Assembly: GCF_021021415.1 (NCBI RefSeq) | Contig: NZ_JAINWJ010000026.1 | Location: 1 to 61,005, forward strand | Length of the DNA: 61,005 nucleotides | Source of the DNA: Martelella mediterranea | GTDB lineage: Bacteria; Pseudomonadota; Alphaproteobacteria; Rhizobiales; Rhizobiaceae | Reading direction: 5' to 3' | Part shown: positions 1 through 61,005 of the stretch, piece by piece | How the letters are laid out: the number at the start of each line of letters is the position of its first letter | Position numbering within the stretch: the stretch's first letter is position 1 | Notes under the pieces: model-generated | Told to the model about the DNA's origin: nothing | Seen by the model: only the letters and a program-made list of their open reading frames with translations | Database searches by the model: none | Program-made: the position numbers and the translations under genes

Positions 1-19
1 TTCGGTTTTCGGTCGAGAA

Positions 20-210
20 ATGATGGAGATCTGGTGGAGATCGATGAACCAGCTCTCTCAAGCGCGTGCGCCCGGGTCAAGGAACTGACCAGGGCTCCCC
101 GGCGGCGATCGCCTTGACCAAGTCGATCCTGGACAAGGTGCTCCATGAGCAAGGTGCCGCTCGCTTTGAAAGCGGAGCGCCCCCAACTCGCCTAGTCCCA
201 CCGTTCAAAG
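20..210 (+). pseudogene. Crotonase-fold (enoyl-CoA hydratase-like) C-terminal remnant
   Basis: No intact gene lies before the convergent pxpA. On the plus strand one frame reads ARVKELTR at about 63-92. The next frame continues with SPAAIALTKSILDK and ends near TRLVPPFKG. This order resembles the C-terminal part of enoyl-CoA hydratases (SPxAxxxTKxxL, then a terminal PxFKG). The frame change near position 92 and the missing acidic helix between the two motifs indicate a decayed gene with at least one frameshift and a deletion. The assignment rests on short motifs only. Confidence 0.35.
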
Positions 211-978
211 GTCTGGATGTTGCCTCAGGCCCGACACCGTGAAACCTGCCGTCTCGACAGCAGCTCGGATGGACCGGCCGAGATCGACGGCTTTGGGCGT
301 GTCGCTGTGGACCAGGATGGAGTGCACCTGTGTGCGAATGGTGTTGCCCTCAATCGTGTCGATCGTGCCTTCAACGATTGCCTGGGTCACGCGTCGCGCG
401 ATTGCCTTCGGGTCCGCGATGACGGCGCCATCCACATTGCGGGCCACAAGCCGGCCCGCATCGTCATAGGCGCGGTCGGCGAGGAACAGGCAGGCAACGC
501 GCATTCCCGCCTTGCGCGCAGCCCGTTCGGCTTCGGTGTTCGGAAGGGTCACCACAATCATCTCGGGATCGAAAGCCTTGTAGGCCCGGATCAAAGAGGC
601 CGCCAGCGCGGGGTCGGCAAATGACATGTTGCCGAGCGCGCCATGGGCGCTCACATGGCTAACCTTGCGGCCGCGAGCGCCCGCAATCGCCTGCAATGCA
701 CCAAGCTGATAGAGAACCATGGTTTCCAGTTCGCGGCTATCCATCGGAATCTGACGGCGCCCGAACCCCATGCGGTCGGCAAAACCCACATGGGCGCCGA
801 TATCGACGCCATTGCGAACGGCAATCCGCACGGTCTCATCCATGATCAACGGGTCTCCGGCATGGAAGCCGCAAGCGATATTTGCCGACGAGACGATGGA
901 CAGAAGCGCTTCGTCATCGGCAATGCGGTAGGGGCCAAACCCCTCCCCCAGATCCGAATTGATGTCGATCATCCGCAT
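205..978 (-). CDS. pxpA: 5-oxoprolinase subunit A (LamB/YcsF family)
   Basis: 257 aa LamB/YcsF protein, the PxpA component of the PxpABC ATP-dependent 5-oxoprolinase that opens 5-oxo-L-proline to glutamate in the cytoplasm. The N-terminus IDINSDLGEGFG, the ANIACGFHAGDP motif and the SAHGALGNM motif are family hallmarks. I start at the ATG at 978 because GAGGAG lies a few bases upstream and the longer reading frame adds 94 arginine-rich residues absent from the family. It is the last gene of the minus-strand pxpB-pxpC-carrier-like-pxpA cluster and follows the carrier-like gene almost without a gap. A 200 bp piece of a second copy lies at 17.6 kb. Confidence 0.93.
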   Translation of the reverse strand: MRMIDINSDLGEGFGPYRIADDEALLSIVSSANIACGFHAGDPLIMDETVRIAVRNGVDIGAHVGFADRMGFGRRQIPMDSRELETMVLYQLGALQAIAGARGRKVSHVSAHGALGNMSFADPALAASLIRAYKAFDPEMIVVTLPNTEAERAARKAGMRVACLFLADRAYDDAGRLVARNVDGAVIADPKAIARRVTQAIVEGTIDTIEGNTIRTQVHSILVHSDTPKAVDLGRSIRAAVETAGFTVSGLRQHPDL

Positions 979-979
979 T

Positions 980-1351
980 CTAGATCTCCTCATACTCAAA
1001 AAAAACCTGACCGAATTCCACAGCCTCTCCCTCCCGGACAAGAGGAAGGCCAAGGCGCGTTTCCCGGTGGGCCAGAACCGGAAACGCCAGCGGTCCCGCA
1101 TCGATAAAAGCAACCACATCGCCAGCCGAAACCGCCCCACTCCTAACCTGTTCAGCGGCGCGAAACAGGCCGGGCGCCTCCGCCGCAACGGTGTTCCTGG
1201 GTTGTTTGCGCGCACGGTCCGGAACACTCCCCTCCGCAGCAGCGGCGGCAAGCCGGACACGGAGAGAAAAACTCGTCATGTTCACGTCCAGGCCGTACGC
1301 GCCCGCCGCGCGCTTGCGCTCTGCAAGCGCCGCAACTTCAGCTGGTTTCAC
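980..1351 (-). CDS. Biotin-carboxyl-carrier-like protein lacking the biotinylation lysine
   Basis: 123 aa. Residues about 54-122 align by eye with the C-terminal biotinyl domain of AccB: EAPGLFR matches the AP..GTFYR strand, GDVVAFID matches GD.vc.IE, and EGEAVEFGQVFF matches NGepVEyGQ.LF. Where AccB has EAMKL this protein has DAGPL (residues 84-88), so proline 87 stands at the position of the lysine that is biotinylated. It cannot be a conventional biotin carrier. It overlaps pxpC by 4 bp (ATGA) and is followed immediately by pxpA, so it is probably co-translated with 5-oxoprolinase. A structural role is inferred, not shown. Confidence 0.7.
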   Translation of the reverse strand: MKPAEVAALAERKRAAGAYGLDVNMTSFSLRVRLAAAAAEGSVPDRARKQPRNTVAAEAPGLFRAAEQVRSGAVSAGDVVAFIDAGPLAFPVLAHRETRLGLPLVREGEAVEFGQVFFEYEEI

Positions 1352-2331
1352 GGCTTGGACCTCATGGCGGCGAGCGATATGAAATGTGCGACCTTGCGAA
1401 GGAAAGCGTCCTCCTCATGGGCGGCAGCCAGCGCCTCGCGCTGCGAAACCTCAACAAAACGAACCGCCTCACCCGGCCTCGATTGGGCCAGTCGCCTCAA
1501 ATCGGTTGCGATGATCACGCCGAGCCGCGGATAGCCTCCTGACGTATTGCCATCGGCCATCTGCACGACCGGCTGACCTGAAGGTGGAAGCTGCACCACG
1601 CCCGGCAGAATGCCGTGAGAAAAGAGCTCCATCGGCGCTTCAAGATGCAGTTGCGGACCGGAAAGGCGATAGCCGACGCGGCTATTGTTTCTCTCGAGCC
1701 GCCATTCGCTCTCCCAGAAGGCATCGCGGCTTTCCGGGGTAAACGCATCATATTCGGCGGCAGTGAGAATACGCAGGATTGCCGGCTCGTGAGGCGTCTT
1801 TTCAAAAAGCCTCGGCGAAAGACCGAAGCCGGCCTCGGACCCGTTGGTCGCAGGCGCGGGATTGGCGGCGGGATTGATACGCAGGCGATCATCCGGCCGA
1901 AGCGCCCGCCCATCGAAGCCGCCGAAACGGCCTTTCAGATCAGTGCTCGCAGAGCCAAAGACAGGCTCGACGGACAAGCCGCCGGCCACAGCGAGATAAG
2001 CAAAAGAGGCGTCGCGCGGCGGCTGCAGGGCAAGCACGTCGCCCTTTCGCGCCAGCATTGTCCACCAGGGTGGCACGGCGCGCTCACCAAGCCGCGCATT
2101 GCAGTCGCCCCCGGTCAGGGCGAAAACCATATCCTGCTCGAAGCGTATGGTAAGGCCGGAAGCGGCAATCTCGATGCCTGCCGCCCCGGGTTCATTGCCG
2201 AGCAGAAGGTTCGCGAGTTTGAGGGCAAGCGTATCCATGGCGCCGGTCAGGCCAACGCCGGACGCGCGATAGCCGGGACGCCCGAGGTCCTGAACGGTAA
2301 TCATCGGGCCGGAGGCAAGCACCGTTATCAT
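1348..2331 (-). CDS. pxpC: 5-oxoprolinase subunit C (biotin-dependent carboxyltransferase family)
   Basis: 327 aa, KipA/PxpC family, related to the carboxyltransferase domain of urea amidolyase. It pairs with PxpB to phosphorylate and open 5-oxoproline. Recognisable stretches are the N-terminal TVQDLGRPGYRASGV, NLLLGNEPGAAGIE, and the C-terminal LPPSGQPVVQMADG followed by TSGGYPRLGVI. The ATG at 2331 is chosen because it overlaps the pxpB stop (ATGA) and gives the family's usual beginning (MITVLASG); the upstream in-frame extension overlaps pxpB by over 100 bp. Confidence 0.92.
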   Translation of the reverse strand: MITVLASGPMITVQDLGRPGYRASGVGLTGAMDTLALKLANLLLGNEPGAAGIEIAASGLTIRFEQDMVFALTGGDCNARLGERAVPPWWTMLARKGDVLALQPPRDASFAYLAVAGGLSVEPVFGSASTDLKGRFGGFDGRALRPDDRLRINPAANPAPATNGSEAGFGLSPRLFEKTPHEPAILRILTAAEYDAFTPESRDAFWESEWRLERNNSRVGYRLSGPQLHLEAPMELFSHGILPGVVQLPPSGQPVVQMADGNTSGGYPRLGVIIATDLRRLAQSRPGEAVRFVEVSQREALAAAHEEDAFLRKVAHFISLAAMRSKP

Positions 2332-2993
2332 CAGCGCACCTCCTGAATGCGAAAGCGTATACGGTCGCCAGGCGACAGCAGAATGGGCGCCTCGCGATCC
2401 GGGTCGAAGAGCCTGATTTCCGTTCCCCCGATGATATGCCAACCGGACGGGGAATCGCAGGAGATAACGCCCGTTTGCGCGCCGCCGATCACCACGCTGC
2501 CCGCTTCGACGCGCGTGCGCGGCACGTCGCGGCGCGGGGTTGCAAGACGCTCATCCATGCCGGCGAGATAGGCGAAACCGGGCTGCGACCCTAGACAATA
2601 GACCGTGCATTCGCTGGCTGCATGGCGTTCGGCGACAGCCTCGACGGAAAGGCCGGCGTGGCGTGCCACCTCCTCCAGATCGACCCCTGCTTCGCCGCCA
2701 TAGCAAACCGGGATCTCCACGACGCGGCCTTGCCTGCGGCTCACGTCCAGTGTTGACCATGCCTCTTCCACAGCAGCGCACATGTCTTCGAAATCGGCAC
2801 GTTCGGGGTCGTAAACCAGAAGAAGATTGTTCATGCCCGGGACCGCTTCGCGGACATGCGGCCAGCCGGCCGCAAGCTCGGCCAGGCTCCAGATGCGCTC
2901 CTGGACCGCATGGTCGAGCTTCTCGCCGGCCGCATCGCAATGGATGGCCGCCTCGCCGAATGGGCTGAAGCGCAAGGGTTGGGTCTCATGCAT
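2331..2993 (-). CDS. pxpB: 5-oxoprolinase subunit B (carboxyltransferase subunit)
   Basis: 220 aa KipI/PxpB family protein. Motifs seen are the early FGEAAI strand, VEIPVCYGG near residue 92, CLGSQPGFAYLAGMD (about 133-147), TPRRDVPRTRVEAGSV, and GGAQTGVISCDSPSGWH before the C-terminal PGDRIRF. All are typical of the cyclophilin-like PxpB fold. It forms a complex with PxpC and, with PxpA, hydrolyses 5-oxoproline. Its start overlaps the last 8 bp of the decayed accC frame upstream, so the operon originally continued from accB and accC into pxpB. Confidence 0.93.
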   Translation of the reverse strand: MHETQPLRFSPFGEAAIHCDAAGEKLDHAVQERIWSLAELAAGWPHVREAVPGMNNLLLVYDPERADFEDMCAAVEEAWSTLDVSRRQGRVVEIPVCYGGEAGVDLEEVARHAGLSVEAVAERHAASECTVYCLGSQPGFAYLAGMDERLATPRRDVPRTRVEAGSVVIGGAQTGVISCDSPSGWHIIGGTEIRLFDPDREAPILLSPGDRIRFRIQEVR

Positions 2994-3317
2994 CCTGCGG
3001 CTCTTTCAATAAGCGCTCCAGATGGTGGATGCTGCATCCTCCGGCCATGAAGCCTTGGTCATCAAGCAAGCGGCGGTGCAGCGGAACATTGGTCTCTATG
3101 CCCTCCACGACTATTTCACGCAATGCGCCGCGCAACCGCGCGAGCTCCTCCGCATTGATGCGGCACTCGATGGCATGGCCGGTAAAAACCAGATTCTGCT
3201 GGGCAAATGAAAGGGGCTCGCCGCGCGCGATGTCGTATCACCTTCGGTGATTTCCAGCTCAGCTATTCCACCTTTCCGGACCAGGTCGATATAGGCCTTG
3301 ATCTTGTCGATTTTCAC
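2986..3317 (-). pseudogene. Deletion-fused remnant of accB and accC
   Basis: From a GTG at 3317 (GGAGACC upstream) the frame begins KIDKIKAYIDLVRKGG and IAELEITEGDTTS, the N-terminal helix of AccB. At about 3237 the coding sense jumps to another frame reading ARGEPLSFAQQNLVFTGHA then IECRINAEE, which is biotin carboxylase. It then passes directly into LRGALREIVVEGIETNVPLH and ends HHLERLLKEPQDA at 2986. Compared with AccC, the region around the GxRxD and PPYYDSL motifs is missing. So the AccB C-terminus, most of AccC, and an internal AccC segment of roughly 80 residues are gone. No functional product is expected. Confidence 0.85.
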
Positions 3318-3550
3318 GGTTTCGGTCTCCAAGATTACCAATGAAGTCATGGCCAAAACCGAACGCGCAAAAAAGCGATAAATTCGCATTTTGAATCATT
3401 CTTAAATCAGATGGTTGAACCTCCGCAGTCCAGCAAGCCCCGCTACCGGTTTTGAAAGACATGACTATAGGCAGAGGTTTTGCCGGCATGCCTTCTGACG
3501 CCAGCACGAGAAGGCACCACAAAAAACTCATGAATTAAAGAGATATATTA

Positions 3551-3580
3551 TGATAAATTATTATCGCTATTCAGAATAGA
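3551..3580. promoter_or_regulatory. A+T-rich palindromic region between accB' and dctP1
   Basis: The 3390-3666 gap between divergent units is strikingly A+T-rich. It holds a perfect 6-1-6 palindrome CTATTC-A-GAATAG (3567-3579) next to GATAA..TTATC half sites (3552-3565). The stretch AATTATCGCTATT recurs upstream of the aminotransferase gene at 6701-6713, with one base of difference here (ATTATCGCTATT is exact). Likely a promoter/operator region for the TRAP operon; the binding protein is unknown. Confidence 0.4.
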
Positions 3581-3666
3581 ATTATTATGAAACTCTCTAT
3601 AGCTGATAATGAAGGGCATTTCCGCACAACTCTTGACCTTGCCCTCAACGCAAAAAGGGGAAATCC

Positions 3667-4647
3667 ATGATCAAATCCTTGCTCTCGGCCGCACTCACCG
3701 CATCGTTGATGCTTGGCGCAACATCTGCCATGGCGCAGACCAGCTGGGATCTGCCGCTTGCCTGGCCGGCCGACAACTACATTACCGAGAATGAGCAGAT
3801 CTTCGCCGATGAGGTCAAGGAAGCGACCAATGGCGACGTCGTCATCACGCTGCATCCCGGCGGTTCGCTGGGCTTCAAGGGGCCGGAGATGTTTTCCGCC
3901 GTGCGCGATGGTCTGGTGCCGATCGGCGACATGCTGCTCAACCAGCAGGTCGGTGAAAACAAGCTGCTCGGCCTTGAATCCCTGCCCTACCTGATCGGCA
4001 GCTTCGACGAGCTTCGCGAATTCCAGAAGCCTTACCGTCCGCTCCTCGACGAGGTGTTCGGCGCTGCCAACCAGAAGGTGCTCTTCACCATTCCGTGGCC
4101 GCAGCAACAGATCTTCACCAAGAAGGAAATCAACACGATCGAAGACATGAGCGGCATCAAGATCCGCTCCTACGACAAGTCCTCGACGGAGATTTTCAAG
4201 GCCGCCGGCATGACGCCGGTACAGCTTCCCTGGGGCGAAGTCATTCCCTCGCTGGCCGCCGGCGCCATCGATGCCGTCGCGACCTCCTCGCCATCCGCGA
4301 TCGACGGCGCATTCTGGGAGTTCCTGGGCTACGCCTACCCGACCCGGCAGACCTGGAACACCAATGTCGTCAGCGTAAACCTTGACGCATGGAACGCACT
4401 GACCAAGGAACAGCAGGACCAGATTTCGGCAATCGCCGAGGAACTGGAACCGAAGTTCTGGGCGGCAGCACAGGAAGTCGACGCCAACGCGATGGAGACC
4501 CTTGCCGACAATGGCATGGTGATCGGCACGCTTTCGGAAGAGACCCGCGATGCGCTTCGCGAGCGTGCAGCGCCGCTGCGTGAAGCTGCCCTCAACGAAA
4601 TGGGCGACAAGGCGAAGGCCGTTGTCGAAGAGTTCCAGAACCAGTAA
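3667..4647 (+). CDS. TRAP transporter substrate-binding protein (DctP family), system 1
   Basis: 326 aa periplasmic receptor. A Sec signal peptide is visible (MIKSLLSAALTASLMLGATS, cleavage after AMA). The mature part shows the DctP pattern: FADEVKEATNGDVVITLHPGGSLGF near the start and the central MSGIKIRSYDKSSTEIFK, then GAIDAVATSSPSAIDGAFWE. It delivers an organic acid to the DctQM membrane pair. An AAGGGGAAATCC ribosome site precedes the ATG. It is first in the operon and is separated from dctQ by a strong hairpin. The ligand cannot be read from sequence; a location opposite the 5-oxoprolinase genes makes an amino-acid-derived acid conceivable. Confidence 0.9.
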   Translation: MIKSLLSAALTASLMLGATSAMAQTSWDLPLAWPADNYITENEQIFADEVKEATNGDVVITLHPGGSLGFKGPEMFSAVRDGLVPIGDMLLNQQVGENKLLGLESLPYLIGSFDELREFQKPYRPLLDEVFGAANQKVLFTIPWPQQQIFTKKEINTIEDMSGIKIRSYDKSSTEIFKAAGMTPVQLPWGEVIPSLAAGAIDAVATSSPSAIDGAFWEFLGYAYPTRQTWNTNVVSVNLDAWNALTKEQQDQISAIAEELEPKFWAAAQEVDANAMETLADNGMVIGTLSEETRDALRERAAPLREAALNEMGDKAKAVVEEFQNQ

Positions 4648-4655
4648 TCGAGACT

Positions 4656-4680
4656 TGCGCCGGCCCAACAGGCCGGCGCA
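4656..4680 (+). promoter_or_regulatory. Intercistronic hairpin after dctP1
   Basis: A perfect 10-bp stem (TGCGCCGGCC with GGCCGGCGCA) and a CAACA loop directly follow the dctP stop, with no T-run. Such a hairpin commonly protects the upstream message from 3' exonucleases and so raises receptor over permease levels; that role is inferred. Confidence 0.65.
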
Positions 4681-4763
4681 ATCCGTTTGACCGCCCACGT
4701 GGCGCTCGCATGGCAGGCCTGCGACAAACCGCGCCCGCCTCGCTCTTTCCAGGAGAGAAACCG

Positions 4764-5276
4764 ATGTGGCAGGCCGTCAATTCGCTGGTCGATCGCTTTT
4801 CCCGCATGCTCGCCTATCTTTCAGGCGCCGCGATCCTGCTCATTGCCGTCATGCAGATGGCAGAGATCATTCTTCGCAATTTCGCCGGCATAAGCCTGCC
4901 CTTCGTCTGGGAATACGCATCCTATCTTCATATCAGCGCCATCTTTCTCGGTGCGGCCTTCACGCTCAGGACCGGCGGGCATATCCGCGTCACGCTGGTG
5001 CGCGGCCTCAATCCGCGCCTGTTCGAAATCGTTGCAACCATAATCGGACTGGCAATCTCGTCCTACCTGACAAAAGCACTTTTCGGGATGGCATGGGGCT
5101 ATGGCGCGACCGGTCGCACATCCGGAACAATCAATGACGTCCCACTCATCATTCCGGCAATCTTCGTCTCGGCAGGCGCGGCGATGCTGACTGTGCAACT
5201 CGCGCTTCGCCTCGTTCAGGCGGTCATAGGCAATCCGCTCGTGGTGCCGTGGCACGAAACCGCGCGCGCCGAGTGA
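4764..5276 (+). CDS. TRAP transporter small permease (DctQ family), system 1
   Basis: 170 aa with four predicted membrane helices (roughly residues 17-38, 54-75, 91-112, 132-155). The FVWEYASYLHISAIFLGAAF segment near residues 48-67 and HIRVTL after it are typical of DctQ. It associates with the large DctM subunit in the inner membrane. The start at 4764 follows AGGAGAG by six bases; an upstream in-frame ATG would add an unrelated polar tail. The downstream dctM begins 17 bp after the stop. Confidence 0.88.
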   Translation: MWQAVNSLVDRFSRMLAYLSGAAILLIAVMQMAEIILRNFAGISLPFVWEYASYLHISAIFLGAAFTLRTGGHIRVTLVRGLNPRLFEIVATIIGLAISSYLTKALFGMAWGYGATGRTSGTINDVPLIIPAIFVSAGAAMLTVQLALRLVQAVIGNPLVVPWHETARAE

Positions 5277-5292
5277 GCGGAGGGAAGCAGAA

Positions 5293-6585
5293 ATGATGCC
5301 GATTGTTACAACGATTCTCCTGTTCCTGGTGCTGCTGACAAGCGGTGCCTGGGTCGGACTTGCCCTGATGGGCGTGGGTATCGGCGGGCTCACCCTGTTC
5401 CGCTCCCTGCCCGTGGACAAAATTCTGGCGCAGACCGTGTGGAACGGCCTCACCTCGCCGGAACTGGTGGCCCTTCCGCTCTTCATTCTCATGGCTGAGC
5501 TTCTGTTTCGCTCACGGTTCATTGACGGGCTTTTCAGCGCGCTCGAACCATGGGTGCGCCGCCTGCCCGGTGGCCTGTTGCATACGAATGTCATCGGCTG
5601 CACCTTCTTCGCGCTGATCTCGGGCTCTTCCGCCGCGACAACCAGCGCCGTCGGCCGTATTACCGTGCGCGAACTGGAAAAGCGCGGCTATGAACGCTCG
5701 ATCGTCATGGGATCGCTGGCGGGCGCCGGTACGCTGGGCTTCCTCATCCCACCAAGCGTCATCCTGATCATCTACGGCGTCCTTGCGCAGACCTCGGTGC
5801 TGAAGCTTTTCGCGGCGGGCATTCTGCCGGGGCTGCTGCTCGCCTGCATGTTCATTCTCTATCTTGCCATTCGCGCCATCGTCCTCAAACGGCAATACGA
5901 ACCGGAGCAAGACGCGTCGGAAAACATATGGAAGGAGCGTCTTCGCGCCTTTCCCACCCTGCTGCCCTTCTTCATCCTGATGGGCGTGCTGCTCGGCTCG
6001 ATGTATGGCGGTCTGGCAAGCCCGTCGGAGGCGGCCGCCATCGCTGTCTTCACGACCCTTGTGATCATGGCGGTCGAGGGTACGCTCAGCGTCAAGGCCG
6101 TGACCGATGCCTGCCTCGGCACGGCCCGAACCGCGAGCATGCTCGGGCTCATCATCGGCGCGGCCTCGTTCCTTTCAACAGCGGTTGTCTATCTCGGGCT
6201 GCCACAGGCGATTTCCGCGCAGATCAACGCGCTTGATCTCAGCCCGATGATGCTGATTGCGCTTCTGGTCGTGATTTATATCGTTCTGGGCTGTTTTCTC
6301 GAAGGCATGTCGCTCATCGTCATGACGCTGCCGATCGTGCTGCCGCTGGTCACGAATGTCGGCTACGACAAGGTATGGTTCGGCGTTTTCCTCGTCATCG
6401 TCGTGGAAATGGCGCAGATCACCCCGCCGGTCGGCCTCAATCTCTTCGTGATCCAGGGCCTGACGGGCGAGAAGCTCGGGCGGATCGCCAGGGCGGTGCT
6501 CCCCTTCTTCCTGATCATGATCGCCTTTGTGTTCCTGTTGGCGGCATTCCCACAGATCGCGACCTTCCTGCCCGGCAAGCTCTGA
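5293..6585 (+). CDS. TRAP transporter large permease (DctM family), system 1
   Basis: 430 aa, about twelve hydrophobic segments, the usual length for DctM. Family signatures include ALPLFILMAELLFRS (about 55-70), SGSSAATTSAVGRI (108-121), GTLGFLIPPSVILIIYGVL and TPPVGLNLFVIQG near the C-terminus. It forms the Na+-coupled transport channel with DctQ. It closes the three-gene operon; the next gene is about 195 bp away behind its own A+T-rich region. Confidence 0.92.
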   Translation: MMPIVTTILLFLVLLTSGAWVGLALMGVGIGGLTLFRSLPVDKILAQTVWNGLTSPELVALPLFILMAELLFRSRFIDGLFSALEPWVRRLPGGLLHTNVIGCTFFALISGSSAATTSAVGRITVRELEKRGYERSIVMGSLAGAGTLGFLIPPSVILIIYGVLAQTSVLKLFAAGILPGLLLACMFILYLAIRAIVLKRQYEPEQDASENIWKERLRAFPTLLPFFILMGVLLGSMYGGLASPSEAAAIAVFTTLVIMAVEGTLSVKAVTDACLGTARTASMLGLIIGAASFLSTAVVYLGLPQAISAQINALDLSPMMLIALLVVIYIVLGCFLEGMSLIVMTLPIVLPLVTNVGYDKVWFGVFLVIVVEMAQITPPVGLNLFVIQGLTGEKLGRIARAVLPFFLIMIAFVFLLAAFPQIATFLPGKL

Positions 6586-6679
6586 TTCCCGGCAGATAAA
6601 AAACGTCCTGCAAAGGCTGAAATCCCGGCTTTGGAAGATGCCGGCAGGCAGAGAAGAGCAACCTTTAATTAAGTCGAAT

Positions 6680-6724
6680 TATTCATTATAAAACATAAAT
6701 AATTATCGCTATTATTCATATTTT
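6680..6724 (+). promoter_or_regulatory. Putative promoter/operator of the aminotransferase-rraA operon
   Basis: A very A+T-rich stretch in a G+C-rich neighbourhood holds AATTATCGCTATT at 6701-6713, nearly identical to the sequence upstream of dctP1 at 3559-3571. The two sites head adjacent operons, so a common regulator (for example the LysR protein at 8.8-9.7 kb) is possible but not demonstrated. Confidence 0.35.
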
Positions 6725-6779
6725 TGTTTGAATATGATCTTTCAAAAGCCGCAAGGCGGCATGCGACGAGGTACTTGAA

Positions 6780-8015
6780 ATGACGCTGAAACTGGCCGAG
6801 AGGGTCGTAAAGCTGAAACCGTCGGCGAGCATCGCCGCCAAGAAAATGGTGACGGAGCTGGAGGCGGCGGGCCGGAAGATTCTCGATTTCACCCTTGGCG
6901 AGCCGGACCAGCCAACGCCCGCGCACATCATCGAGGCGGCGATTTCGGCGATGAAGAACGGCGAGACGCATTACACCGCATCCGCGGGAACGCCAGCGCT
7001 GCGCGATGCCGTGGCCCGAAAGATCGTCCGGGAAAAGGGGTTTGCCTGCAAGGCCGAGAACGTGGTCATCGGCTGCGGCGCAAAGCAGCTCATCTATGAA
7101 GCATTCGCCGCCACCGTCGAGCCGGGCGTGGAGGTCATCGTTCCCGCCCCCTACTGGGTTTCCTATCCCGATATCGTCGGATTGCAGGGCGGCAAGGCCA
7201 TAACCGTAACCTGCGGCGCGGAGCATGACTTCAAGCTCACGCCGGCGGCACTCGAAGCTGCCATAACGCCTGCGACGCGCTGGCTGGTGCTGAATGCCCC
7301 CAACAACCCCACCGGCTCCTACTACGCACATGAGGAGCTTGCCGCGCTGGCCGATGTGCTGCGTCGCCATCCGCATGTCTGGATCATGACGGACGAGATT
7401 TACGAGAACCTGTTCTACGAAGGCGAACGCTCGCCGAGCATCATCGAAGTCGCGCCGGACCTGGCGGACCGCTCGCTTGTGATTAGCGGGGTCTCGAAGG
7501 CCTATGCGATGACGGGTTGGCGCATCGGCTATGCGGTCGGCCCCAAGCCGCTGATCGATGTCATGACCAAGCTCCTCAGCCAGAGCACCACCTGCCCCAG
7601 TTCCATCAGCCAGGCTGCGGCCGTCGCCGCGCTCGACGGCGACCAGACCTGTGTGGAGGAAGCGACGGCGCTCTATCGCAAGCGCAGAGACAGGATGGTC
7701 GAGCTTCTCGGAGAGGCCCCCGGCCTCGAAGTGCGCGCGCCTGCCGGCGCCTTTTATCTATACCCCTGCGTGGCGGGCCTCATCGGCAAGACCACGCCGG
7801 GCGGAAAGACGCTCGAGACCGACACGGACGTCGCGCTCTACCTGCTGGAAGCGGCAAATGTCGCCGTTGTGGATGGCGGCGCCTACGGGCTCTCTCCCTA
7901 TATCCGCCTCTCCTTCGCAACCGGCATCGAGACCATCGAGCAGGGCTGCGCCAATGTCGTTGCCGCCTGTGAGGCGCTGTTTGAAAACAAAACCCGCCAG
8001 TCGGGCACCGCTTGA
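6780..8015 (+). CDS. Class I/II PLP-dependent aminotransferase
   Basis: 411 aa, aspartate aminotransferase-like fold type I enzyme. Visible are the substrate-side FTLGEPDQPTP (38-47), APYWVSYPD (133-141), NAPNNPTGS (172-180), the PLP-phenol aspartate in MTDEIYE (about 205), and the Schiff-base lysine 240 in SGVSKAYAMTGWRIGY. It transfers an amino group between an amino acid and a 2-oxo acid. Closest in pattern to the AatA/AspC type; the true substrate is not fixed. It lies 12 bp upstream of an RraA-family gene, suggesting amino-acid to oxo-acid conversion followed by carbon-carbon cleavage or decarboxylation. Confidence 0.88.
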   Translation: MTLKLAERVVKLKPSASIAAKKMVTELEAAGRKILDFTLGEPDQPTPAHIIEAAISAMKNGETHYTASAGTPALRDAVARKIVREKGFACKAENVVIGCGAKQLIYEAFAATVEPGVEVIVPAPYWVSYPDIVGLQGGKAITVTCGAEHDFKLTPAALEAAITPATRWLVLNAPNNPTGSYYAHEELAALADVLRRHPHVWIMTDEIYENLFYEGERSPSIIEVAPDLADRSLVISGVSKAYAMTGWRIGYAVGPKPLIDVMTKLLSQSTTCPSSISQAAAVAALDGDQTCVEEATALYRKRRDRMVELLGEAPGLEVRAPAGAFYLYPCVAGLIGKTTPGGKTLETDTDVALYLLEAANVAVVDGGAYGLSPYIRLSFATGIETIEQGCANVVAACEALFENKTRQSGTA

Positions 8016-8027
8016 AGGAACCGAATC

Positions 8028-8684
8028 ATGATCGGAAACCGCATCTTCCCGAACGCAACACACGCTGACCCCGCGATCATCGAAGCCTTCCGCGCCAGCG
8101 CAACGGCGATCATAAGCGACAATCTCGAACGCCTCCCCGGGGCTGTCGGGCTGCGCCCCTTCCACAAGATGGACGGCGTAATGGTGGGCACGGCCCTGAC
8201 CGTGAGGGTGCCGGCTGGCGACAACCTCCTCATTCATAAAGCGTTGGACCAGATGCAACCCGGATACGTTCTTGTCGTCGATGGCGAGGGGCATGAGAAC
8301 CGTGCTCTTGTCGGCGAAATCATGACGTCCATCGGCGCATCGCGCGGGGCCGTCGGCTTCGTCATCAACGGCTCGATCCGCGACGCCGGCGCGCTCGCGC
8401 AGAACCCGTTTCCGTGTTTCGCCCGCTCTGCCGTCCATCGCGGCCCCTACAAGAATGGTCCCGGCGAGATCAATGTTCCGGTCTCCATCGGCGACTTCGT
8501 CATCGAACCCGGCGACATTGTCGTGGGCGACGAGGACGGCGTGGTCGCCTTTCCGCAGTCCATTGCCGCCGAATTGCTGAAGGGCGTCCGCGCCCAGGAA
8601 GCGAAGGAGGCCGAGATTATGAAGAGCATTGCCGATGGCACCTATAAGGGCGCCTATGGCAAGCCGGCCGGTCCTGCTGCCTGA
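8028..8684 (+). CDS. RraA-family protein 1 (non-canonical acid position)
   Basis: 218 aa RraA/menaquinone methyltransferase-like fold. The family includes 4-hydroxy-4-methyl-2-oxoglutarate/oxaloacetate lyases. Conserved parts are the ATAIISDNLERLPGAVGLRP start, GDNLLIHKAL, GEIMTSIGASRGAVGFVING and HRGPYKNGPGEINVPV. Around the metal site it has RDAGA, so the acidic residue of the aldolase R-D-x2-E/D motif is replaced by alanine, as in E. coli RraA. Activity as an aldolase is therefore doubtful. It is translationally linked to the aminotransferase. A paralogue with an intact acid is at 11.2 kb. Confidence 0.8.
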   Translation: MIGNRIFPNATHADPAIIEAFRASATAIISDNLERLPGAVGLRPFHKMDGVMVGTALTVRVPAGDNLLIHKALDQMQPGYVLVVDGEGHENRALVGEIMTSIGASRGAVGFVINGSIRDAGALAQNPFPCFARSAVHRGPYKNGPGEINVPVSIGDFVIEPGDIVVGDEDGVVAFPQSIAAELLKGVRAQEAKEAEIMKSIADGTYKGAYGKPAGPAA

Positions 8685-8720
8685 CAGAATCCGGCATCAC
8701 CCGCCTCCCTCTGAAGGCTT

Positions 8721-8736
8721 GCGGGCTCTTGCCCGC
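8721..8736. promoter_or_regulatory. Short G+C hairpin between rraA1 and lysR
   Basis: GCGGGC-TCTT-GCCCGC forms a perfect 6-bp stem 37 bp after the rraA1 stop. There is no U-run, so it may be a weak terminator or an RNA 3' end. Confidence 0.35.
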
Positions 8737-8797
8737 GCCGGCAAAATCCGCAGAGTGTATGCCGGACCTGCAAGGCCGGCAGAGGGAGCGCGACCGC

Positions 8798-9703
8798 TTG
8801 ATTACCTTCAAACAGCTTGAAGCGATATACTGGATAACCGAACTTGGGAGCTTCGCAGCGGCTGCCGACCGCCTCAACACGACCCAGTCGGCAATCTCGA
8901 AGCGGGTGCAGGAGCTGGAACAGCAGTTCAGCGTCGAAATTTTCGACCGGTCGAAGCGCACCGCGCGCCTGACAGAGAAGGGCGCGGAAATCCTGCACTA
9001 TGCCAAGTCCCTGCTTGAGGAGCGCGACAATTTCATCGAGCGCGTCAGCTCAAACCAGGTTTTGATCCGGCACTTCCGGATCGGGGTCACGGAGCTGACC
9101 GCCATGACCTGGCTTCCCCAACTCGTGAAGGAAATCAAGACAGAATATCCGCGCGTCAGCATCGAACCGGAGGTCGAACTCAGCGCGACGCTTTTCGACC
9201 GCCTGATGGACGATACGATCGACCTGATCGTCATTCCCGACGTCTTCAACGATTCGCGCTGCGTCGTGACGCCGCTGAAGGCCGTGGAGAATGCCTGGAT
9301 GTGCGTGCCGGAACTTGATCCGGGCGGGGAAACCTTGTCGCTCGAGGATCTGTCAAATTTTACCATGCTGGTTCAGGGCACCCGCTCCGGCACGGGTCTT
9401 ATCTACGGCCGCTGGCTTGCCGAGCATAATATTATCCCCTCCAAGACGATCTATTGCGAAAGCATGTTGGCGCAGATCGGTTTCACGGTTTCAGGCCTCG
9501 GCGTCAGCTATCTGCCCGTGCCGGTGACCCGGCAGCTCGTTCGGGATGGAAGGCTGAAGCACCTGGCCATGCGCGGCGATCTGCCAAACATTCGCTACGC
9601 CGTGCTGTACCGTCACGACCGTAGTTCCAGTTTCAAGAAACGCATTGCCGACATGGCGCAACAATGCTGCGACTTTCGCACCTTCTTCGCCGAATCCAGC
9701 TAG
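8798..9703 (+). CDS. LysR-family transcriptional regulator
   Basis: 301 aa from a TTG start (TTG ATT ACC TTC AAA CAG), with GGGAG about 10 bases upstream; upstream ATG codons in frame would add a non-family tail. The winged HTH covers residues 1-60 (FKQLEAIYWITELGSFAAAA then TTQSAISKRVQELEQQF), followed by a LysR effector domain. It lies downstream of the aminotransferase-rraA pair in the same direction, and probably controls that pair and possibly the TRAP operon. The effector is unknown. Confidence 0.88.
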   Translation: MITFKQLEAIYWITELGSFAAAADRLNTTQSAISKRVQELEQQFSVEIFDRSKRTARLTEKGAEILHYAKSLLEERDNFIERVSSNQVLIRHFRIGVTELTAMTWLPQLVKEIKTEYPRVSIEPEVELSATLFDRLMDDTIDLIVIPDVFNDSRCVVTPLKAVENAWMCVPELDPGGETLSLEDLSNFTMLVQGTRSGTGLIYGRWLAEHNIIPSKTIYCESMLAQIGFTVSGLGVSYLPVPVTRQLVRDGRLKHLAMRGDLPNIRYAVLYRHDRSSSFKKRIADMAQQCCDFRTFFAESS

Positions 9704-9748
9704 CCTCCAACGTGATCCATTCAGGGGCGGGACACGTGCAGTTCTAAA

Positions 9749-9865
9749 TCATAGGGCCACCGCCGTCTTCGCGCGCTTGATCGCGGTCAGAGCGACTTCT
9801 GCTTTGAAGGCGGGATCGGCTTTGCGGCGTTCTCTTCTTGCCCTTTGGTTCCGTGATCGCATCAT
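9749..9865 (-). mobile_element. IS3-family transposase orfA remnant
   Basis: A 38-codon minus-strand frame reads MMRSRNQRARRERRKADPAF and then KAEVALTAIKRAKTAVAL before a stop. The FKAEVALTAIK core is the N-terminal helix-turn-helix start of IS3-family OrfA proteins. The rest of OrfA and all of OrfB are missing; no terminal repeats were identified. Confidence 0.55.
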
Positions 9866-10260
9866 GATGACGAATGCCGCACCGAAAACCACTTATGCCG
9901 CCTCGCAAGTTTCCCTCGAGCCATTCCACCTCAAAGCGAGTGTAAATCCGGGGGCGGGTCAGCAAGACCGGAAGCACGGTGTGAGGCGGCCTTAGCTAAG
10001 GTGTTGCGGACCGCGTGGAGATGCAATCGCCATCTGCCGCAAACACCGAGAAATTGTGAGGAATACCCATGTCCGTAATGAAGGTAATAGACGTCCCCCA
10101 TCTTGGCGGGGCGAAGGTAGGGTGCCGTTTCAGCGGCGAATACACCTGAGATCGGTGAGGCCTGAAATGCGGATATAGAAATGCAAAATAAAAACATTAT
10201 AAGTGATCACTGGGAATAAAACCTCAAAAAACTCCGACATTCAGATTTTTCAGTTGCATT

Positions 10261-10278
10261 TTGTATCCAAAAATGGAT
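10261..10278. promoter_or_regulatory. Inverted repeat upstream of the DUF1932 operon
   Basis: ATCCA-AAAA-TGGAT (10265-10278) preceded by TTGT. The same TTGTATCCA occurs upstream of the GntR gene at 15861-15869. The pair of sites suggests an operator for that GntR regulator over its own gene and the operon it terminates; this is inference. Confidence 0.35.
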
Positions 10279-10303
10279 TATCTCGTTCCGAAGGGGAGAT
10301 TCC

Positions 10304-11161
10304 ATGACTGTAATTGCCGCCGCCAGCAAAATCGTCATCATCGGATATGGAGAGGTCGGCCGCGCCTTTGGCGATCAGTTGGAGAAAATGGGCGAGCGGC
10401 CTCTTTATGTCGATCCAGTCGCAGCCCCCAGGGATCCGAAGCATCAGGTCGTCCCCGCCTTGCCTGACCATATTGAACCCGGGTCGCTGGTGCTCGGCGT
10501 GTTTCCCTCCGCCGTCGCCGCCAGCGTGGCGCGCGAAGTCGCGAAGCGGGCTGGCGCTTTCACCTATGTCGACCTGTCGACTTCGCCGATGACGCTGATG
10601 CGCGACTGCGATGCTATTCTGGCGGGCACGGAGGTTGCTTTCGTCGATGGCGCCATCATGGGCTCGGTCGATCTGTCCGGCGCGGGCTCGCCGATCATTC
10701 TTTCAGGCGCTGGGGCCAAGAGCGTGTCCGCGGCGCTCAATCGTCTTGGCTTCAACACCCGCGCAATGGCCAATTCTCTCCCGGGAGAAGCCGGCGGGTT
10801 GAAGCTCCTGCGCACGCTGATGTCCAAGGGGATCGAGGCGCTGGCTGTCGAGTGCTATGCGACCGCGCAGCGCATGGGGCTTGAGGCGGAGTTGCGCGAA
10901 AACCTTGCCGATATCAGCGCACGGCCCTTTCCCAATCTGCTCGATGCGATGGTGCGGACACATGTCCTGCATGCCCCGCGACGCGAGCATGAGGTCGAGG
11001 ACGCCATCGCCCAGGCGCGCAGTTTCGGGCTGCAGACGCCGGTGTCCGACGCGGTTCTAGCCGCCTATGCGAGGACATCACAGCGAATTGCGGAAGAAAG
11101 CCCCACCCCGCCGGCCAATGTAGCGGAGGCGGTGCGCTGGCTTTCCGCAGGTCTGTCGTGA
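10304..11161 (+). CDS. NAD(P)-binding 6-phosphogluconate-dehydrogenase-like protein (DUF1932)
   Basis: 285 aa. Residues 9-40 form a Rossmann start (KIVIIGYGEVGRAFGDQL). The middle has YVDLSTSPMTL and FVDGAIMGSVDLSGAGSPI, as in beta-hydroxyacid dehydrogenases. The C-terminal part (LKLLRTLMSKGIEALAVECY) matches the helical DUF1932 domain. It probably oxidises or reduces a hydroxyacid. It heads a plus-strand series with rraA2, TRAP system 2 and a LigI-like hydrolase, all likely serving one catabolic route. Start supported by AGGGGAGATTCC. Confidence 0.82.
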   Translation: MTVIAAASKIVIIGYGEVGRAFGDQLEKMGERPLYVDPVAAPRDPKHQVVPALPDHIEPGSLVLGVFPSAVAASVAREVAKRAGAFTYVDLSTSPMTLMRDCDAILAGTEVAFVDGAIMGSVDLSGAGSPIILSGAGAKSVSAALNRLGFNTRAMANSLPGEAGGLKLLRTLMSKGIEALAVECYATAQRMGLEAELRENLADISARPFPNLLDAMVRTHVLHAPRREHEVEDAIAQARSFGLQTPVSDAVLAAYARTSQRIAEESPTPPANVAEAVRWLSAGLS

Positions 11162-11240
11162 CCGGGCGTCGCTTACGCCGCCCTCTGAAAGCCCGGCGGC
11201 CGCTTCCCACACACCACCATTTGACTATCGGAGAGAAGAA

Positions 11241-11921
11241 ATGACTGCCGGCTTCAGAATTCATGCCCGCAAATCCAGGGTGGAAAGTGCGCTTGTGGAC
11301 GGGTTTGCAAGCCTTCCCGTCGCCAATGTCTCGGACGCGATGAACCGGATGACCGCCGCCGGATCGCGGTTGCGTCCGTACCATGCCGAAGGGCGGATCA
11401 TGGCTGGTCCCGCGCTGACGGTAAAAACCCGTCCCGGCGACAATCTGATGGTGCACAAGGCGATCGACATGGCGGAAGAGGGCGATGTCATCGTCGTTGA
11501 CGCCGGCGGAGACCTGACCAACTCGATCATGGGTGAGATCATGGTCTATCTCGCGCAGGAAAACCGCGTGGCCGGGTTCGTGATCAACGGCGCGATCCGT
11601 GATGCCGAGGAAATCCGCGAAAGCGGCATGGCGATGTTTGCCGCCGGCGTCTCCCATCGCGGCCCCTACAAGGACGGCCCCGGCGAAATCAATGTTCCGG
11701 TTGCCATCGACGGGATGGTGATTAAGCCCGGCGACCTGATCCTCGGCGATGGCGATGGCGTGCTCTGCGTTCCGGCCGGTGAAGCGGCGGAAATCCTTGA
11801 GGCTGCGCGCGCAAAACAGGCCGCGGAGCAGAAGGAGATCGCCGCGATCCGCAACGGCACGGTCGACCGCAGCTGGGTGAATGAAATTCTGGCGAACCGC
11901 AACGTTGAATATTTCGACTGA
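11241..11921 (+). CDS. RraA-family protein 2 (aldolase-type motif intact)
   Basis: 226 aa, the same family as the 8.0 kb protein and similar throughout (ALTVKTRPGDNLMVHKAIDM, GAIRDAEEIRE, HRGPYKDGPGEINVPV). Here the R-D-x2-E motif is complete (RDAEE), as in 4-carboxy-4-hydroxy-2-oxoadipate and 4-hydroxy-4-methyl-2-oxoglutarate aldolases. Metal-dependent cleavage of a 4-hydroxy-2-oxo acid to pyruvate is therefore plausible. It sits between the DUF1932 dehydrogenase and TRAP system 2. Confidence 0.83.
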   Translation: MTAGFRIHARKSRVESALVDGFASLPVANVSDAMNRMTAAGSRLRPYHAEGRIMAGPALTVKTRPGDNLMVHKAIDMAEEGDVIVVDAGGDLTNSIMGEIMVYLAQENRVAGFVINGAIRDAEEIRESGMAMFAAGVSHRGPYKDGPGEINVPVAIDGMVIKPGDLILGDGDGVLCVPAGEAAEILEAARAKQAAEQKEIAAIRNGTVDRSWVNEILANRNVEYFD

Positions 11922-11948
11922 CAGTTAACACTCTAGGAGGAGAAAACC

Positions 11949-13055
11949 ATGGAAAAGAAAACACTGACAGCGCTTGCCGCGGCGATGACCCTGGCGCTTG
12001 CCGCCCACGGATCGGCGCAGGCCGAGGTGACCGAGGTGCAGTTGCAGGAACTGGCGAAGACCTTGCCGGAAAAGACCCAGGTCTCGGTGCTGGCGATCGA
12101 CAGCAGCACGTCGGAATGGAGCATGCTTGAGAAGCCCTTCTGGGAGGAGGTCGTGCCGCGCCTCAGCGACGGTCGGATCGACGTCAAGCTCAGCTCGATC
12201 ACCGAGCTGGGCGTGCCCGGCTCGCAGATGGTTACGCTGGTGCGCTCGGGGGTCTACGACATGGCCGATACCGTGGCATCCTATGCCAGCGAAAACATGA
12301 AGATCCTGGATGGTATGGATATTTCCGGCGTCACGCCGACGATCGAGGGCGTGCGCGCCAGCAGCGACGCCTTCATGCCGGTCATCAACGAGACCCTGTC
12401 GAAAAAGGCGGGATCGGTTGCGCTCGCAAGCTGGCCGACCACCGGGCTCGTTCTGTGGTGCGGGGCAAAGGTTGAAAGCCTCGAAGACCTGAAGGGCAAA
12501 ACCGTTCGCGTCTTCAGCGGCACGCAGGCCGATCTGATCACCGCGCTCGGCGCGACGGCGGTTTCCATGCCGTTTGCCGAGATGGCGCCGGCCCTGCAGC
12601 GCGGCGTGATTGATTGCGGCATCACCGGTACCGCCAGCGGCAATATCGCCAAGCTGCCGGAGGTCACGAAATATGTCTATGCGCTGAACACAGGTTGGGC
12701 CCCGCAGATCAGGATTGTGAATGAATACTGGTTCAACAAGCAGGCGCCCGAGGTCCAGGAATGGCTGCGCCTTGCCAGCGAATATTTCGAGCAGGAAATG
12801 GCCTGGCCGACGCAGATCCGCAACCACAATATGGGCCTGTGGTGCACGGCCGGCGACGCGCAGTGCGACGATAGCGGCGCGTTCCAGAAATATGATGCGA
12901 CCGTCACCGTTCCGACCGAGGCCGAACTGGCCGAAGTCGCAAGGCTGACGCAGGAGAAGGTGCTGCCGAATTTCGCCCGCAACTGCGGTGAGGCCTGTGT
13001 ATCGGAATGGAATGCAACGATCGGCGAGCTTGTCGGGATTGAGATGAAGCAGTAG
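11949..13055 (+). CDS. TRAP transporter substrate-binding protein (DctP family), system 2
   Basis: 368 aa, longer than the first DctP. The signal peptide runs to about residue 25 (LTALAAAMTLALAAHGSAQA). Mature motifs include FWEEVVPRLSDGRIDVKL, LKGKTVRVFSGTQADLI near residue 180, and FAEMAPALQRGVIDCGITGT. Several cysteines sit near the C-terminus (LWCTAGDAQCDD and NCGEACVSEW), which could form periplasmic disulphides. AGGAGGAG precedes the ATG. A strong hairpin separates it from dctQ2. Confidence 0.88.
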   Translation: MEKKTLTALAAAMTLALAAHGSAQAEVTEVQLQELAKTLPEKTQVSVLAIDSSTSEWSMLEKPFWEEVVPRLSDGRIDVKLSSITELGVPGSQMVTLVRSGVYDMADTVASYASENMKILDGMDISGVTPTIEGVRASSDAFMPVINETLSKKAGSVALASWPTTGLVLWCGAKVESLEDLKGKTVRVFSGTQADLITALGATAVSMPFAEMAPALQRGVIDCGITGTASGNIAKLPEVTKYVYALNTGWAPQIRIVNEYWFNKQAPEVQEWLRLASEYFEQEMAWPTQIRNHNMGLWCTAGDAQCDDSGAFQKYDATVTVPTEAELAEVARLTQEKVLPNFARNCGEACVSEWNATIGELVGIEMKQ

Positions 13056-13069
13056 AGCCGGTTGGCAAC

Positions 13070-13104
13070 GGGGTCCGGTCGGGTCAAGAGACCTGATCGG
13101 CCCC
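13070..13104 (+). promoter_or_regulatory. Intercistronic hairpin after dctP2
   Basis: GGGG-(T)-CC-GGTCGGGTC pairs with GACCTGATC-GG-CCCC around an AAGA loop. That gives about 15 base pairs with one bulged T and some G-T pairs, starting 14 bp after the dctP2 stop. TTTCCCTTTC follows. Likely mRNA stabiliser or partial terminator. Confidence 0.6.
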
Positions 13105-13131
13105 TTTCCCTTTCGGCATCGCAGCTCCGAT

Positions 13132-13722
13132 TTGTCTGAAACCGTTGACGTGGAAACGCCGCATATGACCTCCGCACCCGTTCTGAAGAAGCGCTCGCTG
13201 TTGCAACAGGTAACGACCCTGGCCTCCCGCGCCGGCGGTTATGGCCTGCTCGGCATCGCTGCGATGATTTGCGTGGATACGATCTCGCGCAAGCTGTTCA
13301 AGGTCTCGATTACCGGGTCGACCGAGATCACCGGTTTCGTTTTCGCCTTTGCCACCGGCGTTGCGATTGCGTATGCGGCGCTGTTCACCGCGCATATCCG
13401 GCTCGATGTCGTGCAACGTCTGTTGCCCACCCGCCTTCGGGGGTCGCTCGATGTGCTGGCGGCGCTGACCATGCTGATCGGCGCGGCCATCCTGAGCTGG
13501 AACGAGTGGCTTCAGCTGAAGGAGGCCCTCGAATTCGATGCGACCTCGACCTTGCTCAATATTCCGCTGGTCTATCCGCATGCGCTCTTCCTGCTCGGGC
13601 TGTTGCTTTTCACGCTGGTCTCGGCGCTCGTCCTCATCGGGCTGTTGCGCAGGTTTCCCAGGACGGTTGAGCACCCGGGCTCTGAGGGACATCAAAGCCT
13701 CGAAGACCTCGGCGACCTCTAG
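13132..13722 (+). CDS. TRAP transporter small permease (DctQ family), system 2
   Basis: 196 aa if the TTG at 13132 is used; an ATG at 13165 (MTSAPVLKK) would give 185 aa and is equally possible because neither has a clear ribosome site. Four hydrophobic segments follow, with GSTEITGFVFAFATGVAIAY and HIRLDVVQRLLP typical of DctQ. The acidic tail of the protein ends 20 bp before dctM2. Confidence 0.83.
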   Translation: MSETVDVETPHMTSAPVLKKRSLLQQVTTLASRAGGYGLLGIAAMICVDTISRKLFKVSITGSTEITGFVFAFATGVAIAYAALFTAHIRLDVVQRLLPTRLRGSLDVLAALTMLIGAAILSWNEWLQLKEALEFDATSTLLNIPLVYPHALFLLGLLLFTLVSALVLIGLLRRFPRTVEHPGSEGHQSLEDLGDL

Positions 13723-13742
13723 AAAGCCCCGGAACAAAAGCC

Positions 13743-15029
13743 ATGTCTATTCTCGGATTTATCGGCAGTCTCTTCGGCCTGATCGCGACAAGCATTCCCG
13801 TCGGGATTGTTCTTCTGTTTGCGGGTATCCTTCTCAGCCTGTTCTGGCTGCCCGTCAACATCATCTCGGTGATCGGGATCACCACCTGGGAAACGGCCAC
13901 CAACGACTTGCTGGTCGCCATTCCGCTGTTCATTCTCATGGGCGAAATCATGCTGCACAGCGGCAGCGCATCGTCCATGTACCGCGCCTTGCTGCCGTGG
14001 CTGAACCGCCTTCCAGGCGGGCTGATGCACACCAATATCGCCGCCTGCACCATGTTCGCCGCCACCTCCGGCTCCAGCGTGGCCACGGCCGCCACCGTGG
14101 GCACCATCGCCTTTCCCGAGATCGAGAAGAACGGCTACAATGAGCGGCTGTTCCTCGGTACGGTCGCTGCCGGCGGAACGCTGGGCACGCTGATCCCGCC
14201 GTCCATCAATATGATCATCTATGGCGCGATCACCCAGACCTCGATCCCGCAGCTTTATCTGGCGGGCTTCATCCCCGGCATATTGCTGGCGCTGATCTTC
14301 ATGCTGGCGGTGATTATCTGTTGCGTGTTCTTTCCGTCCTGGGGCGGGCGGAAAGAGACCTATGGCTGGGCCGAACGGCTGGGCAGCCTGCCGCAATTGC
14401 TGCCGATCTTCTTTATCTTCATCGTCGTGGTCGGTTCGATCTATGCCGGCGTCGCCACCCCGACCGAGGCCTCCGCGCTCGGCATTGCCGCTTCCCTGAT
14501 CCTCAGCGCCTTCAACGGCACGCTGTCTATCGCCATGCTCAACAAGGCGATCGAAGGCACGATGCGTTCGACGGGCATGATCATGCTGCTCCTGATTGGC
14601 GCCTATTTCCTGAACTTTGCGCTCGGCATGTCCGGCTTTATCGAGCAAATCACGGACTATATTTCCGGTCTGGCGATGCCGCCCCTGGCCGTTCTGTGCA
14701 TTATCATCGTGTTCTACATGGCGCTCGGCTGCGTACTGGACGGGATTTCGATGATCGTGCTGACGGTCCCGGTCACCGCGCCGCTCATTATCGGCCTCGG
14801 CTATGATCCAGTCTGGTTCGGCATCATCCTGATGATGGTGATCGAGGCCGGGATGATCACGCCGCCGATCGGAATCAATTGCTACGTGGTTCAGGGCCTG
14901 CGGAAATCGGGGTCGCCAAACGACGTTTTCATCGGTATCCTGCCCTTCCTCGGCGCGATCATCGCCATGATCGGCCTGATGATCGCATTCCCGCAGATTG
15001 CGCTCTGGCTGCCGGAAAGCCTGCAATGA
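13743..15029 (+). CDS. TRAP transporter large permease (DctM family), system 2
   Basis: 428 aa multi-spanning protein. It shows AIPLFILMGEIMLHSG (about 60-75), ATSGSSVATAATVGTIAFPE, GTLGTLIPPSINMIIYGAIT and MITPPIGINCYVVQGLR, all DctM family signatures. It overlaps the start of the amidohydrolase gene by 4 bp (ATGA), so transport and hydrolysis are translationally coupled. Confidence 0.92.
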   Translation: MSILGFIGSLFGLIATSIPVGIVLLFAGILLSLFWLPVNIISVIGITTWETATNDLLVAIPLFILMGEIMLHSGSASSMYRALLPWLNRLPGGLMHTNIAACTMFAATSGSSVATAATVGTIAFPEIEKNGYNERLFLGTVAAGGTLGTLIPPSINMIIYGAITQTSIPQLYLAGFIPGILLALIFMLAVIICCVFFPSWGGRKETYGWAERLGSLPQLLPIFFIFIVVVGSIYAGVATPTEASALGIAASLILSAFNGTLSIAMLNKAIEGTMRSTGMIMLLLIGAYFLNFALGMSGFIEQITDYISGLAMPPLAVLCIIIVFYMALGCVLDGISMIVLTVPVTAPLIIGLGYDPVWFGIILMMVIEAGMITPPIGINCYVVQGLRKSGSPNDVFIGILPFLGAIIAMIGLMIAFPQIALWLPESLQ

Positions 15030-15823
15030 CCACGAACACCGCTTCCGGCGCCTGGGACTGCCATTTTCATATCCTCGATGCCGCAGCGCCGGTCGTCGCC
15101 AATGCCGTCATCGCGAACCGGACTGCCAGTTGCGCCGACTATCGGGCGGCGACGGACGGGCTGGGTCTGACCCGCGGCGTGCTGGTGCAGCCTTCGCTCT
15201 ACGGCGGCGATCATACGGTCCTGCTGCGCGCGCTCGCTGAACTTGGCGCGGGCTACCGCGCGACCGGCGTGATCACGCCGGATGTCGATCGCGATGCGCT
15301 TTCAGCGTGGCACGCGGCCGGGATGAGGGGCGCGCGCTTCAATCAGGTTCAAGCCGGCGCGACGCAGATCGAAGACATGTCAAAAACCGCGGCGCTCGTC
15401 CGCGATCTCGGCTGGAGCCTTGAACTGCACCTGCCCGCCAGGGAGCTCTCCCGCCATCATGAGATGCTCGCCGATCTCGGCGTCCCGCTTGTGCTCAACC
15501 ACCTCGGCCGCTGCCGTCCCGGTCATGGCACGGATCTGGAGGCGCTCCTGCGGCTTTATGAACTGCCGCATGTCTGGGTCAAGCTTTCGGGCCCTTACCA
15601 TGAGGATGTGGACGACCTCTCCTGGGCGCATAGCCTTGATGTCGCAAAGCGGCTGATCGCCACCGATTCCTCTCGGCTCATATGGGGAAGCGACTGGCCG
15701 CATGTGACCGAGAGTAAGCCCCCGGACTTCTCGAAGCTCCTCTCTTTCATTCGCACGGCGGCCGACGATGAAACCGTCCTGCGCCGTATCATGTCGGAAA
15801 ACCCTCAGACGCTCTATCGTTGA
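15026..15823 (+). CDS. Amidohydrolase-2 family protein (LigI / galactarolactone isomerase-like)
   Basis: 265 aa TIM-barrel metal-dependent hydrolase. The metal-site strand WDCHFHILD lies at the N-terminus. It is followed by RGVLVQPS, ARFNQV, ELHLPA, LNHLGR near 165 and GSDWPHV near 230. This set is found in 2-pyrone-4,6-dicarboxylate lactonase (LigI) and D-galactarolactone isomerase. It probably opens or isomerises a lactone. Coupling to TRAP system 2 and an aldolase-type RraA protein fits a lactone to hydroxy-oxo-acid to pyruvate route; the substrate is not established. Confidence 0.8.
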   Translation: MTTNTASGAWDCHFHILDAAAPVVANAVIANRTASCADYRAATDGLGLTRGVLVQPSLYGGDHTVLLRALAELGAGYRATGVITPDVDRDALSAWHAAGMRGARFNQVQAGATQIEDMSKTAALVRDLGWSLELHLPARELSRHHEMLADLGVPLVLNHLGRCRPGHGTDLEALLRLYELPHVWVKLSGPYHEDVDDLSWAHSLDVAKRLIATDSSRLIWGSDWPHVTESKPPDFSKLLSFIRTAADDETVLRRIMSENPQTLYR

Positions 15824-15860
15824 AGCGCGAAAGGGAAGGTTTCAAGTTACGGATGACAGC

Positions 15861-15869
15861 TTGTATCCA
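15861..15869. promoter_or_regulatory. Possible operator upstream of gntR1
   Basis: TTGTATCCA, the same nonamer as at 10261-10269, lies about 95 bp before the regulator start, with a GGAT half-site 10 bp upstream. Possible autoregulatory GntR site. Confidence 0.3.
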
Positions 15870-15962
15870 TGAGACCTGCGTTCTAACCTGCCGGCGGTCG
15901 ATGGGAGACTCATCTTTTCGCGGACAAGCCTACGAGAGTTGAATGATAAGGTCAGGTGTCGC

Positions 15963-16631
15963 ATGAGCGTCAGTGACGATGTACACACGGAATTGAGGCG
16001 CCGGCTGATCGCGGGCCATTTCTCACCCGGGGAAAAACTGCGGGAAGAACATATCGCGACCGAACTGCATGTCAGCCGCACCCCCGTCCGGGCAGCACTT
16101 CAGCGGTTGATCACGGAAGGTCTGCTCGAGGCCGCGCCGAAGCGCGGGGCCGTGGTCAGCCAGTGGACCGACAATGATATCGAGGAAATCTTCGAGCTGC
16201 GCATCCTCGCGGAAGGTCTGGCCGCCGCCTGGGCGACGCGCAACATGTCGGACGCCGATATCACAAAAATGGAAGAGATGAACCGCGACATCGCTCGTGC
16301 GTTTGAAGGCAAAGCCCGTAATTTCAGGGACATCGTCCAGTCGGTGAACCATGAATTCCACATGCAGATCTACCAGGCCTGCGGCAGCGCAAGATTGCGC
16401 AATTTCGGCACCTCGCTTCTGGAATATCCCAAATTGTTGGGTGGTTTTTACATCTACTCGGATAACGAGATCCAGGAGAGCATTCAGCAGCACGAGGATA
16501 TTCTGCACGCGCTCAGGGCCCGCAACGAGCGATGGGCGCGGTCCTCGGTCACTTCCCACCTCAGTGCCGCTTTCGAACGGCTCAAACGCTCCCGCCGCAA
16601 ACCCCAGGTGACGCCAACTCCAAAAGGCTAG
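15963..16631 (+). CDS. GntR-family regulator (FadR/FCD type)
   Basis: 222 aa. The N-terminal winged helix is seen at about 5-65 (LRRRLIAGHFSPGEKLREEH and VSRTPVRAALQRLITEGLL). The FCD effector domain follows (FELRILAEGLAAAWA, then HEFHMQIYQACG with metal-type histidines, then HEDILHALRARN). An ATG 24 bp upstream (15939) is also possible. It follows the TRAP2-hydrolase operon in the same direction and is the likely local repressor, with a catabolite as ligand. Confidence 0.88.
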   Translation: MSVSDDVHTELRRRLIAGHFSPGEKLREEHIATELHVSRTPVRAALQRLITEGLLEAAPKRGAVVSQWTDNDIEEIFELRILAEGLAAAWATRNMSDADITKMEEMNRDIARAFEGKARNFRDIVQSVNHEFHMQIYQACGSARLRNFGTSLLEYPKLLGGFYIYSDNEIQESIQQHEDILHALRARNERWARSSVTSHLSAAFERLKRSRRKPQVTPTPKG

Positions 16632-16788
16632 CGTATCAGGCCGACAACCCCAATCGATTTCCAGCAAGCACGATGCAGCGCGGCCGGACCACGTCAACCA
16701 CGTCCCAACTTTCGCCGTACGAGTGCTGGTTTAAAGAAGTACCGCACCGGCATCTCGCCCAGCCGTAAGCATCCGGCGCAGGCCGTGG

Positions 16789-17582
16789 TCATGCGGCGCG
16801 TCGGCGTTTAGATGGCTGCCAATTCCAGGGCAGACGATCCGGCACCCTTGAAGCCGTTGTGTTGGGAAGAAGGGCGAGGACGTCATCAAGCCAGGCTTGG
16901 GGATCTGTGTCGTTCAACATTGCCGTGACGATCAGGGAGTACATGAAGGCTGCTCTGTCACGGTCCCGCTCCGAGCCGGCGAAGAGCCATGATGTCCTCC
17001 CCAGAGCGATACCGCGAAGCGCGCGTTCGGCCGCGTTGTTCGTAGGGCGGATCCGCCCATCTTCGAGGAAGAGCGTGAAGGCATCCCAACGGTCGTGCTT
17101 GAACATGTAGGCGATCGCCTTGGCGACGGGGTTGTGCTTCGACATGGTCCTTGCTCGGCCCGCGTCCAGTTGTGGAGGTCCTCGACCAGAGGGCGGACCA
17201 GCGGTTTGTCGGGCGTCGAGCCGGCTGGCGACGTCCAGGCCGTTGATCTGACGCTCGACGTCAAAGATGGTGTCGATCTTCTTCACGACGCGATCCGATC
17301 CATAGCGGGAGCAGGTGGTGGGCGTTTCGATGACCACACGCTCCGTGGCAGGTGGCCCGGGAATGGCTTGCACGCCGGACGGCGACGCTCAAGACTGGCA
17401 ACGGCCGTGGTCTTCGCCATGTTCAGGGCTTCGATCTCGTCTTCGATCGCAGCGGCTTCGAGTTCTTCGAGTTGCATCTCCATCTGGTCGATCAGCCGGG
17501 CGCTGCGCTCCGAGCTGTAGCCATAATGTTCCCATCGGAGTTTGGCGATCTCCAGCTTCAGTTGGGTCGCTCGTGCTTTCAA
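16789..17582 (-). pseudogene. IS66-family transposase (tnpC) remnant
   Basis: The minus strand starts with KLEIAKLRWEHYGYSSERSA and LIDQMEMQLEELE, the N-terminal coiled part of IS66 TnpC. It then shows LERRRPACKPFPGHLPR, a frame change, and ERVVIETPTTCSRYGSDRV. It jumps directly to FDVERQINGLDV and ends with FLEDGRIRPTNNAAERALRG and SLIVTAMLNDTDPQAWLDDV, the C-terminal DDE end. The catalytic middle of TnpC is deleted and at least one frameshift is present. No tnpA or tnpB and no clear terminal repeats are seen. Confidence 0.85.
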
Positions 17583-17805
17583 CGATTGCCTGGATCACAC
17601 GTCGCGCGATTGTCTTGGGGGCCGCGATGACGGCGCCGTCCATACCGCGCGCGACAAGCCTGCCCGCATCGTCATAAGCGCGTTCTGCGAAAAGCAGGCA
17701 GGCAACGCGCATTCCGGCATCGCGCGCAACCTGCTCGGTTTCGGTGTTCGGCAGTCGCCACAATCATGTCAGGCTCGAATCAGCGAAGCTGCCAGTTCGA
17801 AGCGC
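17571..17805 (-). pseudogene. Fragment of a second pxpA (LamB/YcsF)
   Basis: The frame PNTETEQVARDAGMRVACLL, then FAERAYDDAGRLVARGMDGA and IARRVIQAIVES, matches residues of the intact pxpA at 0.2-1.0 kb almost position for position. Upstream ELAASLIRA and PDMIVAT are in disrupted frames. It covers only about 75 residues. One edge, near position 17572, joins the IS66 remnant directly (GTTGAAAGCAC then transposase sequence). It is a paralogous scrap left after insertion and deletion, not a functional gene. Confidence 0.85.
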
Positions 17806-17968
17806 CTGCCTTTGGACCGTCGCCCGGATATCGGGGTTCGATGCCGATCGGCACGATAACTCTTTGAAATATTCAAAGCGTGCGGGGTCCCGATGCCGCG
17901 CCGAATGACACATCGGGCGAAAAAGTGGTCGCCGGTTTTCCGATAACCCGATGCGTCAAAACGATGCT

Positions 17969-19108
17969 CTAGCTGGAAAAATGGTAGAGCGGCTTTCTGT
18001 CGACGGTGCTTCCGGGAACGAGTTTGTGGGCTTGAAGCGCATCTTTTTCGAACCGGACGCCGTGGCCCGGCGCATCGGAGAGCTGGTGTTTTCCCCCGCT
18101 GATCGGTAGCGGTGCGGATGTCGCGCCGAAATCGAACAGGTTGAGGCCGAAGATATTCTCCACATGCATGGCGTTCGGGAGCGCAGCCGCGAGATGGACC
18201 GAAAGCTCCGCGGCTCCGTGTGGGGAGACCGGGATGCCCGCTGCCGCGCCGAGCGCCGCGATCTTCACGAATTCGGTAATGCCGCCGACCTTCCAGACAT
18301 CGGGCTGCAGGAAATCCAGCGCGCCGGCGCGTATATAGTTCCAGAATTCGAAACGGTTGCAAAGCTGCTCGCCCGCCGCGATCGGCATGCCGGTGGCTGC
18401 CCGCAAGACGGCATGGCCATCGATCGTATCGGAAAGCAGCGGCTCTTCCAGAAACAGCGGCGCGGCCTCGAGCAGCAGGCGGGAACGCTGGATGGCTTCG
18501 CCGAGCGACCATTTCTGATTGGCGTCGAGCATGAGCTGGCAGTCCGGCCCGATCAGTTTGCGGACCGCCATGACCCGCTCGCGGTCTTCATCCAATCCGG
18601 GCCTGCCGACCTTGAGCTTGAAGGCCCTGTAGCCCTCTTCGAGTTGCCCGCGCGTTTGCGCCAGAAGGTCGTCCTTCGAAAGATGAAGATTGATGGCGCT
18701 GGCATAGACTTCGACCGTGCTTCGGGCGCCGCCCAGCAACCGGTGGAGCGGCTCGCCGGCGGCCTTCGCCTTCAGATCCCACATGGCAATGTCGATCGCC
18801 GAAAGCGCCAGCGTGGTGATGCCGCCCGGCCCGGCGGCATGGCATTCCATCCATAGCCGCTGCCAGACCTGCTCGGTGTTGCGCGGATCCATGCCGATCA
18901 GCATCGGAGCGAGATAGCCGGTGATCAACGCTTCAGCGGAGGCGGCGCCCACGCCCGCCGTCGTGCACCAGCCGGTTCCGCTCTGCCCATCCGACGTGTT
19001 TACCTCGACCAGCACCAGTTCGCGATGGGTCATGGTCACGCGGCTGGAGGTGAAGGGTTGCTTCAAAGGCAATCGGTAGCCGCTGCAGCGGACTTCGGTA
19101 ATTTTCAT
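17969..19108 (-). CDS. Enolase-superfamily dehydratase (mandelate racemase/muconate lactonizing type)
   Basis: 379 aa. The N-terminal capping domain is followed by a (beta/alpha)7 barrel with the K-x-K base in FKLKVGR (about 165), metal ligands in LDANQKW, LEEPLL and AAGEQL, and a catalytic histidine in SPHGAAE near 300. The histidine and K-x-K pair point to the acid-sugar dehydratase/racemase group, for example tartrate, galactarate or similar. It diverges from tctB; the neighbouring hydro-lyase and Ldh enzyme fit catabolism of a hydroxylated dicarboxylate. The exact substrate is unknown. Confidence 0.82.
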   Translation of the reverse strand: MKITEVRCSGYRLPLKQPFTSSRVTMTHRELVLVEVNTSDGQSGTGWCTTAGVGAASAEALITGYLAPMLIGMDPRNTEQVWQRLWMECHAAGPGGITTLALSAIDIAMWDLKAKAAGEPLHRLLGGARSTVEVYASAINLHLSKDDLLAQTRGQLEEGYRAFKLKVGRPGLDEDRERVMAVRKLIGPDCQLMLDANQKWSLGEAIQRSRLLLEAAPLFLEEPLLSDTIDGHAVLRAATGMPIAAGEQLCNRFEFWNYIRAGALDFLQPDVWKVGGITEFVKIAALGAAAGIPVSPHGAAELSVHLAAALPNAMHVENIFGLNLFDFGATSAPLPISGGKHQLSDAPGHGVRFEKDALQAHKLVPGSTVDRKPLYHFSS

Positions 19109-19328
19109 GTCGGTTATCGCCTCCCTCGCTTACCCGGAAAGCCGTGCCGTTCTGGCAGCAGCCTTGCGCCGGCCCATCTTGCCGGAGCCGGGGGACGCGT
19201 ACCTTGTCGTTATCCCCGCCTTTCGCCTGCCGAAACGTCGGCGAGTGGCTGTATCGCTGAATCGGCACGCGGATATTGTGAACGCGCCGTCGCGGATTCC
19301 TTCAAAAAAGACGAGAAATGCTCGAAAC

Positions 19329-19793
19329 ATGCAGAAATCAAAACTCAACGCCGATCTGATTTCCGGATTGCTGTTCATAGCGTTCGGTCTCTGGTTCTGC
19401 GGCTCTTCGGTCTATGGACTCAAAATCGGTAACGCGTTCCGCATGGGACCGGGCTTCTTTCCGGCCGTGCTTGGCGGTCTTCTCGCGCTGCTCGGCCTCG
19501 TCATCGTCGTCAGCGGCCTGCGTTCGGATGAAGCGCCGTTGACGCTGCCGAACGTGCCCTGGCGGGCTGTCGTGCTCCTGCCGGTGGCGCTCATCCTGTT
19601 CGGCGCGGCCATGAAACCGCTCGGCCTTGCCATTGCCCTTCTCCTGCTGTGCTTCTGTTCGGCCATGGCGATCAAGGAGATGACGGTGCTGAAATCGGCG
19701 GCGTTGTCGGTCGCTGTTACGCTGCTCTGCATCGGCATCTTCTCCGTCGCGCTCGGGCTCAACCTGCCTCTTCTGGGCAATTGGCTGCGATAG
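19329..19793 (+). CDS. Tripartite tricarboxylate transporter small membrane subunit (TctB), system 1
   Basis: 154 aa with four hydrophobic segments. The DLISGLLFIAFGLWFCGSS start and GNAFRMGPGFFPAVLGGLLA segment are typical of TctB. I start at the ATG at 19329; the frame is open further upstream over the divergent promoter region, but that part is arginine-rich and family-unlike. The stop is 12 bp before tctA, and the pair forms the membrane part of a binding-protein-dependent carboxylate importer. Confidence 0.85.
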   Translation: MQKSKLNADLISGLLFIAFGLWFCGSSVYGLKIGNAFRMGPGFFPAVLGGLLALLGLVIVVSGLRSDEAPLTLPNVPWRAVVLLPVALILFGAAMKPLGLAIALLLLCFCSAMAIKEMTVLKSAALSVAVTLLCIGIFSVALGLNLPLLGNWLR

Positions 19794-19805
19794 GAGGCGG
19801 ATCCC

Positions 19806-21314
19806 ATGGATTTCATCAACAATCTCGCACTGGGTTTTTCGGTCGCCTTCGCCGTCAAGAACCTGTTTTTCTGCTTTGTGGGCGTGTTGGGCGGTACGCT
19901 GGTCGGCGTGCTGCCGGGCGTCGGACCATTGGCGACGATCGCCATCCTGTTGCCCGTCACTTTTTCCATGGGGCCGGATTCGGCGCTGATCATGCTTGCC
20001 GGCATCTATTACGGCGCCCAGTATGGCGGCTCGACCACCGCGATCCTGCTCAATCTTCCCGGTGAGGCGTCATCAGCCGTCACGACGCTCGACGGCTACC
20101 AGATGGCCCGTAACGGCAGAGCGGGGCCGGCGCTTGCGACCGCGGCGCTGTCTTCCCTGTTTGCCGGAACCATTGCCACGCTGGTCATCGCTTTGTTCGC
20201 GGCCCCGCTTACCCATGTGGCGATGGCCTTCCGCCCGCCCTCCTACTTCTCGATGATGGTGCTCGGCCTGATCGCGTCCGTCGTGCTTGCCCATGGCTCG
20301 GTGCTGAAGGCGATCGCCATGGTGCTGCTCGGGCTGTTGCTCGGCATTATCGGCACGGATATCTACACCGGCACAACCCGCCTCAACATGGGCATGCTCG
20401 AACTTGCCGATGGCGTCGACATCGTTGCGCTGGCCATAGGGTTGTTCGGCATCGCCGAGATCCTGCGCAATCTGGAGACGAACGAGGTCCGCGATGTCCT
20501 GAACGAGAAGGTCAGAGGGCTGTGGCTGTCGCTGGCCGATCTCAAGCGCATCTTCATGCCCTCGGTGCGCGGAACCGCGATTGGCTCGGCACTCGGCATT
20601 CTGCCGGGCGGAGGGGCGATGCTCTCCTCGTTCGCGGCCTATATCGTGGAAAAGAAGGTCTCGAAGAACCGGGCGGAATTCGGCCAGGGCGCGATCGAGG
20701 GCGTCGCCGCACCGGAAGCGGCCAACAATGCCGGATCGCAGACCGCCTTCATTCCGATGCTGACGCTCGGCCTGCCTTCGAATGCGGTCATGGCGCTGAT
20801 GATCGGGGCGATGATCATCCAGGGCATCCAGCCGGGACCCGACATCATCGTCAAGCAGCCTGGCATGTTCTGGGGCCTGATCGTGTCGATGTGGATCGGC
20901 AACTTCATGCTGGTGCTCCTGAACCTGCCGCTGATCGGCCTGTGGGTGAAGTTTCTGTCGGTGCCCTATTCGGTATTGGTTGTGGCGGTGATGGCGTTCA
21001 GCGCTGTCGGCATCTACTCGGCCTCCGGCACGCTTTTCTCGATGTACGAACTCGGCTTCTTCGCCTTGCTCGGATACCTGCTGATGCGGCTTGGCTGCGA
21101 GCCGGCGCCGCTGACGCTCGGCTTCATTCTCGGCCCGATGATGGAGGAGCAATTGCGGCGCAGCATGTTGATGTCGCGCGGCGATCCGACCGTCTTCCTG
21201 ACAGAGCCGATCAGCCTGGCATTTCTCGTTGCCGCCGCCATCGTGCTCGCCCTGCTGGCGCTGCCGTCGATCGCCCGCAAGCGCGAAGAAGCCTTCCTTG
21301 AAAGCGAGGGCTAG
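19806..21314 (+). CDS. Tripartite tricarboxylate transporter large permease (TctA), system 1
   Basis: 502 aa, about twelve membrane segments, usual TctA length. Signatures are GTLVGVLPGVGPLATIAILL (about 33-52), YYGAQYGGSTTAILLNLPGE (60s-80s), GILPGGGAMLSSF and EAANNAGSQTAFIPMLTLG. It is the transport channel for the TctC-bound solute. It is followed after 3 bp by a CoA-transferase gene, which places acid activation in the same operon. Confidence 0.93.
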   Translation: MDFINNLALGFSVAFAVKNLFFCFVGVLGGTLVGVLPGVGPLATIAILLPVTFSMGPDSALIMLAGIYYGAQYGGSTTAILLNLPGEASSAVTTLDGYQMARNGRAGPALATAALSSLFAGTIATLVIALFAAPLTHVAMAFRPPSYFSMMVLGLIASVVLAHGSVLKAIAMVLLGLLLGIIGTDIYTGTTRLNMGMLELADGVDIVALAIGLFGIAEILRNLETNEVRDVLNEKVRGLWLSLADLKRIFMPSVRGTAIGSALGILPGGGAMLSSFAAYIVEKKVSKNRAEFGQGAIEGVAAPEAANNAGSQTAFIPMLTLGLPSNAVMALMIGAMIIQGIQPGPDIIVKQPGMFWGLIVSMWIGNFMLVLLNLPLIGLWVKFLSVPYSVLVVAVMAFSAVGIYSASGTLFSMYELGFFALLGYLLMRLGCEPAPLTLGFILGPMMEEQLRRSMLMSRGDPTVFLTEPISLAFLVAAAIVLALLALPSIARKREEAFLESEG

Positions 21315-21317
21315 ACC

Positions 21318-22520
21318 ATGGTCCCCATCAATGACATCCGCCCCTTCGAGGGCATCAGGGTACTCGACATCACCCATGTTCTGGCGGCGCCCTTCGCGAC
21401 CTATCAGCTCGCGGTTTTCGGGGCCGACGTCATCAAGATCGAAAACCCGCACGAACCGGAACAGACCCGTATCGATGGCAGCGATCCGCAGCTTTCGGCC
21501 GACAATATCGGCACCCACTTCATCATCCAGAATGGCGGCAAGCGATCGCTCACACTGGACCTTAAAACCGAGCAAGGGCGTGAGATCCTGCGCAAGCTGG
21601 TGCCCGGCGCGGATATTCTGGTCGAAAACTTCCGGCCGGGAGCACTGAAGGCGCTGGGGCTCGGCTATGAGGATCTCAGAAAACTCAACCCTCGCCTGAT
21701 CTACGCCTCGATGTCCGCCTTCGGGCAGGACGGGCCGCGCGGCGGGCAGACCGGATACGATCAGGTCATCCAGGCGGTGTCGGGCCTGATGATGGTCAAC
21801 GGAACAGACGATATGGTGCCGATGAAGGTCGGCACGCCCGCCGTTGACTATTCCACAGGCGCGATGGGCGCGTTCGCGCTCGCCGCAGCCCTTTTCCAAA
21901 GAGAAAGGACCGGGATCGGGCAATATATCGATCTTTCCATGCTCGATACCGCCTTGATGCTGATGGGCGCCCATCTGACCAATTACAGCCGTTCGGGCAA
22001 GGAACCAAAGGCGGGCGGCAACCGGCACGAGTTTTCGACATGCGGGCTCTACGACACGGCTGACGGCAAGCTTCAGATCGCCGCCATCAATCTGCGCCAG
22101 CAGGCGCGGCTCTGGAAGGCGCTGGGGCATCCCGAACTGGTCAAAGCCAATAATGGTGAACGCCGCAAGGACGCGGATGCCGAGCGCGCAATCCTGTTGC
22201 CCATCCTGCTCACCAAAACGGCGGCCGAGTGGGAGGACTGGTTTCAGGACCATCATATCCCCGCCGCCCGGATATGGACGTTGCCGGAAACGCTGGCCCA
22301 CGGCCAGCTCGAAAGCCGCGACATTCTGCACCATTACGAAGATGAGCCCGGTATTCCCGGAAAGATCACGGCTCCCAAGGCCGCGTTCAAACTGGATCAC
22401 GGCGGCGCGCGGATCGATCGCCCGCCACCGCGTCTGGGCGAGCACAACGAGGAATTGCTCGCCGAGCTCGGCTATAGCGCCGAAGAAATCGCCAACCTGC
22501 GAGCAACAGGCGCGATCTGA
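21318..22520 (+). CDS. CaiB/BaiF family CoA-transferase (class III)
   Basis: 400 aa. Family motifs: VLDITHVLAAPFATYQLAVFG at the N-terminus (shortened here to LDITHVLAAPFATYQL as core), GADVIKIENPHEPEQTR, NGGKRSLTLDLKTEQGREIL, ADILVENFRPGALKALGLGY and the catalytic-aspartate region VGTPAVDYSTGAMGA near 175. It moves CoA between carboxylic acids, commonly from succinyl-CoA or formyl-CoA. Lying between tctA and tctC, it may activate the imported acid. The acceptor is not deducible. Confidence 0.88.
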   Translation: MVPINDIRPFEGIRVLDITHVLAAPFATYQLAVFGADVIKIENPHEPEQTRIDGSDPQLSADNIGTHFIIQNGGKRSLTLDLKTEQGREILRKLVPGADILVENFRPGALKALGLGYEDLRKLNPRLIYASMSAFGQDGPRGGQTGYDQVIQAVSGLMMVNGTDDMVPMKVGTPAVDYSTGAMGAFALAAALFQRERTGIGQYIDLSMLDTALMLMGAHLTNYSRSGKEPKAGGNRHEFSTCGLYDTADGKLQIAAINLRQQARLWKALGHPELVKANNGERRKDADAERAILLPILLTKTAAEWEDWFQDHHIPAARIWTLPETLAHGQLESRDILHHYEDEPGIPGKITAPKAAFKLDHGGARIDRPPPRLGEHNEELLAELGYSAEEIANLRATGAI

Positions 22521-22544
22521 ACCCAAAATGAGGAGGAGGACCCC

Positions 22545-23516
22545 ATGAAACCCTTGACACTATTGACGTCCGTTTCCCTGGCGCTTGCGGCATTGACAGG
22601 CGCCGCCATTGCACAGGAGAGCGACTATCCAAACGATCTTGTCCGCGTTGTCGTCGGTTCATCGCCGGGCGGCACGGCCGATACCGTTTCCCGGATCGTT
22701 GCCGACGCCCTGAGCGACAAGTTCGGCGAAACCTTCGTCGTCGAGAACCTGCCGGGGGCCGGCGGCGCGCTTGCGGCATCCGAGGTCAGGAGCGCGGAGC
22801 CGGATGGCTACACCATCCAGTTCATCTTCTCGTCGTTCTCGATCCTGCCCTCGCTGAACCCGGATGTGAACTACGACCCGGTCAAGGATTTCGAAGCCAT
22901 TACCATGGTCTCCTATGCGCCGAACCTTCTGCTCGTGAACCCGTCCTTCGGCGTGAAAACCTTTCCGGAATGGGTCGACAAGATCAAGGCCAATCCCGGC
23001 AAGTATGACTATGGCAGCGGCGGGATCGGCTACAGCCAGCATCTGTCGATGGAAATGCTGTTGCAGGATATCGGCGGCGATGTCGTGCATATCCCCTATG
23101 CCGGCAGCGGCAACCTGCTCGGCGCCCTGATCTCGGGCGAGATTCCATTCGCCTTCGACACGCTGACGACGGCCGTGCCGCACATCGAATCCGGTGCGCT
23201 CATTCCCCTGGCGATCACCAGCTCCGAGCGGTCCGAGATATTGCCGGAGGTGCCCGCGGTCGGCGAGTTCGTTGAAGGCTACGAACTGACCGCCTGGAAC
23301 GGCTTTGTCGCGCCGGCGGGCACACCCAGGGAAATCGTCGACCAATTGAACGCCGCGATCGTGGAATATCTCGAGACCGACGCGGCCAAGGCGTTCTTCG
23401 GCAAGCTCGGAACCGCGATCGCCGCGAGCACGCCCGAAGAATTCGAACAGGTGATTGCCGGCGACTACGAAAAATTCGCAGTGGTGATCAAGGAAGCGGG
23501 CATCACCGCGCAATAA
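22545..23516 (+). CDS. Tripartite tricarboxylate transporter substrate-binding protein (TctC/Bug family), system 1
   Basis: 323 aa periplasmic receptor with signal peptide to about residue 23 (SLALAALTGAAIAQ). Bug-family features: VRVVVGSSPGGTADTVSRIV near the mature start, VENLPGAGGALAASEV, KYDYGSGGIGYSQHLSMEML and HIPYAGSGNLLGALISGEI. AGGAGGAGG lies just upstream of the ATG. It comes after the CoA-transferase, and two hairpins separate it from the Ldh gene. Confidence 0.9.
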   Translation: MKPLTLLTSVSLALAALTGAAIAQESDYPNDLVRVVVGSSPGGTADTVSRIVADALSDKFGETFVVENLPGAGGALAASEVRSAEPDGYTIQFIFSSFSILPSLNPDVNYDPVKDFEAITMVSYAPNLLLVNPSFGVKTFPEWVDKIKANPGKYDYGSGGIGYSQHLSMEMLLQDIGGDVVHIPYAGSGNLLGALISGEIPFAFDTLTTAVPHIESGALIPLAITSSERSEILPEVPAVGEFVEGYELTAWNGFVAPAGTPREIVDQLNAAIVEYLETDAAKAFFGKLGTAIAASTPEEFEQVIAGDYEKFAVVIKEAGITAQ

Positions 23517-23525
23517 GCCAGACAA

Positions 23526-23587
23526 GTCGGGCAAGGACAGAGTTCGTGCCCGGCTTCCCGACGCATGCCTGCTTGCAGGCGAATGCG
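23526..23587 (+). terminator. Two hairpins after tctC1, the second with a T-run
   Basis: A first stem pairs GTCGGGCA (23526-23533) with TGCCCGGC (23547-23554), with one G-T pair. A second pairs CGCATGCCTGC with GCAGGC-(GA)-ATGCG at 23562-23587 and is followed by TTTT. This may be a terminator or attenuator that lowers expression of the enzyme genes downstream of the receptor gene. Confidence 0.5.
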
Positions 23588-23613
23588 TTTTGCCATGCTG
23601 CGGAGCTCTGCCA

Positions 23614-24672
23614 ATGTCAGACGAGGTAACTTTTTCAGCCGATCTCCTGCGTCGCTACGCGACTGATCTTTTCACGGCGGCGGGTCTTTCGGCGCAGGCG
23701 GCGGGGCGCGTTTCCGACGCCCTGATCGAGGCCGATCTTTCCGGGCGCGGTTCGCACGGGATGTTGCAGGCCGACAGGTATATCGAGCGGCTGATTGCCG
23801 GTGCGATGTCGATCGCCGACGTGCCACAGGTCGTCAGCCGAAGTCACGGCGCGATCGTGCTCGATGCCGATGGCATGGAAGGGCATCTGGTCGCCGAGGA
23901 TGCGATGAAATTGGCCATAGAAACGGCCCGTGAAACCGGCATTGCGGCCGTCGCGGTTCGCCGGGCGCAGCATATGGGCGTGGTCGGGCGTTATGTGCGC
24001 ATGGCCGCCGAGGCCGGCTGCGTGGGAATTGCCATGGGCAACACCAAGCCCGTAATGGCCGCCCCCGGCGGTGTGGAAAAACTCGTGGGCACCAATCCGC
24101 TTGCGATCGGCATACCGGCGACGCGTGAGGCGGTCGTGCTCGATATGGCAACCAGCGCGGGCACCTACGGCCGCATCCGGCAGGCAAACGCCCTTGGCCT
24201 GGATATTCCCGCCGGCTGGGCGCTGGATGCCGATGGCGTTGCGACCACGGACCCGGCGGAGGCGATGAAAGGATTGTTGCTGCCGGTCGGCGGCGCAAAG
24301 GGCTTTGCCCTGTCCTTCATGATCGACCTTCTCGCGGGGTTGTTGTCCGGCGGGGCCTGGGGAACAAAACTCGGCCTGATCGACGACAGCACCGTCGGAC
24401 CACAGATGTCGTCCTATCTTTTCATCGTGCTCGATATCGCGTCTTTCCGGCCACTTGAGGAATTCAAGGCGGAAGCGGACGAAGCGATCGCCGGGGTACG
24501 GCAATCGCAAAGGGCAGACGGCGTGGACCGGCTCTATACACCCGGTGAACGCAGCGCGGAACAGCTCGCGGCGAGCAAAGGTGAGATCAGGCTCGCCCCC
24601 GCCGTCGTAAAAGCGCTTGCCGAACGCGGCCGGCAACTCGGCATCACCGTGCCTGCAGAATTTCTGGAGTGA
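23614..24672 (+). CDS. Malate/L-lactate dehydrogenase family oxidoreductase (Ldh_2)
   Basis: 352 aa NAD(P)-dependent enzyme of the Ldh_2/DLG-DH fold, which acts on 2-hydroxyacids such as malate, lactate, 2,3-diketogulonate and ureidoglycolate. Catalytic histidine 48 is in RGSHGML. Other marks are DADGMEGHLVAEDAM, AVRRAQHMGVVGRYVRMAAE, TNPLAIGIPA and LDMATSAGTYGRIR. The ATG at 23614 gives the family N-terminus; the upstream in-frame ATG adds only a short cysteine-rich tail. The gene is followed after 6 bp by the hydro-lyase alpha gene. Confidence 0.87.
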   Translation: MSDEVTFSADLLRRYATDLFTAAGLSAQAAGRVSDALIEADLSGRGSHGMLQADRYIERLIAGAMSIADVPQVVSRSHGAIVLDADGMEGHLVAEDAMKLAIETARETGIAAVAVRRAQHMGVVGRYVRMAAEAGCVGIAMGNTKPVMAAPGGVEKLVGTNPLAIGIPATREAVVLDMATSAGTYGRIRQANALGLDIPAGWALDADGVATTDPAEAMKGLLLPVGGAKGFALSFMIDLLAGLLSGGAWGTKLGLIDDSTVGPQMSSYLFIVLDIASFRPLEEFKAEADEAIAGVRQSQRADGVDRLYTPGERSAEQLAASKGEIRLAPAVVKALAERGRQLGITVPAEFLE

Positions 24673-24678
24673 TGAGCC

Positions 24679-25548
24679 ATGACCATCGGCTACGACATCA
24701 TCAGGGAAACCGCTCGGACGCTGTATGATCGGGCGATCAAGCGCATTCCGGAAAATTCGAAGGCGGCGCTGGAGAACGCCCTCGAAACAGAAAGCTCGCC
24801 TTCTGCCCGCACGACGCTCGAATTCATGATCAAAAGCGCCCGCCGCGCCGAAGAGAAGTCGACCTATGTCTGTTCGGATGCGGGTTTTCCGGTCTATTTC
24901 GTCAAGATCGGCACGAACGCCCGGTTCGAGGGCGATATCAAGAGGGCGTTTGTCGATGCGTTCGACGAACTGGTGAGAACGATCGAGCCGCCGATCCTGA
25001 AATTCGTTACCAATCCGCTGACCGGCGAGCGCAGTTATCACGGCAAGGACATGCCGCATATCACCTGGGACTTCGTCTCGGACGACGATTGCATCGACAT
25101 CACCTGTTCGCCCAAGGCGCTTGGTTCCGGGCGCTGGGCCGCGCTGGAAATCTTCAGCTATCCCAGGCTTGAGGAGATCGAGCGCTATATTCTCGATGTT
25201 TCCATAAGGGCGGGATCGCAGCATTGCCCGCCGGTGGTCATCGGCGTGGGCATTGGCGGCTCCTTCGACCACGCGGCGAAAATGGCGAAACTGCAGACAT
25301 TGCGACCGTTCGGGACCACCAATCCTGAGCCAATCCTTGCCGCGATGGAGGAGCGGCTTACCCGCGCCGTCAACAAGACCGGATTCGGGCCGATGGGCAC
25401 CGGCGGCGACACAACCGCCCTCGGCGTTCACATCGATTACGCGTCCGGCCATGGCTTCACCCCCGTCGCGGTCTGTTTCAACTGCTGGATCAACAGGCGC
25501 ACCCGGGCGCGCATCGGCAATGACGGGGAGGTGCGCTATCTTGAGTGA
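24679..25548 (+). CDS. Class I hydro-lyase alpha subunit (L(+)-tartrate dehydratase / fumarase N-domain)
   Basis: 289 aa, the iron-sulfur domain of two-subunit fumarase/tartrate dehydratases. Candidate [4Fe-4S] ligands are Cys65, Cys183 and Cys266 or Cys269; the 65-to-183 distance is close to that in E. coli FumA. Other motifs are SPKALGSGRWAALEIF, PVVIGVGIGGSFDHAAKMAK and TGFGPMGTGGDTTALGVHID. Water addition or removal on a hydroxy-dicarboxylate is expected. It overlaps the beta gene by 8 bp. Tartrate, fumarate and mesaconate dehydratases cannot be separated by eye. Confidence 0.87.
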   Translation: MTIGYDIIRETARTLYDRAIKRIPENSKAALENALETESSPSARTTLEFMIKSARRAEEKSTYVCSDAGFPVYFVKIGTNARFEGDIKRAFVDAFDELVRTIEPPILKFVTNPLTGERSYHGKDMPHITWDFVSDDDCIDITCSPKALGSGRWAALEIFSYPRLEEIERYILDVSIRAGSQHCPPVVIGVGIGGSFDHAAKMAKLQTLRPFGTTNPEPILAAMEERLTRAVNKTGFGPMGTGGDTTALGVHIDYASGHGFTPVAVCFNCWINRRTRARIGNDGEVRYLE

Positions 25549-26161
25549 ATACATTCTCGATCTGCCGGTCTCCCGCGATCTCGCTCGCTCCTTGAAGCTC
25601 GGCGATACCGTTTTCCTGCGCGGGGATGCCGTGATCACCGCCGGCTATCCGACGCATCAGCGCCTGATGGACTGCGTCGAGGAAGGGCGGCCGCCACCGG
25701 TTTCACTGGATGGCGGGGCATTCTTCCATCTCGGCTGCATGAGCCGCGAGGAGGAAGGCACGCTCCGGCCGCTTTACGTCAATCCCACCACCAGCACACG
25801 CTTCAACGCCTTCATGCCGCCCATCATCGAGCATTTCGGCCTGACCATTATTGGCGGCAAGGGAGGGCTCGATGACGCCTGTGTTGCCGCCATGAAGAAG
25901 ACGGGTTGCGTCTATCTTTCCATCCTTGGCGGTGGTGCGCCGCTGCTGACGGAGGGGATCGAGGCGGTCTGCGAAACCGGCTGGAACGATCTGATCGTCC
26001 AGTTCCGCCTTTCCCGGGTCAGGCTGGACATGTTCGGGCCGCTGACAGTGGCCATCGATGCGCACGGAAACTCGGTCTATGCCGATCTCAGTGCCGGCGC
26101 ACAGGCGCGCCTTCCCGACATCATGCGCGCGCTTGCGAGGGACAGGTCAATTCAGATGTGA
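25541..26161 (+). CDS. Class I hydro-lyase beta subunit (L(+)-tartrate dehydratase / fumarase C-domain)
   Basis: 206 aa from a TTG start at 25541 that overlaps the alpha stop by 8 bp with GAGGTGCG upstream. The N-terminus SEYILDLPVSRDLARSLKLG then GDTVFLRGDAVITAGYPTHQRL matches the fumarase C-terminal swivelling domain, as does GGAFFHLGCM. NPTTSTRFNAFMPPIIEHFG and GKGGLDDACVAAMKKTGCVY contact substrate and cluster in the family. It completes a functional heterodimer with the alpha subunit. Confidence 0.87.
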   Translation: MSEYILDLPVSRDLARSLKLGDTVFLRGDAVITAGYPTHQRLMDCVEEGRPPPVSLDGGAFFHLGCMSREEEGTLRPLYVNPTTSTRFNAFMPPIIEHFGLTIIGGKGGLDDACVAAMKKTGCVYLSILGGGAPLLTEGIEAVCETGWNDLIVQFRLSRVRLDMFGPLTVAIDAHGNSVYADLSAGAQARLPDIMRALARDRSIQM

Positions 26162-26491
26162 GTTTCCTGCACTCAAAACAGGACTCGTCGCACGGTAGAT
26201 ACCGCGGCATTCATTATGGTGCGTTCGTAGCTGACAGGACGGTGACTCATCACAGCGGGGTAGCGGCGAATCTCGTCACCGGCATTAACCTGACATCCCT
26301 CCGTCAGGACATGTACGGTGGTTGGCCCGACCGCGACATCGGCCCGCTATTAGCTGCTTCGACCAGAGCTGACCGGGCACGGCTTCGCGATCACCTTCGT
26401 ACCGATATCTTATGGTATTCTTTCAGCGCAGATTCGCATATATCGGCAAGTCTCGGTTTGGTCTTGCTGATAGACCGGGCCGCCGACCAGA
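26162..26491. other. 330 bp without a recognisable gene
   Basis: No intact gene. A short plus-strand frame near 26370-26435 reads PELTGHGFAITFVPIS, which faintly recalls the N-terminal TGHGxTFTIGRG of L-fuconate dehydratases, but the flanks do not follow. The last 100 bp are A+T-richer and probably hold the promoter of the SorC-type regulator. Confidence 0.3.
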
Positions 26492-27466
26492 ATGATGGGT
26501 GAACCGAGCGTGGACGATCCGAACGACAGCCTTCCGGAACAGCTTGAGCGCGCGCGCGTCGCCTGGTTCTACTTTGTGGGCGGATTGACGCAGCAGGAAA
26601 TCGCGGCCCGGATGAACATGACCCGGCTCAGGGTGAACAAGATCATTGGCCAGGTGCGCGAGGACGGCGCGGTCCAGATCGACGTCAAGCTGCCGCTCAG
26701 CGGCTGCATTGCGCTGGCCGAGGCAGTGGCCGAGCGCTACGGCCTTGCCGAAGCCACCGTGGTGCCTGACGTTCCGGATTTTCTTGAACAGAAACGGGTG
26801 ATCGGCGAGGCGGCCGGCGCGATGGCCAGCGGGCTGATCGAACGGCGGGATCTCGGCATCGGCATCGCGACGGGCCGCACGCTGAGTTTCGCCGTGCGCC
26901 GCCTCAACGCGCGCCCGCATGCCAATAGCTGGGTGGTTGGCCTGACCGGGGGCGCCACGCGCTCCTCCGGCACCAACACATTCGAAGTGGCGACGAGCCT
27001 TGCCCGCAAGCTGGGCGTCGAATGCCATTATCTGACGGCCCCGCTCTATTGCGCCTCGCCCGAAAGCCGCGAGGCGCTGCTCCTGATCGATGAGTTGACG
27101 GACGTACTGGCCCGGACCGAGATCGCCGATCTCGGCATTGCCTCCTGCGGCTGGCTCGCCGAGGATACGACGCTGACGCTGATCAGGGTGGTGAAGGACA
27201 ATCTGGACGAGATCCTGAAACGCGGCGCGGTCGGCGAATTTCTGGGCTGTTTCCTGGATTCCCAGGGTCAGCCGGTCGATCATTTCCTGAATGATTCGAT
27301 CATGGCGCTCAGCCCCGAGAAGATGAAGCTCAAGCCGATGTCGATGCTGGTGTCCGGCGGCATCGAGAAGGTGCAGATCATCCGGGCGATCCTGCGCGGC
27401 GGCTACGTCAACCGGCTTGCCACCAACGAAGCCGTGGCCCGGGCGCTGATGGCCGGGCCACGGTAG
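26492..27466 (+). CDS. SorC/DeoR-type sugar-binding transcriptional regulator
   Basis: 324 aa. Residues about 20-70 hold the HTH (ARVAWFYFVGGLTQQEIAAR and MNMTRLRVNKIIGQVREDG), followed by the SorC sugar-binding domain with GEAAGAMASGLIERRDLGIG, TLSFAVRRLN, GLTGGATRSSGTNTFEV and LVSGGIEKVQIIRAIL. It binds phosphorylated sugars in this family. It is convergent with the kinase-ABC cluster (3 bp between stops) and is similar in layout to EryD-type regulators of polyol operons, so it likely controls that cluster. Confidence 0.88.
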   Translation: MMGEPSVDDPNDSLPEQLERARVAWFYFVGGLTQQEIAARMNMTRLRVNKIIGQVREDGAVQIDVKLPLSGCIALAEAVAERYGLAEATVVPDVPDFLEQKRVIGEAAGAMASGLIERRDLGIGIATGRTLSFAVRRLNARPHANSWVVGLTGGATRSSGTNTFEVATSLARKLGVECHYLTAPLYCASPESREALLLIDELTDVLARTEIADLGIASCGWLAEDTTLTLIRVVKDNLDEILKRGAVGEFLGCFLDSQGQPVDHFLNDSIMALSPEKMKLKPMSMLVSGGIEKVQIIRAILRGGYVNRLATNEAVARALMAGPR

Positions 27467-27469
27467 ATT

Positions 27470-29230
27470 TCACTTGGGAGCGCGAGCCTCCGCCAGAGCG
27501 GCGGCCATGGCCCGCAGCGTGACCCATGTCGATGCCGCGCCCGGGTCGATATGGCCCTTGGAACGCGCACCGAGCTTGGCCGAGCGGCCACGGCGGGATT
27601 CAAGATCGGCCGTTGCCTTCATGCCGGCCTCCGCGCCGTCCCGGGCGGCATTAATGACATCGAGCTCCGTTCCATTGGCGGCGGCCTGCTGCGCACGCTC
27701 CACCGCCGGCACCCACGCATCGATCATGGTCTTGTCGCCCGGCTCGGCGCGGCCCCGGTCGCGCACGCCCTGGAGCGCTGCGGCAAGCCACGCCGAAAGC
27801 GCCTCGGGGTCAAGGTTCAGGCGGTCGCTGACCGCAGCGCCCGCGCGCAGGAAGGCGGTCGCGTAAAGCGGCCCGGAGGAAGCACCGACGGCATCGAGGA
27901 AGGCCTTGGCCATGCGCTTGCAGCTTCCCTCGATGGTTTCGTCTTCCTCGGCATTGGCGAGCGCGCCCTGAACGGCCTTCCAGCCGATTTCCATGGTGAC
28001 GCCGTGATCGCCGTCACCGATAACGCCATCCAGTTCGGACAGCCAGTCGCGCTCGGCAATGATCTCGTCGCCGGCCCGCTGCATCATGGCGCGGAAGATT
28101 TCGGGCGTAATGATCCCTTCGCGCTTCAGATTGGCTGCGACTTTCGCCTTGGCAGGCGTGTCCCCAGCCTGGGCCGTTCTTCTTGCCGAGCGGGCGCTGC
28201 TTGCCGCGGCGCCCTCGATGGCTCCGACCGTTAGGGCTGGCGTCCGGCAGGGATGGTCCAGAAGCCGCGTCAACTCGTCGTCCAGCTTCATCAGCGTGAT
28301 GGACGCGCCCGCCATTTCCAGCGAGGTGGCATATTCGCCCACCCATGAGTGATGGATCTCGATGCCCTTTTCATCGAGGATATGCTTGAGCCGGTCGAAG
28401 ATGATGTAGAGTTCGACCAGTGAGGTCGAGCCCAGCCCGTTGACGAGCACGGCGACGCGGTCCCCCTTGGCGGGGGCCATTTCGCTGAGGATGGTGTCCA
28501 TCAGTTCGTCCGTCACTGTATCGGCCGGCGCCAGCTTCTCGCGGCGGACGCCCGGCTCGCCGTGCAGGCCCATGCCGATTTCCATCTCGTCGTCGCCGAT
28601 CTCGAAATTCGGCTTGCCGGTCTGGGGTAGGGAGCAGGCGCCGAGTGCTACGCCCATTGAAAGCGTTGCGTCATTGGCCTTCTGTGCCAGAGCTTCGACC
28701 CGGGCGAGCGGTTCGCCCAGATCGGCCGCCGCACCGGCGATCTTGAACACGAAGAAGTCGCCGGCAATGCCGCGCCGCTCGGAGCGCCGTTCCTTCGGAG
28801 CGGAGGCGACGTCGTCTGCGACCTGCACCTGCCGCACCTGCGTGCCTGAGGCTTCCAGCTCCTCCGCGGCCATGGTGAAGTTCATCACGTCGCCGGTGTA
28901 GTTGCCATAAAGGAAAACGACGCCCGCGCCGCCATCGGCCGCACGGGCCGCGTCGAGGATCTGTTCGGGAGACGGAGAGGCAAAAATGTTGCCGACCGCG
29001 GCCGCATCGGCAAGGCCGCGCCCCACATAGCCGGCAAAGGCGGGCTCGTGTCCGGAGCCGCCGCCAACGACGATCCCCACCTTGCCGTCACGCGGACCAT
29101 CCACGGCGACAATGGCGCGGCCCGTGCCGCCTTCGCGCGTCAGCATGTCGGGATGCGCAGCGACCATGCCCGAGATCAGTTGCGGGATGATATCTTCGGG
29201 CGCGTTGATGAGTTTTTTGGTCTTGGTCAT
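27470..29230 (-). CDS. Fused dihydroxyacetone-type kinase (DhaK-DhaL)
   Basis: 586 aa, ATP-dependent dihydroxyacetone/erythrulose kinase. The DhaK domain (1-330) has GGGSGHEPAFAGYVG and the covalent-substrate histidine 223 in GLHGEPG. The DhaL ATP domain (about 375-586) has DGVIGDGDHGVTME for Mg-ATP and GASSGPLYATAFLRAG. It phosphorylates a ketose such as dihydroxyacetone or a tetrulose after import. Downstream of the ABC genes on the same strand, separated from the permease by 20 bp. No isomerase or dehydrogenase lies in the cluster. Confidence 0.9.
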   Translation of the reverse strand: MTKTKKLINAPEDIIPQLISGMVAAHPDMLTREGGTGRAIVAVDGPRDGKVGIVVGGGSGHEPAFAGYVGRGLADAAAVGNIFASPSPEQILDAARAADGGAGVVFLYGNYTGDVMNFTMAAEELEASGTQVRQVQVADDVASAPKERRSERRGIAGDFFVFKIAGAAADLGEPLARVEALAQKANDATLSMGVALGACSLPQTGKPNFEIGDDEMEIGMGLHGEPGVRREKLAPADTVTDELMDTILSEMAPAKGDRVAVLVNGLGSTSLVELYIIFDRLKHILDEKGIEIHHSWVGEYATSLEMAGASITLMKLDDELTRLLDHPCRTPALTVGAIEGAAASSARSARRTAQAGDTPAKAKVAANLKREGIITPEIFRAMMQRAGDEIIAERDWLSELDGVIGDGDHGVTMEIGWKAVQGALANAEEDETIEGSCKRMAKAFLDAVGASSGPLYATAFLRAGAAVSDRLNLDPEALSAWLAAALQGVRDRGRAEPGDKTMIDAWVPAVERAQQAAANGTELDVINAARDGAEAGMKATADLESRRGRSAKLGARSKGHIDPGAASTWVTLRAMAAALAEARAPK

Positions 29231-29250
29231 TTGTATTCCACTTTGTCAGT

Positions 29251-30243
29251 TCATGCGCCGTCGCGGCGAAGATAGCGGCGGGAGATTGCATCAAACGAGA
29301 TCGCGATCACCACGATGGCACCGGACACGACGCCCTGCCAATAGGGCGAGACGCCGAACAGGACAATGATGTTCTCGATGATTGCGATGATGCAAGCGCC
29401 AAAGATCGCGCCGAGCGGCGACCCGACGCCGCCTGTGGTCGCCACCCCGCCGATGACCGCCGCGGCGATCGGCGCCAGAACCCAGGTCTGGCCGATCGAA
29501 GGCTGGGCGGTTCCAAGCCGCGCCACCATCAAGAGCCCCGCCAGGGCGGAGAGCATACCGGCGAAGGTGAAGACCAGGATCCGGATCCGGTCGACGCGAA
29601 TGCCCAGCATGCGCGCTGCCGCCGCATTGTTGCCGATGGCATACATGTAACGGCCCATCGATGTCTTCATTGTCAGAAAAAGCGCGATGACCAGCACGAC
29701 CAGCATGATGAGGAAAGGTACCGGAAGGCCGAAGACATCGCCCCGGCCAAGGAACTGGATGCCCTGCGGAATGCCGGTGATCGCGACGCCCTTGGTCAGG
29801 ACCAGAATCGCGCCGCCGTAAATGCCGGCCGTACCGATCGTCAGCACCAGAGAATGCAGGCCGAGCGTGGTGACCAGGAAGCCGTTGAGGAAGCCGAGCG
29901 CCATGCCCAGCGCCAGCGCCAGAACCAGGGCCATGCCCCAGGGGAGGCCGGCCTGCACCATCAGCATGCCCGACACTACGCCGCAAAGGCCACCGATGGT
30001 GCCAAGCGACAGGTCGAGTTCGCCCAGAATCATCAGCGACGACTGAGCGATGGTGACCAGCCCGACAAAGGCCAGCCCGCGCGCGATCACCGACATGTTG
30101 TAGCCCGACAGGAAGTAGGGCGATACCAGAGCCGAAATGGCGAAAATGACGACGAGCGCCACGAAGACGCCGGCGAGCGGATTGCGGACCAGGATTGCAA
30201 GCGCCGATGGCGCGCGGGATTGAGTGGTCTTGTCAGTTGACAT
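29251..30243 (-). CDS. Sugar ABC transporter permease (RbsC family)
   Basis: 330 aa with about ten hydrophobic segments. Segments such as SGYNMSVIARGLAFVGLVTI, ILGELDLSLGTIGGLCGVVS, GRYMYAIGNNAAAARMLGI and VIGGVATTGGVGSPLGAIFG are RbsC family marks (GGxS-like and IGGN-like loops). The ATG at 30243 overlaps the ATPase stop region by 11 bp; the longer open frame lies inside the ATPase gene. It carries the sugar across the inner membrane together with RbsA-like and binding-protein partners. Confidence 0.9.
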   Translation of the reverse strand: MSTDKTTQSRAPSALAILVRNPLAGVFVALVVIFAISALVSPYFLSGYNMSVIARGLAFVGLVTIAQSSLMILGELDLSLGTIGGLCGVVSGMLMVQAGLPWGMALVLALALGMALGFLNGFLVTTLGLHSLVLTIGTAGIYGGAILVLTKGVAITGIPQGIQFLGRGDVFGLPVPFLIMLVVLVIALFLTMKTSMGRYMYAIGNNAAAARMLGIRVDRIRILVFTFAGMLSALAGLLMVARLGTAQPSIGQTWVLAPIAAAVIGGVATTGGVGSPLGAIFGACIIAIIENIIVLFGVSPYWQGVVSGAIVVIAISFDAISRRYLRRDGA

Positions 30244-31762
30244 GGGAAGCCTCTGCCTCGTTCGGGGTCTGTGCCTCAGACCCGGCGCCGGTCGCGAAGA
30301 TCGCGCCAACCAATGTTTCGGTATCGGTGGCGGCGGCATCGAAATCGCCGGTGATGCGGCCGCCATGCATGGTGATGATCCGGCTTGCGCAGCGCCTGAG
30401 TTCCGTCATCTCCGATGAGATCAGGATGATGCCGACGCCGTCCTCGGCGAGCTCTCTCATGATCCGGTAAATCTCCGCCTTGGTGCGGATGTCGATGCCC
30501 TTTGTCGGCTCATCGAAGATCAGGATGCGGGGCGTGGTGGCCATGGCCCGGCCGATGATCGCCTTTTGCTGGTTGCCGCCGGAGAGGTTGGAAATCCGCT
30601 GGCCGGGGCTCGATGCCTGGATGTCGTAGTCGTCGATCACCCGGCGCACGAGCTTGCTTTCCTTGCCGAAATCGATGCCGGTAGCGCCCGAGGTGAGCGA
30701 CAATGCGGAGATGCCGATATTTTCGCGCAGCGAGAGCAGCGGAAAAATCCCGTGATGCTTGCGTTCCTCGGAGAGATAGAGCATGCCGGCGTTGACCGAG
30801 GCGGCCGTGTCGTTCAAACGCCATTTGCGGCCTTCGACCTCGACCTTGCCGGACGATGCCTTGCGAAAGCCGAAGATGGTCTGCATCAGTTCCGAGCGGC
30901 CCGCGCCCACCAGTCCGGCAAAACCGAGAATTTCGCCGCGTTTCAGGCTGAAGCTGATGTCGTCGAACATGTGACCCGACAGGTGTTCGACGGTCATGAT
31001 CGTGTCGCTGACGGGGCAGTTTGGCCGGAAGTGCTCGTCGATCGCCACCTCGCGGCCGGACATCGCCCGGATCAGCGCGGTCTCGTCGATATCGGCGATA
31101 CGGCCCGCATCCACCTTCCGGCCATTGCGCAGAACGGTGTAGTCATCGCCGATCTCGAAGACTTCCTCCATCTTGTGCGAGATGAAGACGATCGCGTGGT
31201 CCCGGTCCAGAAATCCGCGGATCACCTTGAATATCCGCGCCACCTCGCGGGCCGTCAGGGCCGAGGTCGGCTCGTCCAGGATCAGGACCTTCATGTCCTT
31301 GTTGGTTGAGGCGCGGGCGATCTGCAGAAGCTGCTGGTCGGGTACCGATATGTGGCGCACGAGATCCGACGGTCTTGCGTCAATGCCGAACCGGTCGAGA
31401 TAGGTCTGCGCCTCGGCCTCCATCCGACGCCGGTTCACGAACGGGCCGTGGCCGGTGCGATCGAAGGGCATGAACAGGTTCTCCGCCACGCTGACATCGG
31501 CGAACAGCGACAGTTCCTGCGGCACATAGGCGATGTTGCGAAAGAGATCGGGATGATCGACGGGATCCTTGCCATCGATCTCGATCGTGCCGGTGGTTGC
31601 GCGATCGGAGCCGGTCAGGATCTTGACCAGCGTGGATTTTCCGGCGCCGTTTTCGCCGGCCAGAATGTGGGTCCGCCCCAGTTCGATGTCGAGATCGACG
31701 TCGTCAAGCGCGGTCACGCCGGGAAAAACCCTGCCGAGGCCGCGTGCCTTGAGGTAGGTCAT
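30233..31762 (-). CDS. Sugar ABC transporter ATP-binding protein (RbsA family)
   Basis: 509 aa with two ATPase domains. The first has Walker A GENGAGKST (about 37-45) and Walker B LILDEPTSAL. The second has the degenerate Walker A GLVGAGRSEL, the signature LSGGNQQKAIIGRA and Walker B ILIFDEPTKGID, as usual in RbsA/MglA. It powers uptake through the RbsC-like permease. Two strong hairpins separate it from the binding-protein gene upstream. Confidence 0.93.
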   Translation of the reverse strand: MTYLKARGLGRVFPGVTALDDVDLDIELGRTHILAGENGAGKSTLVKILTGSDRATTGTIEIDGKDPVDHPDLFRNIAYVPQELSLFADVSVAENLFMPFDRTGHGPFVNRRRMEAEAQTYLDRFGIDARPSDLVRHISVPDQQLLQIARASTNKDMKVLILDEPTSALTAREVARIFKVIRGFLDRDHAIVFISHKMEEVFEIGDDYTVLRNGRKVDAGRIADIDETALIRAMSGREVAIDEHFRPNCPVSDTIMTVEHLSGHMFDDISFSLKRGEILGFAGLVGAGRSELMQTIFGFRKASSGKVEVEGRKWRLNDTAASVNAGMLYLSEERKHHGIFPLLSLRENIGISALSLTSGATGIDFGKESKLVRRVIDDYDIQASSPGQRISNLSGGNQQKAIIGRAMATTPRILIFDEPTKGIDIRTKAEIYRIMRELAEDGVGIILISSEMTELRRCASRIITMHGGRITGDFDAAATDTETLVGAIFATGAGSEAQTPNEAEASHVN

Positions 31763-31816
31763 GTGTCCTCCTGAGCATGTTTCCGATCAATCCATCGCGT
31801 GGCATTGAAAGGAACG

Positions 31817-31865
31817 CGGGCCGCATCTGCGGCCCGGAGAATGCGGCCGGCGCAATGCCGGCCGC
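31817..31865 (-). promoter_or_regulatory. Tandem intercistronic hairpins after the sugar-binding-protein gene
   Basis: CGGGCCGC-ATCT-GCGGCCCG (31817-31836) and GCGGCCGGC-GCAAT-GCCGGCCGC (31843-31865) are perfect 8- and 9-bp stems in the 113 bp between the receptor and ATPase genes. No U-run follows. They probably protect the receptor message. Confidence 0.65.
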
Positions 31866-31875
31866 GGCAAACGGC

Positions 31876-32820
31876 TCAGCCGTCCACATTGTCCTTGGTC
31901 AGGAACGCATTGCCGGTATCGAGATATTGCGGAACCGGCGCGCCGGTGGCCTGTGCCCAGAGCAGCATGACCGACCAGTAGCCCTGAAGCTCTGGCTGCG
32001 AAGCCGACGAGCTGTCGGCGACGCCCGAACGGATCATGTCCAGCATTTCCGGCAGGTTGTCGAGGCCAACGAGCGTGACCTGGTCCTGCTTGCCGGCCTC
32101 GATGATCGCCTGGCCGATGCCGATCGGACCGGCGGCGTCGGAGGCGACCCAGCCCTTCAGGTTCGGATGGGCCTGCATGATGGCGGCGGCCTGCTGCTGA
32201 GCAATCTCGATGCTGTCATTGTCGATGCCTTCGGCAACGACCTTGATGCCTTCATGCTCGGCGAAGACCTCGCGGTGGCACTCGGCGCGGATCGAATGGT
32301 TCGGCGCCGTCGGCACGCCCATCATGATCGCGACTTCGCCTTCGCCGCCGAGAACCTCGACCAGCCGCCGCGAGGCGATCTTTGCCTGTTCGCAGAAATC
32401 CGAGCCGATATAGGGGATCGCCATGCCTTCCGGCGGGATCGAGTCGAAGATGACCAGCGGAATGTCCTGGCTCTGGGCCGCTTCAAGCGACCCGCGATTG
32501 CCCGAGGGGTCGAGCAGGTCGATTGCGATGCCGTCGGGGCGTGTCGAGATCGCGCTTTCAACGATCTGGACCTGCTGGACGACGTCCGCCGTCTGCGGTG
32601 CTGAGTAGACGATCTCGATATCCGCGCCGGTCTGCGCCTTCAGCGCTTCGGCGGCCATCTGCGCGCCGTCATTGACCTTGTCGAACCACGGATGGACGAC
32701 CTTCGGCACGATAAGAAAGCGGTAGCTGTCCTTCGTGGCGGTCCCGGCTGCGTCCTGCGCAGCAGCGGCCAGCGGCATGGCAATAACCAGTCCCGCCAGC
32801 AAAGCGGTGAGTTTCTTCAT
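31876..32820 (-). CDS. Sugar ABC transporter substrate-binding protein (RbsB/peripla_BP_4 family)
   Basis: 314 aa. Signal peptide to about residue 22 (LTALLAGLVIAMPLAAAAQD). The mature protein has KVVHPWFDKVNDGAQMAAEA, QVQIVESAISTRPDGIAIDL, IPLVIFDSIPPEG and MQAHPNLKGWVASDAAGPIG, typical of type I sugar-binding folds. Ribosome site GGGAGGAAAA. It heads the minus-strand operon. The ligand is probably a pentose or polyol, inferred from the kinase only. Confidence 0.9.
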   Translation of the reverse strand: MKKLTALLAGLVIAMPLAAAAQDAAGTATKDSYRFLIVPKVVHPWFDKVNDGAQMAAEALKAQTGADIEIVYSAPQTADVVQQVQIVESAISTRPDGIAIDLLDPSGNRGSLEAAQSQDIPLVIFDSIPPEGMAIPYIGSDFCEQAKIASRRLVEVLGGEGEVAIMMGVPTAPNHSIRAECHREVFAEHEGIKVVAEGIDNDSIEIAQQQAAAIMQAHPNLKGWVASDAAGPIGIGQAIIEAGKQDQVTLVGLDNLPEMLDMIRSGVADSSSASQPELQGYWSVMLLWAQATGAPVPQYLDTGNAFLTKDNVDG

Positions 32821-33199
32821 CGATTTTCCTCCCGATCGTGTTCGCCGCTCTTACGGGCGACCCTCCTGGCGGAGGGGCGAAACGCCCAACGGCCAAAGAT
32901 TGGATACATCTGTTAAAATAAAAATACAAGTGCATTTTGAGTGATGCATTCCTGTGGGAGCCGGAACAAGGACAGTTCAAAATCCTGCGCGGCCGTTATC
33001 AGCCAAAGACAGCTACCTGTGATTTGATGGCGATGCCTCCGGCGAGAGTTGGTCGTATTTGGGCGAACGATCACTGCGCGGAAAACGTTCGGCAGTTGGA
33101 GTGCCGGCGGCAGCCGAGACCAACAGGTTTGTGTGATGCCCCGGCCCGTTCGGGTTTTCCGCGTCGTGGTGCCGGCAGCGATGCGCTGTGACCAGCAGA

Positions 33200-33377
33200 A
33201 GCCGATCTCAGGACGAGCTCGGTGCTTTCCCATGTCACGCCAGGCGATCGCGATGGAGCGTTCATAGCCACACGCCGAGCAGATCTGGCCTTTCGGCCAA
33301 ACCATCGCTTCCACCAGACACCGACAACGCGCTTCGTCCGAGAACGCCTTCGTCATCTCGTCGACAGTTCGGATCAT
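33200..33377 (-). mobile_element. IS1595-family transposase N-terminal remnant
   Basis: The minus frame reads TVDEMTKAFSDEARCRCLVE and AMVWPKGQICSACGYERSIA. The F.DE..C...L....WP.G..C..CG pattern is the zinc-ribbon N-terminus of IS1595-type transposases. The downstream catalytic domain is not recognisable. Confidence 0.55.
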
Positions 33378-33474
33378 CAAAAGCACAGCCAGAACGTCGT
33401 CAGACGTCGAAACCTTCTTCAAAACCTGCCTGGAGAAGCTCATTTGAACAGAGGAAATGCAACGAATTGCTGTC

Positions 33475-33870
33475 TTTGGTTGATAAAGGCGCCTTGCACT
33501 AACGGCCAACAAAAAGCCGCACGCTTCAGTTTGTGGGCAGCCTTCCCTTTGTTCAGGCCAGCTTGGCAGCGTCTACGCAATGAAGGGCTTGAGAATACCA
33601 TTCAACAGCGTTCGCTCAATGCGGCCGATTTCTCATAGTGCTCTGGCCAGGTTGCTCGATTTCGAGGAAACCGAGAGCCTCTTGAGGTTTATCGAGGGTG
33701 CAACTGTGCGTGCCGTGACCGAGGTGGCCAGGCGCAGCCGTTGCGGAGCCGCTGTGCGAAGCGTTTGCCAATCAAGGCAAATAGCGCAAAGACATGATCG
33801 CCGGCGCCGCCGGTATCGGCAGAATGCTCATCGATTTCCAAAATCGTTTCGTGGTCAAAAAGCCCTTCGG
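33475..33870 (-). mobile_element. Tn3-family transposase (TnpA) C-terminal remnant
   Basis: One minus frame reads ILEIDEHSADTGGAGDHVFA then LFALIGKRFAQRLRN (about 33740-33845). Another further on reads LRRRCQAGLNKGKAAHKLKR (33520-33580). Both strings, in this order, are hallmarks of the Tn3 TnpA C-terminal domain (xDTGGxxDHVFAL..LG.rFaPRlRdl and RRRcqaGLNKgE). The sequence between them is degraded and frameshifted. Confidence 0.65.
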
Positions 33871-33959
33871 CCTCACGGGTGATTGGACTGTCAACAACCA
33901 GAACGATTTGCTCGCGCGCCTCAAAAATGCTTGTGACAGGCCCATTGCATATCCTGTAT

Positions 33960-35153
33960 CTAATAGGCTTCGCGATAAAGCCTTGCTGCATCGGCTTCGT
34001 TAATTTCGGCGGGATTGTTGATCAGCAGGCGGGTCTGCTTCATCGCGTCACGCGCGAGCATTGGAATATCCTGCTCGGGCACATCTACATCCCGCAACCT
34101 GAGGGGGGCTCCGGACTGTTCCATCAGCCCCTGCATTGTTGAGACGAATTGTGCTGCGCGCGCATGGATGCCTTCATCCTTTGGCGCAGAGATCACATCG
34201 GCCAGTTCTGCATAAAGCGGCGCAGCGGCCGTCATATTGAAACGGAGCACCGGGCCCAGCATCAGGGCATTGGTCAAACCGTGCGGCAGATGATAGCGAC
34301 CGCCCAGCGGATAGGCCAGCGCATGCACCGCGCCGACAGGGCTGTTGGCAAACGCCTGACCCGCGAGAGTCGAGCCCAGCAGCATGGCCTCGCGGGCGAC
34401 GCGGTCGTCCCCGTGCGTGCAGGCCCTGATGAGATTGGCAGACATCAACCGAAGCGCTTCCCTTGCAAGAAGGTCGGAAACGGGATTCTTCTTGTGGCGT
34501 CCAGTATAGGCCTCGATCGCGTGGACCATGGCGTCGATCCCGGTCGCCGCCGTCTGCGGACGAGGCAATCCCACCGTCAATTCGGCGTCCAGCAAAACGC
34601 GGTCGGCGTAAAGCTGAGGCGCAACGATCCCCATTTTCTCGCTCTCGCCGGTGGTCAGGATGCTTATATTGGTCACTTCCGATCCGGTCCCCGCCGTCGT
34701 CGGTATCTGCACCAACGGAACCCGGCCGCCGGCGATTTTGCCGATGCCGTAGAGTTCCCCCAACCGCTGTTCGCTCACAAGCATGACCGCTGCGAGTTTC
34801 GCCACATCCATGGACGAACCGCCGCCCAAACCGACGACGATATCCGCCTCTGCGTCCCGGCCCCGGGCGAGGCAGTCCATCAACACGCTTTCAGGCGGAT
34901 CGGCGACGACCGCATCGAATATCGTTACCTTGAAACCGGATTCGCCCAGCGATTTCAGGGCGGGCGCGAGAAGGCCGGACTCGCGCAAAAACCGATCGGT
35001 CACGAGAAGCAGAGACCGCTGTGAAAACCAGTTGCCCAGAAGCGACCCCAGGCGTGACGCACCGCCCCATTCGAAGTGGAGCGCCGCAGGCGTATGAAAG
35101 CAGAACAATGCAGGTTCCATGACTATCTCTTGCGGGTTCGGGATTTTGTTCAC
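33960..35153 (-). CDS. Iron-containing alcohol dehydrogenase
   Basis: 397 aa, or 386 aa if the second methionine (35120) is used. NAD-binding GLGGGSSMDVAKLAA at about 107-121 and IPTTAGTGSEVTNISIL near 150 are family hallmarks. Metal ligands are the aspartate and histidine of GIDAMVHAIEAY, then VHALAYPLGGRYHLPHG. It oxidises or reduces an alcohol/aldehyde. It is the last gene of the minus-strand operon that includes the molybdenum reductase and tricarboxylate transporter, with 39 bp between, and probably acts on a pathway alcohol. Confidence 0.88.
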   Translation of the reverse strand: MNKIPNPQEIVMEPALFCFHTPAALHFEWGGASRLGSLLGNWFSQRSLLLVTDRFLRESGLLAPALKSLGESGFKVTIFDAVVADPPESVLMDCLARGRDAEADIVVGLGGGSSMDVAKLAAVMLVSEQRLGELYGIGKIAGGRVPLVQIPTTAGTGSEVTNISILTTGESEKMGIVAPQLYADRVLLDAELTVGLPRPQTAATGIDAMVHAIEAYTGRHKKNPVSDLLAREALRLMSANLIRACTHGDDRVAREAMLLGSTLAGQAFANSPVGAVHALAYPLGGRYHLPHGLTNALMLGPVLRFNMTAAAPLYAELADVISAPKDEGIHARAAQFVSTMQGLMEQSGAPLRLRDVDVPEQDIPMLARDAMKQTRLLINNPAEINEADAARLYREAY

Positions 35154-35192
35154 AGCGCGGGCCGTTGGCGCTGACGGCCGATACGTCGCGGT

Positions 35193-37490
35193 CTATTGGT
35201 TTCTGTCTTCAAGCACCACGATATCCGGCGGATCCAGCACGCTGACGGGCGCTGGCTCGGCGACAGGGCCGGAGAGGCTCACGAGGCAGGTTTGCGCCGA
35301 ACACCCCTGTGTCAGCGACGATGTGCCGCGATCCAGCGTCAGAACATTCGGGTTTCCGTGTCGCTCACCCCCTGCCCCGTCCGGATCGTACCAGGCGCCG
35401 GTCGAAAGCTTGAGCACACCCGGCATGATATCCGCCGAAACCCGGGCGCCGGCGAGCGCCCGCCCCCGTTCATTGCTGAGTTCGACCAGATCTCCGGTCA
35501 CGATGCCGCGCGCGGCGGCGTCTGCCTCGCTGATCATGACCGGCTCGCGACCGGCAATCTTGCCGGCCCGGCTGTGCGCGCTGGCATCAAGCTGGGAGTG
35601 GAGTCGGCGGGAAGGCTGGTCGGACAGCAGGTGAAGCTCGTCGGCTTCGGCCTCGCCAAGCCATTCCGCCGGCGGAAACCAGCTGGCGTGTCCAAGGCAG
35701 TCCGGCAGGTCGAAACCTGCGATCTTCTCGCTGAAGAGCTCGATTTTGCCCGACGGCGTCGGCCTTCTATGGGTCCCCGGGTCGTCCCGGAAGGCTTCCA
35801 TCATGACGGTCGGTCGCGCCTCGCGCGCGAGCAGGATCAACCCCTCCTCCCAGAAATCATCAAACGCCGGAAGTTGGCAGTCTTCGCCGACAAGCCGTTG
35901 GCGCGTTTGCTCGTAGATGTGGTGCAGCCAGTCGATCTCGGTGCGCCCTTCGCTGAAGGCTTCGGAGACGCCAAGCCTTTCGGCCAGCCCGCAGAAGATT
36001 TCATAGTCACTGCACGACTGCCCGAGACTTTGCGCGGCCTGTCGCATGGCAACGAGATGGCCTTCGCGGGTGGCAAAGCCAATATCATTGCGCTCCAGAA
36101 CGGTGTTGGCCGGAAACACGATGTCGGCGCGGCGGGCCGTCGGCGTCCAGTACTGTTCATGGACGATGATCGTCTCGGGTCGCGCCCAGGCCCGCTCCAG
36201 CCGATTGAGATCCTGATGATGATGGTAGGGATTGCCGCCAACCCAGTAGATCAGCCTGATATCGGGATAGCTGTGGGTTTGCCCCCCGTATTGAAACGGG
36301 CCGCCGGGATTTTCCAGCATGTCGGAGATCCGCGCGACCGGGATGAAGTCGCGGACCGGGTTCTTTCCCTGATCGAGCGTCGGACCGGGAACGGCCGCAA
36401 ACGGGCTGCCGAGCGCATTTGTCGTGCCGTAACCGAAACCAAAGCCGCCGCCCGGCAAGCCGATCTGCCCGACAATGGCGGCCAGCGTGACCAGCATCCA
36501 GCAGGGCTGTTCGCCGTGGCTTGCCCTTTGCAGCGACCACGCCATGTTGAGCATCGTGCGCGTACCCGCCATCTCGCGGGCAAGCGCCGCGATGCGCCCG
36601 GCCGCTACGCCCGAGATCGCCTCAGCCCATTCGGGCGTGCAGGGTTCACTCCCGTCACGCCCCATCAGATAGGCCTCCACCCGATCGAAACCGGTGCAGT
36701 GGCTCTGCAGGAAGGCCCGGTCATGCAGGCCTTCACGGACGATGACGTGGGCAATCGCCAGCATAACGGCGGTGTCGGTGTTGGGGCGTATAGGTACCCA
36801 TTCGGCCTCTGGAACATCGAGATTGTCGCGCACCGGGCTGAAATTGACGAACCTCACGCCGCGCTCCCGCATCGCCTGAACGCCGCTGCGGGTAAAATGC
36901 GTGCGCACCCCGCCGGGCGAGACCTGGGTGTTCTTGCGCGGGACTCCGCCGAAGGTCACGAATAGTTTCGTGTGTTCGGCCATCACGTCCCAGGTTGTGT
37001 GCTCCGCCATCAGCCCCTTCATCGGCCCGATGATATAGGGCATCAGCGCGTGGGCGGCGCCAAGGCTGTAGGTGTTGACGTGCGGCACGTAACCGCCGAG
37101 ACAGTTCATAAACCGGTGAACCTGGCTCTGTCCGTGATGGAAACGGCCCGCGCTGGCCCAGCCATAGGAGCCGGCGAATATCGAGGCATTGCCATGTTCA
37201 TCGATCACGCGTCTTATTTCGGCGGAAGCGAGATCGAGGGCCTCGTCCCACGGGACTTCGATCATCCGCTCGCCACCGCGGTCGCCGGGCTTTGCGCCCG
37301 GTCCGTTCTTCAGCCAGCCTTCGCGCACAGCCGGACGCTTCACCCGCAGGGCGCGCAGTTCGGGCTGGTCAAGATCGAGACCGATGCCCGCCGGGTCCTC
37401 ATCGCCGGCGAGTGGCCTGGCGCGCACCGAGCCTGAAGCGTCGGTGTCGATCTCGAAAATCCCCCAGTGCGATGAGGTGTAGCGTGGCAT
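35193..37490 (-). CDS. Molybdopterin-dependent S/N-oxide reductase (BisC/DorA type)
   Basis: 765 aa, DMSO-reductase family. The conserved AGSYGWASAGRFHHGQSQVH near 105-125 holds the serine that ligates molybdenum in BisC/TorA/DorA. NTYSLGAAHALMPYI, PGGGFGFGYGTTNALG and WVGGNPYHHHQDLNRLERAW bind the bis-MGD cofactor, and the C-terminal domain contains HSQLDASAHSRAGKIAGREP. No twin-arginine signal is present, so a cytoplasmic biotin/methionine sulfoxide-reductase-like role is likelier than a periplasmic one. The ATG at 37490 follows an AGGAAAGG site; the longer frame starts inside the neighbouring gene. Confidence 0.9.
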   Translation of the reverse strand: MPRYTSSHWGIFEIDTDASGSVRARPLAGDEDPAGIGLDLDQPELRALRVKRPAVREGWLKNGPGAKPGDRGGERMIEVPWDEALDLASAEIRRVIDEHGNASIFAGSYGWASAGRFHHGQSQVHRFMNCLGGYVPHVNTYSLGAAHALMPYIIGPMKGLMAEHTTWDVMAEHTKLFVTFGGVPRKNTQVSPGGVRTHFTRSGVQAMRERGVRFVNFSPVRDNLDVPEAEWVPIRPNTDTAVMLAIAHVIVREGLHDRAFLQSHCTGFDRVEAYLMGRDGSEPCTPEWAEAISGVAAGRIAALAREMAGTRTMLNMAWSLQRASHGEQPCWMLVTLAAIVGQIGLPGGGFGFGYGTTNALGSPFAAVPGPTLDQGKNPVRDFIPVARISDMLENPGGPFQYGGQTHSYPDIRLIYWVGGNPYHHHQDLNRLERAWARPETIIVHEQYWTPTARRADIVFPANTVLERNDIGFATREGHLVAMRQAAQSLGQSCSDYEIFCGLAERLGVSEAFSEGRTEIDWLHHIYEQTRQRLVGEDCQLPAFDDFWEEGLILLAREARPTVMMEAFRDDPGTHRRPTPSGKIELFSEKIAGFDLPDCLGHASWFPPAEWLGEAEADELHLLSDQPSRRLHSQLDASAHSRAGKIAGREPVMISEADAAARGIVTGDLVELSNERGRALAGARVSADIMPGVLKLSTGAWYDPDGAGGERHGNPNVLTLDRGTSSLTQGCSAQTCLVSLSGPVAEPAPVSVLDPPDIVVLEDRNQ

Positions 37491-37524
37491 CGCGCCTTTC
37501 CTTTCCTGACCTTCAGGCCCTGTT

Positions 37525-38709
37525 TCAGGCCGTGACCTCAAGTTTCGGCGAACGCTTCAGAACATCGTCGTTGAGCGAAATGCCGAGCCCCGGCGTATCG
37601 GGAACATCGAAATAGCCGTCGCGGGGCTGCAGGTCGATATCGCAGAGTTCGACATTGTAGGCCTTCATGGCATGGCTGTGGTGCTCATGGATCAGGAAGT
37701 TCGGGATCGCCGCCTCAAGATGCAACGAGGCCGCTGTCGCCACCGGGCTGCCGCAGACGTGAACCTGCACGGTCACGTCATAGATATGCGCGTAGTCGCA
37801 CATCTTCTTGGCTTCGGTGAGACCGCCCACCAGTCCGATGTCGGGCTGCAATACCTCCAGGCTCTGCTCTTCGAGATAGGGTCTCACGCCCCAGCGGGAG
37901 AAGATCCGTTCGCCCGCCGCCAGCGGTATCGTCGTGCGCCCGGCGACATAGGACTGCATGCGCGAATTGGTATAGCTGACCGGCTCCTCGAAATAGTAGA
38001 TGCCGAATTCCTCAAGCGCCTCGATGAGCTGCACCGCGGCAGGACCGCTTGTCAGACTGTGCACTTCGAGAATGATTTCTCCCTCCGGCCCCAGCGCCTC
38101 GCGCACGGCCGCCATGCGGTCGCGGAAAAGGTCAAGTTGCGACCGGGTGAAATAGGTGACATGGCGGTCGAGGCGGTTGCCTTCGGCATCCATGTTGATC
38201 GGGTCCACCTTGACGCAGGTGAAGCCCTGCGCGCGGGCAGCGCTTGCCGAGCGGCCATAATCCTCGGCCGAACCAAGCTGCAGATAGGTGTCGCCCCAAC
38301 CGAGTTGAAGCTGGCTGGCATAGGTGCGCAGGCGATCACGCGTCTTGCCGCCCAGAAGCTGGTGGCAGGGCACGCCGAGCGCCTTGCCCTGGATGTCCCA
38401 GAGCGCGGTATCGATTCCGCTCAATCCGGCGAGGACATGAGTGTTTGCGGACTGTCCCCAGAAACTGCCGCGATAAACGTTCTCCCACAAAGCCTCGCGA
38501 CGCATCGGATCGGCGCCGATGAAGAAACGTTCGGCAATTTCCCGTGCCGCCTGCGCTCCGGCCGCATGTCCGATACCATAGGCCAGTCCGACCTCGCCGA
38601 CGCCGGTCAGGCCTTCATCAGTATGGACGCGCACCAGAACCGGGTGCCACGGGATCGCGATCCCGTCGGGCATCTGGACATCGAATATTTCCACCTTGCT
38701 GATTTTCAT
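37525..38709 (-). CDS. Enolase-superfamily sugar-acid dehydratase-like protein
   Basis: 394 aa mandelate racemase/galactonate-dehydratase-like enzyme. VGLAYGIGHAA and NVYRGSFWGQSANTHVL belong to the capping domain. Barrel residues are KVDPINM (about 168), the metal ligands EVHSLTSG, YFEEPVSYTN and AAGERIF, and histidine in QVHVCGSPVA near 325. It lies at the 3' side of tctA2 with 4 bp overlap and precedes the molybdenum reductase. Galactonate, mannonate or an unusual acid could be the substrate. Confidence 0.8.
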   Translation of the reverse strand: MKISKVEIFDVQMPDGIAIPWHPVLVRVHTDEGLTGVGEVGLAYGIGHAAGAQAAREIAERFFIGADPMRREALWENVYRGSFWGQSANTHVLAGLSGIDTALWDIQGKALGVPCHQLLGGKTRDRLRTYASQLQLGWGDTYLQLGSAEDYGRSASAARAQGFTCVKVDPINMDAEGNRLDRHVTYFTRSQLDLFRDRMAAVREALGPEGEIILEVHSLTSGPAAVQLIEALEEFGIYYFEEPVSYTNSRMQSYVAGRTTIPLAAGERIFSRWGVRPYLEEQSLEVLQPDIGLVGGLTEAKKMCDYAHIYDVTVQVHVCGSPVATAASLHLEAAIPNFLIHEHHSHAMKAYNVELCDIDLQPRDGYFDVPDTPGLGISLNDDVLKRSPKLEVTA

Positions 38710-40220
38710 GGGCGGGCACCTTTTCTGGAAGAATTGAAGGAACGCAGATAGCGCAGGAGCGGGACCACAATGGCGACCAGCGTCAGGGCGAGGATCACCG
38801 CGGAAAAGGGTCGGGTCACGAAGGGCAGATAGGAACCTCGGCCGTATTCGAGGGCGAGGCGCAACTGCTCTTCGGCCATCGGGCCAAGGATAATGCCCAG
38901 AATCAGAGGCAGGATCGGAAAGCGCGCCACCCTCAGGCCGTAGCCAAGAACACCGAACGCCAGCAGCGTGTAGACGTCGAACATGCGGTTGTTCAGGACA
39001 TAGCTGCCAATGACGCAGAGCACGAAGATGACCGAGACGATATACTGCGTGGGGATCGTCAACACCCGGATGATCGTGCCGATCAGCAGATGGTAGAAAA
39101 TGGTGCAGAACGCGAAGGACACGAAAAAGGCGACAAAGATGAATGCAACGTAATCGCCGTTCATCACGAACAGCAGCGGACCGGGTTCGACATTGTGGAG
39201 CATCAGCGCCGACAGCAGCATGAGCGTCGAGGCATCGCCCGGAATGCCCAGCGTCAGCATGGGAATGAGGGAACCTCCCATCGAAGCGTTGTTGGCCGCC
39301 TCCGGCGAGACGATTGCCTCGGGCAGTTCTCCCGTCCCGAACTTCTCAGGCGTCTTCGAACTCGCCCGCGCCTGGCTGTAGGCCAATATATTGGAGAGAC
39401 CCGGGCCTACGCCCGGCAGGATTCCGATACCGATGCCGATCAGCGTGGAGCGCAGCAACGCCCATTTCACGCTCAGAACCTCTGTAAAGGCGCGCGCGAA
39501 CTCCGGCAGTCTGAAAGCCGTTTGCAGCCGGTTCACGGTCGCGCCGATGCGGTCCGTATCGAGAATAAGCTGCGGCAGCGCGAACGCACCGACCAGAGCA
39601 GGCAGAACATTGATGCCGCCCTCGAAAGCGGCAACGCCGAAACTGAACCGGGACGCGCCGACGCCGGTCGAATAGCCGATCATCGACAGACACACGCCAA
39701 ACATTGCGATGGCCACCGCCTTGAGCGTGTCGCCCTCCGAAAGGCTGGCAATGGTGAGGAAGGTGAAGATAACGATTGCGAAGTATTCCCACGGACCGAA
39801 TTGCATCGCGAAACGCGACAGGGCGGGCGCGATCAGCACCAGCGCCAGACCGCTGATGACGCCGCCGATCATCGAGGCGTAGACGCCGAGACCGAGCGCG
39901 CGGGAAAGCTGCCCCTTCTTGGCCATCGGATAACCGTCGAGACAGGTCGCGGCCGCGGCCGGCGTGCCTGGAATGTTGAGCACGATCGCCCCGACCAGGC
40001 CTCCCGAGATGGCGCCGCAATAGACGCCCATCAGCAATCCGATGGAGGATTCGAAATCCATCGTGAATGTCAGCGGCACCAGCAGCGCCAGCGCCATGGT
40101 TGATGTGAGGCCCGGGATGGAGCCGATGACGAGACCAGCCGCCACGCCGGCCGCGATCATCACCAGCAGCATGGGATTTGCCGCCAGATCGCCGAGGGCC
40201 GAAAAGATATAACCGCTCAT
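38706..40220 (-). CDS. Tripartite tricarboxylate transporter large permease (TctA), system 2
   Basis: 504 aa. The signatures GLVIGSIPGLTSTMALALLV, YCGAISGGLVGAIVLNIPGT, GILPGVGPGLSNILAYSQAR and EAANNASMGGSLIPMLTLGI match TctA. The YCGAISGG motif departs from YYGAxYGG of system 1, so the two systems are not recent duplicates. It lies 10 bp after tctB2 and overlaps the dehydratase start by 4 bp. Confidence 0.93.
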   Translation of the reverse strand: MSGYIFSALGDLAANPMLLVMIAAGVAAGLVIGSIPGLTSTMALALLVPLTFTMDFESSIGLLMGVYCGAISGGLVGAIVLNIPGTPAAAATCLDGYPMAKKGQLSRALGLGVYASMIGGVISGLALVLIAPALSRFAMQFGPWEYFAIVIFTFLTIASLSEGDTLKAVAIAMFGVCLSMIGYSTGVGASRFSFGVAAFEGGINVLPALVGAFALPQLILDTDRIGATVNRLQTAFRLPEFARAFTEVLSVKWALLRSTLIGIGIGILPGVGPGLSNILAYSQARASSKTPEKFGTGELPEAIVSPEAANNASMGGSLIPMLTLGIPGDASTLMLLSALMLHNVEPGPLLFVMNGDYVAFIFVAFFVSFAFCTIFYHLLIGTIIRVLTIPTQYIVSVIFVLCVIGSYVLNNRMFDVYTLLAFGVLGYGLRVARFPILPLILGIILGPMAEEQLRLALEYGRGSYLPFVTRPFSAVILALTLVAIVVPLLRYLRSFNSSRKGARP

Positions 40221-40230
40221 GATCCTTGCC

Positions 40231-40707
40231 TCATCCGCCCAATGTCATTTCAGGGAGAAAGCTCTCCAGCCCGTAGACCACCACGAGATAGACGAACGCC
40301 GTTACCGCAACCGCGACCGATGCGGAGATCACGAGGGATCGCGCATCGCGTTTACCCAGAAGGAATGCGGTCACCGTCATGAAAATGACCGAGGAGAGCA
40401 TGAAACCGAGCGATCCGAAGGCCAGAACGAAAAGGACGGCGGCGACAAGGAACAGTACGCGCCGGCCGCTGAAAATCTCGCCCCAGGCGGGAATGTACTG
40501 ATCAGCGAAGCGCTTGCTCCAGACGACGGAGCGGATCAGCAAAACCGCGAACAGGGCAAGCGTGGCCACGATGAAGACCATCGGAATCGTGCGCGGCGAA
40601 TAGAACTGGCTGACATTCGTGGCGCTCTGGATCTGCGGCAGTTGCGCCGCCAGCCCGAGCACGAGCAGGGTAAGCCCGCCCGTTATCAACAGGTCGATGG
40701 ATTTCAT
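40231..40707 (-). CDS. Tripartite tricarboxylate transporter small membrane subunit (TctB), system 2
   Basis: 158 aa with four hydrophobic segments (LLITGGLTLLVLGLAAQLPQ at the start, then MVFIVATLALFAVLLIRSVV). YSPRTIPMVF replaces the usual F.P...P motif. It partners TctA in the inner membrane. It sits between tctC2 and tctA2, 94 bp after the tctC2 stop, a gap occupied by two strong hairpins. Confidence 0.82.
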   Translation of the reverse strand: MKSIDLLITGGLTLLVLGLAAQLPQIQSATNVSQFYSPRTIPMVFIVATLALFAVLLIRSVVWSKRFADQYIPAWGEIFSGRRVLFLVAAVLFVLAFGSLGFMLSSVIFMTVTAFLLGKRDARSLVISASVAVAVTAFVYLVVVYGLESFLPEMTLGG

Positions 40708-40733
40708 GAGTTTTTCCCGAGTGATCTGACGAC

Positions 40734-40784
40734 CGCCGCCGCATGGTCACGGCGGCGATGAGAGAGCCGCGCTCGGCGCGGCTC
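40734..40784 (-). promoter_or_regulatory. Tandem intercistronic hairpins after tctC2
   Basis: CGCCGCCG/CGGCGGCG (40734-40757, 8-nt loop) and GAGCCGCGC-TCG-GCGCGGCTC (40764-40784) are perfect stems between tctC2 and tctB2. No U-run. Likely stabilisers of the receptor message. Confidence 0.65.
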
Positions 40785-40800
40785 GCGCTTCACGCTCGCG

Positions 40801-41769
40801 TCACTGGACCGAGTACTTCTTTATCAGATCCTTGTAGACCTTCATCTCGGCCTCGTTATAGGCCTCCACTTCGGCGGCATCCTTGTACATCGCCTGAAAG
40901 CCCTTTTCCTCGAGCGCCGCGGCACATTCCTCGTCAGTGGCGGCCTTCTCCCAGGCCTCTCGCAGGACGTTCAGCGCTTCTTCAGGCGTGCCCTTGGGCG
41001 CCCAGGTAATGATGTTGACGCCGTAAGAGACGTCGACGCCCTGCTCCTTGGCGGTCGTCGCGTCAGGCATCTGCTCGACGCGTTCGTCGGCGAGTATGGC
41101 GATGGGCTTGAGCTGACCGGCCTCGATGTAAGGCTTGGCGGTCGCGAGATCCATTGTGGCAAGGTCTAGATTGCCCTGAAGGATGGCCACCACGCGGTTC
41201 TTCGATCCGGCGAGGCCGATAATCTGTGTCTGAGCGATATCCATGTCGTCCGCTTCCATGACGATCAGGGATGCGAAATGCGAGAGCCCGCCGAGCGCCG
41301 CACCGACCTTCAGCTCGCCCGGATTTTCGGCGATATAGGCCTTCATGCCGGCAAGATCGTCGAACGGAACGTTGGCGTTTGCGAACACGCCCCATGGACC
41401 AAAGGCCGCCTGGGCCACCACGTCGTAATCGGAGGGCGCGTGTTCTGTCACGCCGCGGGCCGAAAGCGCATGCAGCGACTGATGCTGCCACAGCAGCTTG
41501 TAGCCCGTCGGACGCTCCTTGACGACGGTATCTTCGGCGACGGCACCCGCACCGCCCGTGATATTGCGGACGAGAACTTTCTCCGGAAGCACCTTGTCGA
41601 GGCAGCCGGCGAAAACACGCGCGGAAATATCGGACCCGCCGCCCGGGGCATAAGCCGCAATCAGCTCGATCGACTTGTCGGGGAATGTTTGCGCACCCGC
41701 CATCGGCGCCGTCATGGCCACCGCCGCTACCGCGACCGTGGCGCTCAGGGTTTTCACTTTAGTAAACAT
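40801..41769 (-). CDS. Tripartite tricarboxylate transporter substrate-binding protein (TctC/Bug family), system 2
   Basis: 322 aa periplasmic receptor. Signal peptide to about residue 26 (VAVAAVAMTAPMAGAQ). Bug family features: IELIAAYAPGGGSDISARVF, VRNITGGAGAVAEDTVV, GELKVGAALGGLSHFASL and GLAGSKNRVVAILQGNLDLA. GGAGGAGACCC precedes the ATG. It is the first structural gene after the regulator in the minus-strand operon. Confidence 0.9.
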   Translation of the reverse strand: MFTKVKTLSATVAVAAVAMTAPMAGAQTFPDKSIELIAAYAPGGGSDISARVFAGCLDKVLPEKVLVRNITGGAGAVAEDTVVKERPTGYKLLWQHQSLHALSARGVTEHAPSDYDVVAQAAFGPWGVFANANVPFDDLAGMKAYIAENPGELKVGAALGGLSHFASLIVMEADDMDIAQTQIIGLAGSKNRVVAILQGNLDLATMDLATAKPYIEAGQLKPIAILADERVEQMPDATTAKEQGVDVSYGVNIITWAPKGTPEEALNVLREAWEKAATDEECAAALEEKGFQAMYKDAAEVEAYNEAEMKVYKDLIKKYSVQ

Positions 41770-41828
41770 GGGTCTCCTCCCTTTGTTGTTTTGATTGAGC
41801 TGCTCCCTCAGTCCGAAACATCGGCGCC

Positions 41829-42539
41829 CTAGCGCTTCTCTTCTCCCGTTTCGGACTGAATGACTCCGGTCTCGTAAGCCGTCTCGAAAGCGCGCGAGGT
41901 GTGCTGCATCAAGGCCTGCGCCAGCCGCGCGCCATCACCGGCGCGGATGATGTCGATGATTTCTCCATGTTCGGCGTTGGAGCGCTCCTGACGCTCCTGC
42001 GTGCGCTGGCCGATTGCGAAACAGAGATAGATTCGCATCTGCAGGTTCATGGCGATCTCGCAGAGCACGGCGTTGTTGCTTGCCTCAATGATAGCCTCGT
42101 GGAAACGGCGATTGATCTTGGCCCATCCCAGCATATCGCCAGCTTCGCACAGACGGCCCATTTCCTCGTGATGGCGTTCGATCTCCGCCAGTTGCGCCTG
42201 CGTGATCCGCTCCACAACCTGCACGGCCATCTTGTCCCACAGCCAACCCATGACCTCCACAAGCTCTCCAGCTTCGCGCGCGTCAGGCAGACTCAGAACG
42301 GCTCCGGCATTCGGGCGGGTTCTCACGAGGCCGCGGGCGGCGAGCATCTTTATCGCCTCGCGCAACGGCGTGCGCGATACGCCTAACACGTCGCTCAGCG
42401 CCTTTTCGGTCAACCGGTCGCCGCCGCGAAGCTCGCCGGTGGCGATCAGGTCGTTGATCATCTCGACCACCCGTTCCGGGAAAGGAGTCACCTGCATTTC
42501 AGCAAGTGTGGAAAGCCCATTATTACCGCTCATCGCCAT
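41829..42539 (-). CDS. GntR-family regulator (FadR/FCD type)
   Basis: 236 aa from the ATG at 42539. The winged HTH covers about 18-80 (PERVVEMINDLIATGELRGG, then LGVSRTPLREAIKMLAARGL). The FCD domain has NRRFHEAIIEASNN near 135. A longer open frame runs into the operator repeats and is rejected. It reads away from the plus-strand cysteine-dioxygenase-like operon, and the two TTGCATACAATAT palindromes lie between them, so it probably represses both directions and itself. Confidence 0.88.
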   Translation of the reverse strand: MAMSGNNGLSTLAEMQVTPFPERVVEMINDLIATGELRGGDRLTEKALSDVLGVSRTPLREAIKMLAARGLVRTRPNAGAVLSLPDAREAGELVEVMGWLWDKMAVQVVERITQAQLAEIERHHEEMGRLCEAGDMLGWAKINRRFHEAIIEASNNAVLCEIAMNLQMRIYLCFAIGQRTQERQERSNAEHGEIIDIIRAGDGARLAQALMQHTSRAFETAYETGVIQSETGEEKR

Positions 42540-42567
42540 GATTGCCTGCCCGCCTCTCAATTGCATA

Positions 42568-42614
42568 TTGCATACAATATACGTACATGGTAATGGATTG
42601 CATACAATATGCAA
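42568..42614. promoter_or_regulatory. Two operator-like palindromes in the divergent promoter
   Basis: TTGCATA-CAA-TATGCAA (42598-42614) is a perfect 7-3-7 inverted repeat. A second copy, TTGCATACAATAT then ACGT (42568-42583), starts exactly 30 bp earlier with an imperfect right arm. The spacing equals about three helical turns, so two dimers would sit on one DNA face. The location between the GntR gene and the divergent operon, and the FadR-family preference for short palindromes of this length, support an operator pair. Confidence 0.7.
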
Positions 42615-42639
42615 CAGCTTTTTTTGAGTGGAGGATAAA

Positions 42640-43218
42640 ATGAGTGTGGAACAGAACCGTCACGCTGAGGTCGCCAAGACCATCGCCAGGGTCCGCGCGA
42701 TCTGCGGATCCGGTGACATGAGCCGCGACAAACTGGGGCAGATCGAGGAAGTGCTGCTGGAACTCGCCGCGCGGCAAGACCTTTTTCCCGATAGCGAATT
42801 CGGAATCCCGACGGACGAAAAAATTCGCCTCTATCGCCTGGCCGAAGATCCAGACGGCGGCTTCGCGCTCTACCTTCACGCGGCCAATGTGCCTGCCGAA
42901 GTCGCTCCGCATAATCACGCGACCTGGGCCGCCATCGCCGGCATTGGAGGAGAGGAGACGAATTTCCTCTATGAACGGACGAATGGCGATGCACCGGTTC
43001 TCACCGGCCAAAGGCCAATCCGAAAAGGCGAGTCGATCTCACTCATGCCCGACGATGTGCATTCCATTCGCGCAGGGGGAACGGAACCGCTGAAGAACCT
43101 GCATCTTTATGGCCTCGCCATGGAAAAGCTTCACGATCGCGAGTTCTGGGACGCCAAGCGCGCAGTGTGGACCAGGGTGCCGCCGACCTCCGGCATCATC
43201 GAGCGGAGGTCCGCATGA
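42640..43218 (+). CDS. Cysteine-dioxygenase-like cupin (thiol dioxygenase)
   Basis: 192 aa. The cupin iron site has His91 and His93 in PHNHATWAAIAGIGGEE and His141 in DDVHSI, with Tyr157 in HLYGLAMEKLH; all occur in the CDO_I family of non-haem iron thiol dioxygenases (cysteine, 3-mercaptopropionate). It would oxidise a thiol to a sulfinate with O2. GGAGG lies six bases before the ATG at 42640; an ATG 12 bp upstream has no ribosome site. It overlaps the rhodanese gene by 4 bp. The exact thiol is unknown. Confidence 0.85.
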   Translation: MSVEQNRHAEVAKTIARVRAICGSGDMSRDKLGQIEEVLLELAARQDLFPDSEFGIPTDEKIRLYRLAEDPDGGFALYLHAANVPAEVAPHNHATWAAIAGIGGEETNFLYERTNGDAPVLTGQRPIRKGESISLMPDDVHSIRAGGTEPLKNLHLYGLAMEKLHDREFWDAKRAVWTRVPPTSGIIERRSA

Positions 43219-44822
43219 CCCAGCGTATGACCGCTACAGAGGTTCGCGATCTGGCCGCACGCGGCGGAGAATACGCATTGCTGGATATGCGCGAGGAAGG
43301 CGATTTCAGCGAGAAGCGCCTTATGCTGGCCTCCTGCCTGCCGCTCAGCCGGCTGGAGCTGCGCGCCCGCATGCTGGTTCCACGACTCTCGACGCCTCTC
43401 GTCATCATGGATGGCGCCGGCGAGGGACTTGCGGAAGTCGGCGCAGAGCGGCTCTCGGCGCTCGGCTACGAAGACATCGTCATCCTCGACGGCGGCGTTG
43501 CGGCATGGGAAGCTGCGGGACTACCTGTCTACAGCGGCGTCAATGTTCTGACAAAGGCCTTCGGGGAGGTCATTCACCGCCAGTGCGGCACGCCTGACAT
43601 AACCGCCAGGGAACTCAAGGACTGGATTGATGACGGCAAGGATCTCGTCATTCTGGATGCGCGCCCTTATGCCGAATATCACGAGCATACCATTCCCGGA
43701 TCGCTCTCCGTCCCGGGCGCGGAACTGGCGGCCCGCGCGGCGGAACTGGCCCCCTCGCCGGATACCACTATTGTCGTCAATTGCGCAGGCCGGACCCGCT
43801 CCATCATCGGTTGTCAGTCCCTGATCAATGCGGGTCTGCCCAACAGGGTACACGCCCTGCGCAACGGTACGATGGGTTGGAAACTGGCAGGCTTCAACCC
43901 GGAAACCGGGGCAACGCGCAATGCAGCCGCAAGTGAAACGCTCGACGCCGACGCGCTGCGCCATCGCGCCCGCAATCTGGCGGAAAAATTCGACGTGACG
44001 ATGCTCAACCCGCAAGACCTCGCAACACTGAAGGCGCCCGGAGACCGCAACGTCTATCTGTTCGATGTGCGCACACCCGACGCGTTTTGCGCCGGGCATG
44101 TGGCGGGCAGCGTGAACGCCCCCGGCGGACAGCTGGTGCAGGCCATGGATGACTATGTGGCCGTGAGAAACGGCATTGTCGTCCTGGTCGACCCGTTGCT
44201 CATGCGGGCGGTCATGACGGCCTCCTGGCTCAATCAGGTGGCCCAGTGCGAAACCTATGTCCTCGATCCGTGTCCGCCGCTTGGCGAAACCGGCAAGCCG
44301 GAATCGGCCGTCCTCAACTTGCCGGCGATATCCCGCATGACAGTTGCCGATCTGGCGGAACAACGGCGCACGAATGCGAGAACGGCAGTCGTTGACTATT
44401 CCGTTTCTGTTCGCCATCGCGAGGGCCACATTCCGGGCGCCTTCTGGGCGGTACGAGGACGTGAAGCCGCTCTTGCCGCGACCCTGGGCCCCGTCGACCA
44501 GATCGTGCTGACCGGCGAAGATGCGGATCTGTTGCAACTTGTCGCGCCCGAGATCGCGCAGGCAACCGGTGCAGTTGTTGCCTGCCTCGATGGCGATGTG
44601 AAGGCCTGGAAAGACGCGGGCCACCCGGTCGAAACCGGAATGACAAAGCCAATCGGTCCGGTGAATGACGTCTGGTACAAGCCTTTCGAGCTGGATGACC
44701 CGCAAGCCGAAAAAAAAGCGGCCGAAGCCTATCTGGACTGGGAGGTCGAGCTGACCGAAAAGGTCGCCCGCGACCTTGTCGATTTTCGTCCGATGACCGT
44801 TGCAGGAAAGCAGGCAAGATGA
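43215..44822 (+). CDS. Protein with four rhodanese-like domains
   Basis: 535 aa made of four consecutive rhodanese-like units (about 1-110, 120-240, 255-370, 385-500), each starting with a LLDMRE, ILDARP, LFDVRT or VVDYSV strand and a GH/GS-type motif. Only unit 2 keeps a sulfur-carrying cysteine, VNCAGRTRSI near residue 190; the others have VIMDGAGEG, VLVDPLLMR and VLTGEDADL at that loop. It should move sulfane sulfur, probably from the thiol handled by the neighbouring dioxygenase. It is translationally coupled to both neighbours. Confidence 0.83.
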   Translation: MTQRMTATEVRDLAARGGEYALLDMREEGDFSEKRLMLASCLPLSRLELRARMLVPRLSTPLVIMDGAGEGLAEVGAERLSALGYEDIVILDGGVAAWEAAGLPVYSGVNVLTKAFGEVIHRQCGTPDITARELKDWIDDGKDLVILDARPYAEYHEHTIPGSLSVPGAELAARAAELAPSPDTTIVVNCAGRTRSIIGCQSLINAGLPNRVHALRNGTMGWKLAGFNPETGATRNAAASETLDADALRHRARNLAEKFDVTMLNPQDLATLKAPGDRNVYLFDVRTPDAFCAGHVAGSVNAPGGQLVQAMDDYVAVRNGIVVLVDPLLMRAVMTASWLNQVAQCETYVLDPCPPLGETGKPESAVLNLPAISRMTVADLAEQRRTNARTAVVDYSVSVRHREGHIPGAFWAVRGREAALAATLGPVDQIVLTGEDADLLQLVAPEIAQATGAVVACLDGDVKAWKDAGHPVETGMTKPIGPVNDVWYKPFELDDPQAEKKAAEAYLDWEVELTEKVARDLVDFRPMTVAGKQAR

Positions 44823-45736
44823 ACGCGCACCGGGTTCCGCTTCTGTGTCTGATCGACCTGCCCGCAGAGGCGGTCTCGGCCCTGCGGGAGCGCTATGAGC
44901 TGCTTCGACCCGAAGACGGTGTGCCCGATAGCTGCCGCGGCATTATCACCGGCTATGGCGGAAAAGTGGACGCGACCCTGCTCGCGCGCTACCCGAACAT
45001 CGAGATCATCGCATGTTTTACGTCAGGCCGGGACATGGTTGATACCGAGGCGGCTTCCAGGAAGGGTATCGATGTCGTCTCGAACGGTGCGGCGCTGGCC
45101 GGATCGGTCGCTGATCTGGCTGTTGCCTTGATGCTTGCCAGCGCGCGTGAACTGCCCGCTCTCGATGCCCATGTCAGATCCGGCCGATGGCGTGAAAGAC
45201 GCTACCGCCCAGGCATACTTCTTTCCGGGCAGCGGCTCGGAGTCGCGGGCTACGGGGCAATCGGCCAGGGGATCATCCGCCGCGCGATGGCCTTCGGCAT
45301 GGAGGTGGCGACGTTTACGCGGCGCCCGCCGCACGACAATTTTGTCCGGCATTTCAGCGATCTCAAGACTATGACGACCTGGGCCAACTGGCTGGTGCTG
45401 GCCTTGCCGGGCGACCCCTCGACCGACGGCATCGTGAACGAGGACGTGTTGAAGGCGCTGGGACCCGAAGGCACACTCATCAACATCGGACGTGGTTCTC
45501 TTGTTGACGAAGCCGCCCTCATCAGGATGCTCGAGACGGGTGGAATAAGAGGCGCCGCACTCGATGTCTTCGAAGATGAGCCGACGCCGAATCCCGCCTT
45601 CGCCAAGCTTGCAAACGTCATCCTTTCTCCGCATCAAGGCGCAAACACATCCGCCGCGCTTTCGCTCAGAAGCAAAGCCCTGCGTGAGATGCTCGACGAC
45701 AAATTCCAGGATGCTGCGGGCAAGCAGAATTGCTGA
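44819..45736 (+). CDS. D-isomer-specific 2-hydroxyacid dehydrogenase
   Basis: 305 aa. The NAD(P) fold is marked by GVAGYGAIGQGIIRRAMAFG at about 141-160. The catalytic arginine is in NIGRGSLVDEAAL (about 228), glutamate in FEDEPTPNP and histidine in LSPHQGAN near 285. It interconverts a 2-hydroxy acid and a 2-oxo acid. The start overlaps the rhodanese stop by 4 bp. In this operon a mercapto-hydroxyacid or its oxo form is a reasonable substrate, but this is inference. Confidence 0.88.
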   Translation: MNAHRVPLLCLIDLPAEAVSALRERYELLRPEDGVPDSCRGIITGYGGKVDATLLARYPNIEIIACFTSGRDMVDTEAASRKGIDVVSNGAALAGSVADLAVALMLASARELPALDAHVRSGRWRERRYRPGILLSGQRLGVAGYGAIGQGIIRRAMAFGMEVATFTRRPPHDNFVRHFSDLKTMTTWANWLVLALPGDPSTDGIVNEDVLKALGPEGTLINIGRGSLVDEAALIRMLETGGIRGAALDVFEDEPTPNPAFAKLANVILSPHQGANTSAALSLRSKALREMLDDKFQDAAGKQNC

Positions 45737-46075
45737 ATGCGGCCTGACGCAAGGCATGAATATCGGGCCCGATAGCCACACCGGTCACGACGCGACCTGC
45801 GACTGGCCGGTCTTGCCCGAAGTCGTTCTCGCTTTGGGACAGATGCGGCGGCACGGTGAGGTCGATCCGTTGGTTTGGCGAAGACCGGCATGGCGCGCGA
45901 AATACGCTGAGACGATTGCCTTCGCGTCAGCCGTTGGTTTCACCGCACAGAGCAGGCGACTGGGGTGCTACCCGCCGCCGGCGACCGGGACAACTCGCGG
46001 GGCCGGCCGGTGAAGCTGATGTATATATAATTGCATAACATGCTACAGCCCGTTTCAGGAGCTTCTGGCGCTCGC
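45737..46075. other. 339 bp without a recognisable gene
   Basis: Lies between a plus-strand operon end and the 3' end of the metal ATPase gene. No motif, repeat or transposase signature was recognised in either strand; a plus-strand open frame runs through part of it but resembles nothing known to me. Confidence 0.4.
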
Positions 46076-48319
46076 TCATGTGCCACGCCCCGTTTGGTGC
46101 AGTTCCTGACTGGGAACATGCGCGTCGACGGCGCCGTTCTTGTTCAGCCTATCCCCAGATGCGCCTTGGTGTGCGTCCTCCCCGCGAAAGCGCAGCAAAC
46201 GCAGGGCATTTACGGTGACGAGCACGGTGGCGCCGGTGTCGGCCAGGATCGCCATCCACAGCGTCGTCACGCCGGTCAGCGTCGTGATCAGGAAGACCGC
46301 TTTCAGCCCGAGCGCCAGCGCAATGTTCTGCCAGATATTGCCGAGCGTGGCGCGCGACAATCCGACCAGTTCCGCGACGCCCATCACACGGTTCTTGAGC
46401 AGAGCCGCATCAGCCGTCGCCAGAGCGACGTCTGTGCCAGAGCCCATGGCAATGCCAATAGAGGATGCCGCAAGCGCCGGCGCGTCGTTGATCCCGTCGC
46501 CCACCATGGCAATGCCGCCGTGCTCATGAAGCTTGGCGATCTCCGCAAGCTTGGCGTCCGGCAACAGTTCCGCCTTGGCCTCAAGGCCGAGCTCTCGGGC
46601 GATCGCGCCTGCCGTGCGCCGGTTGTCGCCCGTCAACATCACCGTGCGGACACCGAGAGCATTGAGGCGCGCAAGTCCGCTCGCGGCATCCGCCCGCGGC
46701 TCGTCGCGCAGCGCTATGACGCCTATGGGACGCTTGCCGGACAATACGATCACGGCAGTTTTGCCCTCTGCCTCCAGCGTTTCAAGTCTTGAACTGAGTT
46801 CCGGCGTGAGATCCCCCTGCTCCGCCGCATAGCGCGGCGAACCGACGAAGACGAAACCATCGCGCAGCCGCGCGGTGACGGCCTTGCCGGGTATGGCCAT
46901 CGCCCCGCCGAATATCCTCGGCAGTTCGAGACCTCGCTGGGCTGCCTCTTCGACGATCGCCTCGCCAAGCGGGTGACTGGAACCGCCCTCGACCGCTGCC
47001 GCTTTCGCCAGCAACTCGGCTTCGTCGCCTTCAAGGGCAATGATGTCGGTCACGCGCGGCTGTCCGACCGTCAACGTGCCCGTCTTGTCGAAAGCGACGG
47101 TGCGCACCTTGCCAAGGATTTCCAGCGCAGCACCGCCTTTGACCAGGAGCCCGCGCCGCGCGCCGGCGGCGAGCCCCGAGGCAATTGCCGCCGGTGTAGA
47201 GATGACCAGCGCGCACGGGCAGGCAATGAGCAACGTCGCCAGTCCGCGATAGATCCAGATCGACCATTCCGCGCCAAAGAACATCGGCGGCACCACCATG
47301 ATGAAGGCCGAGACCGCCATGGCCGCGGGCGTGTAGTAGGCGCTGAAGCGGTCGATGAAGCGCGCCGTCGGCGCCTTCGAGCCTTGCGCGTCCTCGACGA
47401 GATGGATGATGCGGGCAATCGTGTTGTCAGCGGCCGTTCGGGTGATGCGCACCCGAAGCACACCATTGGCGTTGATGCTGCCGGCATAGATGGCGCTACC
47501 CGCCTCCTTCAACACCGGCACGGACTCGCCGGTGACCGGCGCCTCGTCGAGTTCGGATTTGCCATCGATCACCTCTCCGTCAGATGGCACGCGGTCGCCC
47601 GGCCGGACCACGACGATGTCATCGATGCCGAGCTCATCGGCGGGCACCTCCGTCACTGCACCGTCGCGTTCGCAGCGCGCCACGCGCGGTACGAGCTTCA
47701 TCAGCGACTCGATGCCGGCGCGCGCCCGGCCCGCGGCCACGTTCTCGAGAATTTCGCCGACCGCGAAGAGAAAGACGACGATCGCAGCCTCTGCACTCTC
47801 GCCGAGGGCAACCGCACCGATAGCGGCGATCGACATCAGCGTTTCTATGCTGAACGGCGTGCCATGCCGGACACCGGCGATGGCGCGCCGGAGGATCGGC
47901 AGGATCCCAAACAGCGCCGCCGCCAGATAGACCCATTCGGCGATCGCGGGCACAACCGTTGCGATGATGAATGCGAGACCCAAAAGAACGCCGGCGCCGA
48001 TGACGAGTTGGCCTTTGCGTGTCTGCCACCAGGCTCGGTCGGAAACGCCACGGTCGCCGGTGGAGTTTTTTTCCGCATCGGCCCCTTCATCCGGCATTAA
48101 ATGCGGCGTGTAGCCAAGCGAGCGGATGCGGTCCTCCACCGAGCTACGAGACGTGCGGTCTTCATCGAGGACGAGCGACAGCGCCTCCAGCCCATAGTTC
48201 ACCTTGATCTCGGTGACGCCCGGCAGGCGCTTCAACCCGTTCTCGATCTTGATCGCACATGCGCCGCAATCCATGCCTTCGACGCGGAGTTTGAGCGCGT
48301 TGTCAACTTCGGCAGCCAT
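46076..48319 (-). CDS. Heavy-metal P1B-type ATPase (Zn/Cd/Pb exporter)
   Basis: 747 aa. An N-terminal metal-binding domain has GMDCGACAIKIENGLKRLPG. Then come about eight membrane helices, the actuator TGESVPV, CPCALVIS in the transport helix, DKTGTLT phosphorylation site, SSHPLGEAIV for nucleotide binding and MVGDGINDAPAL. The CPC motif and lone GMDCxxC domain fit the ZntA/CadA group. It exports Zn2+/Cd2+/Pb2+ from the cytosol. The ATG at 48319 is used because the upstream in-frame start lies on the MerR-type operator. Divergent from the merR-like gene. Confidence 0.92.
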   Translation of the reverse strand: MAAEVDNALKLRVEGMDCGACAIKIENGLKRLPGVTEIKVNYGLEALSLVLDEDRTSRSSVEDRIRSLGYTPHLMPDEGADAEKNSTGDRGVSDRAWWQTRKGQLVIGAGVLLGLAFIIATVVPAIAEWVYLAAALFGILPILRRAIAGVRHGTPFSIETLMSIAAIGAVALGESAEAAIVVFLFAVGEILENVAAGRARAGIESLMKLVPRVARCERDGAVTEVPADELGIDDIVVVRPGDRVPSDGEVIDGKSELDEAPVTGESVPVLKEAGSAIYAGSINANGVLRVRITRTAADNTIARIIHLVEDAQGSKAPTARFIDRFSAYYTPAAMAVSAFIMVVPPMFFGAEWSIWIYRGLATLLIACPCALVISTPAAIASGLAAGARRGLLVKGGAALEILGKVRTVAFDKTGTLTVGQPRVTDIIALEGDEAELLAKAAAVEGGSSHPLGEAIVEEAAQRGLELPRIFGGAMAIPGKAVTARLRDGFVFVGSPRYAAEQGDLTPELSSRLETLEAEGKTAVIVLSGKRPIGVIALRDEPRADAASGLARLNALGVRTVMLTGDNRRTAGAIARELGLEAKAELLPDAKLAEIAKLHEHGGIAMVGDGINDAPALAASSIGIAMGSGTDVALATADAALLKNRVMGVAELVGLSRATLGNIWQNIALALGLKAVFLITTLTGVTTLWMAILADTGATVLVTVNALRLLRFRGEDAHQGASGDRLNKNGAVDAHVPSQELHQTGRGT

Positions 48320-48349
48320 GTGTCCCTCGACGTGTTCGATGCGACACCG

Positions 48350-48380
48350 TATATGCACCCTGTAGCAACTATAGGGTCAA
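48350..48380 (-). promoter_or_regulatory. MerR-type promoter/operator for the metal ATPase
   Basis: On the minus strand TTGACC (-35, 48380-48375) and CATATA (-10, about 48355-48350) are separated by 19 bp. The spacer holds the dyad ACCCTATAG-TTG-CTACAGGGT (48377-48357). A long spacer with a central CTxxAGxxGGGT-type dyad is the hallmark of ZntR/CadR/PbrR promoters. Confidence 0.8.
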
Positions 48381-48384
48381 GACC

Positions 48385-48801
48385 ATGGCACACCAAAACT
48401 TCTCGATCGGCGATCTCGCGAAGGCCACGGATACGAAGGTAGTAACCATCCGTTACTACGAGCGGATCGATCTGCTGCCGGCGCCCGAGCGCACGGCCGG
48501 CAATTACCGCAGTTATTCGGCGGCGCATCTCGGCCGCCTCAGCTTTATCCGCCGGGCGCGGGACCTTGGCTTCACTATTGAGCAGGTACGCGACCTGCTC
48601 AGTCTGTCCGATCAACGTGACCGATCATGCGAAGCCGTCGATGCGATCGCCTGCGCGCATCTCACCGAGGTGGATCGCAAGATCGCCGACCTGCAGGCCT
48701 TGCGACGCGAACTCGGTAGCATCATCGATCAATGCGGCTGCGGTACGATCGCCGAATGTCGGATCATCGAGGCGTTATCGCCTGCCCTCACAGGCGATTA
48801 A
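48385..48801 (+). CDS. MerR-family metal-responsive regulator (CadR/PbrR/ZntR type)
   Basis: 138 aa. The winged HTH (FSIGDLAKATDTKVVTIRYY then ERIDLLPAPERTAGNYRSYS) is followed by a dimer helix and a metal-binding loop with cysteines in DRSCEAVDAIACAH near 80 and a C-terminal CGCGTIAECRII. The cysteine pattern resembles CadR/PbrR/ZntR proteins. It activates the divergent ATPase gene by untwisting the 19-bp-spaced promoter. Confidence 0.9.
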   Translation: MAHQNFSIGDLAKATDTKVVTIRYYERIDLLPAPERTAGNYRSYSAAHLGRLSFIRRARDLGFTIEQVRDLLSLSDQRDRSCEAVDAIACAHLTEVDRKIADLQALRRELGSIIDQCGCGTIAECRIIEALSPALTGD

Positions 48802-48974
48802 ACTTCTGCTGCAGCTTTCACCTGGTTGACGGGAGGGCATGACCGCACGGTCCGAGATATTGGCGACCGTCAGTCGCTAAGACAACCCTTGCAGCAAGCG
48901 TCTCTTCCAGCTCCGGATCGAACAAAAACTCGCGCTTTTCCTATGAGATTTTTATGTCTTGGCCTCTTCTTCCC

Positions 48975-49112
48975 ATGCACAAGATTGATCCCGCCCTGTT
49001 CGAGCAGGTGATCTTTAATCTTCTGGACAATGCGGCAAAATATGCACCGCCGCGGACCACGATCCGGATGCCGGCGCCAGTGCGCCTGCCAACATTGGGA
49101 GATGCCTCATGA
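48975..49112 (+). pseudogene. kdpD C-terminal fragment (sensor kinase HATPase piece)
   Basis: Frame from 48975: IDPALFEQVIFNLLDNAAKY then APPRTTIRM. This is the N-box of a KdpD-type histidine kinase. It stops after a few more residues at 49112, overlapping the next start by ATGA. The G-boxes and all upstream domains are missing. Confidence 0.7.
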
Positions 49113-49293
49113 CCAATCCAACCATCCGGATACTCATCGTCGACGATGAAGTGTCGATCCGCAAAATGCTGCGCGTTGGTCTGTCGGCCGAAGGCTACAA
49201 GGTCGTTGAAGCGATGAATGCCCGGGGGCGATGGAGAGCGTCGCGGCAAACGAGCCCGACCTGATCATCCTGGATCTCGACCTTCCCGATACT
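49109..49293 (+). pseudogene. kdpE N-terminal fragment (response regulator receiver)
   Basis: IRILIVDDEVSIRKMLRVGL and SAEGYKVVEAMNARG form the first half of an OmpR/KdpE receiver domain. A one-base loss near 49228 shifts to the frame of AMESVAANEPDLIILDLDLP, after which homology ends at 49293. The phosphoacceptor aspartate strand is reached but the output domain is absent. The ATGA overlap with kdpD' shows the original operon arrangement. Confidence 0.75.
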
Positions 49294-49398
49294 CACCCTT
49301 CAGTTATCTCGCTAATAATAGAATTGTTAATACAAGAATTTTCTATATACCTTATTTATAAGATTATGTTTTACCCCTCCATCGCGTCAGGAATTTTT

Positions 49399-52335
49399 GT
49401 GAATAAAAGCAAATCACGCACTGTTTTGCTGTCGTCCAGTGCTTTTCCGTTCGGCTTTCTGGCGGCTTTCGGCGTTGCCCTTCATGCCCATGCGCAGACA
49501 CCGACGCCGTATACAACGCTGAATTTCGGGTCGAGCGGGACATTCCTCACCGGCATTCGCGGCAATACCATCGTCGGCAATTACGTGGTGCCCGGCACCA
49601 CGGCCACGGGCGGTCTTCTTTACGACACCCGCTACGGCACATGGTCGGCGATGCCGGTGGCGACCGCAAATGGCGTCAACTATCCGGGCGCGATCGGCTC
49701 CTCGCCCTATGGGCCGAGCTTTGGCAATCAGGGCGGCGTATTGCGCACCGTGGGCAGTTACATCACCGAGGCCTCCTCGCCCTACGACCTCAGCTATCTC
49801 TATGACGCGGCCGCGGCTCCGGGAGCCCAGCTCACCGAACTGGTCTATCCCGGCACATCCGACAACCCGACGCTCTACACGATCGCGCACAGCACGTTCG
49901 GCGATACCGTGGTGGGCAATTACGATACCCGGCTGGCGACCGGTAACGCCATGATCTACACGATCAGCACCGGCACCTATGTCACCAACAACAAGCCCGG
50001 CGCCGTCAGCACCACCGCCTATGGCGTCTATGGCGACATGATCGCCGGCGGCTACGCCGAGGTCGGCCTCGGCGGCGGCATCGGGTTCGAGCACGGTTAT
50101 CTCTACAACACCGTCACCGACACCTGGGCGACCTATGATCATCCCGGCGCGATCGTCACGCATCTGGAAGGCATCACCAGCGCGGGCCGCTCCGGCGAGT
50201 ACAACATGGTGGCAAACTGGGTCATGCCGGATGGCTCGCTGCATGCCGGCGTGCTGCACGTGAATGCCCTCGGCATCCCCAGCTGGTACGAACTCGACAT
50301 CCCCGGCGCCGATGTTGTGTCTTCGAACTCGGCCTATGGCGATACCGTGGTCGGCATCTATCTGATGCCCGGGGACACGGCGCCCAACGGCTACGTCGCC
50401 ACGGTTGCGGGGATCTACAATCCGATCCGCAATGCCGGTGCGCTGACCTCCGGAATTGACGGCGATGCCGCCCTGTCGGGCCGCAAGGGCGATGACATCA
50501 TCAATGACGGCACCATCAGCATGACCGGCAATGGCGGCATCGGCATGCGCGGCGAGACATATGGCGTGCTCACCAATAACGGCACGATTGCCGCCTCCGG
50601 CATCGCCGGCGCGGCGGTCGAGCTGCACGGCGTTTATGGCACGTTCCTGAACTACGGCACGCTGAGCGCGCCGGCTGTCGCGGATGCCCTGCGCACCGGC
50701 CCCGACAGCTTTGGCACCGTTATCGTCAACGCCGGCGTCATCGACGGCCGCATCGCCGCGACGGCGGGGCCGGCAAAGCGGTTCGAAAACAGCGGCTGGA
50801 TCGGCGTCAGCGGCAACGGGGTCCCGATCACCCATCTCCTCAGCGGCATCTATTCGCAGACCGAGGCCGGAACGCTGTCGCTGCGGGTCGGCGAAACCGG
50901 CCATGACAGGTTCGGCCTGACAGGCACCGCCCGGCTTGCCGGCACGCTCGAGGTTCCGTTCCAGACCGCGACGCTGGCCACGAGCTATGACCTGTTCGCC
51001 GCCACCGACGAGATCACCGGCACCTTCACCACCCTGACCACGCCCGGCCTGCCGGGTTACGTGGCAACGGCGCTCGATTACGCCGATAACATCGTCACGC
51101 TCGACCTGACCTCGCAGATGGCTTCGCAGACCGGCCTGACGGCCAACCAGTCCGCCGTCGGCGGCGCCGTGGATGCGGCCTTCAACAGCGGCCTCCTGGC
51201 AACGGCCGGAAACGCGACCGCGGATGCGCTCAACAGCATCTACAGCCTGTCCGGTTCCCAGCTGGCGCCGGCGCTCGGCAGTCTCTCCGGCGAAATCTAT
51301 GCCAGCCAGCGTTCGGTTCTGCTCAATGATGGCCGTTTTACGCGTGAGGCGGTTCTGGACCGGCTGCGTCAGCTCAACTATGGAAACACGGCGGGACCGC
51401 TGACAGCGCTCGGCGGCGAGCAGGCCGACACCGGCAGTCTGGTGACCGGTTACGCCGCTGACACATCCGCGAGCGCCCCCGGCTTTTATGACGGCGGCAG
51501 TTCAGGGTTTTCCGTGTGGGGAACGGGTTACGGCAGCTGGGGCAGCTTCGATGGTGACGGCAATGCCGCGAGCCTCGACACGTCGCTTGGCGGGATCATG
51601 ACCGGCATCGATGCCAGGCTCGACCCCAACAGCTATGCCGGCGTGGCTCTCGGCTACTCTCATTCCAGCAGCACCAGCGACGGCGTGAACAGCTCGGCAG
51701 ACGCCAACAGCGGGATCATCGCCGCCTATGCGGGAACAAATCTGGACGGCGTGAACGTGCGCGGCGGTGTAAGCTATACCTTCAGCGACGTGAACACCTC
51801 CCGCGGCATAGCGCTTCCGGCGCTTGTCACCAGTGCGGATGGTCAGTTCAATGCCGGGCTCACCCAGGTCTTCGGCGAGATCGGCTATGGCATGGAATTC
51901 CAGGAAATGGCGATTGAACCGTTCGCGGGTCTTGCCTGGGCGCATCTCAACACCGACGGCTTCACCGAAACCAGCGCGGCGGCCGGGCTGACAGGCGAGA
52001 GCCAAAGCTCCGATGTCGGCTACGGCACCCTTGGCATCCGGATCGCGAAAGACTTCGCGATGCAGGGAGGCAGCGTGCTCACGCCCCGCGCAGCACTTGC
52101 ATGGCAATATGCGTTTGGCGACCTGAACCCTGGGACGAGCTTGAGCTTTGCCGCACTCGGCGGCTCGGCGTTTACCGCAAGCGGCGTCCCTCTGTCCGAA
52201 AATTCGGCACTGCTCGACATCGGCCTCGATCTCCAGATCGGCAGCTCGATGACCGCTGGCATTTCCTATGTTGGCCAGTTCGCCAGCGAAACGCGGCAGA
52301 ATGACGTTCGGGGCACGCTGAGCTGGCGATTCTGA
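49399..52335 (+). CDS. Autotransporter (type Va secreted) outer membrane protein
   Basis: 978 aa from a GTG at 49399 with AGGA six bases upstream; the open frame continues upstream through kdpE' but this is fortuitous. A long signal region (SSSAFPFGFLAAFGVALHAH, cleavage near AHAQ) is followed by a passenger. About residues 30-360 contain repeated YGDTVVGxY / GYxYNxxTxTW units. About 365-520 contain NNGTI / NxGxI hemagglutinin-like beta-helix repeats. Residues about 700-978 form the barrel (GFSVWGTGYGSWGSFDGDGN, ending RGTLSWRF with terminal Phe). Likely surface-exposed; the role is unknown. Start alternative: ATG at 49366. Confidence 0.87.
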   Translation: MNKSKSRTVLLSSSAFPFGFLAAFGVALHAHAQTPTPYTTLNFGSSGTFLTGIRGNTIVGNYVVPGTTATGGLLYDTRYGTWSAMPVATANGVNYPGAIGSSPYGPSFGNQGGVLRTVGSYITEASSPYDLSYLYDAAAAPGAQLTELVYPGTSDNPTLYTIAHSTFGDTVVGNYDTRLATGNAMIYTISTGTYVTNNKPGAVSTTAYGVYGDMIAGGYAEVGLGGGIGFEHGYLYNTVTDTWATYDHPGAIVTHLEGITSAGRSGEYNMVANWVMPDGSLHAGVLHVNALGIPSWYELDIPGADVVSSNSAYGDTVVGIYLMPGDTAPNGYVATVAGIYNPIRNAGALTSGIDGDAALSGRKGDDIINDGTISMTGNGGIGMRGETYGVLTNNGTIAASGIAGAAVELHGVYGTFLNYGTLSAPAVADALRTGPDSFGTVIVNAGVIDGRIAATAGPAKRFENSGWIGVSGNGVPITHLLSGIYSQTEAGTLSLRVGETGHDRFGLTGTARLAGTLEVPFQTATLATSYDLFAATDEITGTFTTLTTPGLPGYVATALDYADNIVTLDLTSQMASQTGLTANQSAVGGAVDAAFNSGLLATAGNATADALNSIYSLSGSQLAPALGSLSGEIYASQRSVLLNDGRFTREAVLDRLRQLNYGNTAGPLTALGGEQADTGSLVTGYAADTSASAPGFYDGGSSGFSVWGTGYGSWGSFDGDGNAASLDTSLGGIMTGIDARLDPNSYAGVALGYSHSSSTSDGVNSSADANSGIIAAYAGTNLDGVNVRGGVSYTFSDVNTSRGIALPALVTSADGQFNAGLTQVFGEIGYGMEFQEMAIEPFAGLAWAHLNTDGFTETSAAAGLTGESQSSDVGYGTLGIRIAKDFAMQGGSVLTPRAALAWQYAFGDLNPGTSLSFAALGGSAFTASGVPLSENSALLDIGLDLQIGSSMTAGISYVGQFASETRQNDVRGTLSWRF

Positions 52336-52380
52336 ATTCGGATGCCATCTCTCCGGGCCTTTAAGCCCAATTTGTTCTCA

Positions 52381-52412
52381 AGCGCCTGATCGTCTTTGAG
52401 CGATCAGGCGCT
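52381..52412 (+). terminator. Strong hairpin after the autotransporter gene
   Basis: AGCGCCTGATCG pairs perfectly with CGATCAGGCGCT around TCTTTGAG, and GTTTCC follows. A 12-bp stem 46 bp beyond the stop fits a transcription terminator or a bidirectional stop against the convergent small gene. Confidence 0.65.
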
Positions 52413-52459
52413 GTTTCCGGCGCTCTGCAAAACACCATCTGCACGTCGTGTTGAACACG

Positions 52460-52684
52460 TCATGCCATCCTGGCCCGTTTGGCGATGAGAGCGGCGGTCG
52501 CCGACTTCCGGTGTTCAAGTTCCTTTGCAAGGCGGGCTTCACGAAGCCGCCGCGTCTTTTCCTCGCGGGCCAGAGCGAGGAAATCCATCTCCTCGACGAC
52601 CGCATTGCGCGCGAAGAATTGCGATTGCGCATTGGCGAAGGCGATCTCGGCCTTCTGGCGAGATTTGCTGTGTGTCTGTGACAT
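52460..52684 (-). CDS. Small conserved hypothetical protein (cold-shock-linked)
   Basis: 74 aa, highly charged and probably all-helical (KSRQKAEIAFANAQSQFFAR, then EEKTRRLREARLAKELEHRK). I have an impression of similar proteins next to cspA in rhizobia, but no function is known. I start at the ATG at 52684; the 14 extra upstream residues would overlap the csp terminator. It follows the first cold shock gene on the same strand, behind a terminator. Confidence 0.6.
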   Translation of the reverse strand: MSQTHSKSRQKAEIAFANAQSQFFARNAVVEEMDFLALAREEKTRRLREARLAKELEHRKSATAALIAKRARMA

Positions 52685-52724
52685 GATCTTTTCCGAATTG
52701 GACGCCGCACCGTAGCGCGGCAAC

Positions 52725-52754
52725 AAAAAAAGGCCAGGCGGTAAGCCTGACCTT
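52725..52754 (-). terminator. Rho-independent terminator of csp1
   Basis: On the minus strand AAGGTCAGGC-TTACC-GCCTGGCCTT is a 10-bp stem (one G-U pair) running into TTTTTTT. It ends the csp1 transcript just before the small helical protein gene. Confidence 0.85.
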
Positions 52755-52765
52755 GTTGGTATCGT

Positions 52766-52805
52766 GCTCTCGACAGTGCCAGTACATCCGTGGTCAATGG
52801 AGAGC
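52766..52805 (-). ncRNA. Csp 3' element, copy 1 (candidate structured RNA)
   Basis: GCTCTC (52766-52771) pairs with GAGAGC (52800-52805). The enclosed sequence contains 21 bases (52776-52796) identical to the same position after csp2 (54495-54515), with core CCAGTACATCCGTGG. It lies between the csp1 stop and its terminator, so it belongs to the 3' UTR. Confidence 0.5.
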
Positions 52806-52820
52806 GGATACCGGGATATT

Positions 52821-53030
52821 TCAGGCAGCCTGCAGGTTGCAGGCTGACATCTTGCCCGACTTGCTGTCGCGCTCGAGCTCGTAGCCGATCTTCTGGCCTT
52901 CCACGAGTTCGCGCATTCCGGAGCGTTCTACGGCGGAGATGTGAACAAACGCATCGGCGCCGCCATTGTCAGGCTGAATAAAGCCGAAGCCCTTCGTCGA
53001 ATTGAACCATTTAACTGTGCCAGTGGTCAT
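52821..53030 (-). CDS. Cold shock protein (CspA family), copy 1
   Basis: 69 aa single cold-shock domain. RNP1-like KGFGFIQ and RNP2-like DAFVHIS motifs are present, preceded by [10 protein letters not shown]. It binds single-stranded RNA/DNA as an RNA chaperone in the cytoplasm. The ATG at 53030 is chosen because [10 protein letters not shown] is the family N-terminus. C-terminal [13 protein letters not shown] differs from copy 2 only moderately. Its 3' UTR and terminator resemble those of copy 2. Confidence 0.93.
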
Positions 53031-53326
53031 GATGAACCCTTTCATAGCAATAGGAGACCACAACGCCGAAAGCGCTGCGGATGGTGATAGCGATTTTTGG
53101 AAGAAAAGGTTCGTTCAAGGAGCGGTGTCAAACGCACAATAACTAAAGCTTAACAAGCAAATATCGACCATCGATATATGGGGCCTTTTCATCCGGCTGT
53201 CAACTTTTAGTTTTCCGGCTTCGATTTCTTCGGCATCTGGTTGTGACACCGGTTGCCCCTCTTTGCGGCGGATAAAACAGGGCTGGGCCTGGAGGAGGCG
53301 CATACCGCTTGAACAGGTTCCTGGCA
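53031..53326. other. Csp1 upstream region
   Basis: About 300 bp between csp1 and the desaturase stop. It should carry the csp1 promoter and a 5' leader of up to 250 bases. A minus-strand open frame here has no family features. Confidence 0.4.
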
Positions 53327-54352
53327 TCACGCGCTCAAGCGCGCCTGCCGGAATGAAACCAGTCGACCCGTCCTTTCATCCCACAGCACAAACCTGACAC
53401 AACGCAGGCTCTCCATGAGCGTGATCCGGCCGATGTCGCGCAGTTCCGGGTAATCGCGCAGCACGTCCGGCAGGCGATAGAACGGCACCTTTGCCGCAAG
53501 GTGGTGGACGTGGTGGATACCGATATTGCCGGTGATCCAGCGCAACGGGCGCGGAAGGTCGTAATGCGAACTGCCATTGAGCGCCGCGTTCTGGAAATCC
53601 CAGTTGCGGCCCTCAGACCAGTGGGTTTCCTCGAACTGGTGCTGGATATAGAACAGCCACACCCCGGCCGTCGCGGCCATCAGCGTGATCGGCAGCTGTA
53701 CCGTCAGAAACGCAAGCGGCCCCATGAGCCACATCAGCAGGGCAACGGGAATGGCTGCCCCGACCGTGGTGACGATGGTCGAGGTCCAAGGCTCCAGACC
53801 TGCCCGCATCAGGCCGAGCGGCAACCGGTACTGGCAGATGAACAGCCAGGCGGGACCGAACCCGAACATCACGACCGGATGGCGATAAAGACGATAGCGC
53901 AGCCGCCCCCAGGACGATCGGGCATGATATTCCCTGACCGTCAGCGTATCGACATCGCCGATGCCGCGCTTGTCGAGATTGCCGGTCGTGGCGTGATGAA
54001 CCGCGTGGGTCCGGCGCCAGTAATCGTATGGCGTCAGGGTGAAAACGCCGATGACGCGGCCGGTCCAGTCATTGGCGCGGCGGCGGGCGAAGAGCGCGCC
54101 ATGCCCGCAATCATGCTGCAGGACAAACAGGCGTACAAGGAAACCGGCCGCGGGGACCGTCAGCAGCAGCGCCCACCAGTGGCCGTTGAGGACAGCCAGT
54201 GCCAGCAGTCCCCACAAACAGACGAAGGGCAACGCCGTGACCGCGATCTCGATCGTGCTGCGGAGCGGGCTGGCCTGCCGGTAAGGCGCAAGCGCTGCGA
54301 TCCAGGAACGATGGTTCCGTTCGATTTCGGCCTTTGCGGTATTGCGATCCAT
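53327..54352 (-). CDS. Membrane fatty acid desaturase
   Basis: 341 aa. Three histidine boxes of acyl-lipid desaturases are present: HDCGHGALF (about 91), HAVHHATTG (about 125) and HHVHHL (about 280). Hydrophobic spans near 40-75, 160-180 and 200-240 fit an inner-membrane di-iron enzyme. It would introduce double bases in membrane lipid acyl chains, increasing fluidity. The ATG at 54352 has GGAGAAG upstream. It lies between two cold shock genes, all on one strand, as expected for a low-temperature response. Confidence 0.88.
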   Translation of the reverse strand: MDRNTAKAEIERNHRSWIAALAPYRQASPLRSTIEIAVTALPFVCLWGLLALAVLNGHWWALLLTVPAAGFLVRLFVLQHDCGHGALFARRRANDWTGRVIGVFTLTPYDYWRRTHAVHHATTGNLDKRGIGDVDTLTVREYHARSSWGRLRYRLYRHPVVMFGFGPAWLFICQYRLPLGLMRAGLEPWTSTIVTTVGAAIPVALLMWLMGPLAFLTVQLPITLMAATAGVWLFYIQHQFEETHWSEGRNWDFQNAALNGSSHYDLPRPLRWITGNIGIHHVHHLAAKVPFYRLPDVLRDYPELRDIGRITLMESLRCVRFVLWDERTGRLVSFRQARLSA

Positions 54353-54444
54353 GGCTTCTCCTGGCTCCGGTCCAAGCTTGACCGGGACGCGCGAAATCTG
54401 TCTCGAAATGTTCGCCGCCGCGACCTGCATACGGTCGCTCAAAG

Positions 54445-54472
54445 CAAGAAAGGCCGAGCGCATTGCCCGGCC
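54445..54472 (-). terminator. Terminator-like hairpin of csp2
   Basis: On the minus strand GGCCGGGC-AATGC-GCTCGGCC (8 bp, one G-U) runs into TTTCTTG. It lies about 60 bp after the csp2 stop, before the desaturase start. Confidence 0.6.
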
Positions 54473-54481
54473 GATCCATCC

Positions 54482-54527
54482 GTCTCGACATTCCGTGCCA
54501 GTACATCCGTGGTCACGGAACAGAGAC
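54482..54527 (-). ncRNA. Csp 3' element, copy 2 (candidate structured RNA)
   Basis: Outer stem GTCTC/GAGAC (54482-54486 with 54523-54527) and inner stem TTCCGTG/CACGGAA (54491-54497 with 54514-54520) enclose the shared loop CCAGTACATCCGTGG. Relative to copy 1 the outer stem keeps TCTC/GAGA but swaps the next pair (C-G against G-C), a compensatory change that favours a real RNA fold. Confidence 0.55.
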
Positions 54528-54532
54528 AAACT

Positions 54533-54742
54533 TTATGCAGCGCGCAGGTTTTCCGCGGCGCTCTTGCCGGACCTGTCATCGGTCACGACATCGAAGGACA
54601 GCTTCTGGCCTTCGGCAATGGCGCTCATTCCGGAGCGTTCGACGGCGGAAATATGGACGAATACATCCGATCCGCCGCCCTCGACCTCAATGAAGCCAAA
54701 ACCTTTGGTGCTGTTGAAAAACTTCACTGTACCAGTGCTCAT
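54533..54742 (-). CDS. Cold shock protein (CspA family), copy 2
   Basis: 69 aa cold-shock domain. [20 protein letters not shown] and [16 protein letters not shown] are typical nucleic-acid-binding segments. It shares VERSGM, an acidic D/G loop and the 3' element with copy 1 but diverges at the C-terminus ([20 protein letters not shown]), so the duplication is old. It precedes the desaturase on the same strand. Confidence 0.93.
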
Positions 54743-55243
54743 GACGATTTCCTTTCAATCAATCAGAGAGAATGCCCGACGGGCCATGATGGCCGCGGCC
54801 GGACGATAAAGTCGATGTTGATGGGAAAATCACCAGAGCGCGAGGCGCAAAACAAAGTTCGTCAAACAAGATCGATGAGCGTTATATGCGCTGCCTTCGT
54901 GTTTAAAACAAGGCCAAATTTCAGTTTTTCTGAAGAAATATCAAAAAAATAAAAATATAATTACTTTTAAAATATTATTACTATGGCCTATTATTTAATC
55001 TCAATCGTAGTTATATATGATTTCATGGTCCGCTAAAACCGGCCTCTTAAAAAATCGCCTGAAAAAACGCTCTCCAGAATTTCGCTCGTATTGTGAAGCG
55101 ATGATGGCGCATGCGCGCAAAAGAGAGCGTCTTTTCCAGGCCCGCGACGCCAATAACGCGCGTCGATATACGCTAAAGCGGCCGGGGAGCGCTGCCGCCG
55201 ATCACACCAGACAATTCATCCCAAATCGGAAGGAATCGGCATC
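54743..55243. other. A+T-rich gap upstream of csp2
   Basis: 500 bp without a confident gene. It has a very A+T-rich core (54930-55015), expected to hold the csp2 promoter and leader on the minus strand. A plus-strand open frame at 55017-55385 starts here, but it overlaps the next gene and has no recognisable family, so I do not call it. Confidence 0.4.
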
Positions 55244-55636
55244 ATGGCAGCAGAAAACAATGGGGCGTCATCCATCGGAGAACGGTGGAAAGCCTATCAC
55301 CCGGCAAAATCGACACTTGTTTGGGCTTGCATCATCACCGCCATCGTCACCATCGCCATTGGTTTCACCTGGGGCGGATGGGTAACAGGCGGCACATCAA
55401 GAACACTCGCTGCCGAAGCCGGGGATCTCTCGCGCGATGAGCTGGCGACGGTCATTTGCGTCCAGAGGTTCAAGGCGGCGCCCGATTCAGCACGGCAGTT
55501 GAGCGAACTGAAGGCCATCGACAGCTCCTATAAACAGCGTCAGTTCATTGAGGCTGGCGGCTGGGCAACGATGCCGGGAGAGGACGACGCAAGTCGCGCC
55601 GCTGCCACGGCATGCGCCAGCGCGCTCGCAGGGTAA
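55244..55636 (+). CDS. Hypothetical single-span membrane protein
   Basis: 130 aa. A basic, polar N-terminus is followed by one membrane helix (about residues 23-46, STLVWACIITAIVTIAIGFT) with a GWVTGGT turn, then a soluble domain containing VICVQRF and ACASALAG. The topology suggests a periplasmic C-terminal domain with two cysteines (about 72 and 125). I recognise no function. It is preceded by an AAGGAATCGG site and stands alone. Confidence 0.6.
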   Translation: MAAENNGASSIGERWKAYHPAKSTLVWACIITAIVTIAIGFTWGGWVTGGTSRTLAAEAGDLSRDELATVICVQRFKAAPDSARQLSELKAIDSSYKQRQFIEAGGWATMPGEDDASRAAATACASALAG

Positions 55637-55768
55637 AGAGCAACAGCAAATGAGCTGCCGATGACGCAGCCGGAAACGGCTTTCGCATCGTGCGAAATGC
55701 CTGGATTTACAAGCGGCAAGCAAGAGGCGCCACCGCAACAAAGCGCGCCGCACAAATGGAGTCTCCAG

Positions 55769-55915
55769 ATGGCCAAAGGTCAAAAGCGAAGCAATCGCGA
55801 AATCAGAAAACCCAAAAAGGAAAAGACCGCGGCGGTTGTCGACGCGCCGTTTGCGGGTTCGCTGGTCAGAAACGCCGGCAACAGCAATGTCACGCGTGGC
55901 AAGCCGAAAGGCTGA
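55769..55915 (+). CDS. Small basic conserved hypothetical protein
   Basis: 48 aa, lysine-rich N-terminus (AKGQKRSNREIRKPKKEKTA) with a hydrophobic middle VVDAPFAGSLV and a glycine-lysine tail. The in-frame ATG at 55769 is the natural start; longer starts add a cysteine-containing tail that overlaps nothing. Proteins with a GQxRSNxExxKPK start are, to my recollection, widespread in proteobacteria. Function unknown; nucleic-acid binding is conceivable from charge only. Confidence 0.55.
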   Translation: MAKGQKRSNREIRKPKKEKTAAVVDAPFAGSLVRNAGNSNVTRGKPKG

Positions 55916-56060
55916 ACCACACGCGAGGGCCGTCGGTTAATACGCCACAGCCCTGCCGAACGATCGTCTGCCAAGCGTCTTTGCTGGGGACAGGGTTCGG
56001 TCTGATCGCCAGTTTCAAACAGTGGCATTTCGCGCCACATTCTCAAGGATCTATCCGGTC

Positions 56061-56315
56061 ATGGCACTCGATTTTCCCAATCAAAGCCGCAGCTACGACG
56101 AAAACGGCAGACGCGTCCGCTTCACCGGGCATGACGGCATGTTCGAGGTCAGGTTTTTCGTCAGGGCCGATGCGCTGCGCGATCCGGCCGAAGGCGAGGC
56201 AAGTTATCTCGCTGCATTCGACGCAGCGCGCGAGAAAATCTACGATGCAGCACGCAGGATTTACCTGAAAGGCCGCAGGGCGGTTTATACCCTGACAGCC
56301 TCTGACGTTACCTGA
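56061..56315 (+). CDS. DUF1488-family small protein
   Basis: 84 aa. MALDFPNQSRSYDENGRRVR then FTGHDGMFEVRFFV match the usual N-terminus of DUF1488 proteins, a small alpha/beta family of unknown function common in rhizobia. It starts at the internal ATG 56061; the longer frame is an upstream artefact. It is convergent with the first transglutaminase-like gene (25 bp between stops). Confidence 0.65.
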   Translation: MALDFPNQSRSYDENGRRVRFTGHDGMFEVRFFVRADALRDPAEGEASYLAAFDAAREKIYDAARRIYLKGRRAVYTLTASDVT

Positions 56316-56339
56316 GCCTTCTGTACACGCCTCGCCGGT

Positions 56340-57143
56340 TCAGATTTCCTCGGTGACGACATCGAACTGGCGGAGAATGGCCGGGCCGAAGGCCGTCGAC
56401 ATCGCCACGTCCGTGGCATCGCGGCCCCTTGCCATCAGGATGCGACCGATGCGCGGCCTGTTGTGGCGTGCATCGACCGTATACCAACGACCGCCGAGAT
56501 AGACTTCCATCCAGGCGCTGAAATCCATCGGGTTCGGATCCTTCGGCACGCCAATATCGCCCAAATAGCCGGTGCAATACCGCGCCGGGATATTGAGGCA
56601 GCGGCAGAGCGTGATGGCGAGATGGGCATAGTCGCGGCAGACCCCGACACCGTCGGTGAACCCGCCAAAGGCGGTCCGGAACGGGTCGGCCTTCATATAG
56701 TCGAATGCGATCCGCTGATGGGTGAAATCCAGGATCGCCTGAACGCGCGGCCATCCGAGCGGCGTATCGGCAAAGGTCCTCCAGGCAAAATCGGCAAGCC
56801 GGTCGGTGTCGCAGTAGCGGCTGCCGAGCAGGTAGACCAGCACATCATCGGGCAGGTCGTTGATCTGGTGCTGAATCGCGCCATAGGGAACAGGATCGGC
56901 AAGGCCGTCATCATATATCTCGAACGCGGTGGAGATCGTGGTCCTGCCCGGCGGCGCGACGATGCGGTTGCAGGCATTGCCGAAAACATCGGTATAAGAC
57001 GATACATCGATCGGGCGATCGAAGGACAGGACCTGCGCCGTCAGGAGATCCGCCCAGCGGGACGGGAAGACATTGAGGGTCAGCAGCATCGGCGTCGGAT
57101 TTTCGCAGTCGTAGCCGATATGAAAGCCAGCGCGTATCTTCAT
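56340..57143 (-). CDS. Transglutaminase-like protein 1
   Basis: 267 aa. The catalytic cysteine sits in GVGVCRDYAHLAITLCRCLN (about 165-184), the histidine in VDARHNRPRIGRI (about 226-238) and an aspartate follows; the N-terminal LTLNVFPSRWADLL region is beta-rich. The family covers bacterial cysteine peptidases and cross-linkers that act on peptides or gamma-glutamyl bonds. No signal peptide. It lies on the same strand as the second transglutaminase-like gene, 165 bp downstream of it. Confidence 0.82.
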   Translation of the reverse strand: MKIRAGFHIGYDCENPTPMLLTLNVFPSRWADLLTAQVLSFDRPIDVSSYTDVFGNACNRIVAPPGRTTISTAFEIYDDGLADPVPYGAIQHQINDLPDDVLVYLLGSRYCDTDRLADFAWRTFADTPLGWPRVQAILDFTHQRIAFDYMKADPFRTAFGGFTDGVGVCRDYAHLAITLCRCLNIPARYCTGYLGDIGVPKDPNPMDFSAWMEVYLGGRWYTVDARHNRPRIGRILMARGRDATDVAMSTAFGPAILRQFDVVTEEI

Positions 57144-57308
57144 GTCCTACCTGTCCCTTGCTTTGATTGATTGATCGATCGCATCTACACACCTAACGCG
57201 GCGGCGCGGCGTTCCGCCCGATCGAACGGCCGAATAAATCGATCCCGCTCCGCAATATTCGCGCAGGAACATTGTCGCCCCGCTATACAAGCCGCCACGG
57301 TAGCGCGG

Positions 57309-58205
57309 TCAGACTGCCGCGCTTATGTGGTCCGGCTGCGTCGTGACATTGACCTGCACCTCCATGCCGTCGAAATCGAGCGCCCCTCCATCATAACTGC
57401 CCGACAGCGGAACCGCCTGGCCCGGGTCCCGGGCGATGCCGACGCGGATAAGATCGCGATTGCCGACGATGCCGTTGGTCGGATCGAACTCCACCCACCC
57501 CGCTCCCGGCAGGTAGACCTGGCACCAGGCGTGGGTCGAGCCGCCGCCCAGCGTCACGGAACCGTCGCGGTCCGGCACATAGATATAGCCGGTCACGAAA
57601 GAGGCCGCGAGCCCGAGCGAGCGGGCCGCCTCCATCATCAAGAGCGCGAAGTCGCGGCACGTGCCGCTGCGAAGCGCAAGCGTTTCGCCGGGCGTCTGCG
57701 TGCCGTATTCGCTGCGCCGGACATAGCTGAAACTCTCCCTGATCCCGTTGCACAGCGTCATCAGCACATGACCGGTGCGCGCCGTATTGCCATAGGGCAC
57801 GAACCGTTTCGCCCAGCGCCCGACCTCATCACCGGGGTCGGGATAGTGCCGCGCAATGGTCTTCTCAAGATCGATGGCTTCTTCGTGATCATAGGAAAAC
57901 GGGAAGCCGGATGCTCTGTGGTCCATCTCCAGATCGAGCGGGATGTGCGCCGTATGATCGACCTCGATCGTGGTCTCGAAGCTGAGCTCCGAGGCGGAAA
58001 CGCCAACATCGACGAGCGCGACGCAATTGCCGAAGACATCGTGGATCCAATGAATGCGGGCCTCATGCGGGCGAACCTTCAGCGTGCAGCTCAAAAGCGT
58101 CTGGTCGAAACTGTCACGGGGCCGGAACATCAGCCGATGACGCCCGAAACCGACCGGCCGTCGATAGCGATAGACCGTGAGATGACGCACCGAAAAGACC
58201 GTCAT
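57309..58205 (-). CDS. Transglutaminase-like protein 2 (with N-terminal beta domain)
   Basis: 298 aa. The N-terminal bacterial transglutaminase-like beta domain contains FGRHRLMFRPRDS and VDHTAHIPLDL. The catalytic core has SGTCRDFALLMMEAARSLGL near 176-195 and the histidine motif STHAWCQVYLPGAGWVEFDP. It shows the Cys-His-Asp triad layout. The two neighbouring proteins are probably separate paralogous enzymes, perhaps acting on the same peptide or polymer; no circular partner such as DUF404/403 ligase genes is in the window. Confidence 0.86.
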   Translation of the reverse strand: MTVFSVRHLTVYRYRRPVGFGRHRLMFRPRDSFDQTLLSCTLKVRPHEARIHWIHDVFGNCVALVDVGVSASELSFETTIEVDHTAHIPLDLEMDHRASGFPFSYDHEEAIDLEKTIARHYPDPGDEVGRWAKRFVPYGNTARTGHVLMTLCNGIRESFSYVRRSEYGTQTPGETLALRSGTCRDFALLMMEAARSLGLAASFVTGYIYVPDRDGSVTLGGGSTHAWCQVYLPGAGWVEFDPTNGIVGNRDLIRVGIARDPGQAVPLSGSYDGGALDFDGMEVQVNVTTQPDHISAAV

Positions 58206-58266
58206 TCAAGGCCTGCACAGTCACGCGGACAGTGCCGGGATACCTCTTTGAGACCGGTCGTTTTCA

Positions 58267-58512
58267 TCACTTTTCGCTGCGCACAAGCGGGTATTCCGGC
58301 GCATCGTACAGTCTACGGATCTGTCTGTCGTCGTAACGGCTTTCATCAATCTCCAGCACCGATCCCCGAAGCTGGCAGCCTTCTCTCTCTTCCACGGCAA
58401 AACGCACTGCATCTGCGGCAGTCTCAAACCGTTTGTAGCGAGGGCTGCGGTTTCCCTTGGCCCTGCGACCGGGATAGAGGGCAGCTTCGACCATATAGTC
58501 GAATTCGTTCAT
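58267..58512 (-). CDS. Small conserved hypothetical protein
   Basis: 81 aa. MNEFDYMVEAALYPGRRAKG, then RYKRFETAADAVRFAVEERE and a C-terminal YDDRQIRRLYDAPEYPL. The middle resembles short alphaproteobacterial proteins in which FxTAAEAVRFAVE precedes a small beta-strand domain. Function unknown. It lies upstream of the transglutaminase-like gene 2 on the same strand with 60 bp spacing. Confidence 0.6.
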   Translation of the reverse strand: MNEFDYMVEAALYPGRRAKGNRSPRYKRFETAADAVRFAVEEREGCQLRGSVLEIDESRYDDRQIRRLYDAPEYPLVRSEK

Positions 58513-59056
58513 GTGTTCATTCCCTTTGGAGAAAAGCCTTATGGCAAGCCGCGAGACAACTTTTCATCTCATCCCGCTCTTTTGACATCCTACACGAGAA
58601 ACCCCTCCTTCGTAAGCTATCGGGTGGATGACTGGAGCTGATAGACAGGTGAATCCGAATACATCGGCATCTTGGCAAGCCTGCCCCGCCTCGCCGCCTT
58701 TGAGACGAAGTGGCGAAACCCTGTACCTCGGCGTAGCTGCCTTTAAAATGTCGGCCGAACTTGAGCGACATATTCCATGTTGCTGGACAGCATCAAGGTC
58801 TTGAAGGGATCACACTTTGCCGACTGGATATATGCCATACAGAAAAGTCACGGGACGGAAGCGCTCGTAGCAAGTTCCCGAACGGCATTTCGACGAGGAG
58901 TGGTGTGAGCAGGATATTTTCAATCTTTGCCGACAACGCGGGCAAGCGTTTCACGGGCGACCGGCTCGGCAAAGGCGAAGATCGCGGCCTCGATCCTGAG
59001 CATCCACTCGCGCCAACGCAGATCGGGCGGGAACTGATCGGCGAGCCGTGATTCCC
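58513..59056. other. Gene-poor region with an scpB-like scrap
   Basis: 540 bp without an intact gene. The right 140 bp holds the scpB-like remnant listed separately. The left part probably holds the promoter of the 81-residue protein. No other recognised signal. Confidence 0.45.
58947..59052 (-). pseudogene. ScpB-like (segregation and condensation protein B) remnant
   Basis: The minus frame reads SRLADQFPPDLRWREWMLRI then EAAIFAFAEPVARETLARVV before a stop. LRWREWMxRIEA followed by FA.aePV.RE.LA.vVG is the N-terminal winged helix of ScpB-like proteins found in rhizobial accessory regions. After the stop at 58947 only scattered related residues remain. It directly adjoins the LysR-like gene. 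Confidence 0.55.
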
Positions 59057-60298
59057 TTAGCCTCGGTCAGTTTGCGAAGGCTTTTGCTGACGAGACCCGT
59101 GTCCCGTGTCGTAGCGCCAAAAGCCCAGAATATCCTGAAGGTGATCGGCCATCTGTTGCCCGCGGAGATTATCTGCCCACACGAGGCGGAGAACGAGGTT
59201 AAACCTGTCGGCAAGCGGACAGGCAATGACATCGTCGTTCGAGATCCTGAGATTGGCGGGCAGTATCGAGCAATAGCCGTGGTTTGCGACAAGGTCGACC
59301 GACACCGGGATACTGTCGATCTCGGTAAAGCGGATCTGCGACAGCCAGTTGCTTCCCAGAATGTGTTCAAGAACCTCCTCGGCCACCTGTCGCAGCCCGG
59401 CTGCGCGCGATGGCAACACCAGATGGCCGTTGAGCAGCGTTTCCCGGATCAGGCTCTGCTCGTCATGCCAGTCCCTGACCTCCACTCCCGTTCGGCGGAC
59501 GAAGAAACTGAGGTTGCTGCGATGAATGTCACGGCTCTTCAGGCGCGGCGATGTGGCTGGCGAATCCACCAGGATCGCATCATAGCGCTGCAGTTCGAGG
59601 CCCTCGAACAAAGCATTCGCAAGTCCTGGCTGCAGATAGATCTGTGAACCGAAACGGCTGCTCCAATTGGCAATGACATGCCCCAGTATCCTTGCCGACG
59701 GGCTCTCCGGTGTCGCCGGTGGAACGCCGCCAAGCGACCAGAATTTCAGGTGACGGCGAAAACGACTTTCCGATGCGGTGGAAAGCCGCGTCCATATATC
59801 CCTTAGTTTTTCGACATGCGGCAATATCCTGAGCGCCAGCCGCGAGGGCGTTGAGCCATCGCGGCCGCGCGCGAACAGCGCGCCGCCGAGGCTCTTCTCA
59901 GTGGCCGAGATCATGCGCGTCAGTTGCGGCTGGCCGATCTGCAACCGGCGCGCGGACTTTCTGATCGATCCCGTTTCCATGACATCGGCAAACCGGAAAA
60001 GAGCGGAAAGCGAAATCGGGCTTTCGATGATCGTGCGTTCCGAAGCATCCTGACATTGCGCATAGATCGCCCGGATGGCGTAGGCCGCTTCATGCAGCAG
60101 CGGCCGGAGGCGGGCACCTTCCGCCGTCAGGGTCAACCCTTGCGCGCCCTGCTGAAAAAGCTGCACCGAAAGCGTCTTTTCCAGCCGTTTAATCGCGTCG
60201 GAGACCGTCGAGGCGGGCATGTCCAGGCTGCGCGCGGCCCGCAAAACGCCGCCTCTCACCATGGCCTGATCCGCAACGAAAATGGTCGAGATTTTCAT
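59057..60298 (-). CDS. LysR-like regulator with two HTH-like segments
   Basis: 413 aa, about 110 longer than ordinary LysR proteins. Two HTH-like regions are visible: residues 18-65 (RAARSLDMPASTVSDAIKRL, then LFQQGAQGLTLTAEGARL) and about 105-155 (FRFADVMETGSIRKSARRLQ, then IGQPQLTRMISATEKSLGGA and LFARG). An effector domain follows (about 170-390). The ATG at 60298 follows GGAGAG. It is divergent from the amidohydrolase gene 116 bp away and likely controls it. Confidence 0.8.
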   Translation of the reverse strand: MKISTIFVADQAMVRGGVLRAARSLDMPASTVSDAIKRLEKTLSVQLFQQGAQGLTLTAEGARLRPLLHEAAYAIRAIYAQCQDASERTIIESPISLSALFRFADVMETGSIRKSARRLQIGQPQLTRMISATEKSLGGALFARGRDGSTPSRLALRILPHVEKLRDIWTRLSTASESRFRRHLKFWSLGGVPPATPESPSARILGHVIANWSSRFGSQIYLQPGLANALFEGLELQRYDAILVDSPATSPRLKSRDIHRSNLSFFVRRTGVEVRDWHDEQSLIRETLLNGHLVLPSRAAGLRQVAEEVLEHILGSNWLSQIRFTEIDSIPVSVDLVANHGYCSILPANLRISNDDVIACPLADRFNLVLRLVWADNLRGQQMADHLQDILGFWRYDTGHGSRQQKPSQTDRG

Positions 60299-60414
60299 TT
60301 CCACTCTCCATGCAAACGCGATGGGCGGGGCAATAGGACATATGGCATCCGGATTTTGGGATATAGCATGTTCCAGAATCCGCCGCATAGTCATTTTCGA
60401 CAGGGAGGGAATGC

Positions 60415-60996
60415 ATGGCTGACTTCGAACTGGTTCTGACGGGACGGATCGTGCTCGCCGATCGCGAGATTCCCGATGGCTTCATTGCGGTGGCGGACGG
60501 CAAGATCGCGATGATCGGTCAGGGAAAACCGCCCGCGGCCGCCGAGAGACATGATTTCGGCGACGGACTTATTCTGCCCGGCGCGGTGGATGCCCAGGTC
60601 CACTCCCTGTCGCAGCGCGGAACCGAGGGGTTTGCGGCCTCGACGCGCGCGGCTGCGGCAGGCGGGGTAACCACAATCGTCGACATGCCCTATGACGAGG
60701 GCGATCTGATCTGCTCCGCCGAGGCTGTAGCGCGCAAGGCCGCGCTCGCCGATCGCGAGGCGCGGGTCAGCGTCGCGCTCTACGGCACCATCCGCCCCGC
60801 AGATGGCGCGGCGCGGATTGCCGAACAGGCGGCAGCCGGCGTATGCGGCTTCAAGTTTTCGACCTTCGGCACAGACCCGGAACGGTTTCCGCGCATCCCG
60901 CCGGCATTGTTGCGCGCCTGCTTCGACGCCGTCGCGCGCACCGGCCTTGCCGCCGGCGTTCACAACGAGGATTGTTTGTTTGAAGAGGTGTTATGA
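60415..60996 (+). CDS. Cyclic amidohydrolase (dihydroorotase/allantoinase-like), truncated
   Basis: 193 aa against a usual 440-470. The N-terminal strands LVLTGRIVLADREIPDGFIA are followed by GLILPGAVDAQVHSLSQRG, where Gln replaces the first His of the usual H-x-H metal motif, then AAAAGGVTTIVDMPYDEGD and GVCGFKFSTFGTDPERFPR. The reading frame stops at 60996 right after GVHNEDCLFEEVL. The abrupt end, with the last nine codons looking foreign, suggests truncation by insertion or frameshift just at the window edge. Intact members open cyclic amides of purine or hydantoin breakdown. Confidence 0.7.
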   Translation: MADFELVLTGRIVLADREIPDGFIAVADGKIAMIGQGKPPAAAERHDFGDGLILPGAVDAQVHSLSQRGTEGFAASTRAAAAGGVTTIVDMPYDEGDLICSAEAVARKAALADREARVSVALYGTIRPADGAARIAEQAAAGVCGFKFSTFGTDPERFPRIPPALLRACFDAVARTGLAAGVHNEDCLFEEVL

Positions 60997-61005
60997 TTGT
61001 TGTGG

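Follow-up and report, generated by a model that had tools for sequence, protein, structure and literature searches.

Organization of the locus

The window, i.e., the whole stretch of 61,005 nucleotides of Martelella mediterranea DNA that was analysed, contains at positions 33960-45736 all ten genes of the original prediction, with the families and strands first assigned to them (open reading frames, Pfam and NCBIfam). The features of the cluster are as follows:

33960..35153, minus strand: iron-containing alcohol dehydrogenase (PF00465/PF25137; likely ATG at 35120)
35193..37490, minus strand: BisC/DMSO-reductase-type molybdenum enzyme (likely ATG at 37490; reading frame open to 37541)
37525..38709, minus strand: enolase-superfamily (MR_MLE) enzyme, dehydratase-like, candidate C-S lyase (PF13378/PF02746)
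38706..40220, minus strand: tctA, large permease subunit of a tripartite tricarboxylate transporter (TTT) (PF01970, 442 bits)
40231..40707, minus strand: tctB, small TTT permease subunit (PF07331)
40801..41769, minus strand: tctC, TTT solute receptor, N-terminus signal-peptide-like by eye (PF03401)
41829..42539, minus strand: GntR/FCD regulator (PF00392 and PF07729; likely ATG at 42539, reading frame open to 42614)
42567..42578, no strand assigned: operator-like copy 1, ATTGCATACAAT (motif search)
42597..42608, no strand assigned: operator-like copy 2, ATTGCATACAAT, 30 bp from copy 1 (motif search)
42640..43218, plus strand: cupin of thiol-dioxygenase fold with a 3-His iron site (8vni, E 1e-31, TM 0.88)
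43215..44822, plus strand: four-unit rhodanese, Cys loop in unit 2 only (PDB 1yt8, E 1e-114)
44819..45736, plus strand: member of the D-2-hydroxyacid dehydrogenase family with an NADP(H)-like fingerprint (PF02826/PF00389)

Pfam domains scored above their cut-offs for Fe-ADH, Molybdopterin and Molydop_binding, both MR_MLE domains (N and C), TctA, TctB, TctC, GntR and FCD, Rhodanese and 2-Hacid_dh, and since all three Tct subunits are encoded the transporter is complete. The cupin matched no Pfam or NCBIfam model, and the NCBIfam cut-off was reached by none of the TctC, enolase-type and alcohol dehydrogenase proteins of the window; among the models that stayed below it was NF050025 (sulfoacetaldehyde reductase SarD, 267 versus 700). 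The iron alcohol dehydrogenase carries its family motifs (motif search), to which we ascribe a metal role. The starts of the cupin (ATG at 42640), the GntR regulator and the BisC-type enzyme are the likely ones as read from the sequence, and, as first described, neighbouring genes of the plus strand share 4 bp at either junction (ATGA at 43215 and 44819). Neither a sulfite oxidase or desulfinase nor a PLP lyase (Pfam, NCBIfam) was found among the ten genes. The G+C content of the cluster (0.619) is close to that of its flanks (0.616 and 0.606) and thus gives no sign of foreign origin.

Conservation and a shared promoter region

The ten-gene set is rare, conserved and arranged as two back-to-back operons. 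Its divergent order, which the original prediction proposed to look for in other genomes, recurs in two of them: a Hyphomicrobiales MAG (locus L025) retains nine of the ten, and a second genome of the same family (loci L166 and L224) has the complete set. Since both are MAG-type genomes of one family, they count as only partly independent of one another. Identity of the shared genes to the window proteins ranges from 32 to 80%, being highest for the enolase-type enzyme (80% in L025, 76% in L166) and TctA (75-76% in both), followed by the BisC-type enzyme (67% in L025), TctC (64 and 61%), the GntR regulator (63 and 62%) and TctB (41 and 32%). The iron alcohol dehydrogenase sits on the plus operon in the relatives (49% in L025, 54% in L224), and the 2-hydroxyacid dehydrogenase is 48% identical in L224 and absent from L025.

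In all three genomes the divergent promoter contains two copies of an operator-like motif, ATTGYATRCAAT, with 0-1 mismatch and 29-31 bp apart. If one mismatch is tolerated, the window of 61 kb holds two matches, both in this promoter, against 0.19 expected; two matches were reached in 3 of 100 shuffles of the window and in 0 of 200 for L025, and when each of the three promoter regions was subjected to 20000 mononucleotide shuffles, a pair at 29-31 bp appeared in 0, 1 and 0 of them. Across the 5.4 Mb genome the exact core is found just four times, including the two copies in this promoter. A scan of 42400-42800 for sigma-70 promoters and terminators found nothing. That nine to ten genes, their divergent order and the twin operator recur together in two other genomes is more than chance would produce, and upholds the view of a single island. 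Since a GntR/FCD gene adjoins twin sites that are conserved in three of three shared promoter regions, both operons probably belong to one GntR regulon, the regulator being predicted to bind these sites.

The cupin and the mercaptosuccinate question

The assignment of the cupin as thiol-dioxygenase-like was borne out by sequence and by fold. A phmmer search retrieved the mercaptosuccinate dioxygenase (Msdo) structure 8vni (E 1e-31), which is also the best Foldseek match (TM 0.88) of the AlphaFold model (pLDDT 95.6); among the matches listed, 3MDO chains scored TM 0.73-0.83 and CDO chains 0.63-0.75, and the Pseudomonas aeruginosa thiol dioxygenase (3uss/4tlf) shares the fold at TM 0.80-0.83. 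Residues H91, H93, H141, H155, Y157 and R167 are invariant in 27 sequences. The three His iron ligands, the His-Tyr pair and the equivalent of the carboxylate-binding Arg168 are thus all present (roles as given in the accessible part of PMC8050391), R167 being the putative Arg168 equivalent as read from alignments rather than mapped on the structure. Fold and residue set together predict an O2-dependent thiol dioxygenase that would convert a thiol into a sulfinate.

An obvious candidate pathway is that of mercaptosuccinate (or an S-conjugate of it), in which the cupin would be an Msdo forming sulfinosuccinate that is then split into succinate and sulfite. Apart from the twofold best match to 8vni, it would fit with the uptake of dicarboxylates by TTT carriers and with the known Msdo loci, in which, according to the available portion of PMC5373536, Msdo is accompanied by a rhodanese and by a cystathionine beta-lyase; here the rhodanese is present and the PLP lyase absent. 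However, in a tree of 109 cupins (after removal of pieces that were short or contained stops, of duplicates and of three copies fetched again) the window cupin falls outside the Msdo-signature clade of ten sequences (support 0.923). The QARY Arg is found in all ten and in 8vni, MRPGK in five and YGR in eight, both also in 8vni, whose residues were read from the phmmer alignment as it is not in the tree. The window, L025 and L166 cupins have none of the three and carry instead LYRL/LFRL, AN..A.V and YGLA/YGFA; the sites at which the window cupin departs from that clade may be substrate-binding ones. Moreover, an Msdo requires no enolase-type enzyme and no S-oxide reductase. Because the cupin lies outside the Msdo clade and lacks its arginine signature, mercaptosuccinate, one of the substrates first put forward, is not favoured; its pathway was rejected as first choice and we regard it as quite unlikely.

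The rhodanese and its association with the cupin

The rhodanese matches PDB 1yt8 over nearly its full length (E 1e-114). Its description as a four-unit protein holds, with the qualification that the Cys loop NCAGRTRS is kept in unit 2 only, as in 1yt8. We take 1yt8 to come from P. aeruginosa and its gene to be adjacent to that of the thiol dioxygenase (PA2602 and PA2603), and we know of no enolase, BisC or TTT partner of that pair.

The association is widespread. From a contig scan with 458 relatives the best 79 loci were kept, so that the survey covers the nearer ones; of 85 loci (L019-L103), three without a cupin match at the E-value used were left out. In 74 of these 82 loci a rhodanese follows the cupin, 17 times as an in-frame fusion. 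This frequency, together with the existence of persulfide dioxygenase-rhodanese fusions, would suit a unit for the handling of persulfides, comparable to the ETHE1-rhodanese fusions but built on a cupin: sulfur would reach it in the form of sulfane sulfur and not of a thiol, the cupin would oxidise the persulfide and the rhodanese would transfer sulfane sulfur. Yet the island has no evident persulfide source and, to our knowledge, characterised members of this cupin family oxidise thiols, whereas persulfide dioxygenases have another fold, which makes such a unit very unlikely.

The BisC-type and enolase-type enzymes and their neighbourhoods

TIGR00509 is the best-scoring model for the BisC-type enzyme (884.8 bits, below the cut-off of 1017.55; next model 609.9). 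The protein matches the DMSO reductase 1eu1 (E 1e-182) with the DMSO-reductase-type active-site motif SYGW (at 125) aligned, and its N-terminus shows no export signal by eye. It is thus S/N-oxide-reductase-like, with a putative role in reducing an S- or N-oxide. The enolase-type enzyme has both MR_MLE domains and the conserved acidic/His motifs, which we assume to be catalytic; its nearest structures (2gl5, 4e6m and 2o56) are annotated only as putative dehydratase/racemase, and it stays below the cut-off for galactonate dehydratase (NF010624, 245.7 versus 311). The fingerprint of the 2-hydroxyacid dehydrogenase, by the rule that we presume to apply, is of the NADP(H) type and suggests reduction. 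The name "oxidation island" originally proposed falls short in that the BisC step is probably reductive and the dehydrogenase may be as well.

In the same 82 loci, BisC lies near the cupin in four (L020, L021, L025 and, without rhodanese, L088), TctA in four and TctC in eleven; TTT importers occur, e.g., in L020 and L086, and a cystathionine beta-lyase (TIGR01324 above cut-off) accompanies the cupin in L019 and L021 and, beyond this set, in plasmid locus L145. Four BisC genes compare with roughly 0.1 expected by crude arithmetic (about 0.24 places per genome, 1.26 Mb around cupins, an assumed 4-Mb genome, many of the loci being outside the window's class). This excess is seen from the cupin side only. 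Of 46 BisC places in 190 genomes, 20 of the 45 outside the window were opened (five of them stretches below 19 kb at contig ends), and none of these neighbourhoods from genomes of the class matched the window cupin, rhodanese, enolase or Tct proteins, which speaks against BisC as a general cupin partner; four had an alcohol or hydroxyacid dehydrogenase-like match. Two scans scored no more than four first-look candidates of each genome and the BisC scan no more than five, and they may therefore have missed some. Around the closest free-standing BisC (L201, 61%) nine ORFs were examined, of which three had Pfam matches (DUF465, Lactamase_B and Ribul_P_3_epim) and none was telling.

Enolase and BisC are linked without this cupin in three of eight opened plasmid loci. 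Two of these, on rhizobial plasmids of Methylobacterium nodulans (L143) and Sinorhizobium chiapasense (L225), resemble the window in their enolase-type (46-47%) and BisC (46%) enzymes, but have a PatB/MalY-type PLP C-S lyase and an amino-acid ABC importer where the island has TTT, thiol cupin and rhodanese. A Sporomusa plasmid (L142) carries a partly similar operon with enolase (50%), TctA (34%), TctC and GntR and without cupin. For its UxaA-like pair NCBIfam gives a match to galactarate dehydratase alone, at 34.9 and 242 bits versus a cut-off of 730.85, and the idea of a sulfolactate lyase was for that reason dropped, although not disproved.

This Sporomusa operon lends some weight to the possibility that the island joins two co-regulated but chemically separate modules, namely a sugar- or hydroxy-acid pathway (TTT, enolase-type dehydratase and dehydrogenases, as in Sporomusa with its galactarate-dehydratase-like genes below cut-off) and a cupin-rhodanese thiol/persulfide detoxification that copes with reactive products, BisC repairing oxidised metabolites. 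The promiscuity of BisC in its neighbourhoods agrees with this, as does the spread of cupin-rhodanese pairs of which only a minority lie near BisC or Tct genes. Against it, nine to ten genes and the twin operator-like sites have been kept together in three genomes at 32-80% identity, one of the two operons begins with cupin and rhodanese, and no KDG-type aldolase is present among the ten genes. We consider this arrangement possible but doubtful.

Proposed pathway and closest known systems

Four features of the island, namely the thiol dioxygenase fold, the rhodanese, the TTT importer and the enzyme resembling S/N-oxide reductases, suggest organosulfur acids as its substrates, in agreement with the original prediction. 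The reading that we favour, at somewhat better than even probability, is that the ten genes constitute a single catabolic regulon under GntR control and that its substrate is a carboxylate containing sulfur, with a thioether or the S-oxide of one as the likeliest candidate. Besides gene conservation and the twin sites, this is favoured by the cupin-rhodanese association, by relatives in which the cupin occurs with TTT importers, BisC or a cystathionine beta-lyase, and by the enolase-BisC linkage on plasmids. Against it weigh the promiscuity of BisC, the lack of a sulfite oxidase or desulfinase in the set, the missing hydroxyacid dehydrogenase of L025, the sub-threshold NCBIfam scores and the differences between the cupin and the Msdo clade. 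We infer the class of the substrate, the sequence of steps, the redox directions and the identity of the C-S-cutting enzyme. TctC would capture the acid and TctAB import it; the cytoplasmic BisC-type enzyme would reduce the S-oxide (or N-oxide) to the thioether, and cleavage of the C-S bond would yield a thiol and an oxo or hydroxy acid. From the thiol the cupin would then form a sulfinate that gives off sulfite. The one rhodanese unit with a Cys would handle sulfane sulfur or sulfite, and the hydroxyacid dehydrogenase and iron alcohol dehydrogenase would dispose of the carbon fragments.

Parts of this scheme have precedents. As far as the accessible text of PMC5373536 describes them, the Msdo clusters of Variovorax paradoxus B4 and Advenella mimigardefordensis DPN7 also combine a thiol-dioxygenase cupin adjoining a rhodanese with a sulfur-containing carboxylic acid, and that of Advenella has a dedicated regulator and importer nearby. 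Unlike the island, Advenella has a LysR regulator, an amino-acid ABC importer and a cystathionine beta-lyase; the Msdo clade and signature are not shared by the island cupin, and enolase, GntR/TTT and the divergent twin-operator layout were not found in that text. For strain B4 it proposes a molybdopterin oxidoreductase for sulfite oxidation. The catabolism of 3,3'-thiodipropionate and dithiodipropionate, as covered by the available parts of PMC6370202, PMC8102459 and PMC5373536, likewise uses a TctC for a thioether dicarboxylate (required for thiodipropionate uptake, PMC8102459), cleavage of the thioether, which yields a thiol, and a 3-mercaptopropionate dioxygenase. In contrast to our scheme, the sulfinate is there CoA-activated and then desulfinated, and two enoyl-CoA hydratases are required; PMC6370202 mentions neither rhodanese nor sulfoxide, and BisC and enolase were not found in the texts covered. 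A literature search, outside which most subscription papers lay, found no described system combining biotin sulfoxide reductase and thiol dioxygenase and no enolase-superfamily C-S or thioether lyase on point, which does not establish absence from print.

A bolder and unlikely version of the favoured scheme would make the enolase-type enzyme a PLP-independent C-S lyase acting on a 3-(organylthio)-2-hydroxy acid, abstracting the alpha proton and expelling a thiol instead of water to give pyruvate and the thiol for the cupin. BisC would first reduce the S-oxide, and the hydroxyacid dehydrogenase would make the 2-hydroxy acid from the 2-oxo acid. If true, this would be a new pathway, the deaminated counterpart of the cysteine-S-conjugate beta-lyase route.

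In all, the island offers a well-delimited regulon, amenable to testing, in which an enolase-superfamily enzyme and a BisC-type reductase are connected with thiol oxidation. Both enzyme families hold many members with unassigned substrates, and the substrate of this regulon would assign several orphan proteins at once. It could moreover reveal how bacteria recycle oxidised thioether acids, such as the amino acid S-oxides found in legumes, or deaminated derivatives of these.

Gene content of the island

An ORF listing and profile searches bear out the ten genes that the original prediction placed within 33960-45736 of the window, as well as the 4-bp overlap of the plus-strand junctions (ATGA at both). 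These genes form two divergent groups:

Minus strand (likely GntR start, 42539): GntR/FCD regulator, tctC, tctB, tctA, MR_MLE enolase-superfamily enzyme, BisC-type molybdenum enzyme, iron alcohol dehydrogenase (ADH)
Plus strand (likely cupin start, 42640): cupin, four-unit rhodanese, D-2-hydroxyacid dehydrogenase

The gap between the two likely starts is 100 bp, and inspection of the BisC-type enzyme by eye found no signal peptide. A fragment at 32913-33512, adjoining the cluster at its ADH end, gives a weak match to the IS1595 transposase zinc ribbon (23.3 bits vs a cut-off of 25.4) and is a possible trace of mobility. The window also contains a second tripartite tricarboxylate transporter island (19806-25548), with TctA at 19806-21314, an Ldh_2-type dehydrogenase at 23590-24672 and a fumerase-family gene at 24679-25548, which perhaps serves tartrate or malate.

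Conservation and rarity

A single profile search of genome contigs with the cupin alignment returned 458 relatives, of which the best 79 loci were retained. The expectation that the divergent arrangement is kept across genomes holds in two other genomes. In a Hyphomicrobiales MAG locus (L025) the order is BisC, enolase, TctA, TctB, TctC and GntR on the minus strand, followed by cupin, rhodanese and ADH on the plus strand, and protein identity to the window ranges from 41% (TctB) up to 80% (enolase). This locus gave no hydroxyacid dehydrogenase, and the closest candidate in the rest of that genome is 40% identical; a zinc alcohol dehydrogenase gene (8-1234, class III-like by eye), with a possible formaldehyde or glutathione link, lies just past BisC. 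Among 30 genomes of the family of the MAG, two were positive, the MAG itself and a third island genome. One contig of the latter (L166) carries BisC (cut), enolase, TctA, TctB, TctC and GntR, then cupin and rhodanese (cut). Another (L224) starts with the final 141 bases of L166 and proceeds with rhodanese, hydroxyacid dehydrogenase (48%) and ADH (54%); L224 thus continues L166, and all ten genes are therefore present again in that genome. The ADH, a minus-strand gene in the window, belongs to the plus-strand group in both other genomes. Identity between L025 and L166 is 44-82% across the minus-strand genes and the cupin, and the two loci are therefore kin, yet not near copies. At the sequence level, the ten-gene island is one unit.

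The ten-gene combination is rare among the genomes searched. Within the genus of the window, 13 genomes were searched and, at the thresholds applied, only the window genome itself has the enolase gene. Enolase matches at E <= 1e-60 were obtained in 6 of 385 class genomes, the window genome included (next best, 47%), and at E <= 1e-130 in the MAG only among 397 genomes of its order. Cupin matches occur in 11 of 199 family genomes, again including the window genome (best other, 35%). Class loci coinciding in position with named records place the window in Alphaproteobacteria, and family counts suggest that it and the MAG are of different orders.

Twin operator-like sites

The GntR-cupin intergenic region of the window contains ATTGCATACAAT twice, with a spacing of 30 bp. 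The corresponding sites are ATTGTATGCAAT and ATTGTATGGAAT in L025 (spacing 31 bp) and ATTGTATGCAAT and ATTCCATGCAAT in L166 (29 bp), the second copy in each having one mismatch to ATTGYATRCAAT. When the three promoter regions are aligned, conservation is concentrated in these two blocks. Two matches with one mismatch allowed were reached in 3 of 100 whole-window shuffles and in 0 of 200 shuffles of L025, and mononucleotide shuffles of the promoter regions (n=20000 each) produced a pair at 29-31 bp in 0, 1 and 0 cases. Across the 5.4 Mb genome there are four exact copies of the core, two in the window and two on another contig. Because of the block conservation, the shuffle controls and this rarity in the genome, the twin sites are most likely the operator of the island GntR, a predicted element positioned for control of both operons. 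The other exact pair (L159, contig C18 of the window genome, 5396-5512; sites 105 bp apart) lies by a different, GntR/FCD-like gene divergent from TRAP-transporter-like genes, and close to a sulfatase-like gene (all families by eye).

The cupin as a probable thiol dioxygenase

The window cupin matches no Pfam model. Its best sequence match in the PDB is 8vni, a mercaptosuccinate dioxygenase (Msdo; E 1e-31), followed weakly by 3-mercaptopropionate dioxygenases (3MDO; E 4e-4). The AlphaFold model (pLDDT 95.6, pTM 0.91) aligns to 8vni with a TM of 0.88, higher than to the 3MDO and CDO structures listed. H91, H93, H141, H155, Y157 and R167 are invariant across 27 cupin sequences. In 3MDO, iron is coordinated by three histidines, Tyr159 is part of the SHY motif and the carboxylate of the substrate is bound by Arg168 (PMC8050391); we read R167 as the counterpart of Arg168. 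The cupins of the window, L025 and L166 form a separate clade (support 1.0), the placement of which among the other branches is weak (next node 0.29). It falls outside the Msdo-signature clade of ten sequences (support 0.923), in which the signature arginines occur in QARY (10/10), YGR (8/10) and MRPGK (5/10). All three are present in 8vni and none in the window cupin clade. Since the window cupin lies outside the signature clade and lacks its arginines, its substrate is probably a thiol other than mercaptosuccinate.

Proposed pathway and the enolase-type enzyme

In the proposed pathway, a thioether or S-oxide carboxylate would be imported, the S-oxide would be reduced by BisC and the C-S bond would then be cleaved; the thiol product would be oxidized by the cupin and the fragments handled by the rhodanese, the hydroxyacid dehydrogenase and the ADH. 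The sequence shows that each enzyme family is represented and that there are signs of co-regulation; the chemistry throughout is what we infer. No PLP C-S lyase was found among the ten genes, and enolase-type chemistry, in which abstraction of the alpha-proton beside a carboxylate is followed by loss of the beta-group, fits the missing step. For these two reasons, the enolase-type enzyme might itself be a PLP-independent C-S lyase. Against this, its EVH, QPD and VHVCG motifs are largely common to proteins named putative dehydratases, and its relatives occur alongside a PLP lyase in two rhizobial plasmid islands, L143 (a PatB-family C-S lyase scoring above the cut-off) and L225 (a MalY/PatB protein by annotation).

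The enolase also has a link to BisC of its own: thirteen plasmid records hold enolase relatives at E <= 1e-60, and BisC lies near the relative in 3 of the 8 opened (L141, L143 and L225). L225 and L143 combine an amino-acid ABC importer with the enolase-type enzyme, BisC and C-S lyase. Several legumes are rich in S-(2-carboxyethyl)cysteine and its sulfoxide (PMC9414067), compounds of a kind that could plausibly serve as substrate for enolase-BisC islands, and L225 and L143 possibly serve legume S-oxide amino acids.

Viewed from BisC, the association with the cupin does not extend generally (none of 20 BisC neighbourhoods opened showed it), and gene settings varied among the eight plasmid BisC loci examined. 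One of the BisC-type genes (L153, Agrobacterium pAt15955) lies amid urocanate hydratase, histidine ammonia-lyase and amidohydrolase genes and a betaine-type ABC importer, a set that we take to be perhaps for ergothioneine- or hercynine-like catabolism. At a separate locus (L202, 8942-12475), a gene of the PF01212 beta-eliminating-lyase family is immediately followed, on its own strand, by a BisC relative (57%).

Known modules and their combination

The sub-modules of the island are known. Earlier work describes Msdo together with rhodanese and a C-S lyase (PMC5373536), and a thiodipropionate degradation route that uses TctC and a thiol dioxygenase (PMC6370202, PMC8102459). The literature searched gave no description of the full ten genes, enolase and BisC included, under twin sites of the GntR type.

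Searches with the window proteins across 82 nearer cupin loci gave TctA-like matches in 4, TctC-like matches in 11 and BisC in 4 (L020, L021, L088 and L025, which is the island itself). In L020, cupin and rhodanese are followed in operon-like fashion by BisC, a GST-family gene, TctA, TctC and an arylmalonate-decarboxylase-family gene, and L086 has in a row GntR, TctC, a small gene standing where TctB would be, TctA and a cupin-rhodanese fusion. Cystathionine beta-lyase genes (TIGR01324) are present in L019, L021 and the Aminobacter plasmid locus L145, the latter two also having an AstE/AspA-type deacylase gene.

Nearly the full length of the window rhodanese aligns with the four-unit structure 1yt8, and a Cys loop is present in unit 2 only (NCAGRTRS at 189); we read DGAGEG, VDPLLM and TGEDAD as the corresponding places of units 1, 3 and 4. 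A rhodanese lies <=1.5 kb downstream of the cupin in 74 of the 82 nearer loci, 17 of these being in-frame cupin/four-unit-rhodanese fusions (e.g., L099, L086, L054); the eight loci without one in that interval include L063, with the rhodanese upstream, and L088. The cupin-rhodanese pair is a widespread module, which the island in the window puts to a particular use.
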